Shown: piece by piece, positions 1 through 64,000 of the stretch | How the letters are laid out: the number at the start of each line of letters is the position of its first letter | Position numbering within the stretch: position 1 is the first letter of the stretch | The notes under the pieces: model-generated | What the model was told of the DNA's origin: nothing | The model's database searches: none | The model's input: only the letters and a program-made list of their open reading frames with translations | Program-made: the position numbers and the translations under genes | Assembly: GCA_021904315.1 (NCBI GenBank) | Contig: CM038910.1 | Coordinates: forward strand, 13,206,001 to 13,270,000 | Reading direction: 5' to 3' | Length of the DNA stretch: 64,000 nt | Source of the DNA: Sphagnum magellanicum | Taxonomy: Eukaryota; Streptophyta; Sphagnopsida; Sphagnales; Sphagnaceae

Positions 1-813
1 CTAATGGACTCCCGAATCTTTAGGAAGCAATTGCAGGGGTCAAAACCCATTAGATTGAGGATTTCTTTTTATCATTGAAAAACTATTGAAACTTAAATTT
101 CTAAAATGGGCTCGCATGACACATTTGAATATCTAAAACATAAGTTATGGCCAAAAGAAGGGCCGGGAGTCAAATTGGCAGTTTGACTCCTAACCACTAA
201 AAGTCGCGAATTGACCCAATTTCCTTGCGTGCAGGTGGCGTGTGACATACTGTTGGAAAGTTCTCAATGAGGGCTAAAACTTTGTTTTATCTCAATCGAA
301 GGCCTGCACACAAAGTTATTGGGCCCCAAAATCGTGGGACTCCCAACTTTGGCAATTTCGAGACTCCCAACTTTGGCAATTTTGAAACTCCCAACTTTGG
401 CAATTTCAAGACTCCCACTTGGGAGTCTCGGAACAAAAAGCCATTTGGATGGGGGTCTCGTGGAGAGGCACATAGTATACTATAAGGGGGAAGGTGGTGG
501 CTTCCCCCAAGTCTGGCACCACTTTCCCCCAAGTTCGGGCCGTGGTGAGTCTTGTGAGTCCGAGTTTGCCCGTGGCTTGTCCTAGCACCAAAAAGTGTTC
601 CAATTAAGCACTAACCACCTCGTGTTGGTTTTGTGCAAGTCCGTGTGAGTAGTTGATGCTTGTCATTCTTCCTAGTCCTATCTCGGAGCTCCAACATGCC
701 CCTCTACCCTTCAAAGTGTTGCGAACCAGGGAGCGTGCCTTGATTCTTTACTTTTTCGCTAGCTTCAGTTTGGACTCACATTTGAGTCCATTAAGGAGCT
801 TGGGGGTGCATCA
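1..813 (+). mobile_element. LTR fragment (right part), retrotransposon family A
   Basis: This stretch aligns by eye with the LTRs at 15731-16530 (same strand) and 37766-38679 (opposite strand). Shared landmarks in the same order are the paired 'gggagtcaaa...tttgactcc' block, the 'aagggggaaggtggtgg' block, the 'cctagcacca' block and the 'gagcttgggggtgc' end. Its right end, ...GGGTGCATCA, matches the ...CA terminus of the complete copy. The left end runs off the window. No primer-binding site follows position 813, so this is a 3' LTR or a solo LTR rather than a 5' LTR. 'actataagggggaag' near 477 may be the LTR's TATA region (inference). It contains no coding capacity. Confidence 0.75.
338..418 (+). 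repeat. 24-bp tandem repeat inside the LTR
   Basis: Units built on 'gactcccaactttggcaatt' begin at 338, 362, 386 and 410, giving a 24-bp period with three full copies and one partial copy. The other two LTR copies in this window carry only one or two corresponding blocks, so the expansion is specific to this copy. Short ORFs here on both strands are products of the repeat. Confidence 0.85.
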
Positions 814-2114
814 TTTTTATCAAAAATGTATTCAAAACTTCTACCAATGCATCATGATTTGGCTCCTTCCACTTAATGGCCAACAACATGACCAAACCAA
901 CCTTATTAACCTAGACCTCTTTTTTCTCTCCCATCTTCTTCCACATCTCCAATCTCTCCACCTACTTAGAATAACTCTATTTGGTTAGATTAAAAAAATA
1001 TCCATTTTCATTTGGAATTTTAATTATTTTTTTTGCCAGAATCTTTTGATCCATCTTCCAATATTGAAAGTTTTTTTTGTCTCATGGTATAGATATTTGT
1101 AAATTTTCTAAACCTGATTAAAATGATCATGGAAGTAGAAGTTGTTGTTTTATAATCTATGGTTGCACCTTTTTTTGTGTGATTTTTGTGGTTTCACCAA
1201 TTTCTATCATTGCTTCAATGAGTCTTTGGATTGCACCAACATCTTTTCATTTGTTTTTATTGTTGGAATTTTGAATTTCCATAGTGTTCATGCATTGTTG
1301 CACCATGTCTCGTCATTATTCTCGTTTTCCTTTTCAAAATTCTTCTCCATGATCTTTCCAACAATGGTCTTGCCAACTCCTCAATGTCTTTTACACATTT
1401 AACTATGTCACCAATTTCTTTCATGAATTGTTTCCCTTCTTCACATTCCGAAAAACAATGGTGATGCCAAGGGTGAATGGCACAATGTTGTAGATTGGTC
1501 CTCTAACCTGTCTTTCCAACTCCACCTATAGTTCCTTATGCTTTGCAATAACTTTTTCCATGTAGTTTTTGCACTCTTTCACGCTTTGCAATTGTTTATG
1601 CTTCTATTTTTTTTGCAAGTCTCTACAATTTTTTAAGAACACTTTCTTCATTCATGTTACAACACATATCACAAAACACAAAATTGTCTTGGAACAACTT
1701 CAAATGTGAAGAAGTTTGATCACCATTCCCTCCTCCCATTTTTTTTGTTTAAAGTAGCCTATTTTTTTTGCATTAAATATTCATTTTTTTCAAGCACCCC
1801 ATTCATTTCATGATGGTCGTGCTCTTGTATGTCCACATGGAAGCAATTATTGTTCATTAATGGTTCAAATGCACTTTGATCTTCTTCATTCATCCATATA
1901 CCATCATCACCATCTTTCCCTTCATCCATCATCATTTTTGCCATGTGGTGAAATTGACTTTAATTCACCAGTAAAGTTAGCCAATTTAATTATTGAGTCA
2001 ATTGACTTTTCGATTGAATCATCAAATTTATTTGTGGTCTTGATCACCTAGTTGTCATCATTATTTTGTGGTCATCATGGTGTTGTTTCATCATCTTCAT
2101 CTTCATCTATATCA
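814..2114. other. Intergenic T-rich sequence
   Basis: The stretch is T-rich, with no convincing coding exon. The part adjoining 2100 may be the decayed 3' untranslated or LTR region of the Ty3/Gypsy element next to it, but I could not find a matching LTR. A small minus-strand ORF at 1759-1944 (acidic, Asp- and Met-rich) is not recognised. Confidence 0.5.
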
Positions 2115-2759
2115 TTATCCTCTTAGACCCCTCTTGTGGTTGATATGTGGTCTATGGGTCCTCCCAATAGATTGGTTTCTATACTTCAATTTTTTTTGCA
2201 CTTCAACTATAGTAAATTGGTATGGTTTTAACTTGTTAATATTTACGACCATAAGGTTAAGTTCAAAGTTAATTAGTGTCACTAGTAATATTATATTGTT
2301 ACACAACATGTATTGTATTTTGTATGGTCAAAACCATTTTCTAGTGAACTTCCCCAAATGTGACTTATTCCACTTTGGAAACCACATAACAAAATCATTG
2401 AATTTGAATTTTTTTTCTATTTTTCTATTGACTCCACAAAGCCTTCTTCTACTATTGAGTTCTTAACTTCACCTCATATTAAAATTTGTCCTTTTGTAGT
2501 TTTTCTAACTTTGACGTTCTATTTATTAAAACCTTCACCAGATTTTCTTCTATGTGGTTACTATCAATTATAGGCAAAATGTATTTTGTAGGCATTAAAA
2601 GATGTAATTCATAAACAAGCTAGTATGGTGTATACCTTGTGGTTACCTTGTATGTTGTTTTGTAAGAAAACAAGACTATGGGTAAATGTTCATCCCAATC
2701 TGTTTTATTCTCATGCATGTTCCCAATACCTTATCGTTGGATTCAACTTGACCATTTCC

Positions 2760-3166
2760 TTATGGGTAATAAGTAATGGAATTGACATGTTTGAGTAAAA
2801 AATGATCTATCAAATGTTTAATAACATCATTTATAAAATGCACCCCTTGATATGTGACTATAGTTAATGGACACTCAAACTTAATGAAAATGCATTCATA
2901 TAGAAACTTTGTTATTATTGTTGTAATGTTTGTCTTTAATGTTTTGGCCTCCACCTATTTGGTTGCATAATTGTGGCCACCAATATGTATTTGTTCCATG
3001 TATACCTTCCTACTAGTTTAATTGGTCCCACAAAATCTAGGCCCCATTTCATGAATGGTTCCTTTTGAAAAGTTGTTACTAGTTTGGCCAAACTATGTGT
3101 AGCCAACCCTCTAGTGTGTTGACATGCATCACACAATCTACAAAAATCAATGACATCTTTATACAT
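2760..3166 (-). pseudogene. Integrase remnant of Ty3/Gypsy element
   Basis: The fragment at 3166-2936 contains '[12 protein letters not shown]' (the CC half of the HHCC zinc finger) followed by '[12 protein letters not shown]' and 'NKYILVAT', the start of the rve catalytic core. The next fragment (2954-2760), in another frame, has 'PLTIVTYQGVHFINDVIKHL', where the second catalytic Asp of the usual 'VTDQG' has become Tyr. A further fragment at 2309-2115 with 'VVNINKLKPYQF' matches the pol C-terminus of the family. Frame changes and the lost catalytic residue make it a pseudogene. Confidence 0.85.
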
Positions 3167-4424
3167 TGTGGGCCACTAGTACCTTGCATCTAAAATCTTC
3201 TTATGTGTGATCTTAATTGCAAAGTGGCCTCCTATTATTCCTTCATGCAACTCCTTCATCACCTTCTGAGCTTCTATGGTTGATAGACACCTCTTCAATA
3301 TGTTGTCCTATCCCATTCTATAAAAGACATCATCCTTCATTATAAAAGGTTAAGCCCTCTTGGCTAGTTGTTTTTTTTGCCTCGTTGACAAATATTCTTT
3401 CATTTATCCTATCTATAAAAACATTCTAACATCATTCAACCATTTTGGTTCTATGAAAAATAAACTAGCATATGTGGTCTATTATGGGACTCTTAAGGGT
3501 TCAATGACTTTAAGCAATCTGGACAAAACATTTGTAACTACATGAGTTTTGCTTGGCTTATAATTTACATACTCTAAAAACAATAATAACCACCTAGGTA
3601 TTTTCCTTGAAACTTGTGGTCTATTTACCAAGTAAATTAAGGCAATATGATCAACACAAACTTATTTCCCAATAAAAAATGCCTAAACTTATGCAATGCA
3701 AATTAAACCCTAACTAAAGCTTCTCTTTTTGTGGTATTATAATCATGTTATACATTATTAAAAAGTTTGGAAGCATACACTAATGGTTGATCACTTTTAT
3801 GTGTGATATTCTGTGCTAATAAAGCCCCCATAATCAACAATGATGCATTTGTGTGAAAACAGAACTCCACATCCCACTTCAGTGGTATTAAAATTGACAT
3901 TTAAATATACTTTTTCGTCATAAGCTCCCAAGCTTTCTAACATTCCTTTGTCCATAGAATTTTTTTTGTTTTCCTTGTGAGCTTCATATTTGGAGTTGTG
4001 ATCATTACAATATTCTTGATAGAACATTTGTAAAATTATGCCATACCATTGAACTTGAATTTGTTATGAATTTTGAGGTATAGGCATGTTCATTATTGCA
4101 TGTATTTCCTTTGGATAAGGTAATCTACCTTCCTTTGAAACAATAAATCCAAGAATTACTCCAAAGAATACCATAAAAACACATTTCTCCAGGTTTAAAT
4201 TGATGTTGTATTCCCTGCACTTTTGAAAGCATAATCCAAGCTTTTACAAATGAATCTCCATGTCACTATAAACTATAAAATCATCCAAAAATAATTTCAT
4301 GAAATTATCCAAACATTCTTTGAATGTTTTTGTCATAATTTTTTAAAAGGTCGAAGGTCCATTTTTTATTCTAAAAGACATTACTCGCTAGATGATTGCT
4401 CCCCAATCTATGACAAACACTATT

Positions 4425-4908
4425 TTATATTTTTCCTTTGAAGTTATAAAATTTGACGATACCCAAAATATCCATCCATAAATGAATATGTTTCACACCT
4501 TGCCATTGTGTTAAATACCTCATATGTAAATGGTAATGGGAAAAGGTCCTTCTTTGTTGCAGCATCAACTTTTTCAAATCTACATAAATTCTGAGTTTCC
4601 CATTCTTTTTTGGTACTACAACAATTGATGACAACTGGGTAATTTCTTCCACAGGTTGTATGAAACATGTTCCCAAAAATTTATCAATATCTTACTTTAT
4701 TGTTGTTGCATAATTTGGATTCAATCTATACCTTGCTTTGATGTGTTGGTGGTATGGTTGTATCCAATTTGATTTGATGTTGAGTTATCTTTAATGGAAT
4801 GCCTTTCAAATATTTGTACATCCAAGCAAAAACATCCTTATATTCCCTTAGCAATATCTCCAATTCCCACACCTTCTCTGGTTGTAAATTTGAATTCACC
4901 TTCACCAT
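4425..4908 (-). pseudogene. Reverse transcriptase remnant of Ty3/Gypsy element
   Basis: The fragment at 4908-4726 carries 'EYKDVFAWMYKYLKGIP' and 'HQIKLDTTIPP', the conserved entry to the RT domain of this plant Gypsy family. It continues at 4676-4425 with 'FIQPVEEITQLSSIVVVPKKNGKLRI' (finger region), split over two frames. A second frame supplies 'KKDLFPLPFTYEVFNTMA' and 'YSFMDGYFGY', matching the motif around the first catalytic Asp. Two alternative frames are therefore needed to read one domain, so it is inactive. Confidence 0.85.
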
Positions 4909-5227
4909 TTAAAGTTTTGTTTGAGTCCCCAAATTCAGATTTGTTAACTATTGTTCTTCTATGAGTGTCCAGCTTGCTATATACAATTCTTGAGCCTTGA
5001 GTTTGGTTAGAGTTTCATCAATTTGAACATTCCCTAGTTGGTGTTTATAGTTTATTTTAAGATATATTTTAGCCTTTAAAATAACTATTGGTTCAAATCT
5101 ATTTGTAGTTTCTCCCTTTATTGAAATAAATTTTGTATTATTCCTTTTTATACTATAATTTTGGACTTTAATATTTGTGTTGATAGATTTTGTGGTCTCT
5201 ATAAATTGAAATGCTTTTGGAAAACAA

Positions 5228-5773
5228 TTATGGTTTTGTAGCAAATATGATATCCCCCTTTTCATCGATGATACCATTATGATAGTCATAATGTAACAAC
5301 ATTTTTGGTCGTTTCACCTTTGTTCCCAAGTGCTTAGTTATTACTATAGTTCTAACCATACCATTCCCTTGAGCTATCACTATGTCATTCCCCCAACATG
5401 GGCTACTCTGACATTCCTCAACCATGGTCTCCCTAGTAGTGTGGAATAACTAGTGTCTATCACACTATTATGTAAACATAATGACATAGGATATGTTGTG
5501 AACATATATCTTCAAGTCACGAATTGGTCCCATCGACTTTGTGGTGGTTCGATTCACCATCCTTAAATTATATGGTGTGGGTTTAGGCTTTGGCAACCCC
5601 AACTTCAATATCAATTGTTCTACAATTATAGTAACCCCAAACCCTCCATCTAGTAAAACATCATCTACAATGTTTTTTCCAATTTGTACATGAATAATCA
5701 CCATATGGTTATCAATAGCTACTGTCATTGTTGTTACTTTTGGTGCTACAAATGGTATTGTTTTGTTTGTCAT
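5228..5773 (-). pseudogene. Aspartic protease remnant of Ty3/Gypsy element
   Basis: The fragment at 5773-5468 contains 'VDDVLLDGGFGVTII', which corresponds to the LLD-(S/G)-G-(A/S) active-site region of plant Gypsy proteases, followed by 'LILKLGLPKP'. A second fragment (5425-5228) continues in another frame with 'MVEECQSSPCWGNDIV', the segment that normally links protease and RT in this family. At least one frameshift separates the two. The usual Ser or Ala of the active-site triad appears here as Gly then Phe-Gly, which suggests decay. Confidence 0.65.
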
Positions 5774-6786
5774 TGTTTTAATTAAAATCTATGGTTTATT
5801 TGGTTTCATTTTATGGCATAGATATCTTTTCAACTCAGGAGCCATTTTTAATATCTATCCCAAGTTCAAAGTAAAATTGGTTTCCAACATCTATCTACTA
5901 ATATCCTAAAATATTTCTTCTATCATATTATTTTACTTTGGGAAACTACAAATTCTTGATGTTTACAAGGTTCTATAGAAGGTGTATTATCAAGCATACC
6001 TGGCCACATTGTGTTCCATCCCTCTATTAATGTAGAAGATCCTTTATCAGTAGTTTGTGTTTTTTGCAACTAATGAATTGTTTCTACCATTGTCTTCATC
6101 AATTTCTCCTTCTTCCAATTTGTAGTACTTTTATTCTTCCTTAGTTTTCTCTCTTGAAACACTCGGTCTTTTGTGATTTTACTTCTTGTACAACAACATT
6201 GACGTCTATTACATTCACATTTGTAGTGTTTGTCTTGACTTCAACTATTGTTTTTTTTTTGAACTTGATGCATTTTTGCCTTGGAACATCTTTTGCATCT
6301 TTGCAAGCTAATTGGGATGGTCAATCATCTTATGCCCATTTGGACCACAAATGTGGTAGGCATACGAGTTATTCTTCTAACCCTTCTAAGGTTGATTAGT
6401 AGCTATGTTGTTGTTATAGTGGGTTTTTCCTTCTTCTTGACTCTATAAATCTCCACATTGTGGTTGTCTTGTCCATAGTTTGTGCAATGTTTGCAAGTCT
6501 TTCCTGGTTCCATCTATGGTTTTGTTATTATTACAAATCTAGAAATTTGTGGTATCAATAGTGCATTTTGAACTTCTGAAGGTGTCATTCCTTCCTCACA
6601 TAGTAGAGCTGCCTCCTTATGCAACTATAATGTGGTTTGTTTCATTCCTATTGTTGTAATCCTTAGATAGAACTATAGTCCTACCTGAAACACAATGGTC
6701 CAAAAATTGTCTATGGTTGGTGTTAATAATCCAAGAGCCAATTTTTGTATGTGCTCATAATACACCTTGACTCACTCAATTTTTCC

Positions 6787-7319
6787 CTACTTTATATTCT
6801 TAAGCTCCATGTAAATTTGATCGTCATTTTGAGTTTTTTGATGACGTTTACAAAATGCTTGAGTTAGTTTTAAAAAATTATAGTTGAAAAATTCTAACAT
6901 GTAATTATTACACCAATTTGATGCCATCTTTTTTAATGTATAACTAAATGCATTAATGATGTACTCCTCTAAGGTTTTTCCATTCACTTTGACAATTGCT
7001 TGGAATACTTTCACATGCACATCTAAATATGCATTTTTGTTGTAATCTTGATATTTTAGAGTTGATTGATATGGTCTGACTACTAAGCCCTTGCTTTAGT
7101 ATTCACCATCAATCCAGTTCTTTATCATTCACAATTTAATGGAATTAGTGGTGGCCATCCTATAAATTTGTTTGCTTGAGTTGTCATGATTGGCATTGTG
7201 TAAACCATTTGAAGTCTTGAAATGGGTACAATTACCCAACTTGGATCTTCATAAATTTGGTCTGCTCTTCTTTCAAATTGAATATTCATTGGTGCTTGGT
7301 ATGTAGTTTGACCATTCAT
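6787..7319 (-). pseudogene. gag-like remnant of Ty3/Gypsy element
   Basis: Two fragments are visible. The upstream one (7319-7125) is a Gln- and Pro-rich N-terminal segment. The downstream one (7020-6787) has the layout of a retrotransposon gag core: a hydrophobic helix, then 'KKMASNWCNNY' and 'FLKLTQAFCKRH', similar to the usual A-x-x-W...F...F-x-x-F pattern of plant gag proteins. They lie in different frames, so at least one frameshift separates them. The assignment rests mostly on position upstream of the protease and RT fragments. Confidence 0.55.
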
Positions 7320-7324
7320 TAACT

Positions 7325-8893
7325 AAACATTACTTTGTTGAATTTTCTCCATTCACTAAGTAACAATTTACTATAATGCATTGCTAGTAAATATAAAACT
7401 TCATTCATTATTAATCCTACAATTGGAATGAAATTCAACGTTTGACAATTTGTGTTAGGGCTATAGTTCATTCTTAATTTTTAATACAAGGCTAATGTTT
7501 GTGACACTGTAGCCTTAAAATCATAGTATAACTATTTCCTTGATGTAAAACTTTGACAACATGAAATCAAATGGTATATTTGTTATTGAATGTGTAAATG
7601 TAAAATGTAGTAAACATACGTTAAATAAACTATTGAATTGAATTTTCACATCTTCCTTTGAATTGGAAATTGAATGGTATGGATTTAGGTGTATGCGTGT
7701 CCAAAGGAATACAAATATATTTCAAATTTATTATGACCAAATGATGATGATCCTAGAATTCTAAGTTATCACAAAATTACCTTGAACATTTGTGGATGTG
7801 TTAATGATATCACATCCCTTCATACATTCCTTGAACTTCATTTGCACTTCAACTTCCTCATATCCCATAAGAAATGGTAGAATATTTTTCCATTGTGGCA
7901 AGATATTCTATGACTTAATAAAATATTTTGACACATGTCAAAGAATATATCAAGAATAATTCATCTATGTGGATGGAATATTCCAAAAATAGATTGAAAA
8001 TATTTTATTTTCTCACAGTCTTTCATGTTCACCCACTCACTATTGTGTTGTTGGTTTGACATCAATGGTTATTACTAGATTTAGAAACTAATGTCCCCAA
8101 AGCAAGCAAAAATGAGTGTTGGTAGCTCTTGAAGCACTTAAAGGTGATGACTTGTGTGTGATTACATGAAGACTATGGCAATAAATAGGATTCAAAAGTG
8201 TTCAAGAACTTTTTGTAATAAAATTGAATCTCATGAGTGCCATGCTTCATGATAAACACTTAATTTGGCAAAAAATACTTTGCACAACTAATGGCTATCA
8301 TTTAATGTAACATTTCATCTTTCCATTCATAGGTTATTCATCTTATATAAATTGCCCAACAACCTCATAATAATCCTCATGCCAATTATAACATTTTGCC
8401 ATGCACATACACACCACAAGTCTCTACAAACAACATTGTTTATTCTTCTTCCACACACATCACATAAAACATCTTTTAAAGAAGAGAGAACGCTTCTTGC
8501 TTCCCCCTCAGTATTATACTCACCTTCAAATTCTACTTCCTTCATAAGTGGGGATTTCTTTAGATATCCTATTGAAATCTTTGTGCTAGATCCTAATAAT
8601 TGGCATTAATTTAGCCACTTAACAGTTTTTCTAGAACCATAACTAAAGTTGGCATCAGTTCCACAATTGGAAACAATATTTATCTTATACCTACTATTGG
8701 TCATTTGCAATTATTAGCTACCAATTAAAGTTAATAAAGGATCCACCCCACTAACATGAACCTAAACACTTTTAAACTTATTAAAACAATAATAATGAAC
8801 CTCACAAAACATGCATATATGTTATAACATAAAACATAATTTTGAATGAAACCATGTTGTTGGCTACACACACTCCTTACATCAATTACCCAT
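7325..8893. other. Intergenic AT-rich sequence
   Basis: No exon, repeat array or RNA gene was recognised. Short ORFs at 8327-8609 on both strands overlap each other and look like chance. The segment next to 8894 would hold the 3' end of the decayed P450 locus. Confidence 0.5.
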
Positions 8894-10075
8894 TTAATGT
8901 TTGTAAAATTGAGGTGGCAGACGAAGCTTTGCAACGACAATTAAAGGATCAATTTTTACACAAAATCCTTTGTAAAACTCCTTCATGTTTAAGTCCTCTA
9001 GCTTAACGCTAAGTTGTGGAGACCAATCAAATGCTTGAATAAGTCTTGTAAGGCCGCAATGCATCATGAATTGGCCAAGTTCCAAACTAGGGCATCGTTG
9101 ACGACCGGATCCAAATGGCAATAGGTTGTAATTTGACCCTGCAAGACTAATATTGGTATTGAGAAATCGATTATGTATGAACTCTAAAGGCTTGTTCCAT
9201 ACTTTAAGATCACAACCAATAGCCCATATATTCACTACCACATTTGTGTTTGCAGGAATTTTGTACTGTAAAATTTGAGCATCTTTAACATTAACGTGAC
9301 CTAGTGTCATAAGACCGGGAGAGTGTAAACGAAAGGTTTCTTGGACAATGGCATGCAAGTAAGGCAAATTGGGAAGATCTGATTCATGCACTCGCCTATT
9401 CCTACCCACAACTCTATCAAGTTCTTCTTGTGCCCTTTTCATAACTTTAGGATGATGGATGACTTCAGCTAATGCCCACTCCAAGCCAATTGTAGTTGTA
9501 TCCCCTCCACCAAGCATATCCTATAATTACAAACCAACCAACATTTCATGAGCCAAGAAAAATTTACACCACACAACGTTGAGAAAAAATATAAAATGTA
9601 ACTTTCATGCATTTTGCTAAAACAAAAAAAGTTTAGGGTATGGACGTACCACCAGAAGTGATTTTATTGTTGCGTGATTGAGATTTTCATCAAGACTCAA
9701 CAAAATCTCAACAAAGTCTTCTATGTTGGAATTAACAACCATTTTGTTTCCCTTTTTATATTCTTTCAAAATGTTTGCAACTTGATTTTCCATCTTATCA
9801 AAAGCATGCTTCATTTGTTTTTCAACACCTTGCAAATCAAATGGCCTCAACAAAGGTATTAGATCACTCAAGTTAAATGTTGACAATAATTGAATCAATT
9901 TTGCCACAGATTTAAAAAAATCATCAAAACCAGTCCCAATAAACTCTTTTGATGTTTCACATCGTGTGTCGAATAACATTCGACAAAGGTTATTGGTAGT
10001 TAATTCATGACAAATTTGCCTCATGTTCACAAGTTTCCCTCCTTGGTTGTGTTTAGCAATGCTTTCCACATGCAC
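8894..10075 (-). pseudogene. Cytochrome P450 (CYP71-clan type), 5'-truncated
   Basis: Two exons are readable: 10075-9650 and 9520-8894, joined across a GT-AG intron with donor GTG|GTACGT. The first gives the middle of an A-type plant P450 ('LIPLLRPFDLQGVEKQMK', typical upstream of the I-helix). The second has the I-helix 'GGGDTTTIGLEWALAE', the ExxR region 'QETFRLHSP', a PERF-like 'EFIHNRFL' and the haem loop 'LPFGSGRQRCPSLELGQ'. The haem Cys is kept, but the canonical FxxGxRxCxG ends in Ser. The N-terminal half (membrane anchor, B-C helices) is missing. Just upstream of 10075 an in-frame TGA is followed, further upstream, by 'tttttcctttag' and a fragment reading VCHLSA in another frame, as if an internal deletion fused an exon start to a later point. 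Substrate cannot be inferred. Confidence 0.8.
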
Positions 10076-10099
10076 TCAAATGGCACACCTAAAGGAAAA

Positions 10100-13000
10100 A
10101 AAAATTTCCTCAGACTTTGCACGTTTTGAAAACTAAACTATTCAGGCGACTACTTTTCCGTATTCTTGTCACTGTACCAGAGTATGCTTTGACGTCTGCA
10201 TGATGCAAAAGGTGTGACTTGGGTGCTTTTGACGTTTGCATGGTGCAAAGAGTGGGAATCACCCAATACTATGTATTAGTTTATTGGTTTTGCCGTTCAC
10301 TTAGGGGGAGAGACTTTTCAATGGCATGTAGTTGGTTTGGTCCCTTGTTCACCCTAGAGTAGGTGGGGTGACATGTAGCAAAGGACGTATAATAAGATAG
10401 CTAGCCTTATTTGGAAGACTTAAGTTAATGAAGTGAACATGACCAAAATAGGTAAGGTGTTCTTTGCAGAGGGAATTAGCCCAGGCCAAAAATGGTGATG
10501 AACTCTTTTGGGAAGAGAAATTTCATGCAGCCAATGGGAAGCCCCAAGTCAACTTATTGTGACGATAAGTTCATCACCAGCTTGCACATATTCTTCTAGA
10601 TGGTCCTGGACCCTGGTACCTACACCTACTACCAGCTGGAATGTGAGCAAGGACCCTAAAAGATTGTGGTACTAAATCAACTTTGGAGCAGATCAGACTG
10701 TCAATATTGTTGAGGAGGGCTTCATGCAGATGGAGTATATATAAATATTTATATATATATATCTAACAACCCATCAAATTGATTTTATGTGGGGCAATGT
10801 GAATTTTAGGATGTGGTGGACTGTGGCAAACGCTGGGTGTATGGGTTTAAAACCTAAACCCTAACAACATGTGCTCGAGGATTAAGTGTAGTATGCCTTA
10901 TAAGCAGGGAATTATGAGGCATAATGACCAATGTAGGTTTGCATGGCAGGGCCTCCCAATAGTATGATGGGAAATTATGAAACATAATTTCCAACCATGC
11001 CCACTCACCCTGTGCAGGGGCATTTCATGAAACAGAATGCCTGCTTGCAAGGTTGTTATGTATTTCCATCTTACAGACCATTGTCCCCATTGGGATAACC
11101 TCTTGTTGAAGTGATGAAGTACAAGGGGCTAATGTGCTTGCCCATTAAGTTCTTATAATTGTTGTGAATAAATCCCAACAGGTAATGTAGAACCTGGCGA
11201 TTTTTTTTTCAAACTATTAATTTGGAAATGAAATTTTATTTTCATATTTTGGCAATCAGAAAACCCTAAAAACCACTTTTTTTTCACATTTTGAAAAAAG
11301 AATCACAAACCAGTTTGCAAATTTTGGCCACCAAAAAAAAAATACTAATCACATTACACTGGAAAGAGACAACACTTTTGGTCCTTTGACTACTTGAAGT
11401 GGGCATCAGCTATGCAACTAATCAGATCTCTGCAGTTTAGAGTTGAGTTAGATGACTTGGCTTTGTGCACAAACAAAACTTGAGGGCTCAAGCCTGGTTT
11501 TAATTCACCAATTGATGTGGTCACACTGACACTAAAGAGAGGTTTTGTTGCGGTAGGTAATGTCTGGACCATCTCCAAGTGGGGCAATTGAAATCACAAC
11601 CATTTGTGAAGGGACTTTAATGTCAAATTAAGTGGGTGTTGGTTGTTTTGGGAGTGCGATTAGGGTTGATGCCCAAGTTCTAAGTTAATTTTATTTTAGA
11701 TTTGATTTTGTTATGTCCCTTAAATTGGCAAAAACTGATCACATGAAGAAACATTAATTAAGCAATCTATGTATCAATTTAATTTTCAAGACCACATTTG
11801 TTTAACAATATTAGTCCCTACACAACTTTGAAAAAATTATCACAACATATTTTTAATTTTCTTTGAAAGAAAATAAGAAATCTTATTGCCAAAGAAGAAA
11901 AGATACAATTACCAAGCTTAAGTTTTTTTTTTTTTTAAATTGTTATTTTTTTCCTTTAAAATTTTCTTTTAGTGAATTTTGTGGGTTGAAATTCATGTTC
12001 AACAACAAACAATCAATGAGTGCAAGCTTGTTGAAGAAGCTTTTAATGGTGATGTTAATGAGGAAAATTTAAGATGAGGAGTAGAAGTTCAGGAATAGAT
12101 AGATGTTTTGGAGAAGGAAGAAAGTAACGAACAAGGTTGAAATTTGGGCATGATGTAGTCCTTTTTGACAATGTACCAAATGGAGGGACTAGAGTAAGAA
12201 GCATGGAGGTAGCAAGCAAAGAGATAGTGATCAAATGGTAGAGTGGAGATGATCATAAAATAGTATGTTTTGTCTGCATTGTGAAGTAATTTTTTACTTG
12301 TGGGTTGTCAATTTTGAATATTGTAATCCAATTTTGAGCTTGGGTGTTAATCCAAGGTTTGAGTCTCAGACTCAATGATTTTTCACTTTTAATTTCACAA
12401 CACAACACCTTGATGTTTCTGGGTACTTAGGTCTTTGATTTGAGTATATTGTGGTTTGTATGATGGTCTGCCAAGTGACTTGGATGGTGATGGGTTGTTA
12501 ATGTTTTGCACCTTGGCATTAGGACGTTGTGAATACCAAAATGTCAAATGAATGTGTAGGGCAAGGTGATCAAGAAAGTTATTCACCTCATCATCAAGAT
12601 TTCTATACAAGGTTCAAGTAGGTAACCAAAAATGTAGAAGGATGTTTTTAATATAATTACATTCATATTTAGCAAATGTAGCCAGATCTGGATAGATGAC
12701 TAGGTGATGACAAATTTATGCAAGCAACAAAATTTCTCCAAGTACTAAGGCCAGGGTCCAAACTCCAAAGTTCAGATGCTTCAAAGATCTAAATTTTGAA
12801 AGGTAAATCAGAACATATTCCCTCCCTTTGGACTGTATTTTTGTTTAATTTGAAGATCTTCAATTTTGTCAGCCTGATCATCATCTTAAAATTGACAAGT
12901 GTTGTCTTAAGTTGCCATGTGGTTTAGGGTTTATTTTTTAATTTTTTGTATGGAAACAACATTACAACTTAGGGTCATACAAAATATCAAGTGACATTAG

Positions 13001-15571
13001 CTGCTTGTTCTAGGTAGCCAAATGTACTCCCTTTACAATAGTGTATGTAGTCAATACAGCCCCTTGGCAACACACCTGTCAAGAGTGTTTTTTTACCACT
13101 AGGTATATATATATACCTGCCTCATACCAGCCAATAATCAGCCTTAGACCCTAATACCAATACCATGCTGGTATGAAACTTTTAAAAAGATTCAATACAG
13201 AACTACTAGGCTCGTGTGAAAGTTTCAAAAGAGATTTGATACCAGTACAACAGATTTGACAATAGTAGCAGCTGGTACTCCAAAATGTGAAAAATGTGAC
13301 ACGAGTAGCAGCTGGTCCTTGGCAATATTAAAAAAGATGTGACACTAGTACCAGCTCTTATGTTCAAAAGTAGCTAAATGTGTACTCACCCAATACCGGT
13401 TTGGACATGATCTAAAGTACCACAAATTGGTTCAATCTTGTACTAATATCATATGAATTTTAACATGTGCAAAATTGTGTAGTATCAGTGCTTCTATGTA
13501 TTGTAGTTGGATTCAATGTAGAGTTTGAGATCATTTTGAATCCAATCCAATGTTAGTTTTCATAAAATATGATCATCTTCGTACATCGTCCTTTTGCTTT
13601 GTGACAGTAGTAGTACCGTATCATGGGATTGGTTTCAGGGATTGGTGTTCAGATCTCGGCCATAGAAATTGAGGCTATTATCCTCTCCCATTTAATAGGC
13701 CAAATTCTAGGGCAGAATCTTGAAATTTCTCTCAAGTACCAATTCTGCACCTATTCCTTTCCTTGTTTGATATGCTTTTCATGACAGGAGGGGGGTTCAG
13801 GAACTGGATGTTCCCCTTGTGGTTTGCCCTCTTAGGTGGTTCTTTAGTCTTCTTGGATGTGGGTCCTTCCATTTTGTTCATTGTATCCCCCCCCCCCTCC
13901 CTTTTTTGGGTGCTTTGATTTATTTATGATTGGCATGGTTTCATCAATTCTGCACCCATGCTGGCAAGTTTTAGGGTTCCAGCATGAACTTCAGTGGTTG
14001 GGAGTAAGGGGCAGGTCTATTAGGGAGGATTGTGCGTGGCACAATCCTCCCTACAAGGCCCACTCTCTGTACTTTGAAGTAACATGTACCTTTGTGTACC
14101 ATATTTTAATCTCTTTTGCCTAATCTGCCTGACTGGCTGATTCTACAACTCTACAACAAAACCCCTGACTTCAACTGAAAAGAATGCACAGTATATACCA
14201 GTGTTGTGCGGGTACCTATATCTTATACCCAGATATACCCACCAGGGTATATCCCTTACTTCAACTTATTTTCTTAAAACTAATTTACCCTAATGAATCA
14301 CATACTCAGAATATATATATCTGAAAAAACTACATCCTCATCATACCTTCTTGCACATCTATATTAGTTTTGAATGCACCCCAAAGATCTATTTTTATTT
14401 TTATTTTGCGATGGGCTACTTTGACTGGTCCTTCATAAAAATCATATAAATATATTTGTTTTACACTTACACTATTTTACATGGCCACATAAGACCATAT
14501 AAGTGTATTTATTTTTATATTTACACTTAGTGTAAGTGCTAAACCCTTTACACGCACAACATTGGTGCAAATTTGTAAACACCAATTGAAGGAATATCCA
14601 CAGTTTCAAAATATTTTTTGTGGTGGGCCAATCAAAGTGGTTCCTTGTAATCAAAACAAAAACTTGAACTTTGGTTGAACCAAACAACAAAATGAGAAAC
14701 CTAACAATAGGAACGCATCCATATGGGCACATTCACATAAAAACATCCAATTTGGTGTGTGCTTGCAGTTTATTCAATATTTTAAAACTTTACATCCATA
14801 TAAAACATTGGCATCACGACATCCAAAATATGCAACTTGAAGTCAAGATAATTTTTTTCATTTTTCATTTTTTATTTGTGTTATATTTGGGACATGCAAA
14901 TGCCTGCAATAGGTTGTTTTTATGAGCTTTGCTAAGTAGTCTTGCCTTTTTGTCATTGTTTACATTATTTTACTAAAAACATTTTATATTTCTTCTTCGC
15001 CCTTGTTCATGATTATATGTCGCAAAATAGAAACATAGGGGCTTCTAGGCGACACACCATTTTAGCTTATATATGTGACAATTCAACTTTAGGCAAAGTA
15101 CTTGGGATAAAATTAGAAAAGAACACCACCAAAAGAGAAGGGCCAATGTGTTCAAATGTAAGTTAACTATAATTTTAGAAAGTATCTTCTTAGCAGGCCA
15201 ACTAGGGCTCATGCAAACTTGCCTAGACAGAAGAGCACCACCTTTTGACCAAAAAACCCCTCCTTCAACCCCTCCTTCAACCTGGAATAAAAATGTTGTG
15301 CCCTTGTCAATCCATGTTAAACCTTCTCATTGGCTACATGATTTTATTTTTTCTAAAACTCTTGGTCACCATTTTCAACCTGGGCTAATAATAATACCCC
15401 TTCTTAAGAGTGTGGGTATTCATACTATTGCAATTCATATTTATTAGGGTAAACCAACTGGTGATCGAACATTTAAACTTTCAGGGCAGGCCAGATCCGA
15501 AGGTAGGGCTCCATTGTTTCTGGTGCTCAAAAAAAACTTATACCCCTTCTATTGGTGCATCTGGTTACATA
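10100..15571. other. Long intergenic region
   Basis: No gene is supported in these 5.5 kb. Visible features are AT dinucleotide runs at about 10735-10763, a perfect palindrome GGTATATATATATACC at 13102-13117, an 11-C run at 13887-13897, and a short stretch (about 13130-13400) with loosely repeated 'agtagcagctggt' and 'ccagtac' words. ORFs such as those at 11390-11587 and 12395-12610 (minus) and 13857-14123 (plus) show no recognisable domain or splice context. Confidence 0.5.
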
Positions 15572-16815
15572 TAGTAAAGGATGTCGTGAAGCATCATTTC
15601 ATCCATCTGTCCCGTCATACATCCGTCCATCTGTCCGATCATCCTTCCATCTCGTCATGGTCTATTTATTTTGACGAGGTGGAAAAATAGTGGAATCTAG
15701 ACATGGCACGATGGGCAAAGTAAAGGATGTTGTCGCAACCCTACTTTGAGAGAGTGAGGATGAAACTCACACTCTCGAAATCAGGACTTCTGAAACTTCA
15801 AAGTTCGATTACAGGGGTCAAAACACCTTGCATTGGGGTGTTTTTTATATCATTGGAAAGCTATCAAAATGTAGATGTTGAAAATGGCCTCGTATGGGCA
15901 ATTTGGACATCCACAGCACATGTTATGGCAAAAAGAAGGGTCGGGAGTCAAACTGCCAGTTTGACTCCCGACCATTAAAAGTCGGGAATTGACTCGACCC
16001 CGGTGCGTGCAAGTAGAGTGTGATAAACCATTAGAAAGTTCTTGAGGAGAGCTACAAGTTTACTTTCGACTTCATCCCAATCAAAGGTCTAAACAAAGAG
16101 TTATGACCTCGCAAAGTCCCAAGAGTCCAAACCGGGACAGTTTTGAGATTCTTCCTTGGGAGTCCCGGGACAAAAAGCCATTCGAATGTAGGTGCTGCGG
16201 AGAAACATAGAGAATACTATATGGGGAAGGTGGTGGTTTCCCCCGAGACCAGGTCATGGTGAGTCTTGTGCATCCAGAGTCACCCGTGGCTTGTCCTAGC
16301 ACTAAAGGTGCTCCAGAAAATGAATTAACTAACTTGTTGGTTGGTTTGATGTAGGTTCGAGTAAGTAACTAAAGCTTGTCATTTTTCCTAGTCCTATCCC
16401 GGAGCTTCATCACACCCCTCTACCCCTTCTAGTGCTAAAAGCTGGGAACATGCCTTGAGTTCCTTACAATTCCGTTGTTTGAATAACTTAGACCCATCTT
16501 AGGTCTAACTAAAAACTTGGGAGCATGTCAAATGTCATGAAGCATCATTTCATCCATCTATCCTGTCATCCATCTGTCCATCTGTCCAATTATCCATTTG
16601 TCCCGTCATGATCTATTTACTTCGACGGGGTGAAGAAATAGTGGAATACAAACGCGATGTGGCGAACAAAGTAAAGGACGTCGTGAAGCATCATTTCCTA
16701 TCATCCATCCGTCCATCCATCTGGTCATCCATCCGTCTTGTCATGGTTTGTTTACTCCGACGGGGTGGAAAAAGAGTGGAATATAGACACGGCACGACGG
16801 GCAAATGTACCATCA
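15572..16815 (+). repeat. 146-bp tandem repeat array, interrupted by a solo LTR
   Basis: The word 'tc(g/a)tgaagcatcatttc' begins at 15584, 16535 and 16681. Subtracting the 805 bp added by the LTR insertion (800-bp LTR plus 5-bp duplication) puts the second copy at 15730, so both intervals are exactly 146 bp. Each unit contains 'catccatctgtcc' sub-repeats, then 'tttacttcgacggggtgg' and 'gtggaat...acggcacgacgggca'. About three units are present. No coding function is seen. Confidence 0.85.
15731..16530 (+). mobile_element. Solo LTR, family A (800 bp)
   Basis: It begins TGTCGCAACC and ends GCATGTCA, with TG...CA termini as in the 37766-38679 copy. It is flanked by gatgt (15726-15730) and aatgt (16531-16535), a 5-bp target-site duplication with one mismatch. 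It interrupts a 146-bp tandem repeat, and removing 805 bp restores the repeat phase exactly. No internal retroviral-type region is present, so it arose by LTR-LTR recombination or came in as a solo copy. Confidence 0.88.
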
Positions 16816-17560
16816 AATACACACACATGTGCATTAGGCACGGGGTTCAAACTAATACACTTGTATGTCAAGTTTGAAATGTGTCATCTTTCCACCTTCA
16901 AATCAGCCCTCAAACATTTCTAAGTGTACTACTATAGAGACACAGTGAATGGGCATGCACCAGCACACCATGAAGGATGAATGGTAAGTGGTCAGGAAAC
17001 AATTTTCTGTTGGGTTCCAGTTCCTTACCTAACCAGTGTTGTTCACTTAGTTGCTTTTTTTTTCCCCCTTTACCTACCTCGCATCCAGTGTATGGTGCGC
17101 TGGTGGGTGCTGGTTCACTGTTCACCCTACAGTAGGACTTTTACCGTTCTGGCAACTTCTTTTCAAATATTTAATTATTTTTCACTAGTGTGAACCCTGT
17201 GCATAATGCACAGGTGTGTTATTTCAACAATGTTTGGTCCCCCCCCCCCCCCCGCCCCGGCGGTTCTTTATATTTTTCCAATTACTGTTAAACACCGGTT
17301 TCATGTGGGATCAAAGGGGTTGTTCAAAAAAATTCTATTTCAAAATCTTAAATGGACCCATAATTGTGTGGCTATTGTTGCAAATATTTGGAGTTATTAC
17401 AATGTTTTGGATACCAGTCCTCCTTCAAATTCCTAGTGTTTCCCTACATTTAATAAATGACCTTGGGGTCACTGAGCTCATAGGGTCAGGGAAAAGGCTG
17501 GAGTGAACCAGCAGCCACCAATGCACCAATTGAGGATGAGCCCGTTCAACCCGTTTTGCG
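16816..17560. other. Intergenic; homopolymer C tract
   Basis: No gene is recognised. A 15-nt poly-C run lies at 17239-17253 and is followed by CGCC-rich sequence. ORFs across it are an effect of the low-complexity tract. Confidence 0.5.
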
Positions 17561-17574
17561 GATGAACATCCTCC

Positions 17575-17868
17575 TTGCCCGTCGAGATTTTTTTTTTCAC
17601 CTCCTCTTTGCCCCGAAATTCTCTACCTCCCCCCTCCTACCTACCCCCTCCTACCGACCACCTACCAAGCCCACCCCCCCTCCTACCTCCACCCTCCTAC
17701 CTACCACCTGCTAACCCCACCCCCCCTCACTCCATCGCCACAGCTCCAGAGACCTCGAGGGGCTGTGGAGCGGGAGCTGGAGCTATGGCTGTGGAGCGGG
17801 AGTTGGAGTGGCTGGAGTTGGAGCTGGACTGGTTAGAGTTGGAGTGGGACCCACGTGCCCACGAAAAG
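17575..17868 (+). other. Low-complexity CT/GGAG-rich stretch, possible upstream exon
   Basis: A pyrimidine-rich block (about 17580-17735, 'cccccctcctac' type) is followed by a 'ggagttggag' rich block and then by a strong splice-donor-like site, AAAAG|GTAAGA at about 17868. The next good acceptor on this strand is 'tttgtttag|GG' at about 19661, just before the ATG of the C2H2-like gene. The block may therefore be that gene's first, possibly untranslated, exon, with the whole fold-back array lying in its intron. The ORF's own frame (phase 0) does not join in frame to the downstream ATG frame, which favours an untranslated role. This is inference. Confidence 0.35.
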
Positions 17869-17916
17869 GTAAGATGCTTATGTTTTTTTTTTTTTGTTTT
17901 TTTGTTTGTTTTGTTT

Positions 17917-19540
17917 GAAGAAGGCTTGAGAAGTCTTCTTCTTTTTTTGCAGCAGAAGAAAAGGAAGGCGACGACAGCGTTGCTGCTGTCACCTTCTTCT
18001 TCTTCCTCTTTCTTTGCTGCACTACAGCTTAACTGTAGCGTAGCAAAGAAGAAGGCCTTCTTCTTCTTTCTCTTTCTTTGCTACACTACAACTCAACTGC
18101 AACGCAGCAAAGAAGAAGGCCTTCTTCTTCTTCTTTTTTGCAACAGAAGAAGAAGGCCTTCTTCTTCTTCTTTTTTGCAACAGAAGAAGAAGGCCTTCTT
18201 CTTCTTCTTTTTTGCAACAGAAGAAGAAGGCCTTTTTCTTCTTTCTCTTTCTTTGCTACACTACAGCTTAGCTGCAACGCAGCAAAGAAGAAGGCCTTCT
18301 TCTTCTTTCTCTTTCTTTGCTGCACTGTAGCTCAACTGTAGCGCAGCAAAGAAGAAGGCCTTTTTCTTCTTTCTCTTTCTTTGCTACACTACAGCTTAGC
18401 TGCAACGCAGCAAAGAAGAAGGCCTTCTTCTTTCTCTTTCTTTGCTGCACTGTAGCTCAACTGTAGCGCAGCAAAGAAGAAGGCCTTCTTCTTCTTCTTT
18501 TTTGCAGCAGAAGAAGAAGGCATTCTTCTTCTTTTTTTTGCAGCAAAGAAGAAGGCCTTCTTCTTCTTCTTTTTTGTAGCAGAAGAAGAAGGCCTTCTTC
18601 TTCTTTCTCTTTCTTTGCTGCACTACAGCTCAACTGCAGCGCAACAGACGAAGAAGGCCTTCTTCTTCTTTCTCTTTCTTTGCTGCACTACAGCTCAACT
18701 GCAGCGCAACAGACGAAGAAGGCCTTCTTCTTCTTTCTTTTTCTTTGCTGCACTATAGCTTAATTGCAGCGCAGCAAAGAAGAAGGCCTTCTTCCTCTTC
18801 TTTTTTGCAGCAGAAGAAGAAGGCCTTCTTCTTCTTCTTTTTTGCAACAAAGAAAAAGGCCTTCTTCTTCTTCTTTTTTACAACAGAGGAAGAAAACCTT
18901 CTTCTTCTTCTTTTTTGCAGCAGAAGAAGAAGGCCTTCTTCTTCTTTCTTTTTCTTTGCTACACTTCAGCTTAGCTGCAGCGCAACAAAGAAGAAGGCCT
19001 TCTTCTTCTTCTTTTTTGCAGCAAAAGAAGAAGGCATTCTTCTTCTTTTTTTTTGCAGCAAAGAAGGCCTTCTTCTTCTTCTTTTTTGTAGCGGAAGAAG
19101 AAGGGCTTCTTCTTCTTTCTCTTTCTTTGTTGCATTGCAGCTCAACTGTAGTGCAACAAAGAAGAAGGCCTTCTTCTTCTTCTTTTTTGCAGCAAAGAAG
19201 AAGGCCTTTTTCTTCTTTCTCTTTCTTTGCTACACTACAGCTCAGCTACAGCGCAGCAAAGAAGAAGGCCTTCTTCTTCTTCTTTTTTGCAGCAGAAGAA
19301 GAAGGCCTTTTTCTTCTTTCTCTTTCTTTGTTGCACTACAGCTCAGCTACAACGCAGCATAGAAGAAGGCTTTCTTCTTCTTCTTTTTTACAGCAGAAGA
19401 AGAAGGCCTTCTTCTTCTTTTTTACAGCAGAAGAAGAAGGCCTTCTTCTTCTTTATCTTTCTTTGCTGCACTGCAGCTCAGCTGCAACGTAGCAAAGAAG
19501 AAGGCCTTCTTCTTCTTCTTTTTTGCAGTAGAAGAAAAAG
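17917..19540. repeat. 1.6-kb palindromic fold-back satellite (GAAGAAGGCCTTCTTC)
   Basis: The array alternates two unit types. One is built around the perfect palindrome GAAGAAGGCCTTCTTC followed by a 'tttttgcagcagaagaagaagg' linker. The other is a longer hairpin with arms CTTTGCTGC and GCAGCAAAG enclosing 'acta-cagct-caactgcagc'. Each GGCC centre is flanked by complementary AAGAAG and CTTCTT runs, so the array can fold back on itself at many registers. It has no fixed reading frame: open frames exist on both strands and in several phases only because the units contain no stop codons. It is intronic or promoter-proximal to the gene at 19676. Confidence 0.9.
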
Positions 19541-19543
19541 AAG

Positions 19544-19575
19544 AACCCTAAACCGTAAACCGTAAACCGTAAACC
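19544..19575 (+). repeat. Telomere-like CCCTAAA/CCGTAAA run
   Basis: One CCCTAAA is followed by three CCGTAAA units, which are one-base variants of the plant telomere repeat, at the edge of the fold-back array. It is too short for a telomere relic by itself. Such motifs also occur as telo-boxes in plant promoters. Confidence 0.7.
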
Positions 19576-19675
19576 TTCTACCCCATCCTCAATATTTTTC
19601 TTGCTTATGGTTTAGTTCATTAGAATTAACATTTAACAATAACTAGTGGTCTTTTGTTTAGGGTTGGAGGTTGTA

Positions 19676-21342
19676 ATGGGTAGGAGAAGAAGAATAAGGA
19701 AAAACGGTGGTGGTGAGCTGGAAGTCAATAAGCAAGATGTTGTTGCGTCAAATGAGGCGATTCCTCCAAGTGTTGTTATGTCAGATGAGGTGATTTTTCT
19801 GCCATATGTTGCTGGAGGAGATGAGGGAGTTGTTGAGTCACATGTTGCTGCATTAAATGCAATAATTGTGGAGCAAAATATTGCTACATCAGATGCGGCA
19901 ATTACTCAGCAAAATGTTACTGCATCAAATGTGACAATTGGTACATCAGATGCGGGAATTGCTCAGCAAAATATTATTGCATCAAATGCGGGAATTGTTC
20001 AGCAAAATGTTGCTGCATCAGATGCGGCAACTGCTCAGCAAAATGTTGCTGCATTAGATGAAATAATTGATGACCAAAGTGTTGTTACATCAAATGAAAT
20101 AACTAGTGACCAAGGTGTTTTTGCATTAGATCAGGAAATTGGTGAGCAAAATGGTGCTCTATCACAATTGAAACACAAGGATAACATTGGTATATATTGT
20201 TTTAGAATTTGTGGACATTAGATTAAATACAGATTAATAAAATTGTACAAGTTTCTTGAAGTTTAATTATATCCGCAATTTCCATCATTTGTTGGAAGGT
20301 GCGGAAATTTTTTTGTCAAATTTTTTCTATTACAATAATTTAGAATAGTTCATGTTTATAGGAGTAGTATGTGAATCTATGATTTTATGTTTTGCAATAC
20401 TTGCATTTTGTTTTTTGAACTTTCATTTTTGGGTTTAGGTTCGGGATTAGAAACTGAGCAAGCTTCTCTGCCACTTGCATTTCTTTGTCCACTTAATTTA
20501 GCTCGGAAGGACAAGGAATGGACGAAGGTTGGGTCGAAATGGAAGTGCGAAGTTGGCACTTGCACTGTCGCATACTGTGCCAAATGGTTGTTGACCAAGC
20601 ATTTTAAGGAGGTGCATGGCTTGGTGGCAGCAAAGTCCAAACCTGGGAGACCTTCAACTTCTGCGAAAGGTCCTCGACATCAAGACCATGCCAAGATGAA
20701 CGCTCGCATTTTGGGAAATGTGATGGTTGTGCAAAGGAGGAATGATCAGAAAGTTGCTAGTTGTACTTGTGCCAAAGTAGAACGCAAGTGGAATCACTTG
20801 GTAGCTCTTGCAAAAGAGTGTCCACCACTCCTAAAACCACCTTTGGTCAGATTAGCTTCAGAGCCATTGTTGAAGGTGTTGGGCCTTAATGCCTGGGGCA
20901 TGGGTAGTGTGTTTCGAGATGCAACATCGCGGATGGAGAAGGATGAAGATTTACAAGGGATGATCCAATCCACCTGTTATGTATATGCACGACAATTCAA
21001 GACGGCATGGGATGTCAAAAATTGGGATCGAGAATCCAATAAAACAAGTCGGACAAAACAGTTGGTGGATGTTTTAGATTTTCATGAATCTAGAATGATT
21101 CATGGAAGGTAAGAAATAATAATAAGCAATGTTTATTGTTTTTTTATTGTATTTCATCCAAGGTGTGTTACGATTTAATTTGGTGATTTTTGGGTGTTTA
21201 TAGGGTTCATGACCAAACAAAGGTCCAATTTGTTGCAAATGCAGTTCAGGTTGAGATGCAACGCCGCCATTTTTACACTGCTCATCATGCAGCAGTTGCA
21301 TACCGAGCTAAACACGGGATTATGGATACTAATATGGGTTAG
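19676..21342 (+). CDS. C2H2 zinc-finger-like protein with 12-residue repeats, unknown role
   Basis: Three exons (19676-20189, 20439-21108, 21204-21342) join in frame with phases 1 and 2 and GT-AG borders, giving about 440 residues. The N-terminus is basic (MGRRRRIRKNGG). Residues about 68-160 form imperfect 12-residue repeats of the type SDAGIAQQNVAA, acidic and Gln-rich, matching a 36-bp DNA repeat. Exon 2 encodes 'CEVGTCTVAYCAKWLLTKHFKEVHG', with Cys and His spaced like a C2H2 finger, then a basic region (KSKPGRPSTSAKGPR) and an alpha-rich C-terminus ending 'YRAKHGIMDTNMG'. I do not recognise the family. Nucleic-acid binding is suggested by the finger and basic patches. It could be a host gene or a transposon-borne DNA-binding protein. 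All three exons are open, so it may be functional. Confidence 0.65.
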
Positions 21343-21760
21343 GGTTTCATTTTATATAATTAGTAAGGTTTTGTAGCCCTTTTATTTTTTGGACTACCCA
21401 ATTTTGAACTTCAATCCTTTGATATGTTATAGAGATCCAATGTTTTTTTTTCATTGGGTTCTCTAGTAATTTTCCATGCACCCATTTTTGTACATCTTTT
21501 ATTAATATAATAGTATCTTTTACTCACACTTGTTTGATGTGTATCTGGTTAATCATATATGTCTTCTTTGTCATAATTTTGTTAGTACTTGAGATGTAAG
21601 AATCAAACCAAAGATCAAAATGAACATTATACAATACTTACATCTAAGTTAATAGGACTCACATCACTTGAAGACTTTAAAAATAATCCACACATTTTAA
21701 ACATATAATACCCACATCATTTTCTATTATGAACTCCATAAGACCATTTTTTAATATGCA

Positions 21761-22070
21761 ATATCTGCATATAAGTCCAAAAATAGCCACAGGCATTTTG
21801 CATTAATTGTAATACCCACATATAAGTCCCATAATAGGCACTGGCCTTTTACATTCCTTGCAATACCCGCATATGAGTCCCATAATAGCCGCTGGCATTT
21901 TGCATTCCTTGCAATACTCGCATATAGGGCACAAATAATCGTTGACATTCTTCATTCGTTACAATACCCGCATATAGTCTCCATAATAGCCGCTAGTTTT
22001 TTTTGGCATCTCTTACAATACCCGCATATAAGTCCCATAATAGTTGTTGGTTTTACATTCATTGTAAAAC
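21761..22070 (+). repeat. 51-bp tandem repeat, about six copies
   Basis: The word 'c(g/a)catatAAG/gag' recurs at 21768-21770, 21819, 21870, 21921, 21971 and 22025, giving spacings of 51, 51, 51, 50 and 54 bp. The consensus runs 'gcaatacccgcatataagtcccataatagccgctgg' plus 'cattttgcattcctt'. Its core 'tgcaataccc' is the reverse complement of 'gggtattgca', the core of the 80-bp repeats beside the MULE gene, so these arrays may share an origin. Confidence 0.85.
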
Positions 22071-23559
22071 TTACATTTTGTCATAAGATTAATTTAGAAT
22101 AATATTTGATTTAGGTATATAAAAAGACATAATTTTGGTACCCAGACCACTTTTGAAATGACATTACATGCGAGTATTGCATTTAGGGTTTAGGGTTTTC
22201 ACATATGGTTTCCTTCAATCACCTATGTATTATTTTAGTATGATCTTGCAAATATGTATTACATTTTTTTGCATATAAAATTCCCCCTATAATGCATTGT
22301 AGATTTATTTTATTTACTATTAATTTGTAAAAAAACTATTAATTAATTTAGGGTTTCCCAAACTCTAAATTTGAATCATATTCCAATAGTATATATTTAT
22401 AACAATTATATGGAAAAATGTGCTTTCTTTTTGATAAATTTTTTTAGTTCAAATTAAAAATGTTATAACACAATAAGGATTAGACATTAAACTATCATAA
22501 ATGCTTATTAGGCTTACGTGGCCTAGGCTAGTATATTACCTATATGACTAGTAGGTTTACTTAATAAATTCAATCACCTTCAATACTTACATAGACCATC
22601 TAAGATATTAACTTAGAAGGCTTACATTAATGAATAAATTACATAATAGGCCTATATTAAGAAAGTAGCCTATCAATTAATTAATTAGGTTACTTAACAA
22701 ATAACTTACTAACCTATTACTCATGTTTAGGTTAGTTTGTTTAGTTTGATCAATGTCCACACTTTAGTCAATTTAACAACCTTAGGTTTGAGCTTTTGTT
22801 GAAATTAATAATTTGTCAAGGTTATAAATTCTTGGTTTTTTTTTATGAACACTATTGTGTTTTTTGGATAGTCAAGTCATCTTTCAACTTCTAAAAGTGT
22901 TGAAAACATTACATAACAACTTGGCCCTCACAAAGCTTTTAAAACCCACACAAACTTTAGCATGACGTCTAAGAGCTTATGAACATTTTCATACCTAACT
23001 ATTAATACGTAACCATAGGTTTATATATATATTACTATAAATAAAAAAGAAAATATTATATGTATTGAAATGGTTCAACAGTATAATTCCATAATATCAT
23101 TATTTATATATTAGGTGTTATAAATAATAATATATTTGGACCAATATTTAAACCAATATTATACATCATAAAAAATAAAGTTTACATAAGGACTTGTGTT
23201 ATATATCTATAAAATATAAAATAATTTTGACCCACTATATGAATATTTTAACCAAGAAATTATTTACTATATATCATAAAAGTATAAATTAAAATTTCAA
23301 TTAAACATAGGATTAATATATGAGAGAGATCATTTTTATTATTATGTGAAACAAAAAAGAAGAAAGTAGAAAATTACGTGCTTTGAATTATTTTTAAACA
23401 TAATTTAAAATCTTGTTAAATTAAAGACTTTATATTTATGTTTTTAGTATGAATATACAACTTTAAAAGGGGAAAAAAAAAATGAACATCTTTGAAAAAT
23501 ATTTAAGTTTGAACTTTTTATTTTTTGATCTTGACAAACTTTGTATTGCATTTAGGGTT
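22071..23559. other. Very AT-rich intergenic DNA
   Basis: No gene, RNA or clear repeat array was seen. The stretch is strongly AT-rich, with many TTAATTAAT and TATATA words. Confidence 0.5.
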
Positions 23560-24720
23560 GGGGTTTTCACATAAGGTTTGTTTTTTACCTTTGTGTGATA
23601 ACTCTAACCTAATTTCACAATCTCTTTGAGGAAGATATAAAATGAAATTGGATTGTTTCACATATGTCTTAACCCTAAAATTTTCCCCCTAATTTAATAT
23701 AAAGTATTTATGATAATTAATGAATTATCAACAAAATTTGTCATATATTGAAATAATTAATAGACCATTATTTCAGATAACTTAGATGATTAATTATCAA
23801 GAATCAGATAATCATTTATTTATTTAAAATAATTAACTAATCATTTGGCTTAAATTTATTTACTTGAAAATAAAAAGTTGGATTTAATCAGATTAATTAA
23901 TTTGATATTTGATTGATTAACTTTAGTATATTTTTGTTTTAATAAGTTATTGAAATCACTATTTAAGATAATTATTCCATGTTATAGATTGCAAGTTCAA
24001 CTTTTTCATGAAAAGTTTTTACACCAAAATAAGCTTGATCACAATTGTCATTGTACTATTTGTTCCACAAACAATAGAACCTTTTTTTAAATTCATGAAA
24101 AAAAATAAGAATCATGGATTCCTAATCAATAACCCCAACCTCCATACACACCTTTGTTAGCATATGATTTTGAAATTAACTAATTATTTTAGAGTGACCC
24201 AAAATGCAGGTATTGCATTTAGGGTAAGATCTTCATTTAAAGAAGGCTTAAACCCCACATGCGTATTTTTTGTGTGACCCAAAGTGCAGGTATTACATTT
24301 AAGGTAGGATCTTCGTATAAAGATGCTTAAACCCACATGTGTACTTTCGAAATGGCCCAAAATGCAGGTATTGCATTTAGGGTAAGGTTTTTTCAAAATG
24401 ACTTTGCGTCTGCATATTGTGTTTAGGGCTAAGTCTTCACTTAAAGGTATCCAAACCATTTAGATGGTTTTTTTTTTGAAACGTGTGGGTATTGCATTTA
24501 GGTTTGTTTTTCATTTAAACTTGCAATACCCGAACTTACCTTTACTAACTGGAATGTTGGGGTTTCATTGTAATACCTACATCCGTACTTACCTTTACAA
24601 ACTAGAATTTTGGGGCATGATTGCAATACTTGCACTTGTACTTACTTTTTACCAATTGGGATTTTGGGGCCTAGTTACAATACTTGCATCTAACACTAAT
24701 ATTATCATTATCCTTTTGTT
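23560..24720 (+). repeat. Left copy of about 1.1-kb direct repeat flanking the MULE gene
   Basis: This segment matches 28700-29705 in order and orientation. Both have 'acctttgtgtgat...ctctaacct/ctccaactt', 'gaagatataaaatg', 'ttcacatatgt...aaccctaaaattttccccc', then an 80-bp tandem array, then 'tttagggctaagtcttca', 'ccaaaccatttagatgg', 'gaaacgtg' and a 'ggaattttggggc' block. In this copy the array (units at 24191, 24271 and 24349) has about three units. The copies are diverged but clearly homologous. Confidence 0.75.
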
Positions 24721-24892
24721 TTTTCATTTCACATTTTTTGTGCTTATTACTTGGAAACAATAATAACCTTTGTGCCATATTAGACTTCATGTGTGTGTTG
24801 AATACATGATGTTCAAAGAATTTGGGTATGATTTCCTCCATACAAAATTGATTCTAAAAGAAAATTTTTAGTGCTAATGGCAACAATCTTGA

Positions 24893-27635
24893 TTAGTAAT
24901 TGAAACATTTATTCATGACATCGTTTAGTTGTACATTTGTGTGATTGAGCATTGTTTCATACCAATCTTTGAGCCGTTTGACACTATTTCCCAATCCATC
25001 TTCTACACAACGTAAAACCAATTTTGGGTGTGAAATTGCATTTGCCTTTGTGAGGTGTATGTTACGAATATTACATGCTAATACTCTCATGTGTGAGGTG
25101 GCATGTTCACAAAGTGTCACATCGCCTTCTTTACATTCATTTGTGATCTTTTGCATTGTAGTGACCAATTGTGTAAGAGCCCTTTCCATTGGGGTTGATG
25201 AATTTATTGTTTCATTAGACCCTACAATGGCACCCATAGGGAGATCATTTTGCTCCATGTTCATGAGCCCATCAAATTTCATGATCCCATCATCACCTTC
25301 AAGATGATCATCTTTGTCATCATCACTGGACTCCATATCATCTGGAATATGTTGCGAGTCTGCAAACATTTGACCCAACCCTCCACGATGTGATCTATAC
25401 CATGTTCCACAGTAATGAATGATATCCTTTTGAGAAATGTCTATGCATGTGAGAATGACCTTAATTTGGTGTTTACACATGTTCCCTCGTAATGCTCATT
25501 CGCATGTGCAACAAAACATTTCGGTGAATGGGAATTTCACCGTGTAAATAACATTGGGAAGGCGTTGGCTCCGTACGACCCAAGCTCCATCACGCTCAAG
25601 GGTTGGTTAGTACACATGGCTGAATGGAATAAGGGTTGTTTTTTCCACACTTCGTGTAGTAATGGCCTCCATAACCTTGTTTTTTATGAAACCCCTCTTT
25701 TTCATTTCCAATGTGTGCATGTAATGGTGTGCAATGGTTGTTGTTAATCACCACACCAACCAGTTAATCCTATGCCCTCTAAAGCCTTTTGTGTCAAGAG
25801 CAAGCCAACGTTTCAATGCACCATGATATGATTCAATGCTCGCTTGGGTGTCTTGGTTGGAATGGGGCACTCTTCGAACACCCACCATCCATAGTTTTAC
25901 AAACATAAACACAATACATAAGGATGAATAACATTATACAAAATAATTTTGAATGCTGAACCATGATAAATATTATCACTTACCAAATTGATGGTAATAA
26001 GTCTAGAAATAGTTTGTCCACGCATCACAAGGCCTATGTTTATGAAGGCTTTTTCTCACAGCAACCCTCCCACGCTCTTTGAAGTCGTCAATTGTTTCTC
26101 CATGATTAATGGACATGTACATCACATCATGAAGGTCTTGGAGGATTCCACCCCACACTTCCACATCTCTGATTTTTTCAATACCACGTAGGCGCCATGC
26201 TTTGAGAACATGCCAACAACAAAGGTAGATGGGAACCTTGTCCATACCCCATACGACCCTAATAAGGACACATATGCAATAAAATCTCCATGAGTGGATG
26301 GGGTTAGTATAACATTAAATGCATTTGAAGTAATCAAGAATTTTATGAAAGATATTAAAAAACATTTAAGGAAATAAACACAAAGTCAATACTAGGTATA
26401 GAACTAACCGTAATGCCTTCAATTCTTGAAGTGCATCATCAATGAGAAAACATGATGGTTTCCAATGTGGCATGGTGGTAACATATTCTCTTTTAATGGT
26501 TTCAACCATTCGATCAAATCTTGCATTGTTTGCCTACTTGTAATGATCCAGGCTAAAGGGACACCCGTGCGATGATCATCAAATCCCATCGAGGTGAATA
26601 GATGGAATTTCATGTCATTTGTGCCAAATGTTGCATCCATAGAAATGGCACCATTATGACCATATGATAACATGGACTCACATTGAGTTGGTGTTTGAAT
26701 ACCTATGGTGAATGGGATTTGAGTTCCGTTCATTTCACCAACATCTTGGAAAAAGAACACATCTTTTGGATGTTAGAGAGCCCAAGATTGAATTGAAATT
26801 GCAGGGTTAGTGTGTAAATGTTAACTCCCTTTCTTATGTTTCCGATCCAAATATGTAATGTCTTGAAGTTGAATGAAATCATTTTGTGTCATGCTTTGAC
26901 CCGCATTCACACGTTCCCACCAAATTGCTTTATGCTTGTCATATATTTGTTTGGTCATATAACCTAAGCTTAGTTGGGCCCATATGTGGTCTTTCAATGC
27001 TTGTGACATGTGTGGAGCATAATAAGACATACAAGAAATGGACTCTGGGTCATGCTCACCATGTGCGAATGACCCATCAATTCGTGTATGGGCCTTATGA
27101 TAAATTGTGATTTTAGCCACATCAGGTCGTGTGTATAGACGTTTGATTGAGAATGACGTTAGGCATCCTCGTTTAATAGATCGAATGTGGGTTGAATTTT
27201 CTCGATAGTCCTCTGGTCCATATCTGCATTGATACCTAAACCAAAAAACTTTCAAAACGTAAATGATTACATCTTTGGTATATGAATTAAAGAAATTAAA
27301 AAGGTTAATGCCATAAATGTTTACCATGTATGCCCAAGGTGGTTTTTGATAGTTGGTTGTTTGACATCCGTTTGGCTTGGAAAGTTTTTGTAAACATTCC
27401 ATTCCATAGGGGTGCTCGTATCCCCTTGTTCACCTTCCAAGAATTCCGAGATGCGAGCATATGGAACATAAGCAAATTGAATGGTCACTTTATTTTGCCC
27501 TCCATGTCGTATCCCAGATGTCCACACCAAGTCTTTGTTTGAAAAAGAGGACTTGGTGGGGTTTTGGACATGAATGGAATGGGACTTTGGAACCCTTCCC
27601 ATGATTGAATGAAGTAGGACAAATTCCTGCATCAA
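24893..27635 (-). pseudogene. MULE-type transposase (MULE domain + SWIM zinc finger), decayed
   Basis: Minus-strand exons read in order. The N-terminal part lies at 27635-27321 and 27235-26821. The MULE DDE core is at 26760-26411 ('SMDATFGTNDMKFHLF', 'GVPLAWIITSRQTMQDLIEWL', then IDDALQEL). A continuation at 26276-26003 has 'VPIYLCCWHVLKAWRLRG', joined across an intron with the split codon CG|G. A segment near 25880-25740 gives 'RVPHSNQDTQASIESYHGALKRW', and the SWIM-like end at 25530-24893 has 'CKHQIKVIL' then an acidic tail. A TAG at 26003-26005 interrupts the frame before the next exon, so I call it a pseudogene. The same layout occurs in domesticated FAR1/MULE-derived plant proteins. The flanking repeats suggest a transposon. 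Confidence 0.8.
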
Positions 27636-27639
27636 GAGA

Positions 27640-28560
27640 ATTTATAATTCTCTAAACATTCATCATTGAACAAAAACCCAAAATGCAATACATACATGGC
27701 TCCTTTGAAATCAATGTTGTGACTTGGAATTCCCATTATAACACCCATATCATGATATAAAAAACCTACTATTCCAATGTACATAACGTACAATATTTGC
27801 ATTATGAACCCATATACTAAAACAAACTTTGGCAATACCCACATTGAGCTATTAAACCTCCCATCATTGAAAATTTTCTCATATGCAATACCCATATTGT
27901 ACCTTAAACCCATAATGTCTGAAAACCCCATGTAGTAATACCCACATAATGATAGTTAATGCACATTGTTTGAGAGGTACAAAATGCAATACCTACCTTA
28001 AGCCAAAAAACCCACATTAGTTGTGAGTAGTCCATGCATTATTCGCATATGGGTATGAAAAAATAAACTATAAAGAAATATTGAATATGAAATATCCATG
28101 TAAAAGTATAAAACCTTTATCTATGCTTGTATACTTAATGAAACTTGATGCCCTTTCTATATCCAACAACTAGGAAATGAAAAGAGTTTGAATTATGAAA
28201 ATATAAACAAAAAAACAAAAGGAGTAATAAAAGACAAATGCATACCTTTAAGAATAAAAGATGACAACGTTTCACCAAAGTTTATAGTTCCAATTGAAAA
28301 CGCAACCCTAGAAAATCATAATTCATACAATGGGTTAGAAAATATTAAACTTTAGGAACTATGGAACATATGGAAATAAAGGAAATTCAAATTATGGTAT
28401 AGATTTAAACAAGTGAAAAGATAAAAAATCAATACAATGAGCAAAATTTAAAGTATGAACGTTAGGTTCTGAAATATATGAACCAAATTCTTATACACTA
28501 AATAATAAAGCATAACCTTAAAAATCCAAATGATATTTTGCCATAAGCCTTATTACAACC
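27640..28560. other. MULE-adjacent AT-rich region with 'tgcaataccc' words
   Basis: The region contains scattered 'tgcaatacccacat' words (about 27680-28030), the reverse complement of the 'gggtattgca' core in the flanking 80-bp arrays. The arrays are therefore represented in inverted orientation inside the putative element. No coding exon is evident beyond the short N-terminal region already assigned. Confidence 0.45.
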
Positions 28561-28570
28561 CTAATTATAC

Positions 28571-30293
28571 AAACCCTAACAAAAAAAAGTCTTAATGATA
28601 TATGTCCTAAACCCAAAAAACTATACAAACTATACAAATTATATAATGCAAAATACGTTAATCTTTAAAAACAATCAAATAAATTTCATACAAAACCAAA
28701 AAAGAAGATATGTCTTTTACCTTTGTGTGATCTCTCCAACTTAATTTTTTCCACTCTTTTTGAAAAAGATATAGAATACAATTGTATTACTTCACATATG
28801 TGTAAACCCTAAAATTTTTCCCCCAAATTTCGCCTACTTTAGATTAATTACTATACATTTGTGAAAAACTTATTAATTAATTTATGTGTCTCAACCCTAA
28901 ACCTAATGGTTAAGTTAGTAGGGTATGTAATTAATAGAGTAGTTAGGTTAGTAGGGTAGGTGGTTAGTACAATAGCTAGGTCAATAGGATAACTAGTTAT
29001 TAGGGTAGCTGTGTCAGTAGGGGATAATAAATAAGGTACCAAGGTTGGTGCAATACTTATGAGGGTAGGAAAGTGAGCAGGGTAGCTATTCGGAGTGACC
29101 CCAAATGCAGGTATTGCATTTAGGGTGGGATCTTCATATAAAGAACCTTAAACCCCACATGCATATTTTCGGAGTGACCCTAAATGCAGGTATTGCATTT
29201 AGGGTAAGATCTTCATATAAAGAAAGCTTAAACCCTACATGCGTCCTTTCGGAGTGACCCAAAGTGCAGGTATTGCATTTAGGGTAAGATCTTCATATAA
29301 AGAAAGCTTAAACCCTACATGCGTCCTTTCGGAGTGACCCAAAGTGCAGGTATTACATTTAGGGTAAGATCTTCATATAAAGAAAGCTTAAACCCTACAT
29401 GCGTCCTTTCGGAGTGACCCAAAGTGCAGGTATTGCATTTAGGGTTGGGTTATTTCAATTTTGTATATGCATATTGTGTTTAGGGCTAGGTCTTCATTTA
29501 AGGGTATCCAAACCATTTAGATGGGTTTTTTTGAAACGTGGGTATTACATTTAGGTTTGTTTTTTCATTTCAACTTGAAATACCCAAACTTATACTTACC
29601 TTTACCAACGAGAATTTTGGGGTTTCGTTGCAATACCTACACCCCTACTTATTTTACCAACTGGAATTTTGGGGCATAATTTCAATATTTGCACTTGTAC
29701 TTACTTTTACCAAACCTTAACAAAAAAAAGTCTTAGTGATATATGCCCTAAACCTAAAAAATTATACAAGCTATACAAATCATATAATGCAAAATAAAAA
29801 AATTTGAAAGAACATAGGAAAAAAATTAAAAACCAAAATTCAAAGGTTTTAAACTATAAATATTTATTACCTGAAAGAAAATACGTTAATCTTTAAAAAT
29901 AATCAAATAAATTTCATATAAAACCAAAATATAAGATATGTCTTTTATTTTTGTGTGATTTTTCCAACCTAATTTTTCCACTCTTTTTGAAGAAGATATA
30001 AAATGCAATTGTACTACTTCACATATGTGTAAACCCTAAAATTTTCTCCCCAAATTTAGCCTACTTTAGATTAATTACTATACATTTGTGAAAAACTTAT
30101 TAATTAATTTGTGTCTCAACCCTAAACCTAATGGTTAAGTTAGTAGGGTATGTAATTAATAGAGTAGCTAGGTTAGTAAGGTAGGTGGTTAGTACAATAG
30201 CTAGGTCAATAGGATAACTAGTTATTAAATTAGCTGTGTCACTAGGTTGGTGTAATACTTATGAGGGTAGGAAAGTGAGCAGGGTAGCTATGT
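28571..30293 (+). repeat. Tandem duplication, about 1.14-1.2-kb period
   Basis: The block 28571-29090 ('aaaccctaacaaaaaaaagtctta' through 'gtgagcagggtagctat') recurs at 29712-30290 with substitutions and small indels. Starts are 1141 bp apart and ends 1201 bp apart. The first unit carries the 80-bp array at 29092-29450; the second lacks it. Both units contain degenerate 'gttagtagggtag' strings about 20 bp long, which explain a Thr- and Tyr-rich minus-strand ORF at 28851-29042. Confidence 0.8.
29092..29450 (+). repeat. 80-bp tandem repeat array
   Basis: The word 'ggagtgaccc' starts at 29092, 29171, 29251, 29331 and 29411, giving spacings of 79, 80, 80 and 80 bp. The unit runs 'gtgcaggtattgcatttagggtaagatcttcatataaagaaagcttaaaccctacatgcg'. 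The middle units are nearly identical, so the amplification is recent. A shorter version of the same array lies at 24191-24430. Confidence 0.92.
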
Positions 30294-30327
30294 GTGAGGT
30301 CAGGTCTAGGAAAAACAGCCAAGAACC

Positions 30328-30351
30328 AAAAAAAAAAAAAAAAAAAAAAAA
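30328..30351 (+). repeat. 24-nt poly-A tract
   Basis: An uninterrupted run of 24 A residues sits at the junction between the end of the 1.2-kb duplication and a distinctly more GC-rich segment. It may mark a boundary of a retroposed or inserted sequence. Confidence 0.9.
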
Positions 30352-30870
30352 GTACGGTGGTCAGCAGAAAAAAGAAATCGACTGTGATGAGCCCCATCCG
30401 GTGCCGAATGAAAAAACGCAACCCATCCAGTGGATAGAACGGCCAACTGGTGCATTGGTGGCTGTTAATTCATTCTGGCCCAGGGAAAAGGTACCCCAAC
30501 TGCCTGACTCTGTCCACCGTGAACAGACAGCAGAAACTGAGGAGCCGGAGAAGCGTCCTAATGACGCCGCGTTCACAAGGAAGTAGATTTCCTACTTCTG
30601 TCCAGTCAGTCGCGCGTGCCTGCCCGGCCCCCCACCCCCGGCAGCACTCACGTATTGCTGATCCAAAACGGGCTGCCCGCGCCGGCTAAGGTAGAACACA
30701 AAACCGTCACAGACAAACGGACGGACGTAGTGAATTAATACTAGTGGGTAACCCGTGACTACGCCACTCCAGCCACCCCCAACGCTTTGTGCTTTGTAGC
30801 CAGGTTTGGCTAAATCTTTCTTCAGATAATTGCCCACTTTTTCCACATCTTCCTACAAATGATGGCCATT
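30352..30870. other. GC-richer island upstream of the terpene-cyclase gene
   Basis: Base composition shifts sharply from AT-rich to mixed or GC-rich sequence ('cccggccccccacccccggc', 'gcccgcgccggc'). Short overlapping ORFs are open on both strands, but no domain is recognised. It may be the distal promoter, or the left end of a block that arrived together with the HAD-cyclase gene (inference). Confidence 0.4.
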
Positions 30871-31010
30871 TTGGCTACAAACAAAAACATTTTTTTTTTT
30901 AATTTTTTTATTTTGTTTCTTCATTTTTGTTAATTTAAGAGAAGGGGAGAAAAAAACAAATCCAAAAAAAATAAATAAAAAAAGAAGCAAATACGTAGCA
31001 GAATCGGTCT

Positions 31011-31062
31011 CTGCGGCTCATTTCTGGGGGGTTGCAGAATCGGCATCGCAGAGACCGTTAAC
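31011..31062. promoter_or_regulatory. Inverted repeat CGGTCTCTGCG / CGCAGAGACCG
   Basis: Two 11-base arms are perfect reverse complements, about 30 bp apart, and each is preceded by a nearby 'gcagaatcgg' copy. They lie about 200 bp upstream of the TATA box of the HAD-cyclase gene. A dimeric transcription-factor site or a cruciform is possible. No known cis-element is recognised. Confidence 0.6.
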
Positions 31063-31226
31063 GGGTCGGAACGCCCTCAGACAGACGGACTAAGCGAATT
31101 TATATATAAGATATAAGATTCTTTCACTCTGGCAGTAACGATAAGAATTTCCTGAATTCCTGCCACTTTCAAAGAGCTGCCTGTCGACCTGAAATAAACG
31201 AAATGACCAGGCCTCTGCTGCAACAC

Positions 31227-31233
31227 TATATAA
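31227..31233 (+). promoter_or_regulatory. Candidate TATA box of the HAD-cyclase gene
   Basis: TATATAA lies in 'caacactatataacaagcc'. A splice donor-like TGC|GTAAGC follows about 65 bp downstream, and an acceptor 'ttgcag|GCC' precedes the ATG, so a 5'-UTR intron of about 440 bp is likely. An alternative 'tttatatataag' lies at about 31098. Confidence 0.45.
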
Positions 31234-31741
31234 CAAGCCTTTCAGATAGTCAGAAACCAAAAGCCTCTCGTATCGGAACGTGGAAGGGAGCACCTGCGTA
31301 AGCTTTCCTTCCAAATTTGTGCGGTCTACACTTTGATGTTTGCAAACTTTTTTAGGTTATTCAGGTCGACAATGTTTCAATTGATCTTAAATATTAGGAT
31401 CCATGCATGCACTTTCTTTTGCAGCTCGTTATTTGGAAAAAGAAAATTGCTCGATGATCAAAAAATTGTTGTATATATAACCAGCAAGCTGAGCTAGACT
31501 ATTTTCTTTTGTAATTTAGAAGAGGTTTTGCGTAATTTCTGCTTGGGGTTATAACTTATGATCTTTGAGGAGCTCTCGCTGGTCGGAAGAACTTGTCGTA
31601 AATCAGTTCTCCAGCACTGGAATCTTTTTTCTTACATCTGAAATCTGAAGTCGCTTGAACCGGCCTCATTTGCTATAATGTATGTTAATGTTGTTCCGAG
31701 ATTCATGGGTCTTTGTTGTTTGTCAATGGGGTTGCAGGCCA

Positions 31742-34700
31742 ATGGCAATCTCCTCGGTTTATGCACGTTTGCAGACGCCTGATGGATGTGGTTCGACATG
31801 CACAGCGAAAGCAATAATCACGGCAAGCTCGGCACACACGCTCATGGGCACATTTAATCCTGCCTTAAATGCTATGAGAGGGAAAAGTTCGATCCACGAG
31901 TTTTGCGGCATTTCGTGGCAGCTTTATCGGGTATGAACTTGTGTGAACATTGCCTTTCTAATGACCTGAAGATCTTCCTACTTCTCAGCTCGTAAAACCT
32001 TCAGAATGCTGCTTGTCCTTTTGTTTCTCTGCAGTAAGGTTCTTCCGACAAACTAATTGTGCAGGCAAAGCGTTTGCAACCAGAAAGGTGGGTTCGTGCT
32101 GGCGGATCAGTCGGGTCCAGCAAGCAGTTTAAATCCTCCGTCTCGACCTCCGATTCCTCCCTGTCCTCAAAGCCATCCCATAGCTTCTCGAGCTTCCCCG
32201 TTGCATCTTGCAACTCCTCTTTGGCTTCCATAGACAACGAGGTCCCCATCGATCCCAATCCCGACACCTACCGGCCTTCCACCAATTCCCAGTTGTTAAT
32301 ACTCGATCCTTCCATTTCCATCCCGACAGATATCGACCCAGTTCATGCAGGCCAATATTGTGCCACGCTCATCTTCGACCTCGGTGACGTCCTCTTCACT
32401 TGGTCAGCGGAGACGGAATCAGCCATCTCCTCTAACACGCTTCGCAAGATTCTCCGATCCGCGACCTGGTTCGAATATGAGAAAGGTATGTATACCGAGT
32501 CTGAGGCCTTAACACGGGTGGCGGCAGAGTTTGGTGTGGCATATGCGGATGTGAAGCGCGCCATCCAAGGAGCACGTGCTAGTGTCGCACCCAATGAAGA
32601 GCTCGTAGCATTCATCCGTGAACTCAAGTCGCACAGCAAGGATCACGAGGTGAAGATCTTCGGGATGAGCAACATCACCATGCCTGACTGGGAAGTGCTT
32701 CAGACAAAAGGTCGTCCAGAGGATTGGTTATTGTTCGAACGTGTTTTCACGAGTGCGGAAGCAATGGAAAGAAAACCCAACCTGGGATTCTACCAACACG
32801 TCATTCGTGAAATTACTAAATACTCTGACGCGCAACCCAAATCTGAAGTAAAGGGACACAATTTAAATTGGACATTCGACCCGACGAGCACAATCTTTGT
32901 AGACGACAAGCTTGAGAATGTAGTTTCTGCGCGTTCATGCGGCTTACGCGGTTTACAATACACTTCTTTTGAAATTCTTGCACAATCTCTCCGCAACGCA
33001 ATACTCCCACCACTCAGACGAGCGCACAATTGGTTACGAGCGAATGCAAAGAATATGCCGAGCATTACGAACACGGATGTGGTGCTACACGAAAACTTTT
33101 CTCAATTGCTCATACTAGAAGCAACCGGCGAGCGAGACTTGGTGGAATTCGTTGAACACCCCCGGCTATTCAATTTCTTCCAAGACAATTGTGGTGTGGT
33201 AACCACGGAGGACTTCCCTTACGACCTCGACACGACGAGCGTGGGTCTTTCCGTGTGCACGCATGTGGATGCTTTGACGAAACATTCTGTGATGGACGAG
33301 ATGCTCACGTATCGTAATGCGGACGGGATTGCACAAATTTATTTCGACCACAAGAGACCACGCATTGGTGAGCTTTCTCCCTCCGTCTGCTTTCAGATGA
33401 TTTTTGTTTGAGATTTATTTCTGAGTTGTAAAACCTCCGCCCAAATTCTTAGTGTATTTGGAAGAAAGTTTACAAAGAGTAAGAAACCGCGGGCCATTTA
33501 GAAATGCGAGACGCTAAAACCCCCCACGCCCGTCTCCACCTGGAACTCTCTGTCAGAAGCTTGTTTTTCGGCCGTGCATGGTTCTCCATGATTTTTTCAT
33601 TCCGCAGAAAGATGAGGGCAATTTTTTGTATTACAGTAGCTTAGCGAATTCTAAACATGAACTTACCAGTTGTATGACATCATACAGACCACTGGAATAG
33701 ACTCAAACACCAACAAAGTCTGCTTTCTTTTCTATTTAAATAACTTCCACAGTCAAAAAGTCAAACTTTGCATCAGAACCACACAGCTACTGAAATTAGT
33801 GAAATACACAAAGAAATATAAAGCTACTGAAATTATTAATAACTAAAGACATGTAAAACTAGTAGAGTTAGTGAAATACCAAAGAAATGTAAAGCTACCA
33901 AACTTAGTGAACACCAAAGAAATGCAAAGTCCTTGAAAATTGTTGTATACTAATGAAACGGAAAAGCTGTTGCAATTAGTTTTTGCTCAAAATAGAAGGG
34001 TCGAAAACCCTTCTATAGGGCCTTAACAACTGAAGGTTGCAGCACCATTTTTGGCTATCCTCCACCTTGGACCGGCCATACTGGGCACTCCCAAAACCTG
34101 TTGTAATGAAGGTTTTTGTCCTTGGATAATCCACAACTGAGTTACCAGGGTTCCACATTCGTAACCCACTTCCACCTCACACTAATAGGTAACTACCAAT
34201 GTTCGCTGGTTATTGAACTTTGAACCGGGTAACAAGCAGAGTCCGCGCTGGGGCATCAATAAGTGGTTACTATGTAGGTAAGTGTTGGCCACTTGGTGAC
34301 CACTAGGTAGGTAGATGCATGTGGATGGTCCCTACATATCTAACCACTGTGGTTAATTATGGGACTGAATACAATGAAAAAGAGTTTCCTGTTCACATAG
34401 CATCCATGTTGCATGGTGCACAGGTGGGTGCAGACAATTTGGCCTTAAACCATTGTGAAGCAAGTTTGAAAATGCATGTGAGGGTCTATGTGGATTAGCG
34501 TATAGGGTTTAGTGAATAATATTTTTCAAATAATTGGTATATGATTATATCTGTTGTGTCTTTTCTCCACACTGACAAGTATTGTGTATGTAGACCCCAT
34601 TGCTTGCACGAACGTCCTCTCATTCTTCTATGCCCATGGGCGTGGGCATGAACTCCCCCAAGCATTTGCATGGGTGCATGCCACATTGCAACATCGTGCA

Positions 34701-35075
34701 TACCTTGATGGCACATTATATTACTATGGTGGAGATACATTCCTCTTCTTCCTCTCTCGCCTCCTAGAGGTTTCTCCTTCTATTTATGAACACATTGCCC
34801 CGCTCTTCTCCAAACGCATGCTTGAACGTGTTGGCAAGGTCGGTGATGCACTTGCACTTGCAATGCGCATAATTGCTGCATGTACGGTGCATGTGGAGGA
34901 TGCACTAGGGAGTGACATCCAAAAATTGAAGGGGATGCAAGAAGTAGATGGAGGTTGGCCAGTTGGGTGGATTTACAAGTATGACAGTGATGACATCCTA
35001 ATCGGGAACCGTGGCCTAACTACTGCATTGGCTATGAAAGCATTAGAATTGGTGGAAAAGAGTAAAAAGAAATAG
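31742..35075 (+). CDS. HAD-like / class II terpene cyclase fusion (drimane synthase-like)
   Basis: Three exons, 31742-31930, 32065-33367 and 34594-35075, join in frame (phases 0 and 1, GT-AG) to give about 657 residues ending LVEKSKKK. Residues 1-150 are Ser-rich with few acidic residues, resembling an organelle-targeting extension. Residues about 163-370 are HAD-like: 'LIFDLGDVLF' with Asp168 but Gly where the second Asp of DxD is expected, Lys300 in 'ERKPNLGFY', and DDKLE at 343-347. A beta-type cyclase domain follows, with DLDTTS at 450-455, 'YYYGGDTFLFFLSRLL' and 'GNRGLTTALAMKALE'. This order and both motifs match the fungal AstC-type HAD drimane synthases, which cyclise farnesyl diphosphate by class II protonation at DxDTTS while the HAD part acts on the diphosphate. 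I infer a drimenyl or albicanyl diphosphate-type product. Exon 2 is clearly GC-richer than exon 3 and the introns. All exons are open and the motifs intact, so it is probably functional. Confidence 0.85.
33775..33965 (+). repeat. Imperfect repeats in intron 2 of the HAD-cyclase gene
   Basis: The words 'aaagaaatgtaaagctac' and 'ttagtgaaatac' recur about every 45-50 bp, four times, inside the 1226-bp second intron (33368-34593). The intron is AT-rich like the surrounding plant DNA. Confidence 0.6.
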
Positions 35076-37760
35076 CCATTTCAAATCAAGGATTAATTTT
35101 GTGAGTTATTTATGTTGTTTGAATGTGATGATGGAAATCAAGTTGTACTTGCATTCTCAACCATCTTACAATGCACATTATCTTGCATGGCCGCATCATT
35201 CATTAACCTTAAGGAGCAAGGTTTTTTTTTTGGTGATGTAACCAAAATGGCAATGATTCACAAAATAATTTAACCAAATTTAGCTAGGTATTAGATATGA
35301 AAGTAAAAAAAAACAGAATCCTTTTATATTCTTGGCTTCATAATGGAACTTATCATAAAAATCTAGCAATTTGAAAAAATAATTTCAAAATCTGATGAAT
35401 TTGGGTGATTTCATGAAGAATGCTCTGTATAGGTCAAAATCACATTTTCTAGGTCAAAATTTGATGAAAATTCACCAATATAAAAAAAAAACACAAAAAA
35501 TCAATAAAAGAACGATGGTTAGAACCATCCCAGGGGAGACAAAAAGGGGGAGGCCAAAGAAAGGCCAAAAAGATGCACAGCCCAAAAAAAAGGGACAGAA
35601 CTAATCTCTCTCATGTTAAAAAGTTATCTCACCCATGGCCCCTCTTATGTCACCAACATGCAAATCATGAAATCTAATAGTAGTGGGAGGTCTAGAACAA
35701 GCATCACCTACTAATGCAATCTTCTTTTCTATAGTAAAAGCCAAAGCACATTAGAAATCAATACTAACACATTACTTGAAAAATTGAATGCAAAAAGACA
35801 AGGATAAATGACCTTTCGATTGTTTATCATGGAAAATACGAGCACCCTGCTAAGGAGACCATATTTAGCATCCTTAGCACATGTGGGGTGCACATTAGTC
35901 TTTTATTTTTGGTGAAAAATCACCAAAACCCAACACCTTTTTTTTTTTAAAAAATATTTTCTCACAAATGCCCTTTTTTGGAAAAACAATTTGCCTAAAA
36001 GGGACATGAAATTGTTCTTTTGGGGAAGGTGTCACCACACATATGCCTATTAACGACAATTTTAACTGTTCCTTGAAATAAAATTGCAAGTAAGTCAAAT
36101 ATTTTATGCCACCTCTTGATTTCATGTGCACAAAATATTCTTTTATTATAGTTTAATTTGCCATTAGAAACATGTTTAACATTATCAATAATTTATATTC
36201 TTTTATTTATAAATTTTCCCATTAATAGTATCATTGATAATCATATTTGCACCGTGATTTTCCAAGTGTACTTTTCAAAGTTCTTATAGTTGATTGACTA
36301 TCTAGGATAAAACAGCCCATCACCAAACATTTTTCAATATTTTTCTCATTCCTTAACCAAATTGATTAATTTTTGTGTCATTAAACATGCAAATCAAAAA
36401 GTTACAAAAGTTCTTTGAATGTTAGAAGTAAAGGAATCCAAAATAAAGGAGCAATGCATAAAACACAAAAAGAAAATGAGCAATAATTTGTTCCAATTTT
36501 TTTGAAAAAATAGCTTTAAACCCTTTTTTATTCCAACCTCATCATAACTTCTTCATTTTTTGTTGGATTTGAGTGATTTAAAACGTGATGGGTGCACCGA
36601 GGGTTTACAAAACTTTGTAATCTAGAGCCAAAGATGCACTCAAGTTCAAAATCCTAATATGTTTTTACTCACTCATCATCGAACACTGAATTACACTAAA
36701 CACCCCATATCTTGCCCATTTTTTCACCAAATTGAGAGATTTTTGTAGTGTTGGAAGTGCTAAGTGCAAGGCTAAAAAGCTAATGAACAATGTGTGAAGA
36801 TTCAACTTCATTTGAGTTCTTAAATTTTGACCCACAAGCCTATCTACCTTATTCCCCTTTTTTTTTAGTAATGTAGTCCCTTGATTTGTTGTCTTAAACG
36901 TTAGACCATTAGGTTTTAATCCATTTTGGGTGGGGGGAGGAGGGAGGGAAGGGGCTACATTGGGATGATCCTTTTTGTTTATGTTTACAAACTTACTAGC
37001 TTTAAAATGTTGTAAACATTTTAAAGCTAAAACTAATAACAATGTATCATACCACTTTTTATTATCATACATAACTTTAATGTACTCATGATAATGCCAT
37101 GCATCAAAACTTAATTAAACCCTATGTCATGAATTTTTCAAGCCTATTTTGGTTTTGTGAACAACAGGATATACATGACTTGGATTAATGATAAAATGGA
37201 TTAACATGTTGTTGCACATTGATGGCAACAATGTCTTAGAAATCGTTATTTTACTACCCTAGGATAAGAAATAATGTTTAAATATGGCCACTATTTTCAA
37301 AAAATTCAAATATTGAATAAAAAATGGTCAGAAATGAAAAAAACATGGAACAAAATATTTTCATTTCATTTTTTCTCTCACTAAGATGTAAAAATTCACC
37401 ACAAAGAAAGATGTTTTAAATGTTTTAAACTAATTAATGAATGGATTTAAATGGACCAAATGTTCATCAAGTAACATGACTTTTAATGATGATGACCTAC
37501 AAAACTTTTCTTTATTTCAAAAAAGAAGGGGAAAAAATAATATGAAGATAAACAAAAGAAAAAAAATAATGATACAGTTCACAATCAAATGCAAGGCCAA
37601 ATATGCCATGGTTCATTATTTAACACAGTAGATGAGGAATTTCCATGTTCAAGGACAAAGGTAGAAGACATCCTTCACCTACCAACAATAAATGACATAT
37701 TTAAAGTGGTAATGGGTGAAAGGTTCATATTAAGTGGTGGTAGTCGAAAAATAGCCAACC
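35076..37760. other. Intergenic AT-rich region
   Basis: The 3' flank of the HAD-cyclase gene is followed by AT-rich DNA without recognisable exons. A small ORF at 35395-35604 with a lysine-rich end and a minus-strand ORF at 36665-37072 show no domain. No tRNA or other RNA gene was seen. Confidence 0.5.
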
Positions 37761-37765
37761 CCATG

Positions 37766-38679
37766 TGACGCACCCCCAAGCTCTTTAATGGATTCAAATG
37801 TGAGTCCAAACTGAAGATAGTGGAAAAGCAAAGAATCGAGGCACACTCCCTAGCTTGCAACACTTTGAGGGGTAGAAGGGCGTGCTGGAGCTCCGAAATG
37901 GGACTAGGAAAAGTTACAAGCATTAACTACTCACATGAACCTGCACAAAACTAACACAAGGTGGTTAATGCATAATTGGAGCACTTTTGGTGTTAGGATG
38001 TGCCACGGGCAACTTGGACTCACAAGACTCACCACGGCCCGGACTTGGGGGAAGCCACCACCTTCCCCCTTATAGTATATTCTATGTCTTTCCATGAGGC
38101 CCACATCCAAATGGCTTTTTGTCCTAGAACTCCCAAGTGTGAGTCCTGAAATTGCCAAGGTTAGGACTTTCGTGACTTTGGGGCCCCATAACTTTTTGTG
38201 TAAACCTCTAATTGAGATGAAGTCTAAAACAAAGTAATAGCCCTCGTTGAGATCCTTTTCAACAGTATGTCACACGCCACTTGCACCCAAGGAAATTGAG
38301 TCAATTCCTGACTTTTAGTGGTTGGGAGTCAAACTTCCAATTTGACTCTCGGCTTTCTTTTGGCCATAACTTGTGTTTTAGATGTCCAAATGAGTCATGC
38401 AAGCCCATTTTAGACATTTACATTTCAATAGCTTTTCAATGGTATGAAGGATTCCTTGCTCCATTGGGTTTTGACCCTTGTAATCACTCTCTGAACATTC
38501 GGGAGTCCACCAGGACTCCAACTCCCAACATGGGAGTTCACTTGGGAATGTGAAGGTTTTTTCCCTCACACTCTTTTGCACTCCCAAGGGCATGAGAATA
38601 CGACTCTCGAGCTTAATCTTGGCCCACACCCTTGCAAGCCCTTTGCCTTGGTCATGAGCTCAAGGCTAAGGTTGCGACA
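37766..38679 (-). mobile_element. Solo LTR, family A (914 bp) with perfect target duplication
   Basis: Read on the minus strand it starts TGTCGCAACC and ends GGTGCGTCACA. It is flanked by ccatg at 37761-37765 and again at 38680-38684, a perfect 5-bp target-site duplication. It shares all internal landmarks with the LTRs at 1-813 and 15731-16530. There is no internal coding region, so it is a solo LTR. The intact duplication makes it younger than the 15.7-kb copy, and it is the best reference copy of the family in the window. Confidence 0.93.
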
Positions 38680-38684
38680 CCATG

Positions 38685-41090
38685 ATTATTGTTCAACTAA
38701 AGATTATGGAGATTTACAACTTTTGTAACATAACTAAAACTTTTGTCTACAATAAATGGTTAAGGTCGAAAGTAGCATGGACCTTCAAGGCCTTTCATTC
38801 CCCACACATTATTGGCACAAAGTTGTAAAAACCCAATGGCTCATTTATGTAAACAATCATAGATTTCTATCACTATGAAAAGGAAATGATCTTTCAAGTG
38901 GCAATCTTAATAACTCCTTTTCTTTGTTTGGGCTACCTTTAATGCTAGAAAACCATGTGTAAAAAATGCATGGGCCAGAAGATTTGCACAAATGGGATCT
39001 ACAATAATAATGTCTACAAAGGTTTTGAACCCATCTTTAAAAAGGACATTATCAACATGACATTTAAATGTTTAAAGAATGAAAGAAGGAAGAGCATGCA
39101 AATGCTTCTAAACCACATGAAAGCCAATTTCTTATTCAATGCAAAGACATCATTAATGGTGTCATATATCCCGATGTGTTCATTATCATGTGAACATTGT
39201 AGAAATTGATACCCAAAAGATCAGTGGGATGAAATGCAAACACAACAAAGGAGGCTTGTGACTAAGGGATGAATACTCAAAGTTGAATTCGCAAAGAGAT
39301 GGAGAAAAATGTTTATGACAAACAAAACGTCATTTGGATTGTTTGAATTGTGAACTAAGCACTTGAACATGAAAGGATGCGAACTTGATGGATGTTAACA
39401 TCATGTCCAAAGGTTAGTGCAAACATTCTAAAATGGAGTTTTGAAGTCATTTATACATTTACACTTGCACGGAGTGTAAATAAATTTCAATATGGGATTT
39501 ACACTCACACACAATGTAGGTCCCAAACCATTTACACACACAACACTGGTCCAAATGCTATGAAACCAAGCCAATGCACCCCTCCTCCTCAGAACTTTCC
39601 AAAGAGACCAAGAATGCAATCTGAAGCATCCCAGTTCAGTGGATTTCATAAGTACAAACAAAACAAGACAAACAAACAACCTTCCTTCATAGATAGATAT
39701 TACACACTTCTCAAGACTGTGTATTGTATAAGTACAAAGATTTACGTAAATTAAAATTGGAAATGCATAGGTATAACTAATTAAAAACTTATCAACTGCT
39801 TAAAAAGTTTTATCTTCAACTAATTAACTATCCATCAAATGTATACAAAGCTAGCCTACTTGGCAACATTTTAAAAAATCCAACTTATTTTACTTGAAGA
39901 ACTTGGACTTTGTTTTTTTTTTAAAGGTTCCAGGTTTAGTTCTGGTTCTAGCAAAAGCTTAGTTCTAGAGTCTGGATTTTGTGTTGGTTCCATCAAGAAA
40001 TTGAAACTGAACCTCTTGGGTTTGACACTCCAAATTGAGGAATCCACCAATTCTGGTTGTCTACCAATGTTGTGTGGGTAGGGTAGATATGCCCATCACG
40101 TAATTACACCTAATAATTGAGCAGAACAATAGAATAGGGACAGACCGATTAGGGTTTGAGGTATAACCCGATTAGCATTCAAGTTGTACTATGTGACCAA
40201 ACACTTGGTCTAAAACATATATGTTCAAGAATTTTGCCACCCACCATCAGATGATTCTCTTTTGTGTTTGATAATGGGAAAAAATTAACTGTCTTATGCA
40301 CCCATTGTGACCCAGTTGGAATAATACAATGTTTGGAAATGGGGGAAAAAATGGGCCAATTAGGCACCCAATGTGTTTAATTTGGAATAGTGAGTGTTTG
40401 GTGATGGGGAAAAAATTGTGTCACTTGGAGCACCCACTCAGTCCATGAAAAATAACAAGTGTTTGGTTTAGGGTGTAAGTTAACCCAAATAAGAAAAATA
40501 TTCACTCCCATTAAAATAAAGGATTGTTTGGCAATGGAGGTGATCTCATACAATTATAAAGGATTTAGAGTTTAGGCTCCAAATCTAAAATACACAAACA
40601 TAACCTAAAAATTAATATGTAAAATATCAAATGTGGATACCAAATTCAAAAACATTGAAATTTTTTTGGAGTCCTAGTAGTTAGGATGTCAAATAGTTAT
40701 GGTTCTCATAGATTTCAACAAGATGCAACCCATCATAACATGTGCTTTACACCTCCAACTTGCACATCAACTTTAGATATTGATTTAGTTCAGGAGGACT
40801 TTGAAAGTTTCTGTAAACTAATTTCTTTTACATCAATCTAAGAAAGTCATGCACTTTTGAATATCCAAATCCTAACATAATTCTTACAATTTTGGAATAT
40901 ATATAAGTGATTGAATTGTGTATTTCTTGTAGGTCCAAAGTGTACTATGTTAACTTGCTAGAGATTGGGGCCACAAAGCAAAACACTATTGTGATACCAG
41001 CCAATGTACATTGTAGGCAATGAAATGGGATGTTTGATTAACTAGCACCAGAAGGTAAATAACATGCCTATACTTGCACCACAACAAAAA
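38685..41090. other. Intergenic region
   Basis: A plus-strand ORF at 38955-39209 with several Cys residues is not recognised. About 40040-40460 holds loosely repeated 'gtgtttggt...gatggggaaaaaa' strings. No gene is supported. Confidence 0.45.
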
Positions 41091-41096
41091 ATGTAG

Positions 41097-42980
41097 CAAG
41101 GTTGAACAAGGCACATGGACAACTAAGTCTTTGGAACAAGCAATGGATGCGATGGAAAAAGGAAAATATTTTTAATGAATCCTAGTAAGTATTGACACAT
41201 TTCTAGAACATTTTTTTTAAATCGTTTGAATGGGAAAACAAGGAAACAAAGGTCATAAGGTCTGTTCATCAAGAAAGAGGATGTAGCAATGGTGGCTTGG
41301 ACACCATGTATGCAACAATGTGAATTGTCCATTACCTCACACGAATTCAAAATGAAAGTGGTAAAACTTACATAGATTAAACTAACCCCATTCAAACATG
41401 GAATTCCTGGGAACACCTAGTGATATTGGTTCAAACATTGTTAACTAGAGTTAAATATTCAACTTGTGAAAGGACTTGAGATATTAAGGCACAAGGTTTG
41501 ACAAGTGAATTGTGTAATTCATTTTATCAAAACCTACAAACATTATACATTTAGCAATAATACAATGAAAATCACATATGGAATTTAGATGAAATAAAGA
41601 TTTAAGCGAGATCATAATTAGGTGCAAGGGTTTTGGTGAAAAAAGGTTTCCAACATGTTTATAACACCATTCCTAGATCCAAGGAATGGTTAATAATCAA
41701 TTTTGTTGTAGATGTAGCACAAAATCCTTACTTAGTTTATACATATTTGGGGGCAAAAAAATTATAAATGATTACATCAAACATCGCAAAAGAAGAGTAT
41801 GCATGGCAATGCAAAGGAAAACACAAATGACCTCCTTTTTATTCAAGGAATTGATTCAAAATGGCGTATCTCAATCTAATCATTATCTATTGATTTTAGA
41901 TGGACATGTGTCACATGTTAACTAATATTAAAACAATTGAGTGAATGCAACAATTTGGTTTGGATATAGTCACATTGTCATCTCACACATACCATGCCTT
42001 ACAACCACTAGATGTGAATTGTTTTAAGCTTTTCAAAATAACTTTCGAAAAAAAAAAAAAGATAATGGTTAGGAATAATAGTTGTGAACCAAACAAAAAC
42101 ACATTTGCTAATTGGGTAAACAAAGCTTTGGACACATCTTTGACCAAAAAAAATCAAGAATGGGTTTAAAGTTCTAAGAATACGGCCACTCAATCCCAAG
42201 GCCATGGATTTGAGAAGATTAAATTAAATGAAATCTACACAACAATAATTACTGACATTTCAGATGAAAACAATGATAACTTTGATGAAATAGTTCATGA
42301 CATTGATTACTAATGAGGTGAAGGTATGAACATATTGAACATAACAACTATAGTTGAAGGTGCTAGAATAGGGGATGATGTCAATGTCTACGAATAACCA
42401 AAGATAAAGTACTATGCGGAAATGCCCAATCATCCTACAAATAATGCCAACAAAATTTATATTTGATCTAATAAATGACTTCATTAATGAACCTTTAGGT
42501 GAAGTGCAATGCTATTAAAATTTTGCTAATGCATGCAAAGCCACATTTCTTTTGCAAATTTACTATCCTTACCACATCTAATTATAAAGAAAACTAAAGG
42601 TAAAGAACCATTAGTAGATTACAACCAATCACATGTTAACACACCTAATTAGTATTCAAATATTTCACAACAAAACACCATGGAATAAGAAGTTATAGAA
42701 AAAATTAGAAGGCAAAAGAGGAAGGAGAGAGAGGAGAAAAAAGTTAAACATGTTGCTAATTCCCTTACCACAATTGAGAAAATAGCTTAAAGGTTAGCAG
42801 AAAAATGTGCAAGAAAAGCTTTCAATTTAACTTGGTCTATAATTGAAATTCAAAAAGCAAAGATAGGTTTCATCAAAACTTGTTGTAGGTTTGCAAGCCC
42901 ATCAATTATTGTACAAAGGTGTGAACCTTGGCTTTACATAGAAACCAAAAAGAGGCTAGGGTAAGGGCAAAGATAAGAAT
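41097..42980 (+). pseudogene. Pogo/Tigger-like (DDE_1) transposase relic
   Basis: In shifting frames the plus strand gives an N-terminal helix-turn-helix part (about 41120-41420: 'SLEQAMDAMEKGKY', 'HEFKMKVVKLT'). It then gives the DDE_1 core ('NHYLLILDGHVSHVN', with the second catalytic Asp in LDGH, then 'QQFGLDIVTLSSHTYHALQPLDVNCFKLFK'), and 'NKNTFANWVNKALDTSLTKKN' at about 42100-42160. 'LPSHTSHALQPLD' and the W-V-x-x-A-L segment are hallmarks of plant pogo-like and jerky/Tigger-like transposases. The lysine-rich tail can be followed to about 42980 with stops. At least three frame breaks show it is dead. No terminal inverted repeats were identified. Confidence 0.8.
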
Positions 42981-45900
42981 ATAAGCAAAGAGAAATGTTG
43001 CAACAAACTTAAAACACACTAGCATGGAATAACCAATTGTAAAAGGGGAAGTGGGGTTTTAAAATAGATCAACACTATCCAAGATAAGGGTTTAGGTTCT
43101 AAAGGAAATGAATAGGAAAAGGTGGAATTTGGGTTTTAAAGAAGATGAAGGAGAAGGTGAATTTTAAGTTTTAAAAAGTTGAATAGGACAAAAGGTGGGG
43201 TTTTTAAGAAATTGAATGAAGAGGTAAAATTTGGGTTTTGAAAAAGTTGAGCATCACAAATGGTGGTGGGTGCAGTCATACCAACATGTACCATTAGCAA
43301 TCATAACCACTGGTTAATTTTTTGAACTTTGGATTGTGAATAATAATAATAATAATAATAATAAATATTTTTTAAATAAAATTTTATTGTGAATACATTA
43401 TGTACATATCATAAAAATTTGAAATTAATCTAATGAATGAAAAATATGTATAAGGATTTTTAAGGCTTTGTAACCATTGCTTAAAAGTTGCATAAAAGCA
43501 ATTTTGACACTAAAAACACATTTTATGACATATTTTGGGATATTTTTTAATATACACCTTAACATATTAAGAAAACTATGCAGATTTTTAATGTTTTTTG
43601 AAAAACATATTAAAATATTTTTAAATATTTTTTAAAAAAAACAATGGTCTAAGTGGGCATGTGTGGTTCTTAGTAACATGGTTGGACCCTAGTGGGGTTT
43701 TAAAGAAGATGAATGTCAAGGTGAAATTTCAAGTTTAGAAAGTTGAATAAGACTAAAGGTGAAATTTCACCCGAAAAAGTAAAATGACATGGAGTTTGGG
43801 TTTTAGAAAATACAAGTAAAACAAAAGGAAATTTGGGTTTCAATAATATTGAGCAAAATGAAAGGGGTTTTAAAAATATAAATTAGACAACAAGTGTTGT
43901 GTTGAGTTTTTATAAGAGCACAATGCAACAACGTGAACACCATGTCAAGTTTTTGTAAAAACACAATGTAACCACTTAAGCACAATGAACATCGCCACAT
44001 CACCTTCCTACAACTTACACAACATGACAAACAAGACAATTAGAACCAACAATCACAATGATGAAATCAAAAGGCTCTTACAATGTCATTATTGTCATTG
44101 AATCATCATTGTCATTACAGGAAATAGTTTGCCATTGTTAAGTGATGAACACCAATGTGACTACCATGAAAACACCAATGTTCATTATGAAAACATCAAC
44201 ATTCACCATGAAAACATCAATGCAACTCGCATGAACTCTCCCTAAAAACACCAATGCGACTACCATGAAAGCACCAATGTCCACTGTGAAAACATCAATG
44301 TTGATGATTCTTGTAGCACACAACAATGGTGAACTAGAACATGACAATGAGATTGATGCAACCTAGTTGGCAAAAGCATACTAGGGTGTCACAATTTTGG
44401 TAGATTAGAATCCCTTTTCAAAGTCCTTTTTTAGTGTAATTGAAAATTGACTTAAAATATGAATATTTAGATGATATTGAAAGTAATTTTTTTTTCCATT
44501 TTCAATTTCAAATCATGATGATATAAGACATATAAAAAATATCACAATTTTTTTTTTTTAATAATAATTTTTAAATGCTTAAAAGGGCTTTTAAAATAAT
44601 TATATTTTTGGGATTTTAAAAAGTCCATAACATAATAAATTAGAATCACATTCCATTCATTCAATGGATCTTTAGTTTTTAAAACATAATTCATCGAATA
44701 TCCCCAAGTTTCAAACACATAAGACTAACACATTGTAAGATAAAAGTCCATATCCATGAATTTTGCAAGTGTAACAAAAAACATGAGCAAAATTTAAAAG
44801 TTCATTACTTATTGGCTATCCACAATTTTGATTTGATTTTTTCATTTTTGGAAGGTTGATTATGATAGCTTTAGATAAGTGAATAATTTTTTTATTATTT
44901 CAATGAATTTTATTTTATTTATTTTCTTGTATTTAAGGAATATAGGAAAAATTGCCATTGTGATGTCCATATAAGGTCATTATATTGTGCAAACACAATG
45001 GTGAACTAGAATACGACAAAGGGTGCACACATTTGCTCCTACAATGCATGGCAATTGTGAACCAAAACATGATGACCATGTGCGTAAGAAACAACTGTTG
45101 CACAATAATGGCAAACCAAAACATGATGACTATGTGTGTAGGAGACAATGATGACAACAATAATGAATAGGATTTTGTTAACCCAAGAGGAAGACAAACA
45201 TTGAAGAAGCTAAGTTTTGCCAAGAAAAAAAAAATTGTGTTGTTGGTGCAAATGTTTTAATGCCAAACGTAGAACTTTTAATTTTGCCCACTTAAAATTT
45301 AGGTTACACAAACCCTTGTTTGGTATCACTATTGATTTTTTCACTTTTTTGTGAGGTTTGATCTTGGCCAATGATGTGTAACAAACATTTTTGAGTAAAG
45401 AAAACAATAAATTATTCTTTCATCCATTTCAAACAAGGGTGAGATCTTATTCATTTTTCAAATGTTCATAATTCTTTCATAGGCTGAAAATTGTTTGGTC
45501 ATCAGGATGGCTTGTGTTTCTTAAAGATTTGTTTATAGCCAATGGAACCCCCTTCCTTTAGTGAGGGCTAACTTTGTTGTTTCTCCACCAATTGACTCGA
45601 TTAAATTGCTACAAGTGTGCATAAACACGAGGAAAAATTTATATTTAAACCCCATCATTTAAAAAAACCCCAATGCACCTTTCCTCTCTCATGCCTTATG
45701 TGTTTGGTAATTGGCATATCTACTTTACTTGGATCCAAGTGTTAAAACCAACAACTTTAGATCTAGGTATCAAAAAATTGATTTGACCGAATTTAAATTA
45801 AAAACTTGATTTATATTAAAAACTTGATGTAAACCCTTATCCGTGAATTGCCAATCATGGTATAACTTAAACAAAACTTGGCACCTTCTATTCACCTAAT

Positions 45901-48470
45901 TTTAGTGGTGGAAACCTTTGAGATCCTCCCTAGGTTTTAGTGTTTTAGATGGGTACTATTAGGGTTTAAGGTTTTTCCCATCAATTTGAATAAAAAATCA
46001 TTTCATGGATGATCATAAGATGTTAAGATTTGAATTATAGATCAAAATTTCTATATCATTTTTTGTTATAAACATACATTGTATTATGCACATATTTAAT
46101 ATGTATTTTAATGTAATTTTGTTGTCCTTTTTAAGTTTTGTAACAATGTGTGATTTATAAAAAAAAACTAAACGATCAAATCTATGTCAATTTGAATCAA
46201 ATGTTTTTTTTGAAATCATACCTCAAATCCTAATCGTACCTAGAACCCACATCCATTTCAATAATCTTACTTATATTTAATAATCATTATGAGTTGAAAA
46301 AAATAAATATTTGAAGGTTTTGAAAAACTTAAAAAAAAATTAAAACCTTAGTTGAAAGGGTAACCAATGTTATAACATATATAATATCTGAGACTATATG
46401 TTTTTAAAAAAATCAATACTCACACAACATTAGTGTAAACCGTAAGAGTATTGGTTCACAATTGAAGTACCTAATTTTCATTTGATAGCGTGCTTTGGAA
46501 AAAAGAGAGAAGTGGCTTTGGTTAGGAGGTGGAAATGTTTTTTATTTTAATTTTCTTTGTTTGTTATGAGGTTTTTTGTTGTGTATGTATGTATGCATGC
46601 TACGGATATAATGTTTGTGTGAATTTTTTGTTGTTTAAGGTGGCCAATAAGTACCTTCCTCTTACAAATGGGCATTAGCCTAAATTTAAAATAATTTAAA
46701 ATAATTTTAAAAAAATAATTTAAAAAAAGTTCATGTGACCAATGAAAAGGTTCAACATGCATTCAAAAATGTTCAATTTTTTCTTTTTTGATTTTGAGAG
46801 AGGGATTTTTTACTTTTTTTGTTGTTCCCAATGTGTTCCCATCAAATTCCCAAAGGATTTGTCAAGTTCTTGATGCGTTCCTCAAAATTTTCCTAATAAC
46901 ACCACATTTTTATCCCATATGCTTTGGCCAAAAGTTGAACTTTCATATATAAATATATGCACACACTCTTTATAAAGGTGGGCCAAAGGTTTGCTTTGGC
47001 CAAGGGCCAACTTTCATATAAACCTTTGAGCTTCTAATTTGGGGAGTGCACAATGTTTCAAAAAAATGGTGATGAGTCAATCAAAAGTGGCTCCTTTCAA
47101 AAAAAAAATTAAAAAAAACTTTAGATGCACCTCCCAACTAGTTCATAGAAACAACAATAAATAATCCTCAAATGTGTAAATTTTGTGTGTTTAGAATGCA
47201 TAAAATTGTTTGTAGGTGCCATTTGAGAATGTAGTGTTTGAGAGATTGTAATGTGTGGTTGTATGTTTTAGGCATGGTGACTTGTTCGAGGACACCCACA
47301 CCATGACATAGCTTCTCAACTTGGAAGAGACTCATTATAAGAGTGATTTTTCACATAAAAAGCTATAAGCCACAAATGTGCAACATGTTAATAACATCTG
47401 CCCTTACTTAATGCCAAGTTATCATATTAATGTAATATATGCCACAATAAACATCACATATGTGTGATGAACAACAACTCTTTGTGTGAAAAAATCACTT
47501 TCTCTTGTAGTGACCTCTACAATCACATATGCTACAAAGACACCATGGAGAGAGGGGCTATTATGATACAAACGTTAACCTTAATCTTAAAACGTGAACC
47601 CATGCTTTAAAACTATTTCTCCAAAGTCTAACCCTATACCATAATCTACCTATACTGTAGCCTAGGGTCAGTTTCTGCATTGATAAAATGAATAATTATT
47701 TATAAAAAAAAAGAATTCGTTTTTCAATTTTGAAATCATATATTTTTCCATCAACTACAATAATATTGTGATATGAATAGTGAATTATTTAGCGAGTTAC
47801 CTATGATAATTATGATGATTTTCAACATGTCAACTTCATATTTTTCACAAAATTTCATTTCATTAATTTGAGGATTATTTAAAAAACGAAACTGACCTTA
47901 GTGTAAGGTAATGTTCACCCCTTGTGGTTGACCCAATTCCAAAACAAATCTTGGCCTTAACATAAAGATCTTTTGAAATTTGATCTTTGCACTTGAACAC
48001 ACCTCTCCACAGAAAAATTCACATTCCAAATTTCAAGAATCTTACAAAACATAAGGTACCCAAAAAAATTCTTTACAAAAGTGTAAAGTACCTCACACCT
48101 TTGTATGATTCTGAAAATTTAAAATATTCTTTATGGTGGGGAAGGAGCAAGGAACCCCTTTTTGCATGTTCGACAAAGACTTGAGCTATCACCCTCAGTA
48201 GCTGGGTTGTCAAATCCAAGAAGAATGTCAAAGGGGTTCCTTACCCTAGACCTCAAACCGAACAACATTTCGGGGAAACAACATTTAGGAGAGTTAAAAG
48301 GTCATTTGATGCTTAGTTCAACTAGGAGGGTTTAAAGGTGATGATGTTTAGTTTTGAATGTTAGTTGGTGGGATAGCTCAAAACTTAGCATGAAGAACAA
48401 ACCAATGGCAAAATGCAGTCCCAAAAACATGTGATTGAAGATACTTCTATTCTGAAGTACATTTTTAGTT
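42981..48470. other. Long AT-rich intergenic region with simple repeats
   Basis: It contains an (AAT)n run at 43341-43364, repeated 'ttgggttttaaagaagatgaa' strings at about 43050-43250 and again at 43690-43860, and a 30-40-bp degenerate tandem repeat 'caccaatg(t)...ccatgaaaacatcaa' at 44140-44330. A duplicated 'gaaccaaaacatgatgac' block lies at 45060-45150. No exons, RNA genes or transposon domains are recognised. Confidence 0.5.
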
Positions 48471-48765
48471 TTTCTTCCCAGCTTTCCCAAAGCTCCACAA
48501 ACGCCAAGGGCCTACCCATGTAACTCTCTTATAATTCTTTCCACAAGGTCCACAAACCCCAGGGGCCTCTACATGTAAATATCTTAAAATTATTCCCTAA
48601 GTTTCCCTAAGCTCCACAAACCCTACAGCCATACTCTCTTGTAAAAGTCTAATTATTCTTCCCTAGGTTTTCCCAAGCTCCACAAACCCTAGGGGCCTAC
48701 CCACACAAATTATCTAATTAGGTATTCTTCCCTAGGTTTTCCCAACTCCACAAACCCTAGCGGCC
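48471..48765 (+). promoter_or_regulatory. Promoter-proximal tandem repeat with telo-box motifs
   Basis: Five imperfect units each contain 'ttcccaagctccacaaaccctaggggcct'-like sequence, with the anchor 'tccacaaac' at 48494, 48549, 48613, 48679 and 48747 (spacing 55-68 bp). Units 3 to 5 contain AAACCCTA, the plant telo-box found in promoters of growth and translation genes. Units 1 and 2 carry one-base variants. The block ends about 355 bp upstream of the ATG of the coiled-coil membrane protein gene. Confidence 0.75.
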
Positions 48766-49120
48766 TGCGTGCTGCTACCACCTTCGTTTTGCTCCCGCTT
48801 CTTGTTGTTTGCCAAAGACACCATCGTTCCTTCTTTACTGCAATTGCAAGCAAAGGCTTTGACCTCTGTTTTGTATATTTGCTTCGAACACCATCGCTTT
48901 TGTTGTTTATCTCTTTGTAGGATTGTGCGTCTTCCCGCAGTGTTTTTCTTCTTCTCTTCTTTGTTTGTTTTGCTTTTCTTCTCCCTTCCAGGCTCTTTCC
49001 AACTATTTGTTTCGTGGCTCGTGGGGTTGGGGTTTGCAGAGTTGGCGATTTTTATGTTGCTCAGGCGATCTTTTTGTCGTTGTGTTTTGTGACACGTGTT
49101 CTCCTCCATTTTCTTTTGCC

Positions 49121-50470
49121 ATGCAGCAGATGGCGGTCTTGAGGAGTTTGGTTTGGGTTGCGGTTCTTGTCTTGAGCTTGGGGACGATGATTACGGCGGA
49201 TGAAGGTGGGGTGCCGTCTCTGCAGGATCTGGAAAACAAGCATCTTCTGGTGAAGGAGATCTTGGAGTTGAGATCACAGGTAACAGATTTGAAGATTGTT
49301 GTGAAGGACCAGGATTCGAGCTTGAAAATGAAGGACAAGAATATTCAGGTTTTGGAGACAAAGCTGAAAGAGTTTCAATATCAGACCAAAGGGTGGGGAG
49401 ATGCAGAATCCAAACTCGCAGCAGCGCTCACTAAAATTAGCGCTCTTGAAGCTGAGACTGCTGGTTTGAAGGCAACCTCGGAGCGACTGAAAGTGGAGCA
49501 GGAAGAGCTCAAAAGACTGGCAGAGAAGGCGGAGCTTACAGCAGCATTACAGTTGTCTGAGAAGGAGAAAGCATCAAAGGAGGTAGCAGCGCTCAAATCA
49601 CGTCTTCAGAATGCTGAGAAAGCTCTTCAAGTTGCAGAGTCGGCAGTACTGAAATTGCGGACAGAGATGACAGCAAAAGCCAAGGACTTGGCCAAGTCTA
49701 CCAATGCTTGGTTACCTCCATGGGCAGCCATACAAGCTTCCAAGCTCCAGGACATGGTTTCCTCAAGATGGGTAGCTCATGGAGAACCAGCAGTGAGGAA
49801 AGTACAGCAGACACTGCAAGCAAAAGCATCTCAAGCTCAGAAATTCACCAAACCCTACTGGAGATCAACAAGAAGATTCTTCAAGAAAAAGGTATACCCT
49901 GTGATCAGACCTGGCTGGAAGAGACTGAAGCATGCAATGGTACCATATCTGAACAGCATACAGAAATTGGGTACACTGTTCTTGGATGCAAGTAAAAGGA
50001 CACTATCTCCCTTTCTCTCCAAGATGCAGCAAATAATTGATCCTTACATGAAGATCATAAGGGAGAAGAGCCAACCATTTGTGGATCAAGCAGCAGGATT
50101 TCTGGCTCCCTATTTCCAGAAAGTTAAGGCCATGGCAGGACCTTATGCGAAGCAGGTGACAAGTTATCACAAGCAGCTGCAGAAGACAGTGAAAGCAACG
50201 ATGAAGGGGAATGAGTTTTTAGCCAGCTTTGCAAGTAAGGAAGTGATCTGGTTTGTGGCGTCAATGTTATTGGCACTTCCTACTGTTGGTATACTCTTGC
50301 TCTTCTCCTCCATGTTTGGTCCCAAGAAGCGAACGAAGCATCGTGGTGGAAGCAAAAGCAATAGCAATAGCAACCACCGCAGCAGTGGAAGCTCTCTTCA
50401 GAAAAAATCTCGAAGACCTAAGCAGTCAGAAGGAAAGAGTGCAGCAAATCCAAAGCTGGTCTCCAACTAA
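49121..50470 (+). CDS. ER/secretory coiled-coil, single-pass membrane protein (AT4G31340/AT2G24420-like)
   Basis: A single open exon encodes 449 residues. The frame stays open upstream to 48923, but the start at 49121 (or Met4 at 49130) puts a clean signal peptide first (AVLRSLVWVAVLVLSLGTMITA). Residues about 35-190 are a long heptad-rich coiled coil. They are followed by 'NAWLPPW' (near 195) and a series of 'P-Y/F' helices ('FTKPYWRSTRR', 'IDPYMKIIRE', 'FLAPYFQKVKAMAGPYAKQV'). A membrane helix 'VIWFVASMLLALPTVGILLL' lies at about 374-393, and the tail is Ser-, Lys- and Arg-rich. This whole layout, including WLPPW and the conserved segment before the membrane helix, matches the uncharacterised Arabidopsis pair AT2G24420/AT4G31340. 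The biochemical role is unknown. It is convergent with the gene at 54638-52008. Confidence 0.85.
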   Translation: MQQMAVLRSLVWVAVLVLSLGTMITADEGGVPSLQDLENKHLLVKEILELRSQVTDLKIVVKDQDSSLKMKDKNIQVLETKLKEFQYQTKGWGDAESKLAAALTKISALEAETAGLKATSERLKVEQEELKRLAEKAELTAALQLSEKEKASKEVAALKSRLQNAEKALQVAESAVLKLRTEMTAKAKDLAKSTNAWLPPWAAIQASKLQDMVSSRWVAHGEPAVRKVQQTLQAKASQAQKFTKPYWRSTRRFFKKKVYPVIRPGWKRLKHAMVPYLNSIQKLGTLFLDASKRTLSPFLSKMQQIIDPYMKIIREKSQPFVDQAAGFLAPYFQKVKAMAGPYAKQVTSYHKQLQKTVKATMKGNEFLASFASKEVIWFVASMLLALPTVGILLLFSSMFGPKKRTKHRGGSKSNSNSNHRSSGSSLQKKSRRPKQSEGKSAANPKLVSN

Positions 50471-52007
50471 GTGCATGTTCAAATCACATGTGCTATTTCT
50501 CTAAGGTTTGAGCAGTGGGATGGTCAGGATCCTGGTCATTTTTCTTCAAAGAAACAGCCTTGAATGTCATGGTCTTTGTGGATCAATGGTTTTCTCTTCC
50601 AGATAGGGATGGCAATTGGATTTGTTTATGCAATGTACAATGGGGATAGCGGTTTTCTTCAAGGACACAGCTTTGAACGTCATGGTCTTCAAGCATCAAC
50701 AGTAGTTTTCTTCAAGGACAGTTTTGGATGTCGTCTTTGAGCATTGATGGTGAATGTCATGGTCTTCAAGCCACATCAATGGTTTCCTCTTCTAGGCAAG
50801 CATGGCAATCAGGCTTTTTTACTGAGAGTCCAGTTATGGTAGTGTGAGACATTCTTAGAGTGGAGTGCAGTAGTCTGGTTGCAAATGTTCATGTGAACTG
50901 CAGGTTGCTCTTTCACTGTACATCACTACTCACATTACAAAGCCATTTTATGTGCTTGAGGAAAGTGATATGAAATTTACAGGGTTACATGTTATCAGAG
51001 ATCAGTACTGACATTGCAAAGTCTAGTTCATGTACTTTGAGGAGTGATATGAGGACTTCTATTTTTGCAGGTTGTAAGCTTCTTGTAAGTAGAGCTTGAG
51101 GGATTTGGTCATCAGGCAAGGAAATGAATTCCTTTTCAGCATGTTTATGGCATATGACAAGCTATCGTCCAAGCAAAAACATTGGGCTATTCTGTAGTAC
51201 ACAGCACACTGACAGGATAAGTATATGAGGTTTAGTACAACATGAGTAACAAGACTAGAGACTTGCCAGCCACTTGTGCTCGTTATGTTTTGAGTTGTGG
51301 AGCAGATGCCAAATGCAAATCTTAGTTCGTAATTAGAAAAGGCAGAAACAAACAGAGGAAATAGAATATACCCCACACAAGTTTTTCTGTACATGCATAG
51401 GCTCCTCAAGACCTGAATCAGGAGCACAATACTTTACCAGAACTGATGATCTGATAAAGAAAAGAATTCACAACAAAACAGTTTCTCAATGCCAGAGTGC
51501 AATCCCAACAACATCATGCAATCATCAATCTTCTCATCTCAAATTTTGTGATCATGCCCCAAGCCAACTATTGTAAGTCATGTGCCCTTCGTCATACTAT
51601 TACTACTAGGCAATCAACAAAAGAAAACCTTGACATTATGTCATGTCAACACTATGGTGCAGAGCTGTGTTCCCAAAGCAGTCTAAAAGAAAACTTGTAT
51701 ATCACAGATTTGATGGAGACAACAAAATTACAAGCCTACCTGAAGCATTACAGGATTCAGCCACTGACAGGAGAATATGGAAGCAGTCAAGCAAAAGGAA
51801 TGAAGTTGTGTCTCCCCACTATCAACAGTAGGTTAACCTTGTCCTTCCAAAAATTAGAAATTGTAGTCAAATTCCAGTCCAGGTATGTATGAGTGGTATG
51901 CTGAGCTCATCCATTCAAGAAATTGACCCAAAAACAACCCTGATTTGTGCAGTCCACTCCAATTTGAAGTTACAGTGATGAGGTAATTTGAGTGTGCAAA
52001 GATGAGA
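50471..52007. other. 3' region between two convergent genes
   Basis: It holds the 3' untranslated regions of both neighbours. About 50540-50810 contains three imperfect copies of 'atgtcatggtcttcaagcatcaa...ggttttc', a degenerate repeat in the plus-strand gene's 3' region. ORFs at 51059-51427 and 51497-51892 have no domain or splice support. Confidence 0.5.
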
Positions 52008-54638
52008 TTAAGCAGCTGGCCTCCAACCGCCACCTCTTCTACGGCCCCCCTGTTGAGCTGGTGCTGCTTGCTGGGCATTGTTGCGGATACTTGCAAATAG
52101 AGAATCCAATGTTTTAGGTCTCTGGTTCTGCACATGATATTATAACAAGATCACATCAGTTATGAACACCAATTCATAAAAAGAAAGTTCTATTTTACAA
52201 CTGAGCTCAATTGATTGTTGCTTATTACCTTTTGGTGGAAATCAAATCCAATAAGGCATTCCACATTCACAGTTCAGAAAGCCATGGTCAGGAAACTTTT
52301 TTTCCTGTCAATCCTTTAAGCTGGTAGTGTTGCTCAGTGACATTGTAAGGTAGAACAAGTATGCTCAACTGCTGAATATGGACTGTACTTGAAACACTCA
52401 ATACAATTAAAATGCCATCCACATTAAATACCGGGTTGGAGTTCTGGGCTACTGATGTAGCTTGTTGGTTAGGACCAGCCATTGCCTTCCTCCTGCCAAA
52501 TGTTCCTGAAGGCCTGCCTGCTCCATTTCTGCACAAACTACTAAGACTGGTCATGCAATTTTACCATGAAATTGTGATTACAACAAACTTGTGACTCTCC
52601 AATGAACCAAACTCTGTGAAAACAGAGGAGTAGAAACATACCACATTGCCCATCTGGACAAGCTTTCTACCTGTGATGCAGGCTCAAGTACAGAATGGAA
52701 GTTACAAGAAGAAAGAAAGTCCCTCTTGTTCAAAGCTTAGAGAGATATCCAAAATGTAGCAGCTGGAGATCCTTTGGTATGGAAATAAACCGCCAAGGTA
52801 CTCATAACTTGTTTGTACAGAGGCTCAATCCTCAGGTATCCAGAAAGACACCTTCTGTCCTTGGAGTCATCAACTGGGTCTGGTAGTGTTCAAGCCCATG
52901 CACTCCTCAATCAAGAGATGCAATTGCAACTTCATGCAAACCAGATGTGCAACCTTCTATCACTTGTGGGCACCACATGTGTATGTCAAGACCATGTGCA
53001 GCATGATGGGTGCAGCTTTCAATCAATAAAAAAATTCCTTCCAAGGCCCGCTATCACCAATATACTTGCATCCATGGTCAGGAGAAAAAAGGGGCCCTTG
53101 ATCATATGCCACCTTCATGACACAAACTTAGATACTGTCTGCTAGAAGACTCCAGCAGAACCTCTACAACCATCTCCATCTTCAAGAATATTGGCCAAGA
53201 GTGTCATCGAGCCACAAATTCCACTGATGAGGAGTATCTTCAGTGGATCAGGGCAGACAGCACAAGCGGCATGCACAAACAAGCAACACCACTACACAGG
53301 AAATCTGGTAGCTGTTAAGAGAGGATTTGATCGAGAATCTTCAATCACACCAGCCACTCACTTGCTAGGGTTATTGACAACCAAGATCTTCATGTTTCCA
53401 GCAGCAGCAGCATATGTGTTTGCAAGTTTCTGGCCATTGCGCCTCCTTCCTGGAGCATTTCTCCGTCCAGGTTCACTGCAAACCCACAAGAGAAAGTTAA
53501 GTAGACTGCTGAAGCTGAACAGCCATAGCATTCAATACTGCAAGTTTGTTTGTTGCAGTTTGTTTGCTTTCTCACTATATGTGCTTTCCAACATTGAAAA
53601 AGGAAAAGCCACAAGTACAGAACCTAAGAACTTTAGATTCATCAGGGAATTTTACAGTGTAAAAAAGCTGCACCTGTTGTTCATGAATTGCCTGCTTCTT
53701 GTGTTGACCGGAGCAGCAAAAGCTTTCTTTGAGGCAGCCTGAGTTGCAGGAAAACTTACACCTCCATTGTTGGATCTTGCTTGAGCAAGTTTTCCCTGCT
53801 CATCAAAACAAGGCAAAAGTGTTCAGCATATTTACAATGCCCTCATTACTGAATATTTAGAGAAACCATCAGAAGCATCCAGAGGCAAATCCTGCAAAGC
53901 AACTATGGCTTCCTATCAAGTCTCCTGGTCAGGTCTGGTGATCAAATAGGTAGTAGAGGCAGACAATCCAACCTGTCTCATGCTTGATGAGCGTGAAGCC
54001 ACTGACTTCTGAAGGGCAGCTTTTGCCCCTGGACCATTTAGCTTCCTGTTCCCATTCTTGATCTGCGAAAAAGGAACACGGTGTACAAAACTTAATACAA
54101 AACAGAGTTTAGTGTAAGAGAAGAAGCGAAAGATTCGAGGGTGCTCTGAAAGAAAGCAATCTATTCTACCGAGTTATGATACTTACTGCAGCACGGTGCA
54201 TCTTCCCCTTCTCTTTCTTGGTGTGTTTTATGATGTCATCTGCATCATACCCATTGAGCACACAAGTAAAGACCTCCGTCAGGGAAGAGAACTATTCTCT
54301 AGCACCTAGTGACAGACGCGGTACTCTACTCCGGCAGCACCGTCTCTTTCCTCTCACTCGCAACATCACTAGGATGTACGGAGGAAAAAACAAGATCACG
54401 GCCAACGAGGATATCGCCACATAGTGTAGGCTCCGCAATTAGGAAAACGGCAAGAAAGAGAGGCCGGAAACCTTAACCCTTAACAACCGAGGAGGAAATC
54501 TGACAAAACAACCTCTCTCAACAAGCTTCATTTGGAAACGAACTGCAAGCGGAAGTGCTTACCTAGGCTCATTGACATCTTCTGTTCTGTAGAACCCATA
54601 GAGAAATCCATATTTGTCGGAGGATTGAAAGCTGCCAT
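52008..54638 (-). CDS. UIEF: UAP56-interacting mRNA export factor (UIF/UIEF type)
   Basis: I reconstructed seven exons on the minus strand, all with GT-AG borders and matching phases: 54638-54563, 54239-54187, 54062-53973, 53795-53674, 53475-53362, 52528-52432 and 52127-52008 (stop). Together they encode 223 residues. The N-terminus contains 'MSMSLDDIIKHTKKEKGK', the UAP56-binding motif of human UIF and plant UIEF proteins; its LD|D is split over the first intron. The middle is basic and Arg-, Gly- and Asn-rich (SEPGRRNAPGRRRNG, NGAGRPSGTFGRRK). The C-terminus has a second short motif, 'NQRPKTLDSLFASIRNN', then 'GGRRRGGGWRPAA'. Members couple the DEAD-box helicase UAP56 to mRNA in nuclear export. 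No exon exceeds 122 bp, so ORF scanning misses it entirely. Confidence 0.85.
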
Positions 54639-55179
54639 GGATTCTAAATCGCAGCACCAAGATCACAAATCCTCTTTTAAAAGGCACACGCGACAGGTCA
54701 AAAACTGCAGAAAACGCCGCAAGCAGGAAGACCCTTCTTTCGGGACACGCTAGGACAAAAAGCCCGCCGCGACACCCGCGAGAGACGAAAAAAAACACAA
54801 CGCCAGGAAAAGAAGGACGCTTCTTTCGCCTTTGATTCAATCCCCTACTTCCAAGCCAACGTTGCAACAGAGCTCCCTCCAACAACCGACTGCTCAATGG
54901 GGGAAAAAGCTGAAAAACTCTTCAAGTTCTACACCGACAACCACGGTAGGAGACACGGCACACACAGACACACAACACCTTCAGACGTGCGGAGCAGGTT
55001 TTCTCGGAAACTCCAAAGGATTTCCCGGATAATTTCCTTGCTACTCAGGCGATAGAGAAACAGCCACTCTACACTGCTCCTCTGCAATAGAAAAAACAGC
55101 AGACAACTCCAAAAAGAAAAACTGATAAATAGATTGAAATCCTGCGACAATGGTAGAGGAAAAGCTCAGAGGGAACGAT

Positions 55180-55320
55180 CGAGAGACACGACCTAACCTA
55201 ACCAGGGTCGAATCTAACTCCGATCCCTGGTTCGATCCTAACCACCGTCAAACCTAACTTACATCCTTGGTTAGATCTAACCCGAGTTAGATCCTAACCA
55301 GGATCTAACTTGGGTTTCCC
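55180..55320. repeat. Short inverted/direct repeats of 'gatctaacc' upstream of the export-factor gene
   Basis: Words 'cctaacc', 'gatctaac', 'gttagatc' and 'cctggtt' alternate in both orientations, for example 'ggttagatctaacccgagttagatcctaacc'. The segment lies about 550-680 bp upstream of the ATG at 54638. It can fold into a hairpin. Confidence 0.6.
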
Positions 55321-58300
55321 ATTGGCGCGGTCCCACCTTGACTCAACGATTTCTCGTGGCGCTGCGCATGACGCTCCAGATCGCGGCCATAACACGACCA
55401 ACAGATTGCCGCTGTGTGGTCTGCAGCATTGAGATCCCTGGGAACGCGAATTTCCAACACTCAATTGCGTGAATTGCTGAGAATGAGGTGCAATTCTTTC
55501 GTTTTCTGGTTGCTTGTGGGTTTTCCGTTTTCCTTCGCTGTTGTATCTAGTTGGTCTTCTGTTCAGATCAAGCACTTCAATTCAAAACTTGTAATGCAGA
55601 TAATCATTGTTGTTGTTGTCGATCTTGCAATATAGCACGGGAATGTGAGAGTTGCGGAGGTCCACAAATTGAGCTGGATATGTAGGAGTATTGCTACATC
55701 GTGCGTTCCAGAGATTGACACAACAACCAATAAGCAACCTTTGTATGTGTTTAAGCTACGGGTGAATAGAAAAAGAGCATGGAGATCATCAGATCAAGTA
55801 GGAAGGGCATTGTGGGAATAGAATTTGGAGAGTGTAGAGAAGATAGCTACAATTTCTACACCACTTGCCTTGGAAACTTTCAAAGCGAATTCTGATAATG
55901 TGGAGGAGAATGTGGCTGTGCCTGTGTTGCAGGTCTGATGTGCCCATGCTTTTGGTCATCTTCGACTTTGTTTTCTGTTTTGTCTCTAAGAGCATCTCCA
56001 ACAGGAGGCATTAAAGCAGTTTGCAACTGCAAACTAGCGGCCCCCATAAAAAATCCCAATTCATGAATGCCCCAATGGTCATCAAACCCTGCAAATAAGA
56101 TAGTGGTGCCAGAAAATTTTCCACCAAGCTCCACATTTTGTGCATTGTATCAAGCTCTAGAGATGGCTTTGGAGAGGTGGTCAAATCATGTTGACCAATT
56201 GATTCTTTGGTTGTTTCGTTGGAGTTTTGTTGCTTGTAACAGCTATGGTGACAAAAGAATCTGATACAATAGTGGCTGCAAAATCCATGAAGGGAAAAAA
56301 CTTAGTGGCAAAGGAAGCCGGTCGTTGTTTGTTCATGTTTAGTAGAATCCTATCGCAGGGAATGGCCCAAAAAATCAAGCATTTTGAGTGCAAATAGCAA
56401 CACATTACAATTGTAATCAACCAGATTCCAGTGGAAAACATCCAACTTGAAGCTTAGAGAGAAAGTGAGGACTAATCAAACATGATGTGGAAATTTTTTG
56501 TGACAATTATCAAGCTATTATTGCCCTCAATGAATCTAGCAATTCTAATGAAGATATTTTGCAAAAAGCTCGAGTTTTTCAAGTCAAAAGCATCATAGGA
56601 AAATTGTGTTTGCTTTTCTACATTTTTGACCAGTTGATCGTCAAAGATGTTCTTTAGTGGTCAAAAATGAAAAAGGAAAGTAAAAAAAATGCTCTCATGT
56701 AAAGCTTGAATAGTTGAATGCATAGATGAATTTGTAGACATGGTGAAAGTAAATCAACAAGAACATTTCAGTGGGTTCAAGGCTTTGAAGTGGCCACAAC
56801 ATGTAGCCAGGGATGATAAAAACATGTTGTAATGAAAGAATGTGTGCTCAGAGCCCGAGCAAAAGCAACCATAAATACGGTAGGTACAAGGCAAGCTGTT
56901 GTATAAGTTTAGAACCTGAGCTTAAAGCATAGAGTTGAAACTTGGGATGGTAAAATACCTTTTCCCCTATATACATGCAAGTAAAACTCAAAATGAGTTA
57001 ATTACAAAATGAGTGTTATGTAAGGAAATTTAGAAATAAACATGAGGATGAAGGTAAGCATTCATTCTCAATATATATGAATGATTTTTTTCATTCATCT
57101 AATGTATGAATGAAAAAATAAGTCGAATTTACATGTTTTTAATATATAAATTTTCCAACAAAATTATGGATGAATGTTTTAATTTATCATTAAGTTTTTA
57201 TCAATTTTTTTTTTTTCTTAATTTTAATTAACTAGAGCTTCATGAAACATAATTTAATTTTACATGATATAACATTTGAGTAATATAATGTAAATTTCAT
57301 TATAAATGTATTGATGGTTATGATTTTAAATGTCATTATTTTTAATATGTTTTAATTATACTCCTATTATCATCCTAGCATCCACCCCATGGTTGTTTTT
57401 TTTTCTGTTTTTTTCCTATATATATATATATATATATGAACAAACTAACCTAGTGTCATTGATGACAATGGATTTTCTTTTCTTTTCCAAAGGTGGTACA
57501 ACTTCCTTCAAAACTATTTATAAGCATCGTGGACAACAATGAAAGATTTTTTTCATTCTTTTATGAAGGTGACACAACTTTCATCAAATCTAATTAGTGT
57601 TGTTGACAACAATGAGTTTTGAATGTTTTAGATATCTTTAAACTACCTATTGGGGTGAGAACATGTTAAAGTATACCAAAAAAATAGTCCTCTTGGGTAA
57701 AAAAACACAAACTTGTGACAAGTAAATTAGAAAATAGATGATGCCTTAAGAGATTGTCCTTTTGAACTACATGAAGGCATAAAATGTGATATGTTGAAGT
57801 TTTTGAAAGTTTCAAAAGTTGTATCAACTTTTTAAGAAACTAATTTTCAATTTACTTTGCAAAATTTGCCAGTTTGTCTTGTTGTGAGAAAATACATTCA
57901 AAGTAGGTCAAAAAAAATTTATTTGGAAATTTCACTCATATGTTGCATTTTGAAAGGGTTTGGGCCATGTTTTAATGTATCAAACACATGCAATGCATTT
58001 TAGTGTCATATCAAAAAACATGTTTTGGATGCCAAATTTGAGTTTATGAAAAACTTACTTTTGAAGGGCTTCACATTATCATAATCCAAAAATTCAAATT
58101 CCAAAAAATGAGTATTAAAGTGCATAATGACTCAAACATTAATAACACATCATTTGAATTGTTTGATTTGGAAAATATGCAATATTAACCAAAGTAATAA
58201 ACTTTCAATAAATAAATAAATTAGTGAAAGTAATAATATATGTTAAGAATGATCATCTATGGTTTATTTATTCATTTAAATCAATCTTCCATTGAATGTT

Positions 58301-61300
58301 GGAGTAACCCCTTTCCTTCTGTTGAAACTTGAAACCAACAACAAGTTGAACACAACAGAACTACAAATAACGGTTGGGGAACAAGGGGCATGGAATATGG
58401 TGAAGCTGGAAAAGCTCAAAGGTAACTCATAGTCTTCTGGCAAGAATAAAACATAGAAAAGAGCAAGGAGTTAACAAACTTAGCAACAGATTAAGAGAAT
58501 GGAGGCGACAAATTGTGGGAGATGTGGATCACAAATAGGCTCTTTTGATGGCGTAGATGTGGTTGCTTGACGATATTAATGGTTGGAGATTATGCTATTT
58601 AATGATGCCCCATTAATAACCTTAGTTGGAGTTGGTGATTCTAACGTAAATTCACGATATTATAAGGTCTAGATGTAAAACCTAGATTTTCAAGTAATTT
58701 CTTATGAAAAATCATTTTGTACAAATGGTTAGGGTTGTTTTAAAGTCGAAAATTGACGATAATTGACTAGAAAAAAAACATTGTTCCATGATGTCATGTG
58801 TTCCTATGTCAACATCTACAACTATTGTTATCACCACAAATACAAAACATAACATGAAAATACCTTAAATGATATCACCATGTTCAACCTTTTGGTGATT
58901 CAAAATATGATTCACTTACAACAAGGTAGGAATCCAAGCCTAAAATAGAAAACAAATCCTAATAAAATATGCAAAAGAAATTTGCATGACATAAAAAAAT
59001 GTAACAACAAACATGTGTTTTGGAATCTAGGATTATATCCTATCCACAAAAAAAAATCCCAAACCTTGTTCACAATTGAAACGGTACAAAATAAAACCCA
59101 AACAACTTTAAGTTAATTTAGTTTATCCTTAATTAAGTAACCGAGCATGGAAAATCAGACCAAAAATTTACCTTGTAATATAAATGGAAAGTGACCATCA
59201 AATAGGCCTTGGTATATTGAATTTTAAAATATTATTTATTTCAATGATTAATTATATGAAGTTTTTTTACTTTGCTATAACTATGCTTTAAAACCAGGTT
59301 TAAAATAGGTTTGTATATGTTCATCAAAATTCAAGTAAATGTCACAACCTACAAATTAGATTACAAGTAGATTAAATATTGATTTTATTCAATTTTGAAG
59401 TCAATGACATGCAAAACATATTAATGGACTTTTACATTTTTCATAATAAAATTGAAATATATTTAATTTATAATATAAAAGTAGGAATGAACATAATATT
59501 GTTAATTTCATTCTTGCTTGTTACCTATTTTTATTGTACTAAAGTTTTTAAAATTTTGTGTTTGAATAATCAAAAGTCACAGGAAGTATGGAGGCTTCCA
59601 TAATGAGACTTTAAAAAAGTTTTGAATTTACCTTTTAATGTTTATGTCGAAAATCATCATATTTAAAATTTGAGATTTGAGTGGATGTATTTTTTGGTCC
59701 ATTTTATCATGCTTAGACCCTAAGACTTAACCAAACAATTAAACTAACACACTTGACAATGAATCCTAGCTGAAGAATTTTAAACCCAAGTAATGAATTT
59801 CTAATATGGCCAAACAAAGTCCCTAGGGCAATATGTGTCAAAATTTGAAAATATATAAACATTTTTTAAATGAAAAAGACTTGAATGCCAATTTGAAGAT
59901 GAGAAAATCAAAGTTTCAATGTTTCATGTGTTTGACATTACTTTAAAATATATAAGAAAAACACTTTATCCCTAATGCAAAAGTTTCTTACCATAAACTT
60001 TATTTTCATTGTTTCAAATTTCAACAAAAGTCACATATTTTTACATCATAAATTGTACTTTAATGAACTAAGTTGCATTTAATTCCACTTCCATTACACC
60101 TCTAATGAAAAACATATCATTTTAAAATCATATGACGAAATTAAAATTACCACATTAAGAATAATCTTAAATTACAAATCATTTGAAGTCATGATGTTAA
60201 TAAGAACAATGCATAACTTTTGAGGCCCACCTTATTAGGTCTCAATTTATAATGCATTCATATTTTATGATATTCATATAGCTTGATTAGTGTGAAAAAA
60301 AAATAGTTATGTGGTAAGATGAATGGATGTAATGTGAAGAGAGGTTAGTTAGGGTTTTAGTTTTGATCACATTAGCTTTGAACTGAAAAGAAACAAAGTT
60401 GGTGAAAATAATTGTTGTTTTTTTTGCAAAGTTCGATGCAAAAGAATAAGGTCTTTTAGTTATTAAAACTTGAGGACACAAGGTTTGACATGAATTTCAT
60501 AATGTTAAAAAGATTGTTGAAAATGAAACTATAACTTGATGTGTAACTTGATGTAATTACACAATTACTTAAGTAATTGTTTAAAGGGGTAAATTGAGTG
60601 GTAGGATTCCATAATTTGGTTATGGTGCATTAACTTTCACATATTAATTTATGTGCAAGTCATGTGCACCATATGATATTGTTTCCTGTGATTAATTGTG
60701 GAATCACATGGGGGACCATGTGATTTTGTTTCCTTTTGATTATTTGGGGAACCATGTGGTGAATAAGTTTTAGAAAGTTTCTTGATTAGTTTCCTTTTGA
60801 TTAATATAGAAGGGGGTGTTTGTGACCTTGAAAAACACTTTCACTTGTACAAAGTTATAGTATGAATATAAAGTTTGTGAGAATTGAAGTTTTGATTTTG
60901 AAAGGCTTTTGATTTTGAATGGTTTTGGTGTTGTTTGTGTTTAGTTCATGGTAGGAGAATGGTGAAATTTGCATAGCCAATAAAAGGATGAGAAAATAAT
61001 TTTGCAACCAAAAACATAGATTTCATAATTATGTAATAATCATACATAGTTTCAGTCCTAAACCTGTTTGTGTTGTACAAAACCTCGATTGGAACACTAG
61101 TGTCATCCTGTGAGGGCCTCTTTTGAGTATATATGCAATTAAAACAATGAAATATTTTTCTTTTCAAAGAAAACAAACACCTAGCTTATGTGTTTGGCAA
61201 CATTAGATAACATGACAAAGTTTTCAATCAAGATTACCCGAATATCTTTTGTAAAGTGGCCTAGGGAAGATGAAAAATAAGATTATGATGTACTTTTCGA

Positions 61301-61740
61301 TTTTCTTTGCAATAAAAGCAAAAATTTTGTACTCAATGTACTAAGAACTTCTCTATATCTCATATTTGTTTACATAGACATGCCCTGGAAAGTACATGTA
61401 CTCTGCACCAGTGACTATGATTGAGTGATTATCTTAATAATGAACTATTTGAAACATCCATATGGTTGAATATTATTCCATTGATTATTTAAATCGTTGC
61501 TGATTTGAAACTCTCTTTCTCACCTGGGTGAAAGGATTGTAATATTCAACTAAATAATCTTGAGAAAAGTGAGAAAACAATTGTGAGGTGTTCAAAGCTT
61601 CACCCTAAATGATCACATAATCAAACTTTGAATTATCATATATGTGACTCAGATAATTGAACCTTGAACCCCTTAATGTAAGTATCTATCCCCAAAATAG
61701 ACAAAAGCAATTCTCTTCACAAACTTCACAATTACCATTC
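55321..61740. other. Long intergenic region
   Basis: The left 1.2 kb is less AT-rich and contains small ORFs without domains (for example 55414-55635 and 56067-56264). From about 56900 it becomes strongly AT-rich, with a (TA)n run at 57418-57438. At 60640-60810 'gtttccttttgattaat' and 'gggaaccatgtg' strings are repeated two or three times. No exon or RNA gene is supported. Confidence 0.5.
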
Positions 61741-61755
61741 TACAGTAATCCAATC

Positions 61756-62540
61756 TTTTGGTTCCTTGCTGCTGTTGTTAATGGAGGCATATTTTTTAAT
61801 TAATCATTGAATGTCATGTCAAAATTCTGTTGTCCAAATGGTGGGATCCATGCCAAACTCAGAAGCAGAGTTTGGAATTCAGAAACTGCATATGAAAGTG
61901 GAGGAGGAGGAGCTTGGAAGAGCTTGGAGTAGCTTCTTTGTGTCTCATTCATTCCTTCATCTTTAATGTCAAACTATGGATCATCTGAAAGATCTTCCAT
62001 GGAGCAAATAGAGCTTCTTTTAGCTTAAAATTGTAACCAAAACAACAGAAACCAAACTACGCCTACAAGTCTCAAAACATGAGCACAACAAGAGAGAAAA
62101 GAAAGAGAATGAAATTTGCATGAAAATCTATCATTCCATTGTAATCCATGTTTTGGTTCCTTGCTACAGTTGTTAAACAAGGTGCACTCTTGAATCAAAC
62201 CTTTTATAATGTCATGTCAAATTCTGTTGTGCAAATGCTGGGATTCATGCCAAACTCAGAAGCAAAGTTTGGACTTCAGAAAAAGTACACATGAAAGTGG
62301 AGGAGCTTGGAGGAGCTTCTTGGTATCTGATTGATTTCTTCATCTTTAATTCCAAACTATATATCCATATCGATCATCTGCAACATCCCAGATTCTCCTT
62401 GAAGCAAATAGAACTTCTTGTAGCTTAGAATTGCAACCAAAACCAGAGAAACCACACTACCCCCAAGTCTCAAAACACGAGCACAACAAGAGAAAAGAAG
62501 AGAATGAAATCTGCATCGACTACAACAAGGAGCTTGACCT
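61756..62540. repeat. Tandem duplication of about 395 bp
   Basis: 'ttttggttccttgct' occurs at 61756 and again at about 62151. The following landmarks occur in the same order after each: 'gtcatgtcaaa(a)ttctgttg', 'gccaaactcagaagca(g/a)agtttgga', 'gaaagtggagga', 'gagcttcttt', 'ttcatctttaat', and 'gcaaatagaacttcttgtagctta' up to 'acgagcacaacaagagaaaag'. The copies are diverged by many small changes. Minus-strand ORFs here overlap the repeat and show no domain. Confidence 0.75.
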
Positions 62541-63158
62541 TGGAGCTTGAAGTTCTTGATCATCATCATCATTGTTGTAGTACATTTCTACAGAATGAAA
62601 GCAAAATTTGATGATGGTGACGATAAGGTGATGATGATGATATGTTGCAAATTGTGACGAGTGTCGTTTGATGAGAGAAGGAGGATTACGAAAAAAAGGA
62701 GGTGTGTTGGATTGTGTGTTTTTGTGTGTGGAATGGATGATGGCGGACTCTTTCTGCTCGGTTTTTGTGTGCCAAGAAGCTTGGTGTGAGCAGCGGACCA
62801 CTACTAACTTACTTTGGCCAAATTCTGGAGGAGAGAGAAATGCTTACTGTTAGGGTTAGGGTCGCAAGCTCTTGGTCGGTTGAAGTTACTAGCCTGTTGT
62901 TGTTGGAGGTGAGAGATGCTGGAAAAGATATTTGCTCCACTGTAATCTTGCAGGTGTAGTTTTTTTAGCAGTAGATTGAAGGGATGGAGATGAGAGAGGA
63001 TTCATACCAAAACAAGGCAAATTGTGTTTGTTTCTGTGGAACAGGTCTGTTGATCGAGCTATCCAGCAAACACTGAGACACAAAAGCAGAAGCACTTGGG
63101 TGGGGAGAGAGAGAGAGATCAAGTAAACAAGAGCAACGGGTTGGGCTGTCGGTCAACA

Positions 63159-64000
63159 ATGATGCCCATGGTGGGGGTGAGAGTAGCTGCAATGGGAGGT
63201 CGGGGATTCCTCCAGTGGCAGCAGTGGCAATGCTCAGTGGCCACTGCGGGAGGAGCTTCCCCGAGACCAATGCTACCACTGTTAATTCAACACAGACAGC
63301 TGTCTGATATACCACTTCTGAGAGAGAAAACTTGTGTTTTGAGGCCCTCGTTACTGAACCGTCCAACTCCTTTCCTGCTTCCATTGCAGTGTGCACTGCA
63401 AGATCCTTCCTCATCCTCCTCTTTAGTGCTCCTTGACATGAAAGGTAACTCACTTGCAATCCTTTGCAGCTCTGAAGATTGTAATCAAGAATGTACAAAT
63501 ACCTTTGCTGTTGAATTCTAACTGTAGTCTTTAGCTATATGACTGCCAGGTTTAGTTGTAAAATGAAGAGCTTGGTGGAAAGTGTTTTTCAGTTACATAT
63601 CATGTTCAATGAGGTTCAATTGTGCACCTGAGGTTTTGGGTTTTGGGGCTTTTTTATGGTTTCCTGCAGAATTTGCAGATGGGAGTATCATGTTCAGGTT
63701 TGGCACAGATGAGGAATGCAATGATTCCTTGGGGCACTCTGGTGCTGAAGAGGTTGATGGAATAAGCACTTTGCAGAAAGACCTGAGAGAAAAGGAGATA
63801 GATTCTGCTGGCATCAATGGAGTTTCTACAGCCCAAAAGGGGAGTATGGAAACTTTACAGAAACAAGAGGCCCAAGTGGCCAAGAGCGTAGATTTACAGG
63901 GAGAGTTGGCTGCTGGAAAAGCAGGAACAAGCGATGATGTTCTTGGAACTTCTTGGAAAGATCAAACTGCACTACTGGGGGACTCTGAAATTGCACCTGA
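63159..64000 (+). CDS. 5' part of an unidentified gene, likely organelle-targeted product
   Basis: Exon 1 (63159-63444) starts at ATGATGCCCATG and encodes an Arg-, Ser- and Leu-rich, acid-poor N-terminus (MMPMVGVRVAAMGGRGFLQW, later SLLNRPTPFLLPLQ), which looks like a plastid or mitochondrial targeting peptide. The donor is AAAG|GTAACT. Exon 2 starts at 63670 after 'tttcctgcag'; the split codon G|AA gives 'LDMKEFADGSIMFRFGTDEE'. Exon 2 stays open to the window edge and encodes a hydrophilic stretch with short helices (LQKDLREKEID, METLQKQEAQ). I do not recognise the family; the downstream catalytic part, if any, lies outside the window. Met choice among 63159, 63162 and 63168 is uncertain. 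Confidence 0.6.

Follow-up and report, generated by a model that had tools for sequence, protein, structure and literature searches.

The window analysed here, a 64,000-nucleotide stretch of the Sphagnum magellanicum genome (G000:C4:13206001-13270000), carries on its forward strand a gene of three exons (31742-31930, 32065-33367 and 34594-35075), for which a splice-site script gave a product of 657 amino acids. Splicing was deduced from the sequence and from boundary conservation rather than from RNA; both introns are of the GT-AG type, the reading frame is open throughout, and an alternative acceptor 6 nt further downstream would yield a product of 655 amino acids. Exon 2 offers no in-frame ATG ahead of the HAD domain, its first one falling within that domain, so that an upstream exon is required. 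A protein search of the whole genome (438,994,042 bases in 31 contigs) found at least five copies of the gene, represented by at least 13 exon matches. The features of the window and the positions of the other four copies are as follows.

31742-31930, plus strand: exon 1, residues 1-63, a plant-specific N-terminus; complete in copies L018 and L019, partial in L017
31931-32064, plus strand: intron 1, GT-AG, 134 nt; donor and acceptor identical in L018 and L019, acceptor identical in L017
32065-33367, plus strand: exon 2, with a Ser-rich stretch, the HAD domain and the start of the cyclase domain
32362-32982, plus strand: HAD phosphatase-like domain, about residues 163-369, with D168, G170, S265, N266, K300, D343 and D344
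32815-32871, plus strand: 19-residue insert of the plant proteins, residues 314-332, absent from all 118 of the other relatives compared
33223-33237, plus strand: DLDTT, D450-T454, the class II acid/base motif
33368-34593, plus strand: intron 2, GT-AG, 1226 nt; donor and acceptor identical in all five genomic copies
34594-35075, plus strand: exon 3, the remainder of the cyclase domain and the stop codon
34983-34991, plus strand: D628-S629-D630, in the loop equivalent to that of AstC K451 (pyrophosphate sensor)
1-39452, no strand assigned: inverted duplicate of about G000:C4:6052955-6080841, which may be its source or its derivative, seen as collinear blocks
8894-10075, minus strand: cytochrome P450 fragment missing roughly 154 residues at its start, a decayed duplicate of G000:C4:6067648-6069288
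C4:6.057-6.061 Mb: copy L018
C4:6.635-6.638 Mb: copy L019
C4:6.663-6.666 Mb: copy L017
C1:7.716-7.719 Mb: copy L020

Exon 1 is rich in Ser, Thr and Ala, contains two acidic residues, and possibly encodes a targeting peptide. It is followed in exon 2 by the Ser-rich stretch, at about residues 64-160. An N-terminal extension gained in the plant lineage had been proposed, and this proposal stands for the 63 residues of exon 1, which look plant-specific, but not for the Ser-rich stretch, because several fungal relatives have a comparable stretch ahead of the HAD domain. The 19-residue insert within the HAD domain is 5 residues shorter in L018. Rfam and tRNA scans of the window gave no matches. A coiled-coil gene at 49040-50470 has two named relatives, at 29% identity.

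The first-pass annotation had described the gene as a spliced fusion of a HAD-like domain with a class II cyclase domain and had placed it in the AstC family. The fusion is confirmed by the motifs FDLGD (167-171), ERKPN (298-302), DDKLE (343-347) and DLDTTS (450-455), and the family assignment holds, with a match to AstC (22tz) over residues 157-649 at E 2.4e-95. Among solved structures, bacterial drimenol synthases also matched the window protein (9mhs, E 7.4e-50; 9m7d, E 4.2e-49), and these E-values exclude chance resemblance. The protein joins a HAD domain at its N-terminus to a class II cyclase beta domain, the architecture that defines HAD-type terpene cyclases (HAD-TCs), and shares their DxDTT motif and activating Asn/Tyr residues (D450, D452, T453, N504 and Y541). 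No Pfam family, including the canonical terpene synthase and MTPSL domains, matched it at E up to 0.1; its relatives bear the precomputed label PF28380 in the protein database, and the four HAD-type matches from NCBIfam were weak and fell short of their cut-offs. A structure was modelled for exon 2 alone, as a monomer, from an alignment with 51 relatives. Mean pLDDT was 78.6; values exceeded 90 in most ten-residue blocks across the HAD domain and stayed under 50 over the first 96 residues. The first ten Foldseek matches to this model were bacterial drimenol synthase chains (E 4e-19 to 4e-16), and the eleventh was the phosphatase YihX (E 5e-10). Its rmsd to the bacterial drimenol synthase AsDMS was about 18, so that the arrangement of the domains in the model is unreliable.

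The residues expected of both activities are present. D168, G170, N266, K300, D343 and D344 of the HAD domain correspond to D43, G45, N139, K171, D195 and D196 of AsDMS, at each of which an alanine variant abolishes dephosphorylation (PMC12365925), and they are kept in all five Sphagnum copies and in 116 of the 118 other relatives. The window protein, having all six, would by its sequence belong with a bifunctional, AsDMS-like branch. Membership of an AstC-like branch with an inactive HAD domain was considered and rejected, since the catalytic residues of the window HAD domain are not degenerate. AstC is reported to be without phosphatase activity (PMC13244436), and in our alignment it has E13, K15 and N166 at matching positions; AstC numbering was anchored on D271, which reproduces the published E13 but gives Asn166 where Asp166 is printed (PMC13244436). 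On the cyclase side, D450, D452, T453, N504 and Y541 are conserved in all five copies and align with AstC D271, D273, T274, N324 and Y361, all of which are required for product formation (PMC13244436).

Clues to the product are less specific. The selectivity tetrad, four positions at which AsDMS has been compared with AncC, reads FYYI in the moss copies, in AstC and in 95 of the 118 relatives, YFAF in AsDMS and FYFA in AncC. Because P0111, a Taiwanofungus protein with the AncA-type DDRIE motif, carries FYFA, the tetrad reported for the albicanol synthase AncC, the tetrad cannot separate a monocyclic from a bicyclic product. Furthermore, a drimane product does not follow from membership, as the HAD-type family includes a monocyclofarnesol synthase (PMC10608071; PMC12001456). 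D628 and D630 occur in the window copy only, against G628 and K630 in the remaining four; K630 aligns with AstC K451, a pyrophosphate sensor.

The four further copies are 91-96% identical to the window gene exon by exon and are spread over two contigs (26.7 and 32.4 Mb). Silent divergence among the copies (0.020-0.066 over ten pairs) is low, and the duplications are thus young. Damage at the 5' end affects two of the five: exon 1 of L017 is missing its end along with the donor, and L020 gave no match to exon 1 or to the initial 260 bases of exon 2. L018 reads through beyond the usual stop codon. The window gene lies within the segment shared with C4:6.053-6.081 Mb, whose collinear blocks are mostly 92-96% identical (85-89% at 15024-17184). 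Window positions 17185-31117 have no counterpart at the matching point, and there are smaller gaps, one of them at 12695-15023. From the window segment, 830 bases that contain the P450 start are absent. What remains of this P450 shares 85% identity with a Sphagnum jensenii protein and 69% with one from S. troendelagicum; in other moss genera its best named match, at 48%, is the Calohypnum pimaradiene oxidase 1. Its duplicate at C4:6.06 Mb is full length (504 residues, one intron) and stands head to head with the L018 cyclase at a distance of about 7.0 kb (6067648 versus 6060680), whereas in the window the pair is broken and 21.7 kb apart; the nearest P450 gene of the genome to the S. jensenii protein matches it at 94% and 90%, exon by exon. 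These identities mark the host as Sphagnum. No P450 was found in the 100 kb around L017 and L019 with seven P450 queries, and the flanks of L020 were covered to 8 kb. With 96 exon matches, P450s are abundant in the genome, so the pairing hints at a pathway without proving one.

A protein search with the window product returned 405 matches, of which the best 120 were listed. Two of these, the partial proteins P0002 (105 members) and P0003 (49 members), are 93-94% identical to it and continue beyond the donor of exon 2 into intron sequence, which marks them as genomic copies of the same plant family. The other 118 are at most 58% identical; 108 bear fungal names, 9 are without an organism name and one is from the myxobacterium Pendulispora rubella. 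In prokaryotes, a fungal/plant profile gave 15 matching stretches and no relative among them; an AsDMS-led profile picked up 39 stretches that included 8 bacterial loci, of which L001 was taken into the comparisons. A scan of viral contigs found no relatives. A rapid tree of 123 rows put the three plant rows in a clade of their own (support 100) within a 25-row clade at 98, and in a more careful tree of 63 of these rows the values were 100/100 and 99/98, respectively. The 25-row clade also holds Punctularia, Hymenochaetales, Mycena, Roridomyces, boletes and polypores, and in the best tree the plant rows stand beside its remaining 22 rows (85/76). P0111, which is AncA-like by its DDRIE motif (no row of the set is named AncA), falls in a separate clade of 12 rows (100/94). 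An alternative topology that kept the plant rows apart from the remaining 59 (55 named fungi, 3 unnamed rows and 1 bacterium), with AstC outside as well, was rejected by 34.9 log-likelihood units (p-AU 0.0012). The fungal origin that had been proposed for the gene is therefore supported, by nesting among Agaricomycete fungi and by rejection of the outside placement.

Other accounts of this pattern differ widely in probability. That fungal DNA was joined to plant DNA by contamination or misassembly might be suspected from the fungal names of the best named relatives, but this is refuted in practice: there are four more copies on two large contigs, the boundaries of intron 2 are identical in five copies and those of intron 1 in three (the window copy, L018 and L019), the flanks are duplicated and include a moss P450, the nearest fungi are merely 58% identical, and P0002 and P0003 come from elsewhere and are identical to none of the five copies. 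The plant-genome setting is thus borne out by the moss P450 and the shared introns. An ancient plant gene, inherited vertically, lost from nearly all plants and received by fungi from plants, is very improbable. The few bryophytes sampled and the long plant stem branch (0.63 in the 63-row tree) would fit such a history, but the rejected outside placement and the spread of relatives over many Agaricomycete genera argue against it. So does the finding of no named plant protein among the best 120 of 405 matches, although this is weak evidence of absence in plants, because the listed matches omit Sphagnum proteins found at NCBI (PMC12001456). Within the fungi, Cho et al. suggest a donor among the Hymenochaetales or their near relatives (PMC12001456), a suggestion that is possible but on balance doubtful. 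Hymenochaetales do belong to the same 25-row clade, and grouping them with the plant rows is allowed (p-AU 0.324); however, a grouping with Punctularia (Corticiales) survives too (p-AU 0.176), so that both orders are candidates for the donor, and the best tree places the plant rows beside all 22 other rows. D631 also points elsewhere, being common to Punctularia and several Mycena rows and present in a single row of Hymenochaetales, P0019.

Selection was assessed by simple counts of codons at which one copy differs and all others agree, with non-silent sites at 77%. Pooled, the other four copies have 30 unique amino-acid and 22 silent changes, with amino-acid changes below the neutral expectation (one-sided p 0.0015), which gives modest support to the family of copies having been kept by selection. 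Their individual amino-acid to silent counts are 3:2 in L018, 9:8 in L019, 13:11 in L017 and 5:1 in L020, and singly only L017 (p 0.011) and L019 (p 0.025) depart from neutral. Because L017 is damaged yet below neutral, its constraint must largely predate the damage. dN/dS among the copies ranges from 0.33 to 1.02. The window copy has 15 unique amino-acid and 3 silent changes, a ratio that cannot be told from neutral (p 0.82). Of its 13 core changes, 7 fall at columns where at least 80% of the 118 relatives share one residue, as against 4 of 18 for the remaining copies together. These are signs that the window copy drifts or adapts without detectable constraint. The window copy may be read in more than one way. 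That it is a decaying duplicate, the working genes being the C4:6.06 Mb and perhaps the C4:6.64 Mb copies, is a strong contender with somewhat less than an even chance; the 15:3 ratio, the conserved columns hit, G628D and K630D, and the broken P450 partner all speak for it. On the other hand, the frame, the splice sites and the mapped catalytic residues of the window copy are intact, its contrast with the other copies is suggestive only (Fisher p 0.085), and adaptive change would give the same pattern. At columns with one residue in at least 95% of relatives, it keeps 99 of 103, inside the range of the fungal rows. By their sequences, L018 (C4:6.06 Mb) and L019 are the best candidates for working enzymes.

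It is very probable, in our judgement, that an ancestor of Sphagnum acquired a HAD-type class II cyclase from an Agaricomycete, that the gene has since been duplicated, and that the window copy is a young duplicate. In the better-kept copies, the C-terminal domain would protonate farnesyl diphosphate through D452, positioned by N504 and Y541, and one or two rings would be closed with D450 as the base. The HAD domain, probably that of the partner chain in a dimer, would then remove phosphate via D168, K300 and a magnesium ion on D343/D344, and the outcome may be a drimane-type or monocyclofarnesane-type alcohol or monophosphate. For the next step, the divergent P450 adjacent to the C4:6.06 Mb cyclase is a candidate. 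The P450 partner of the window copy is broken, and its own changes suggest lost constraint or changed activity. A more elaborate proposal, in which the fungal cyclase-phosphatase and the C4:6.06 Mb moss P450 form a hybrid pathway to a peat-moss-specific sesquiterpenoid and the window copy has been retuned by G628D/K630D, appears unlikely; such retuning in the pyrophosphate-sensing loop, if true, would imply a different substrate or product for the window copy.

Plants are usually credited with two sets of terpene synthases, canonical and microbial-type. Both appear to be represented in this genome, in which PF01397 matched six canonical terpene synthase exons, four of which pass the cut-off, at three sites on contig C3, and PF19086, which we take to be a domain of microbial-type terpene synthases, gave 39 matches, three of them at the same sites. 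The window protein is unlike either set, having no Pfam match, and the proposed third route to plant terpenes is upheld as far as a third architecture in the same genome is concerned. If the enzyme works, this third architecture would be mushroom-derived, and Sphagnum would offer a test case for the way in which a foreign metabolic gene is retained, copied and perhaps linked to a P450 of the host. Sphagnum holds a large share of soil carbon, and its defence chemistry is thus of wider interest.

The gene is not new to the literature, since both the Sphagnum proteins and the transfer are already in print: Cho et al. (2025) describe AncA-like HAD-type cyclases of Sphagnum in several similar copies and propose transfer from a mushroom (PMC12001456). 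Those proteins and the window gene agree in family, in host and in the presence of several similar copies. The label of AncA orthologue given to them there is loose, because ACEPAI_7410 (P0006) lies inside the 25-row clade of the plant proteins and P0111 lies outside it. In a literature search that covered few subscription journals, this article was the only link found between the family and Sphagnum. AstC, the drim-8-ene-11-yl pyrophosphate synthase of Aspergillus (PDB 22TZ), has the same domain order and DxDTT motif as the moss protein, which also matches its N324/Y361 pair and its tetrad F257/Y446/Y448/I455 (PMC13244436). AstC K314 is replaced by R494, an Arg that is also found in the bacterial enzyme. 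The phosphatase residues of AstC are degenerate and it does not dephosphorylate (PMC13244436), whereas the moss copies retain these residues. AsDMS of Aquimarina spongiae (L001; PDB 9MHS and 9M7D) has both its dephosphorylation and its cyclisation residues in common with the moss protein (PMC12365925; PMC9128629), but it is bacterial, more distant (E 7.4e-50) and differs in the tetrad. The consulted text of PMC12001456 treats Sphagnum in two short passages and a tree legend, without gene structure, residues, neighbourhood or a comparison of copies. To this, the present analysis adds the anatomy of the gene, its five young copies, their intact phosphatase and cyclase residues, the intact divergent P450 near L018 and the signs that the window copy is unconstrained.

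The P450 in the window is a shortened counterpart of the full-length gene that adjoins the sister cyclase copy, and in protein searches its closest named match from a different moss genus was a pimaradiene oxidase of Calohypnum, with 48% identity. The features considered here are as follows (G000, the Sphagnum genome; C1 and C4, its contigs).

Window 8894-10075 (-), shortened P450
G000:C4:6067648-6069288 (+), full-length P450
Window 17992-19540, long tandem-repeat array, units mostly 34- to 65-base
Window 24195-24688 and 28650-30131, and G000:C1:7720758-7721500, tandem repeats related to each other
Window 26422-26772 (-), MULE-type transposase remains (E 1.4e-05; 25.9 bits, below the cut-off of 27.6)
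Window 49040-50470 (+), single-exon coiled-coil plant gene

The transposase remnant sits within the DNA that parts the P450 from the cyclase in the window. Long open frames in the 17992-19540 array are spurious. The product of the coiled-coil gene shares 96% identity with P0122, a protein from a metagenome; its identity to each of the two named plant proteins recovered is 29%.

The cyclase copies at G000:C4:6.635-6.638 and 6.663-6.666 Mb are spaced ~28 kb apart, each enclosed by a repeated block of ~7 kb, and no P450 was found in the 100 kb surrounding them. Because two of the related tandem repeats lie in the window and the third adjoins the C1 cyclase copy, at the end of locus L020, this repeat may have helped to move cyclase copies.

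A HAD-type cyclase of the myxobacterium Pendulispora rubella (P0119) was placed within the basidiomycete rows of the tree (support 100/99), a nesting of sequences that suggests transfer from a fungus to a bacterium.
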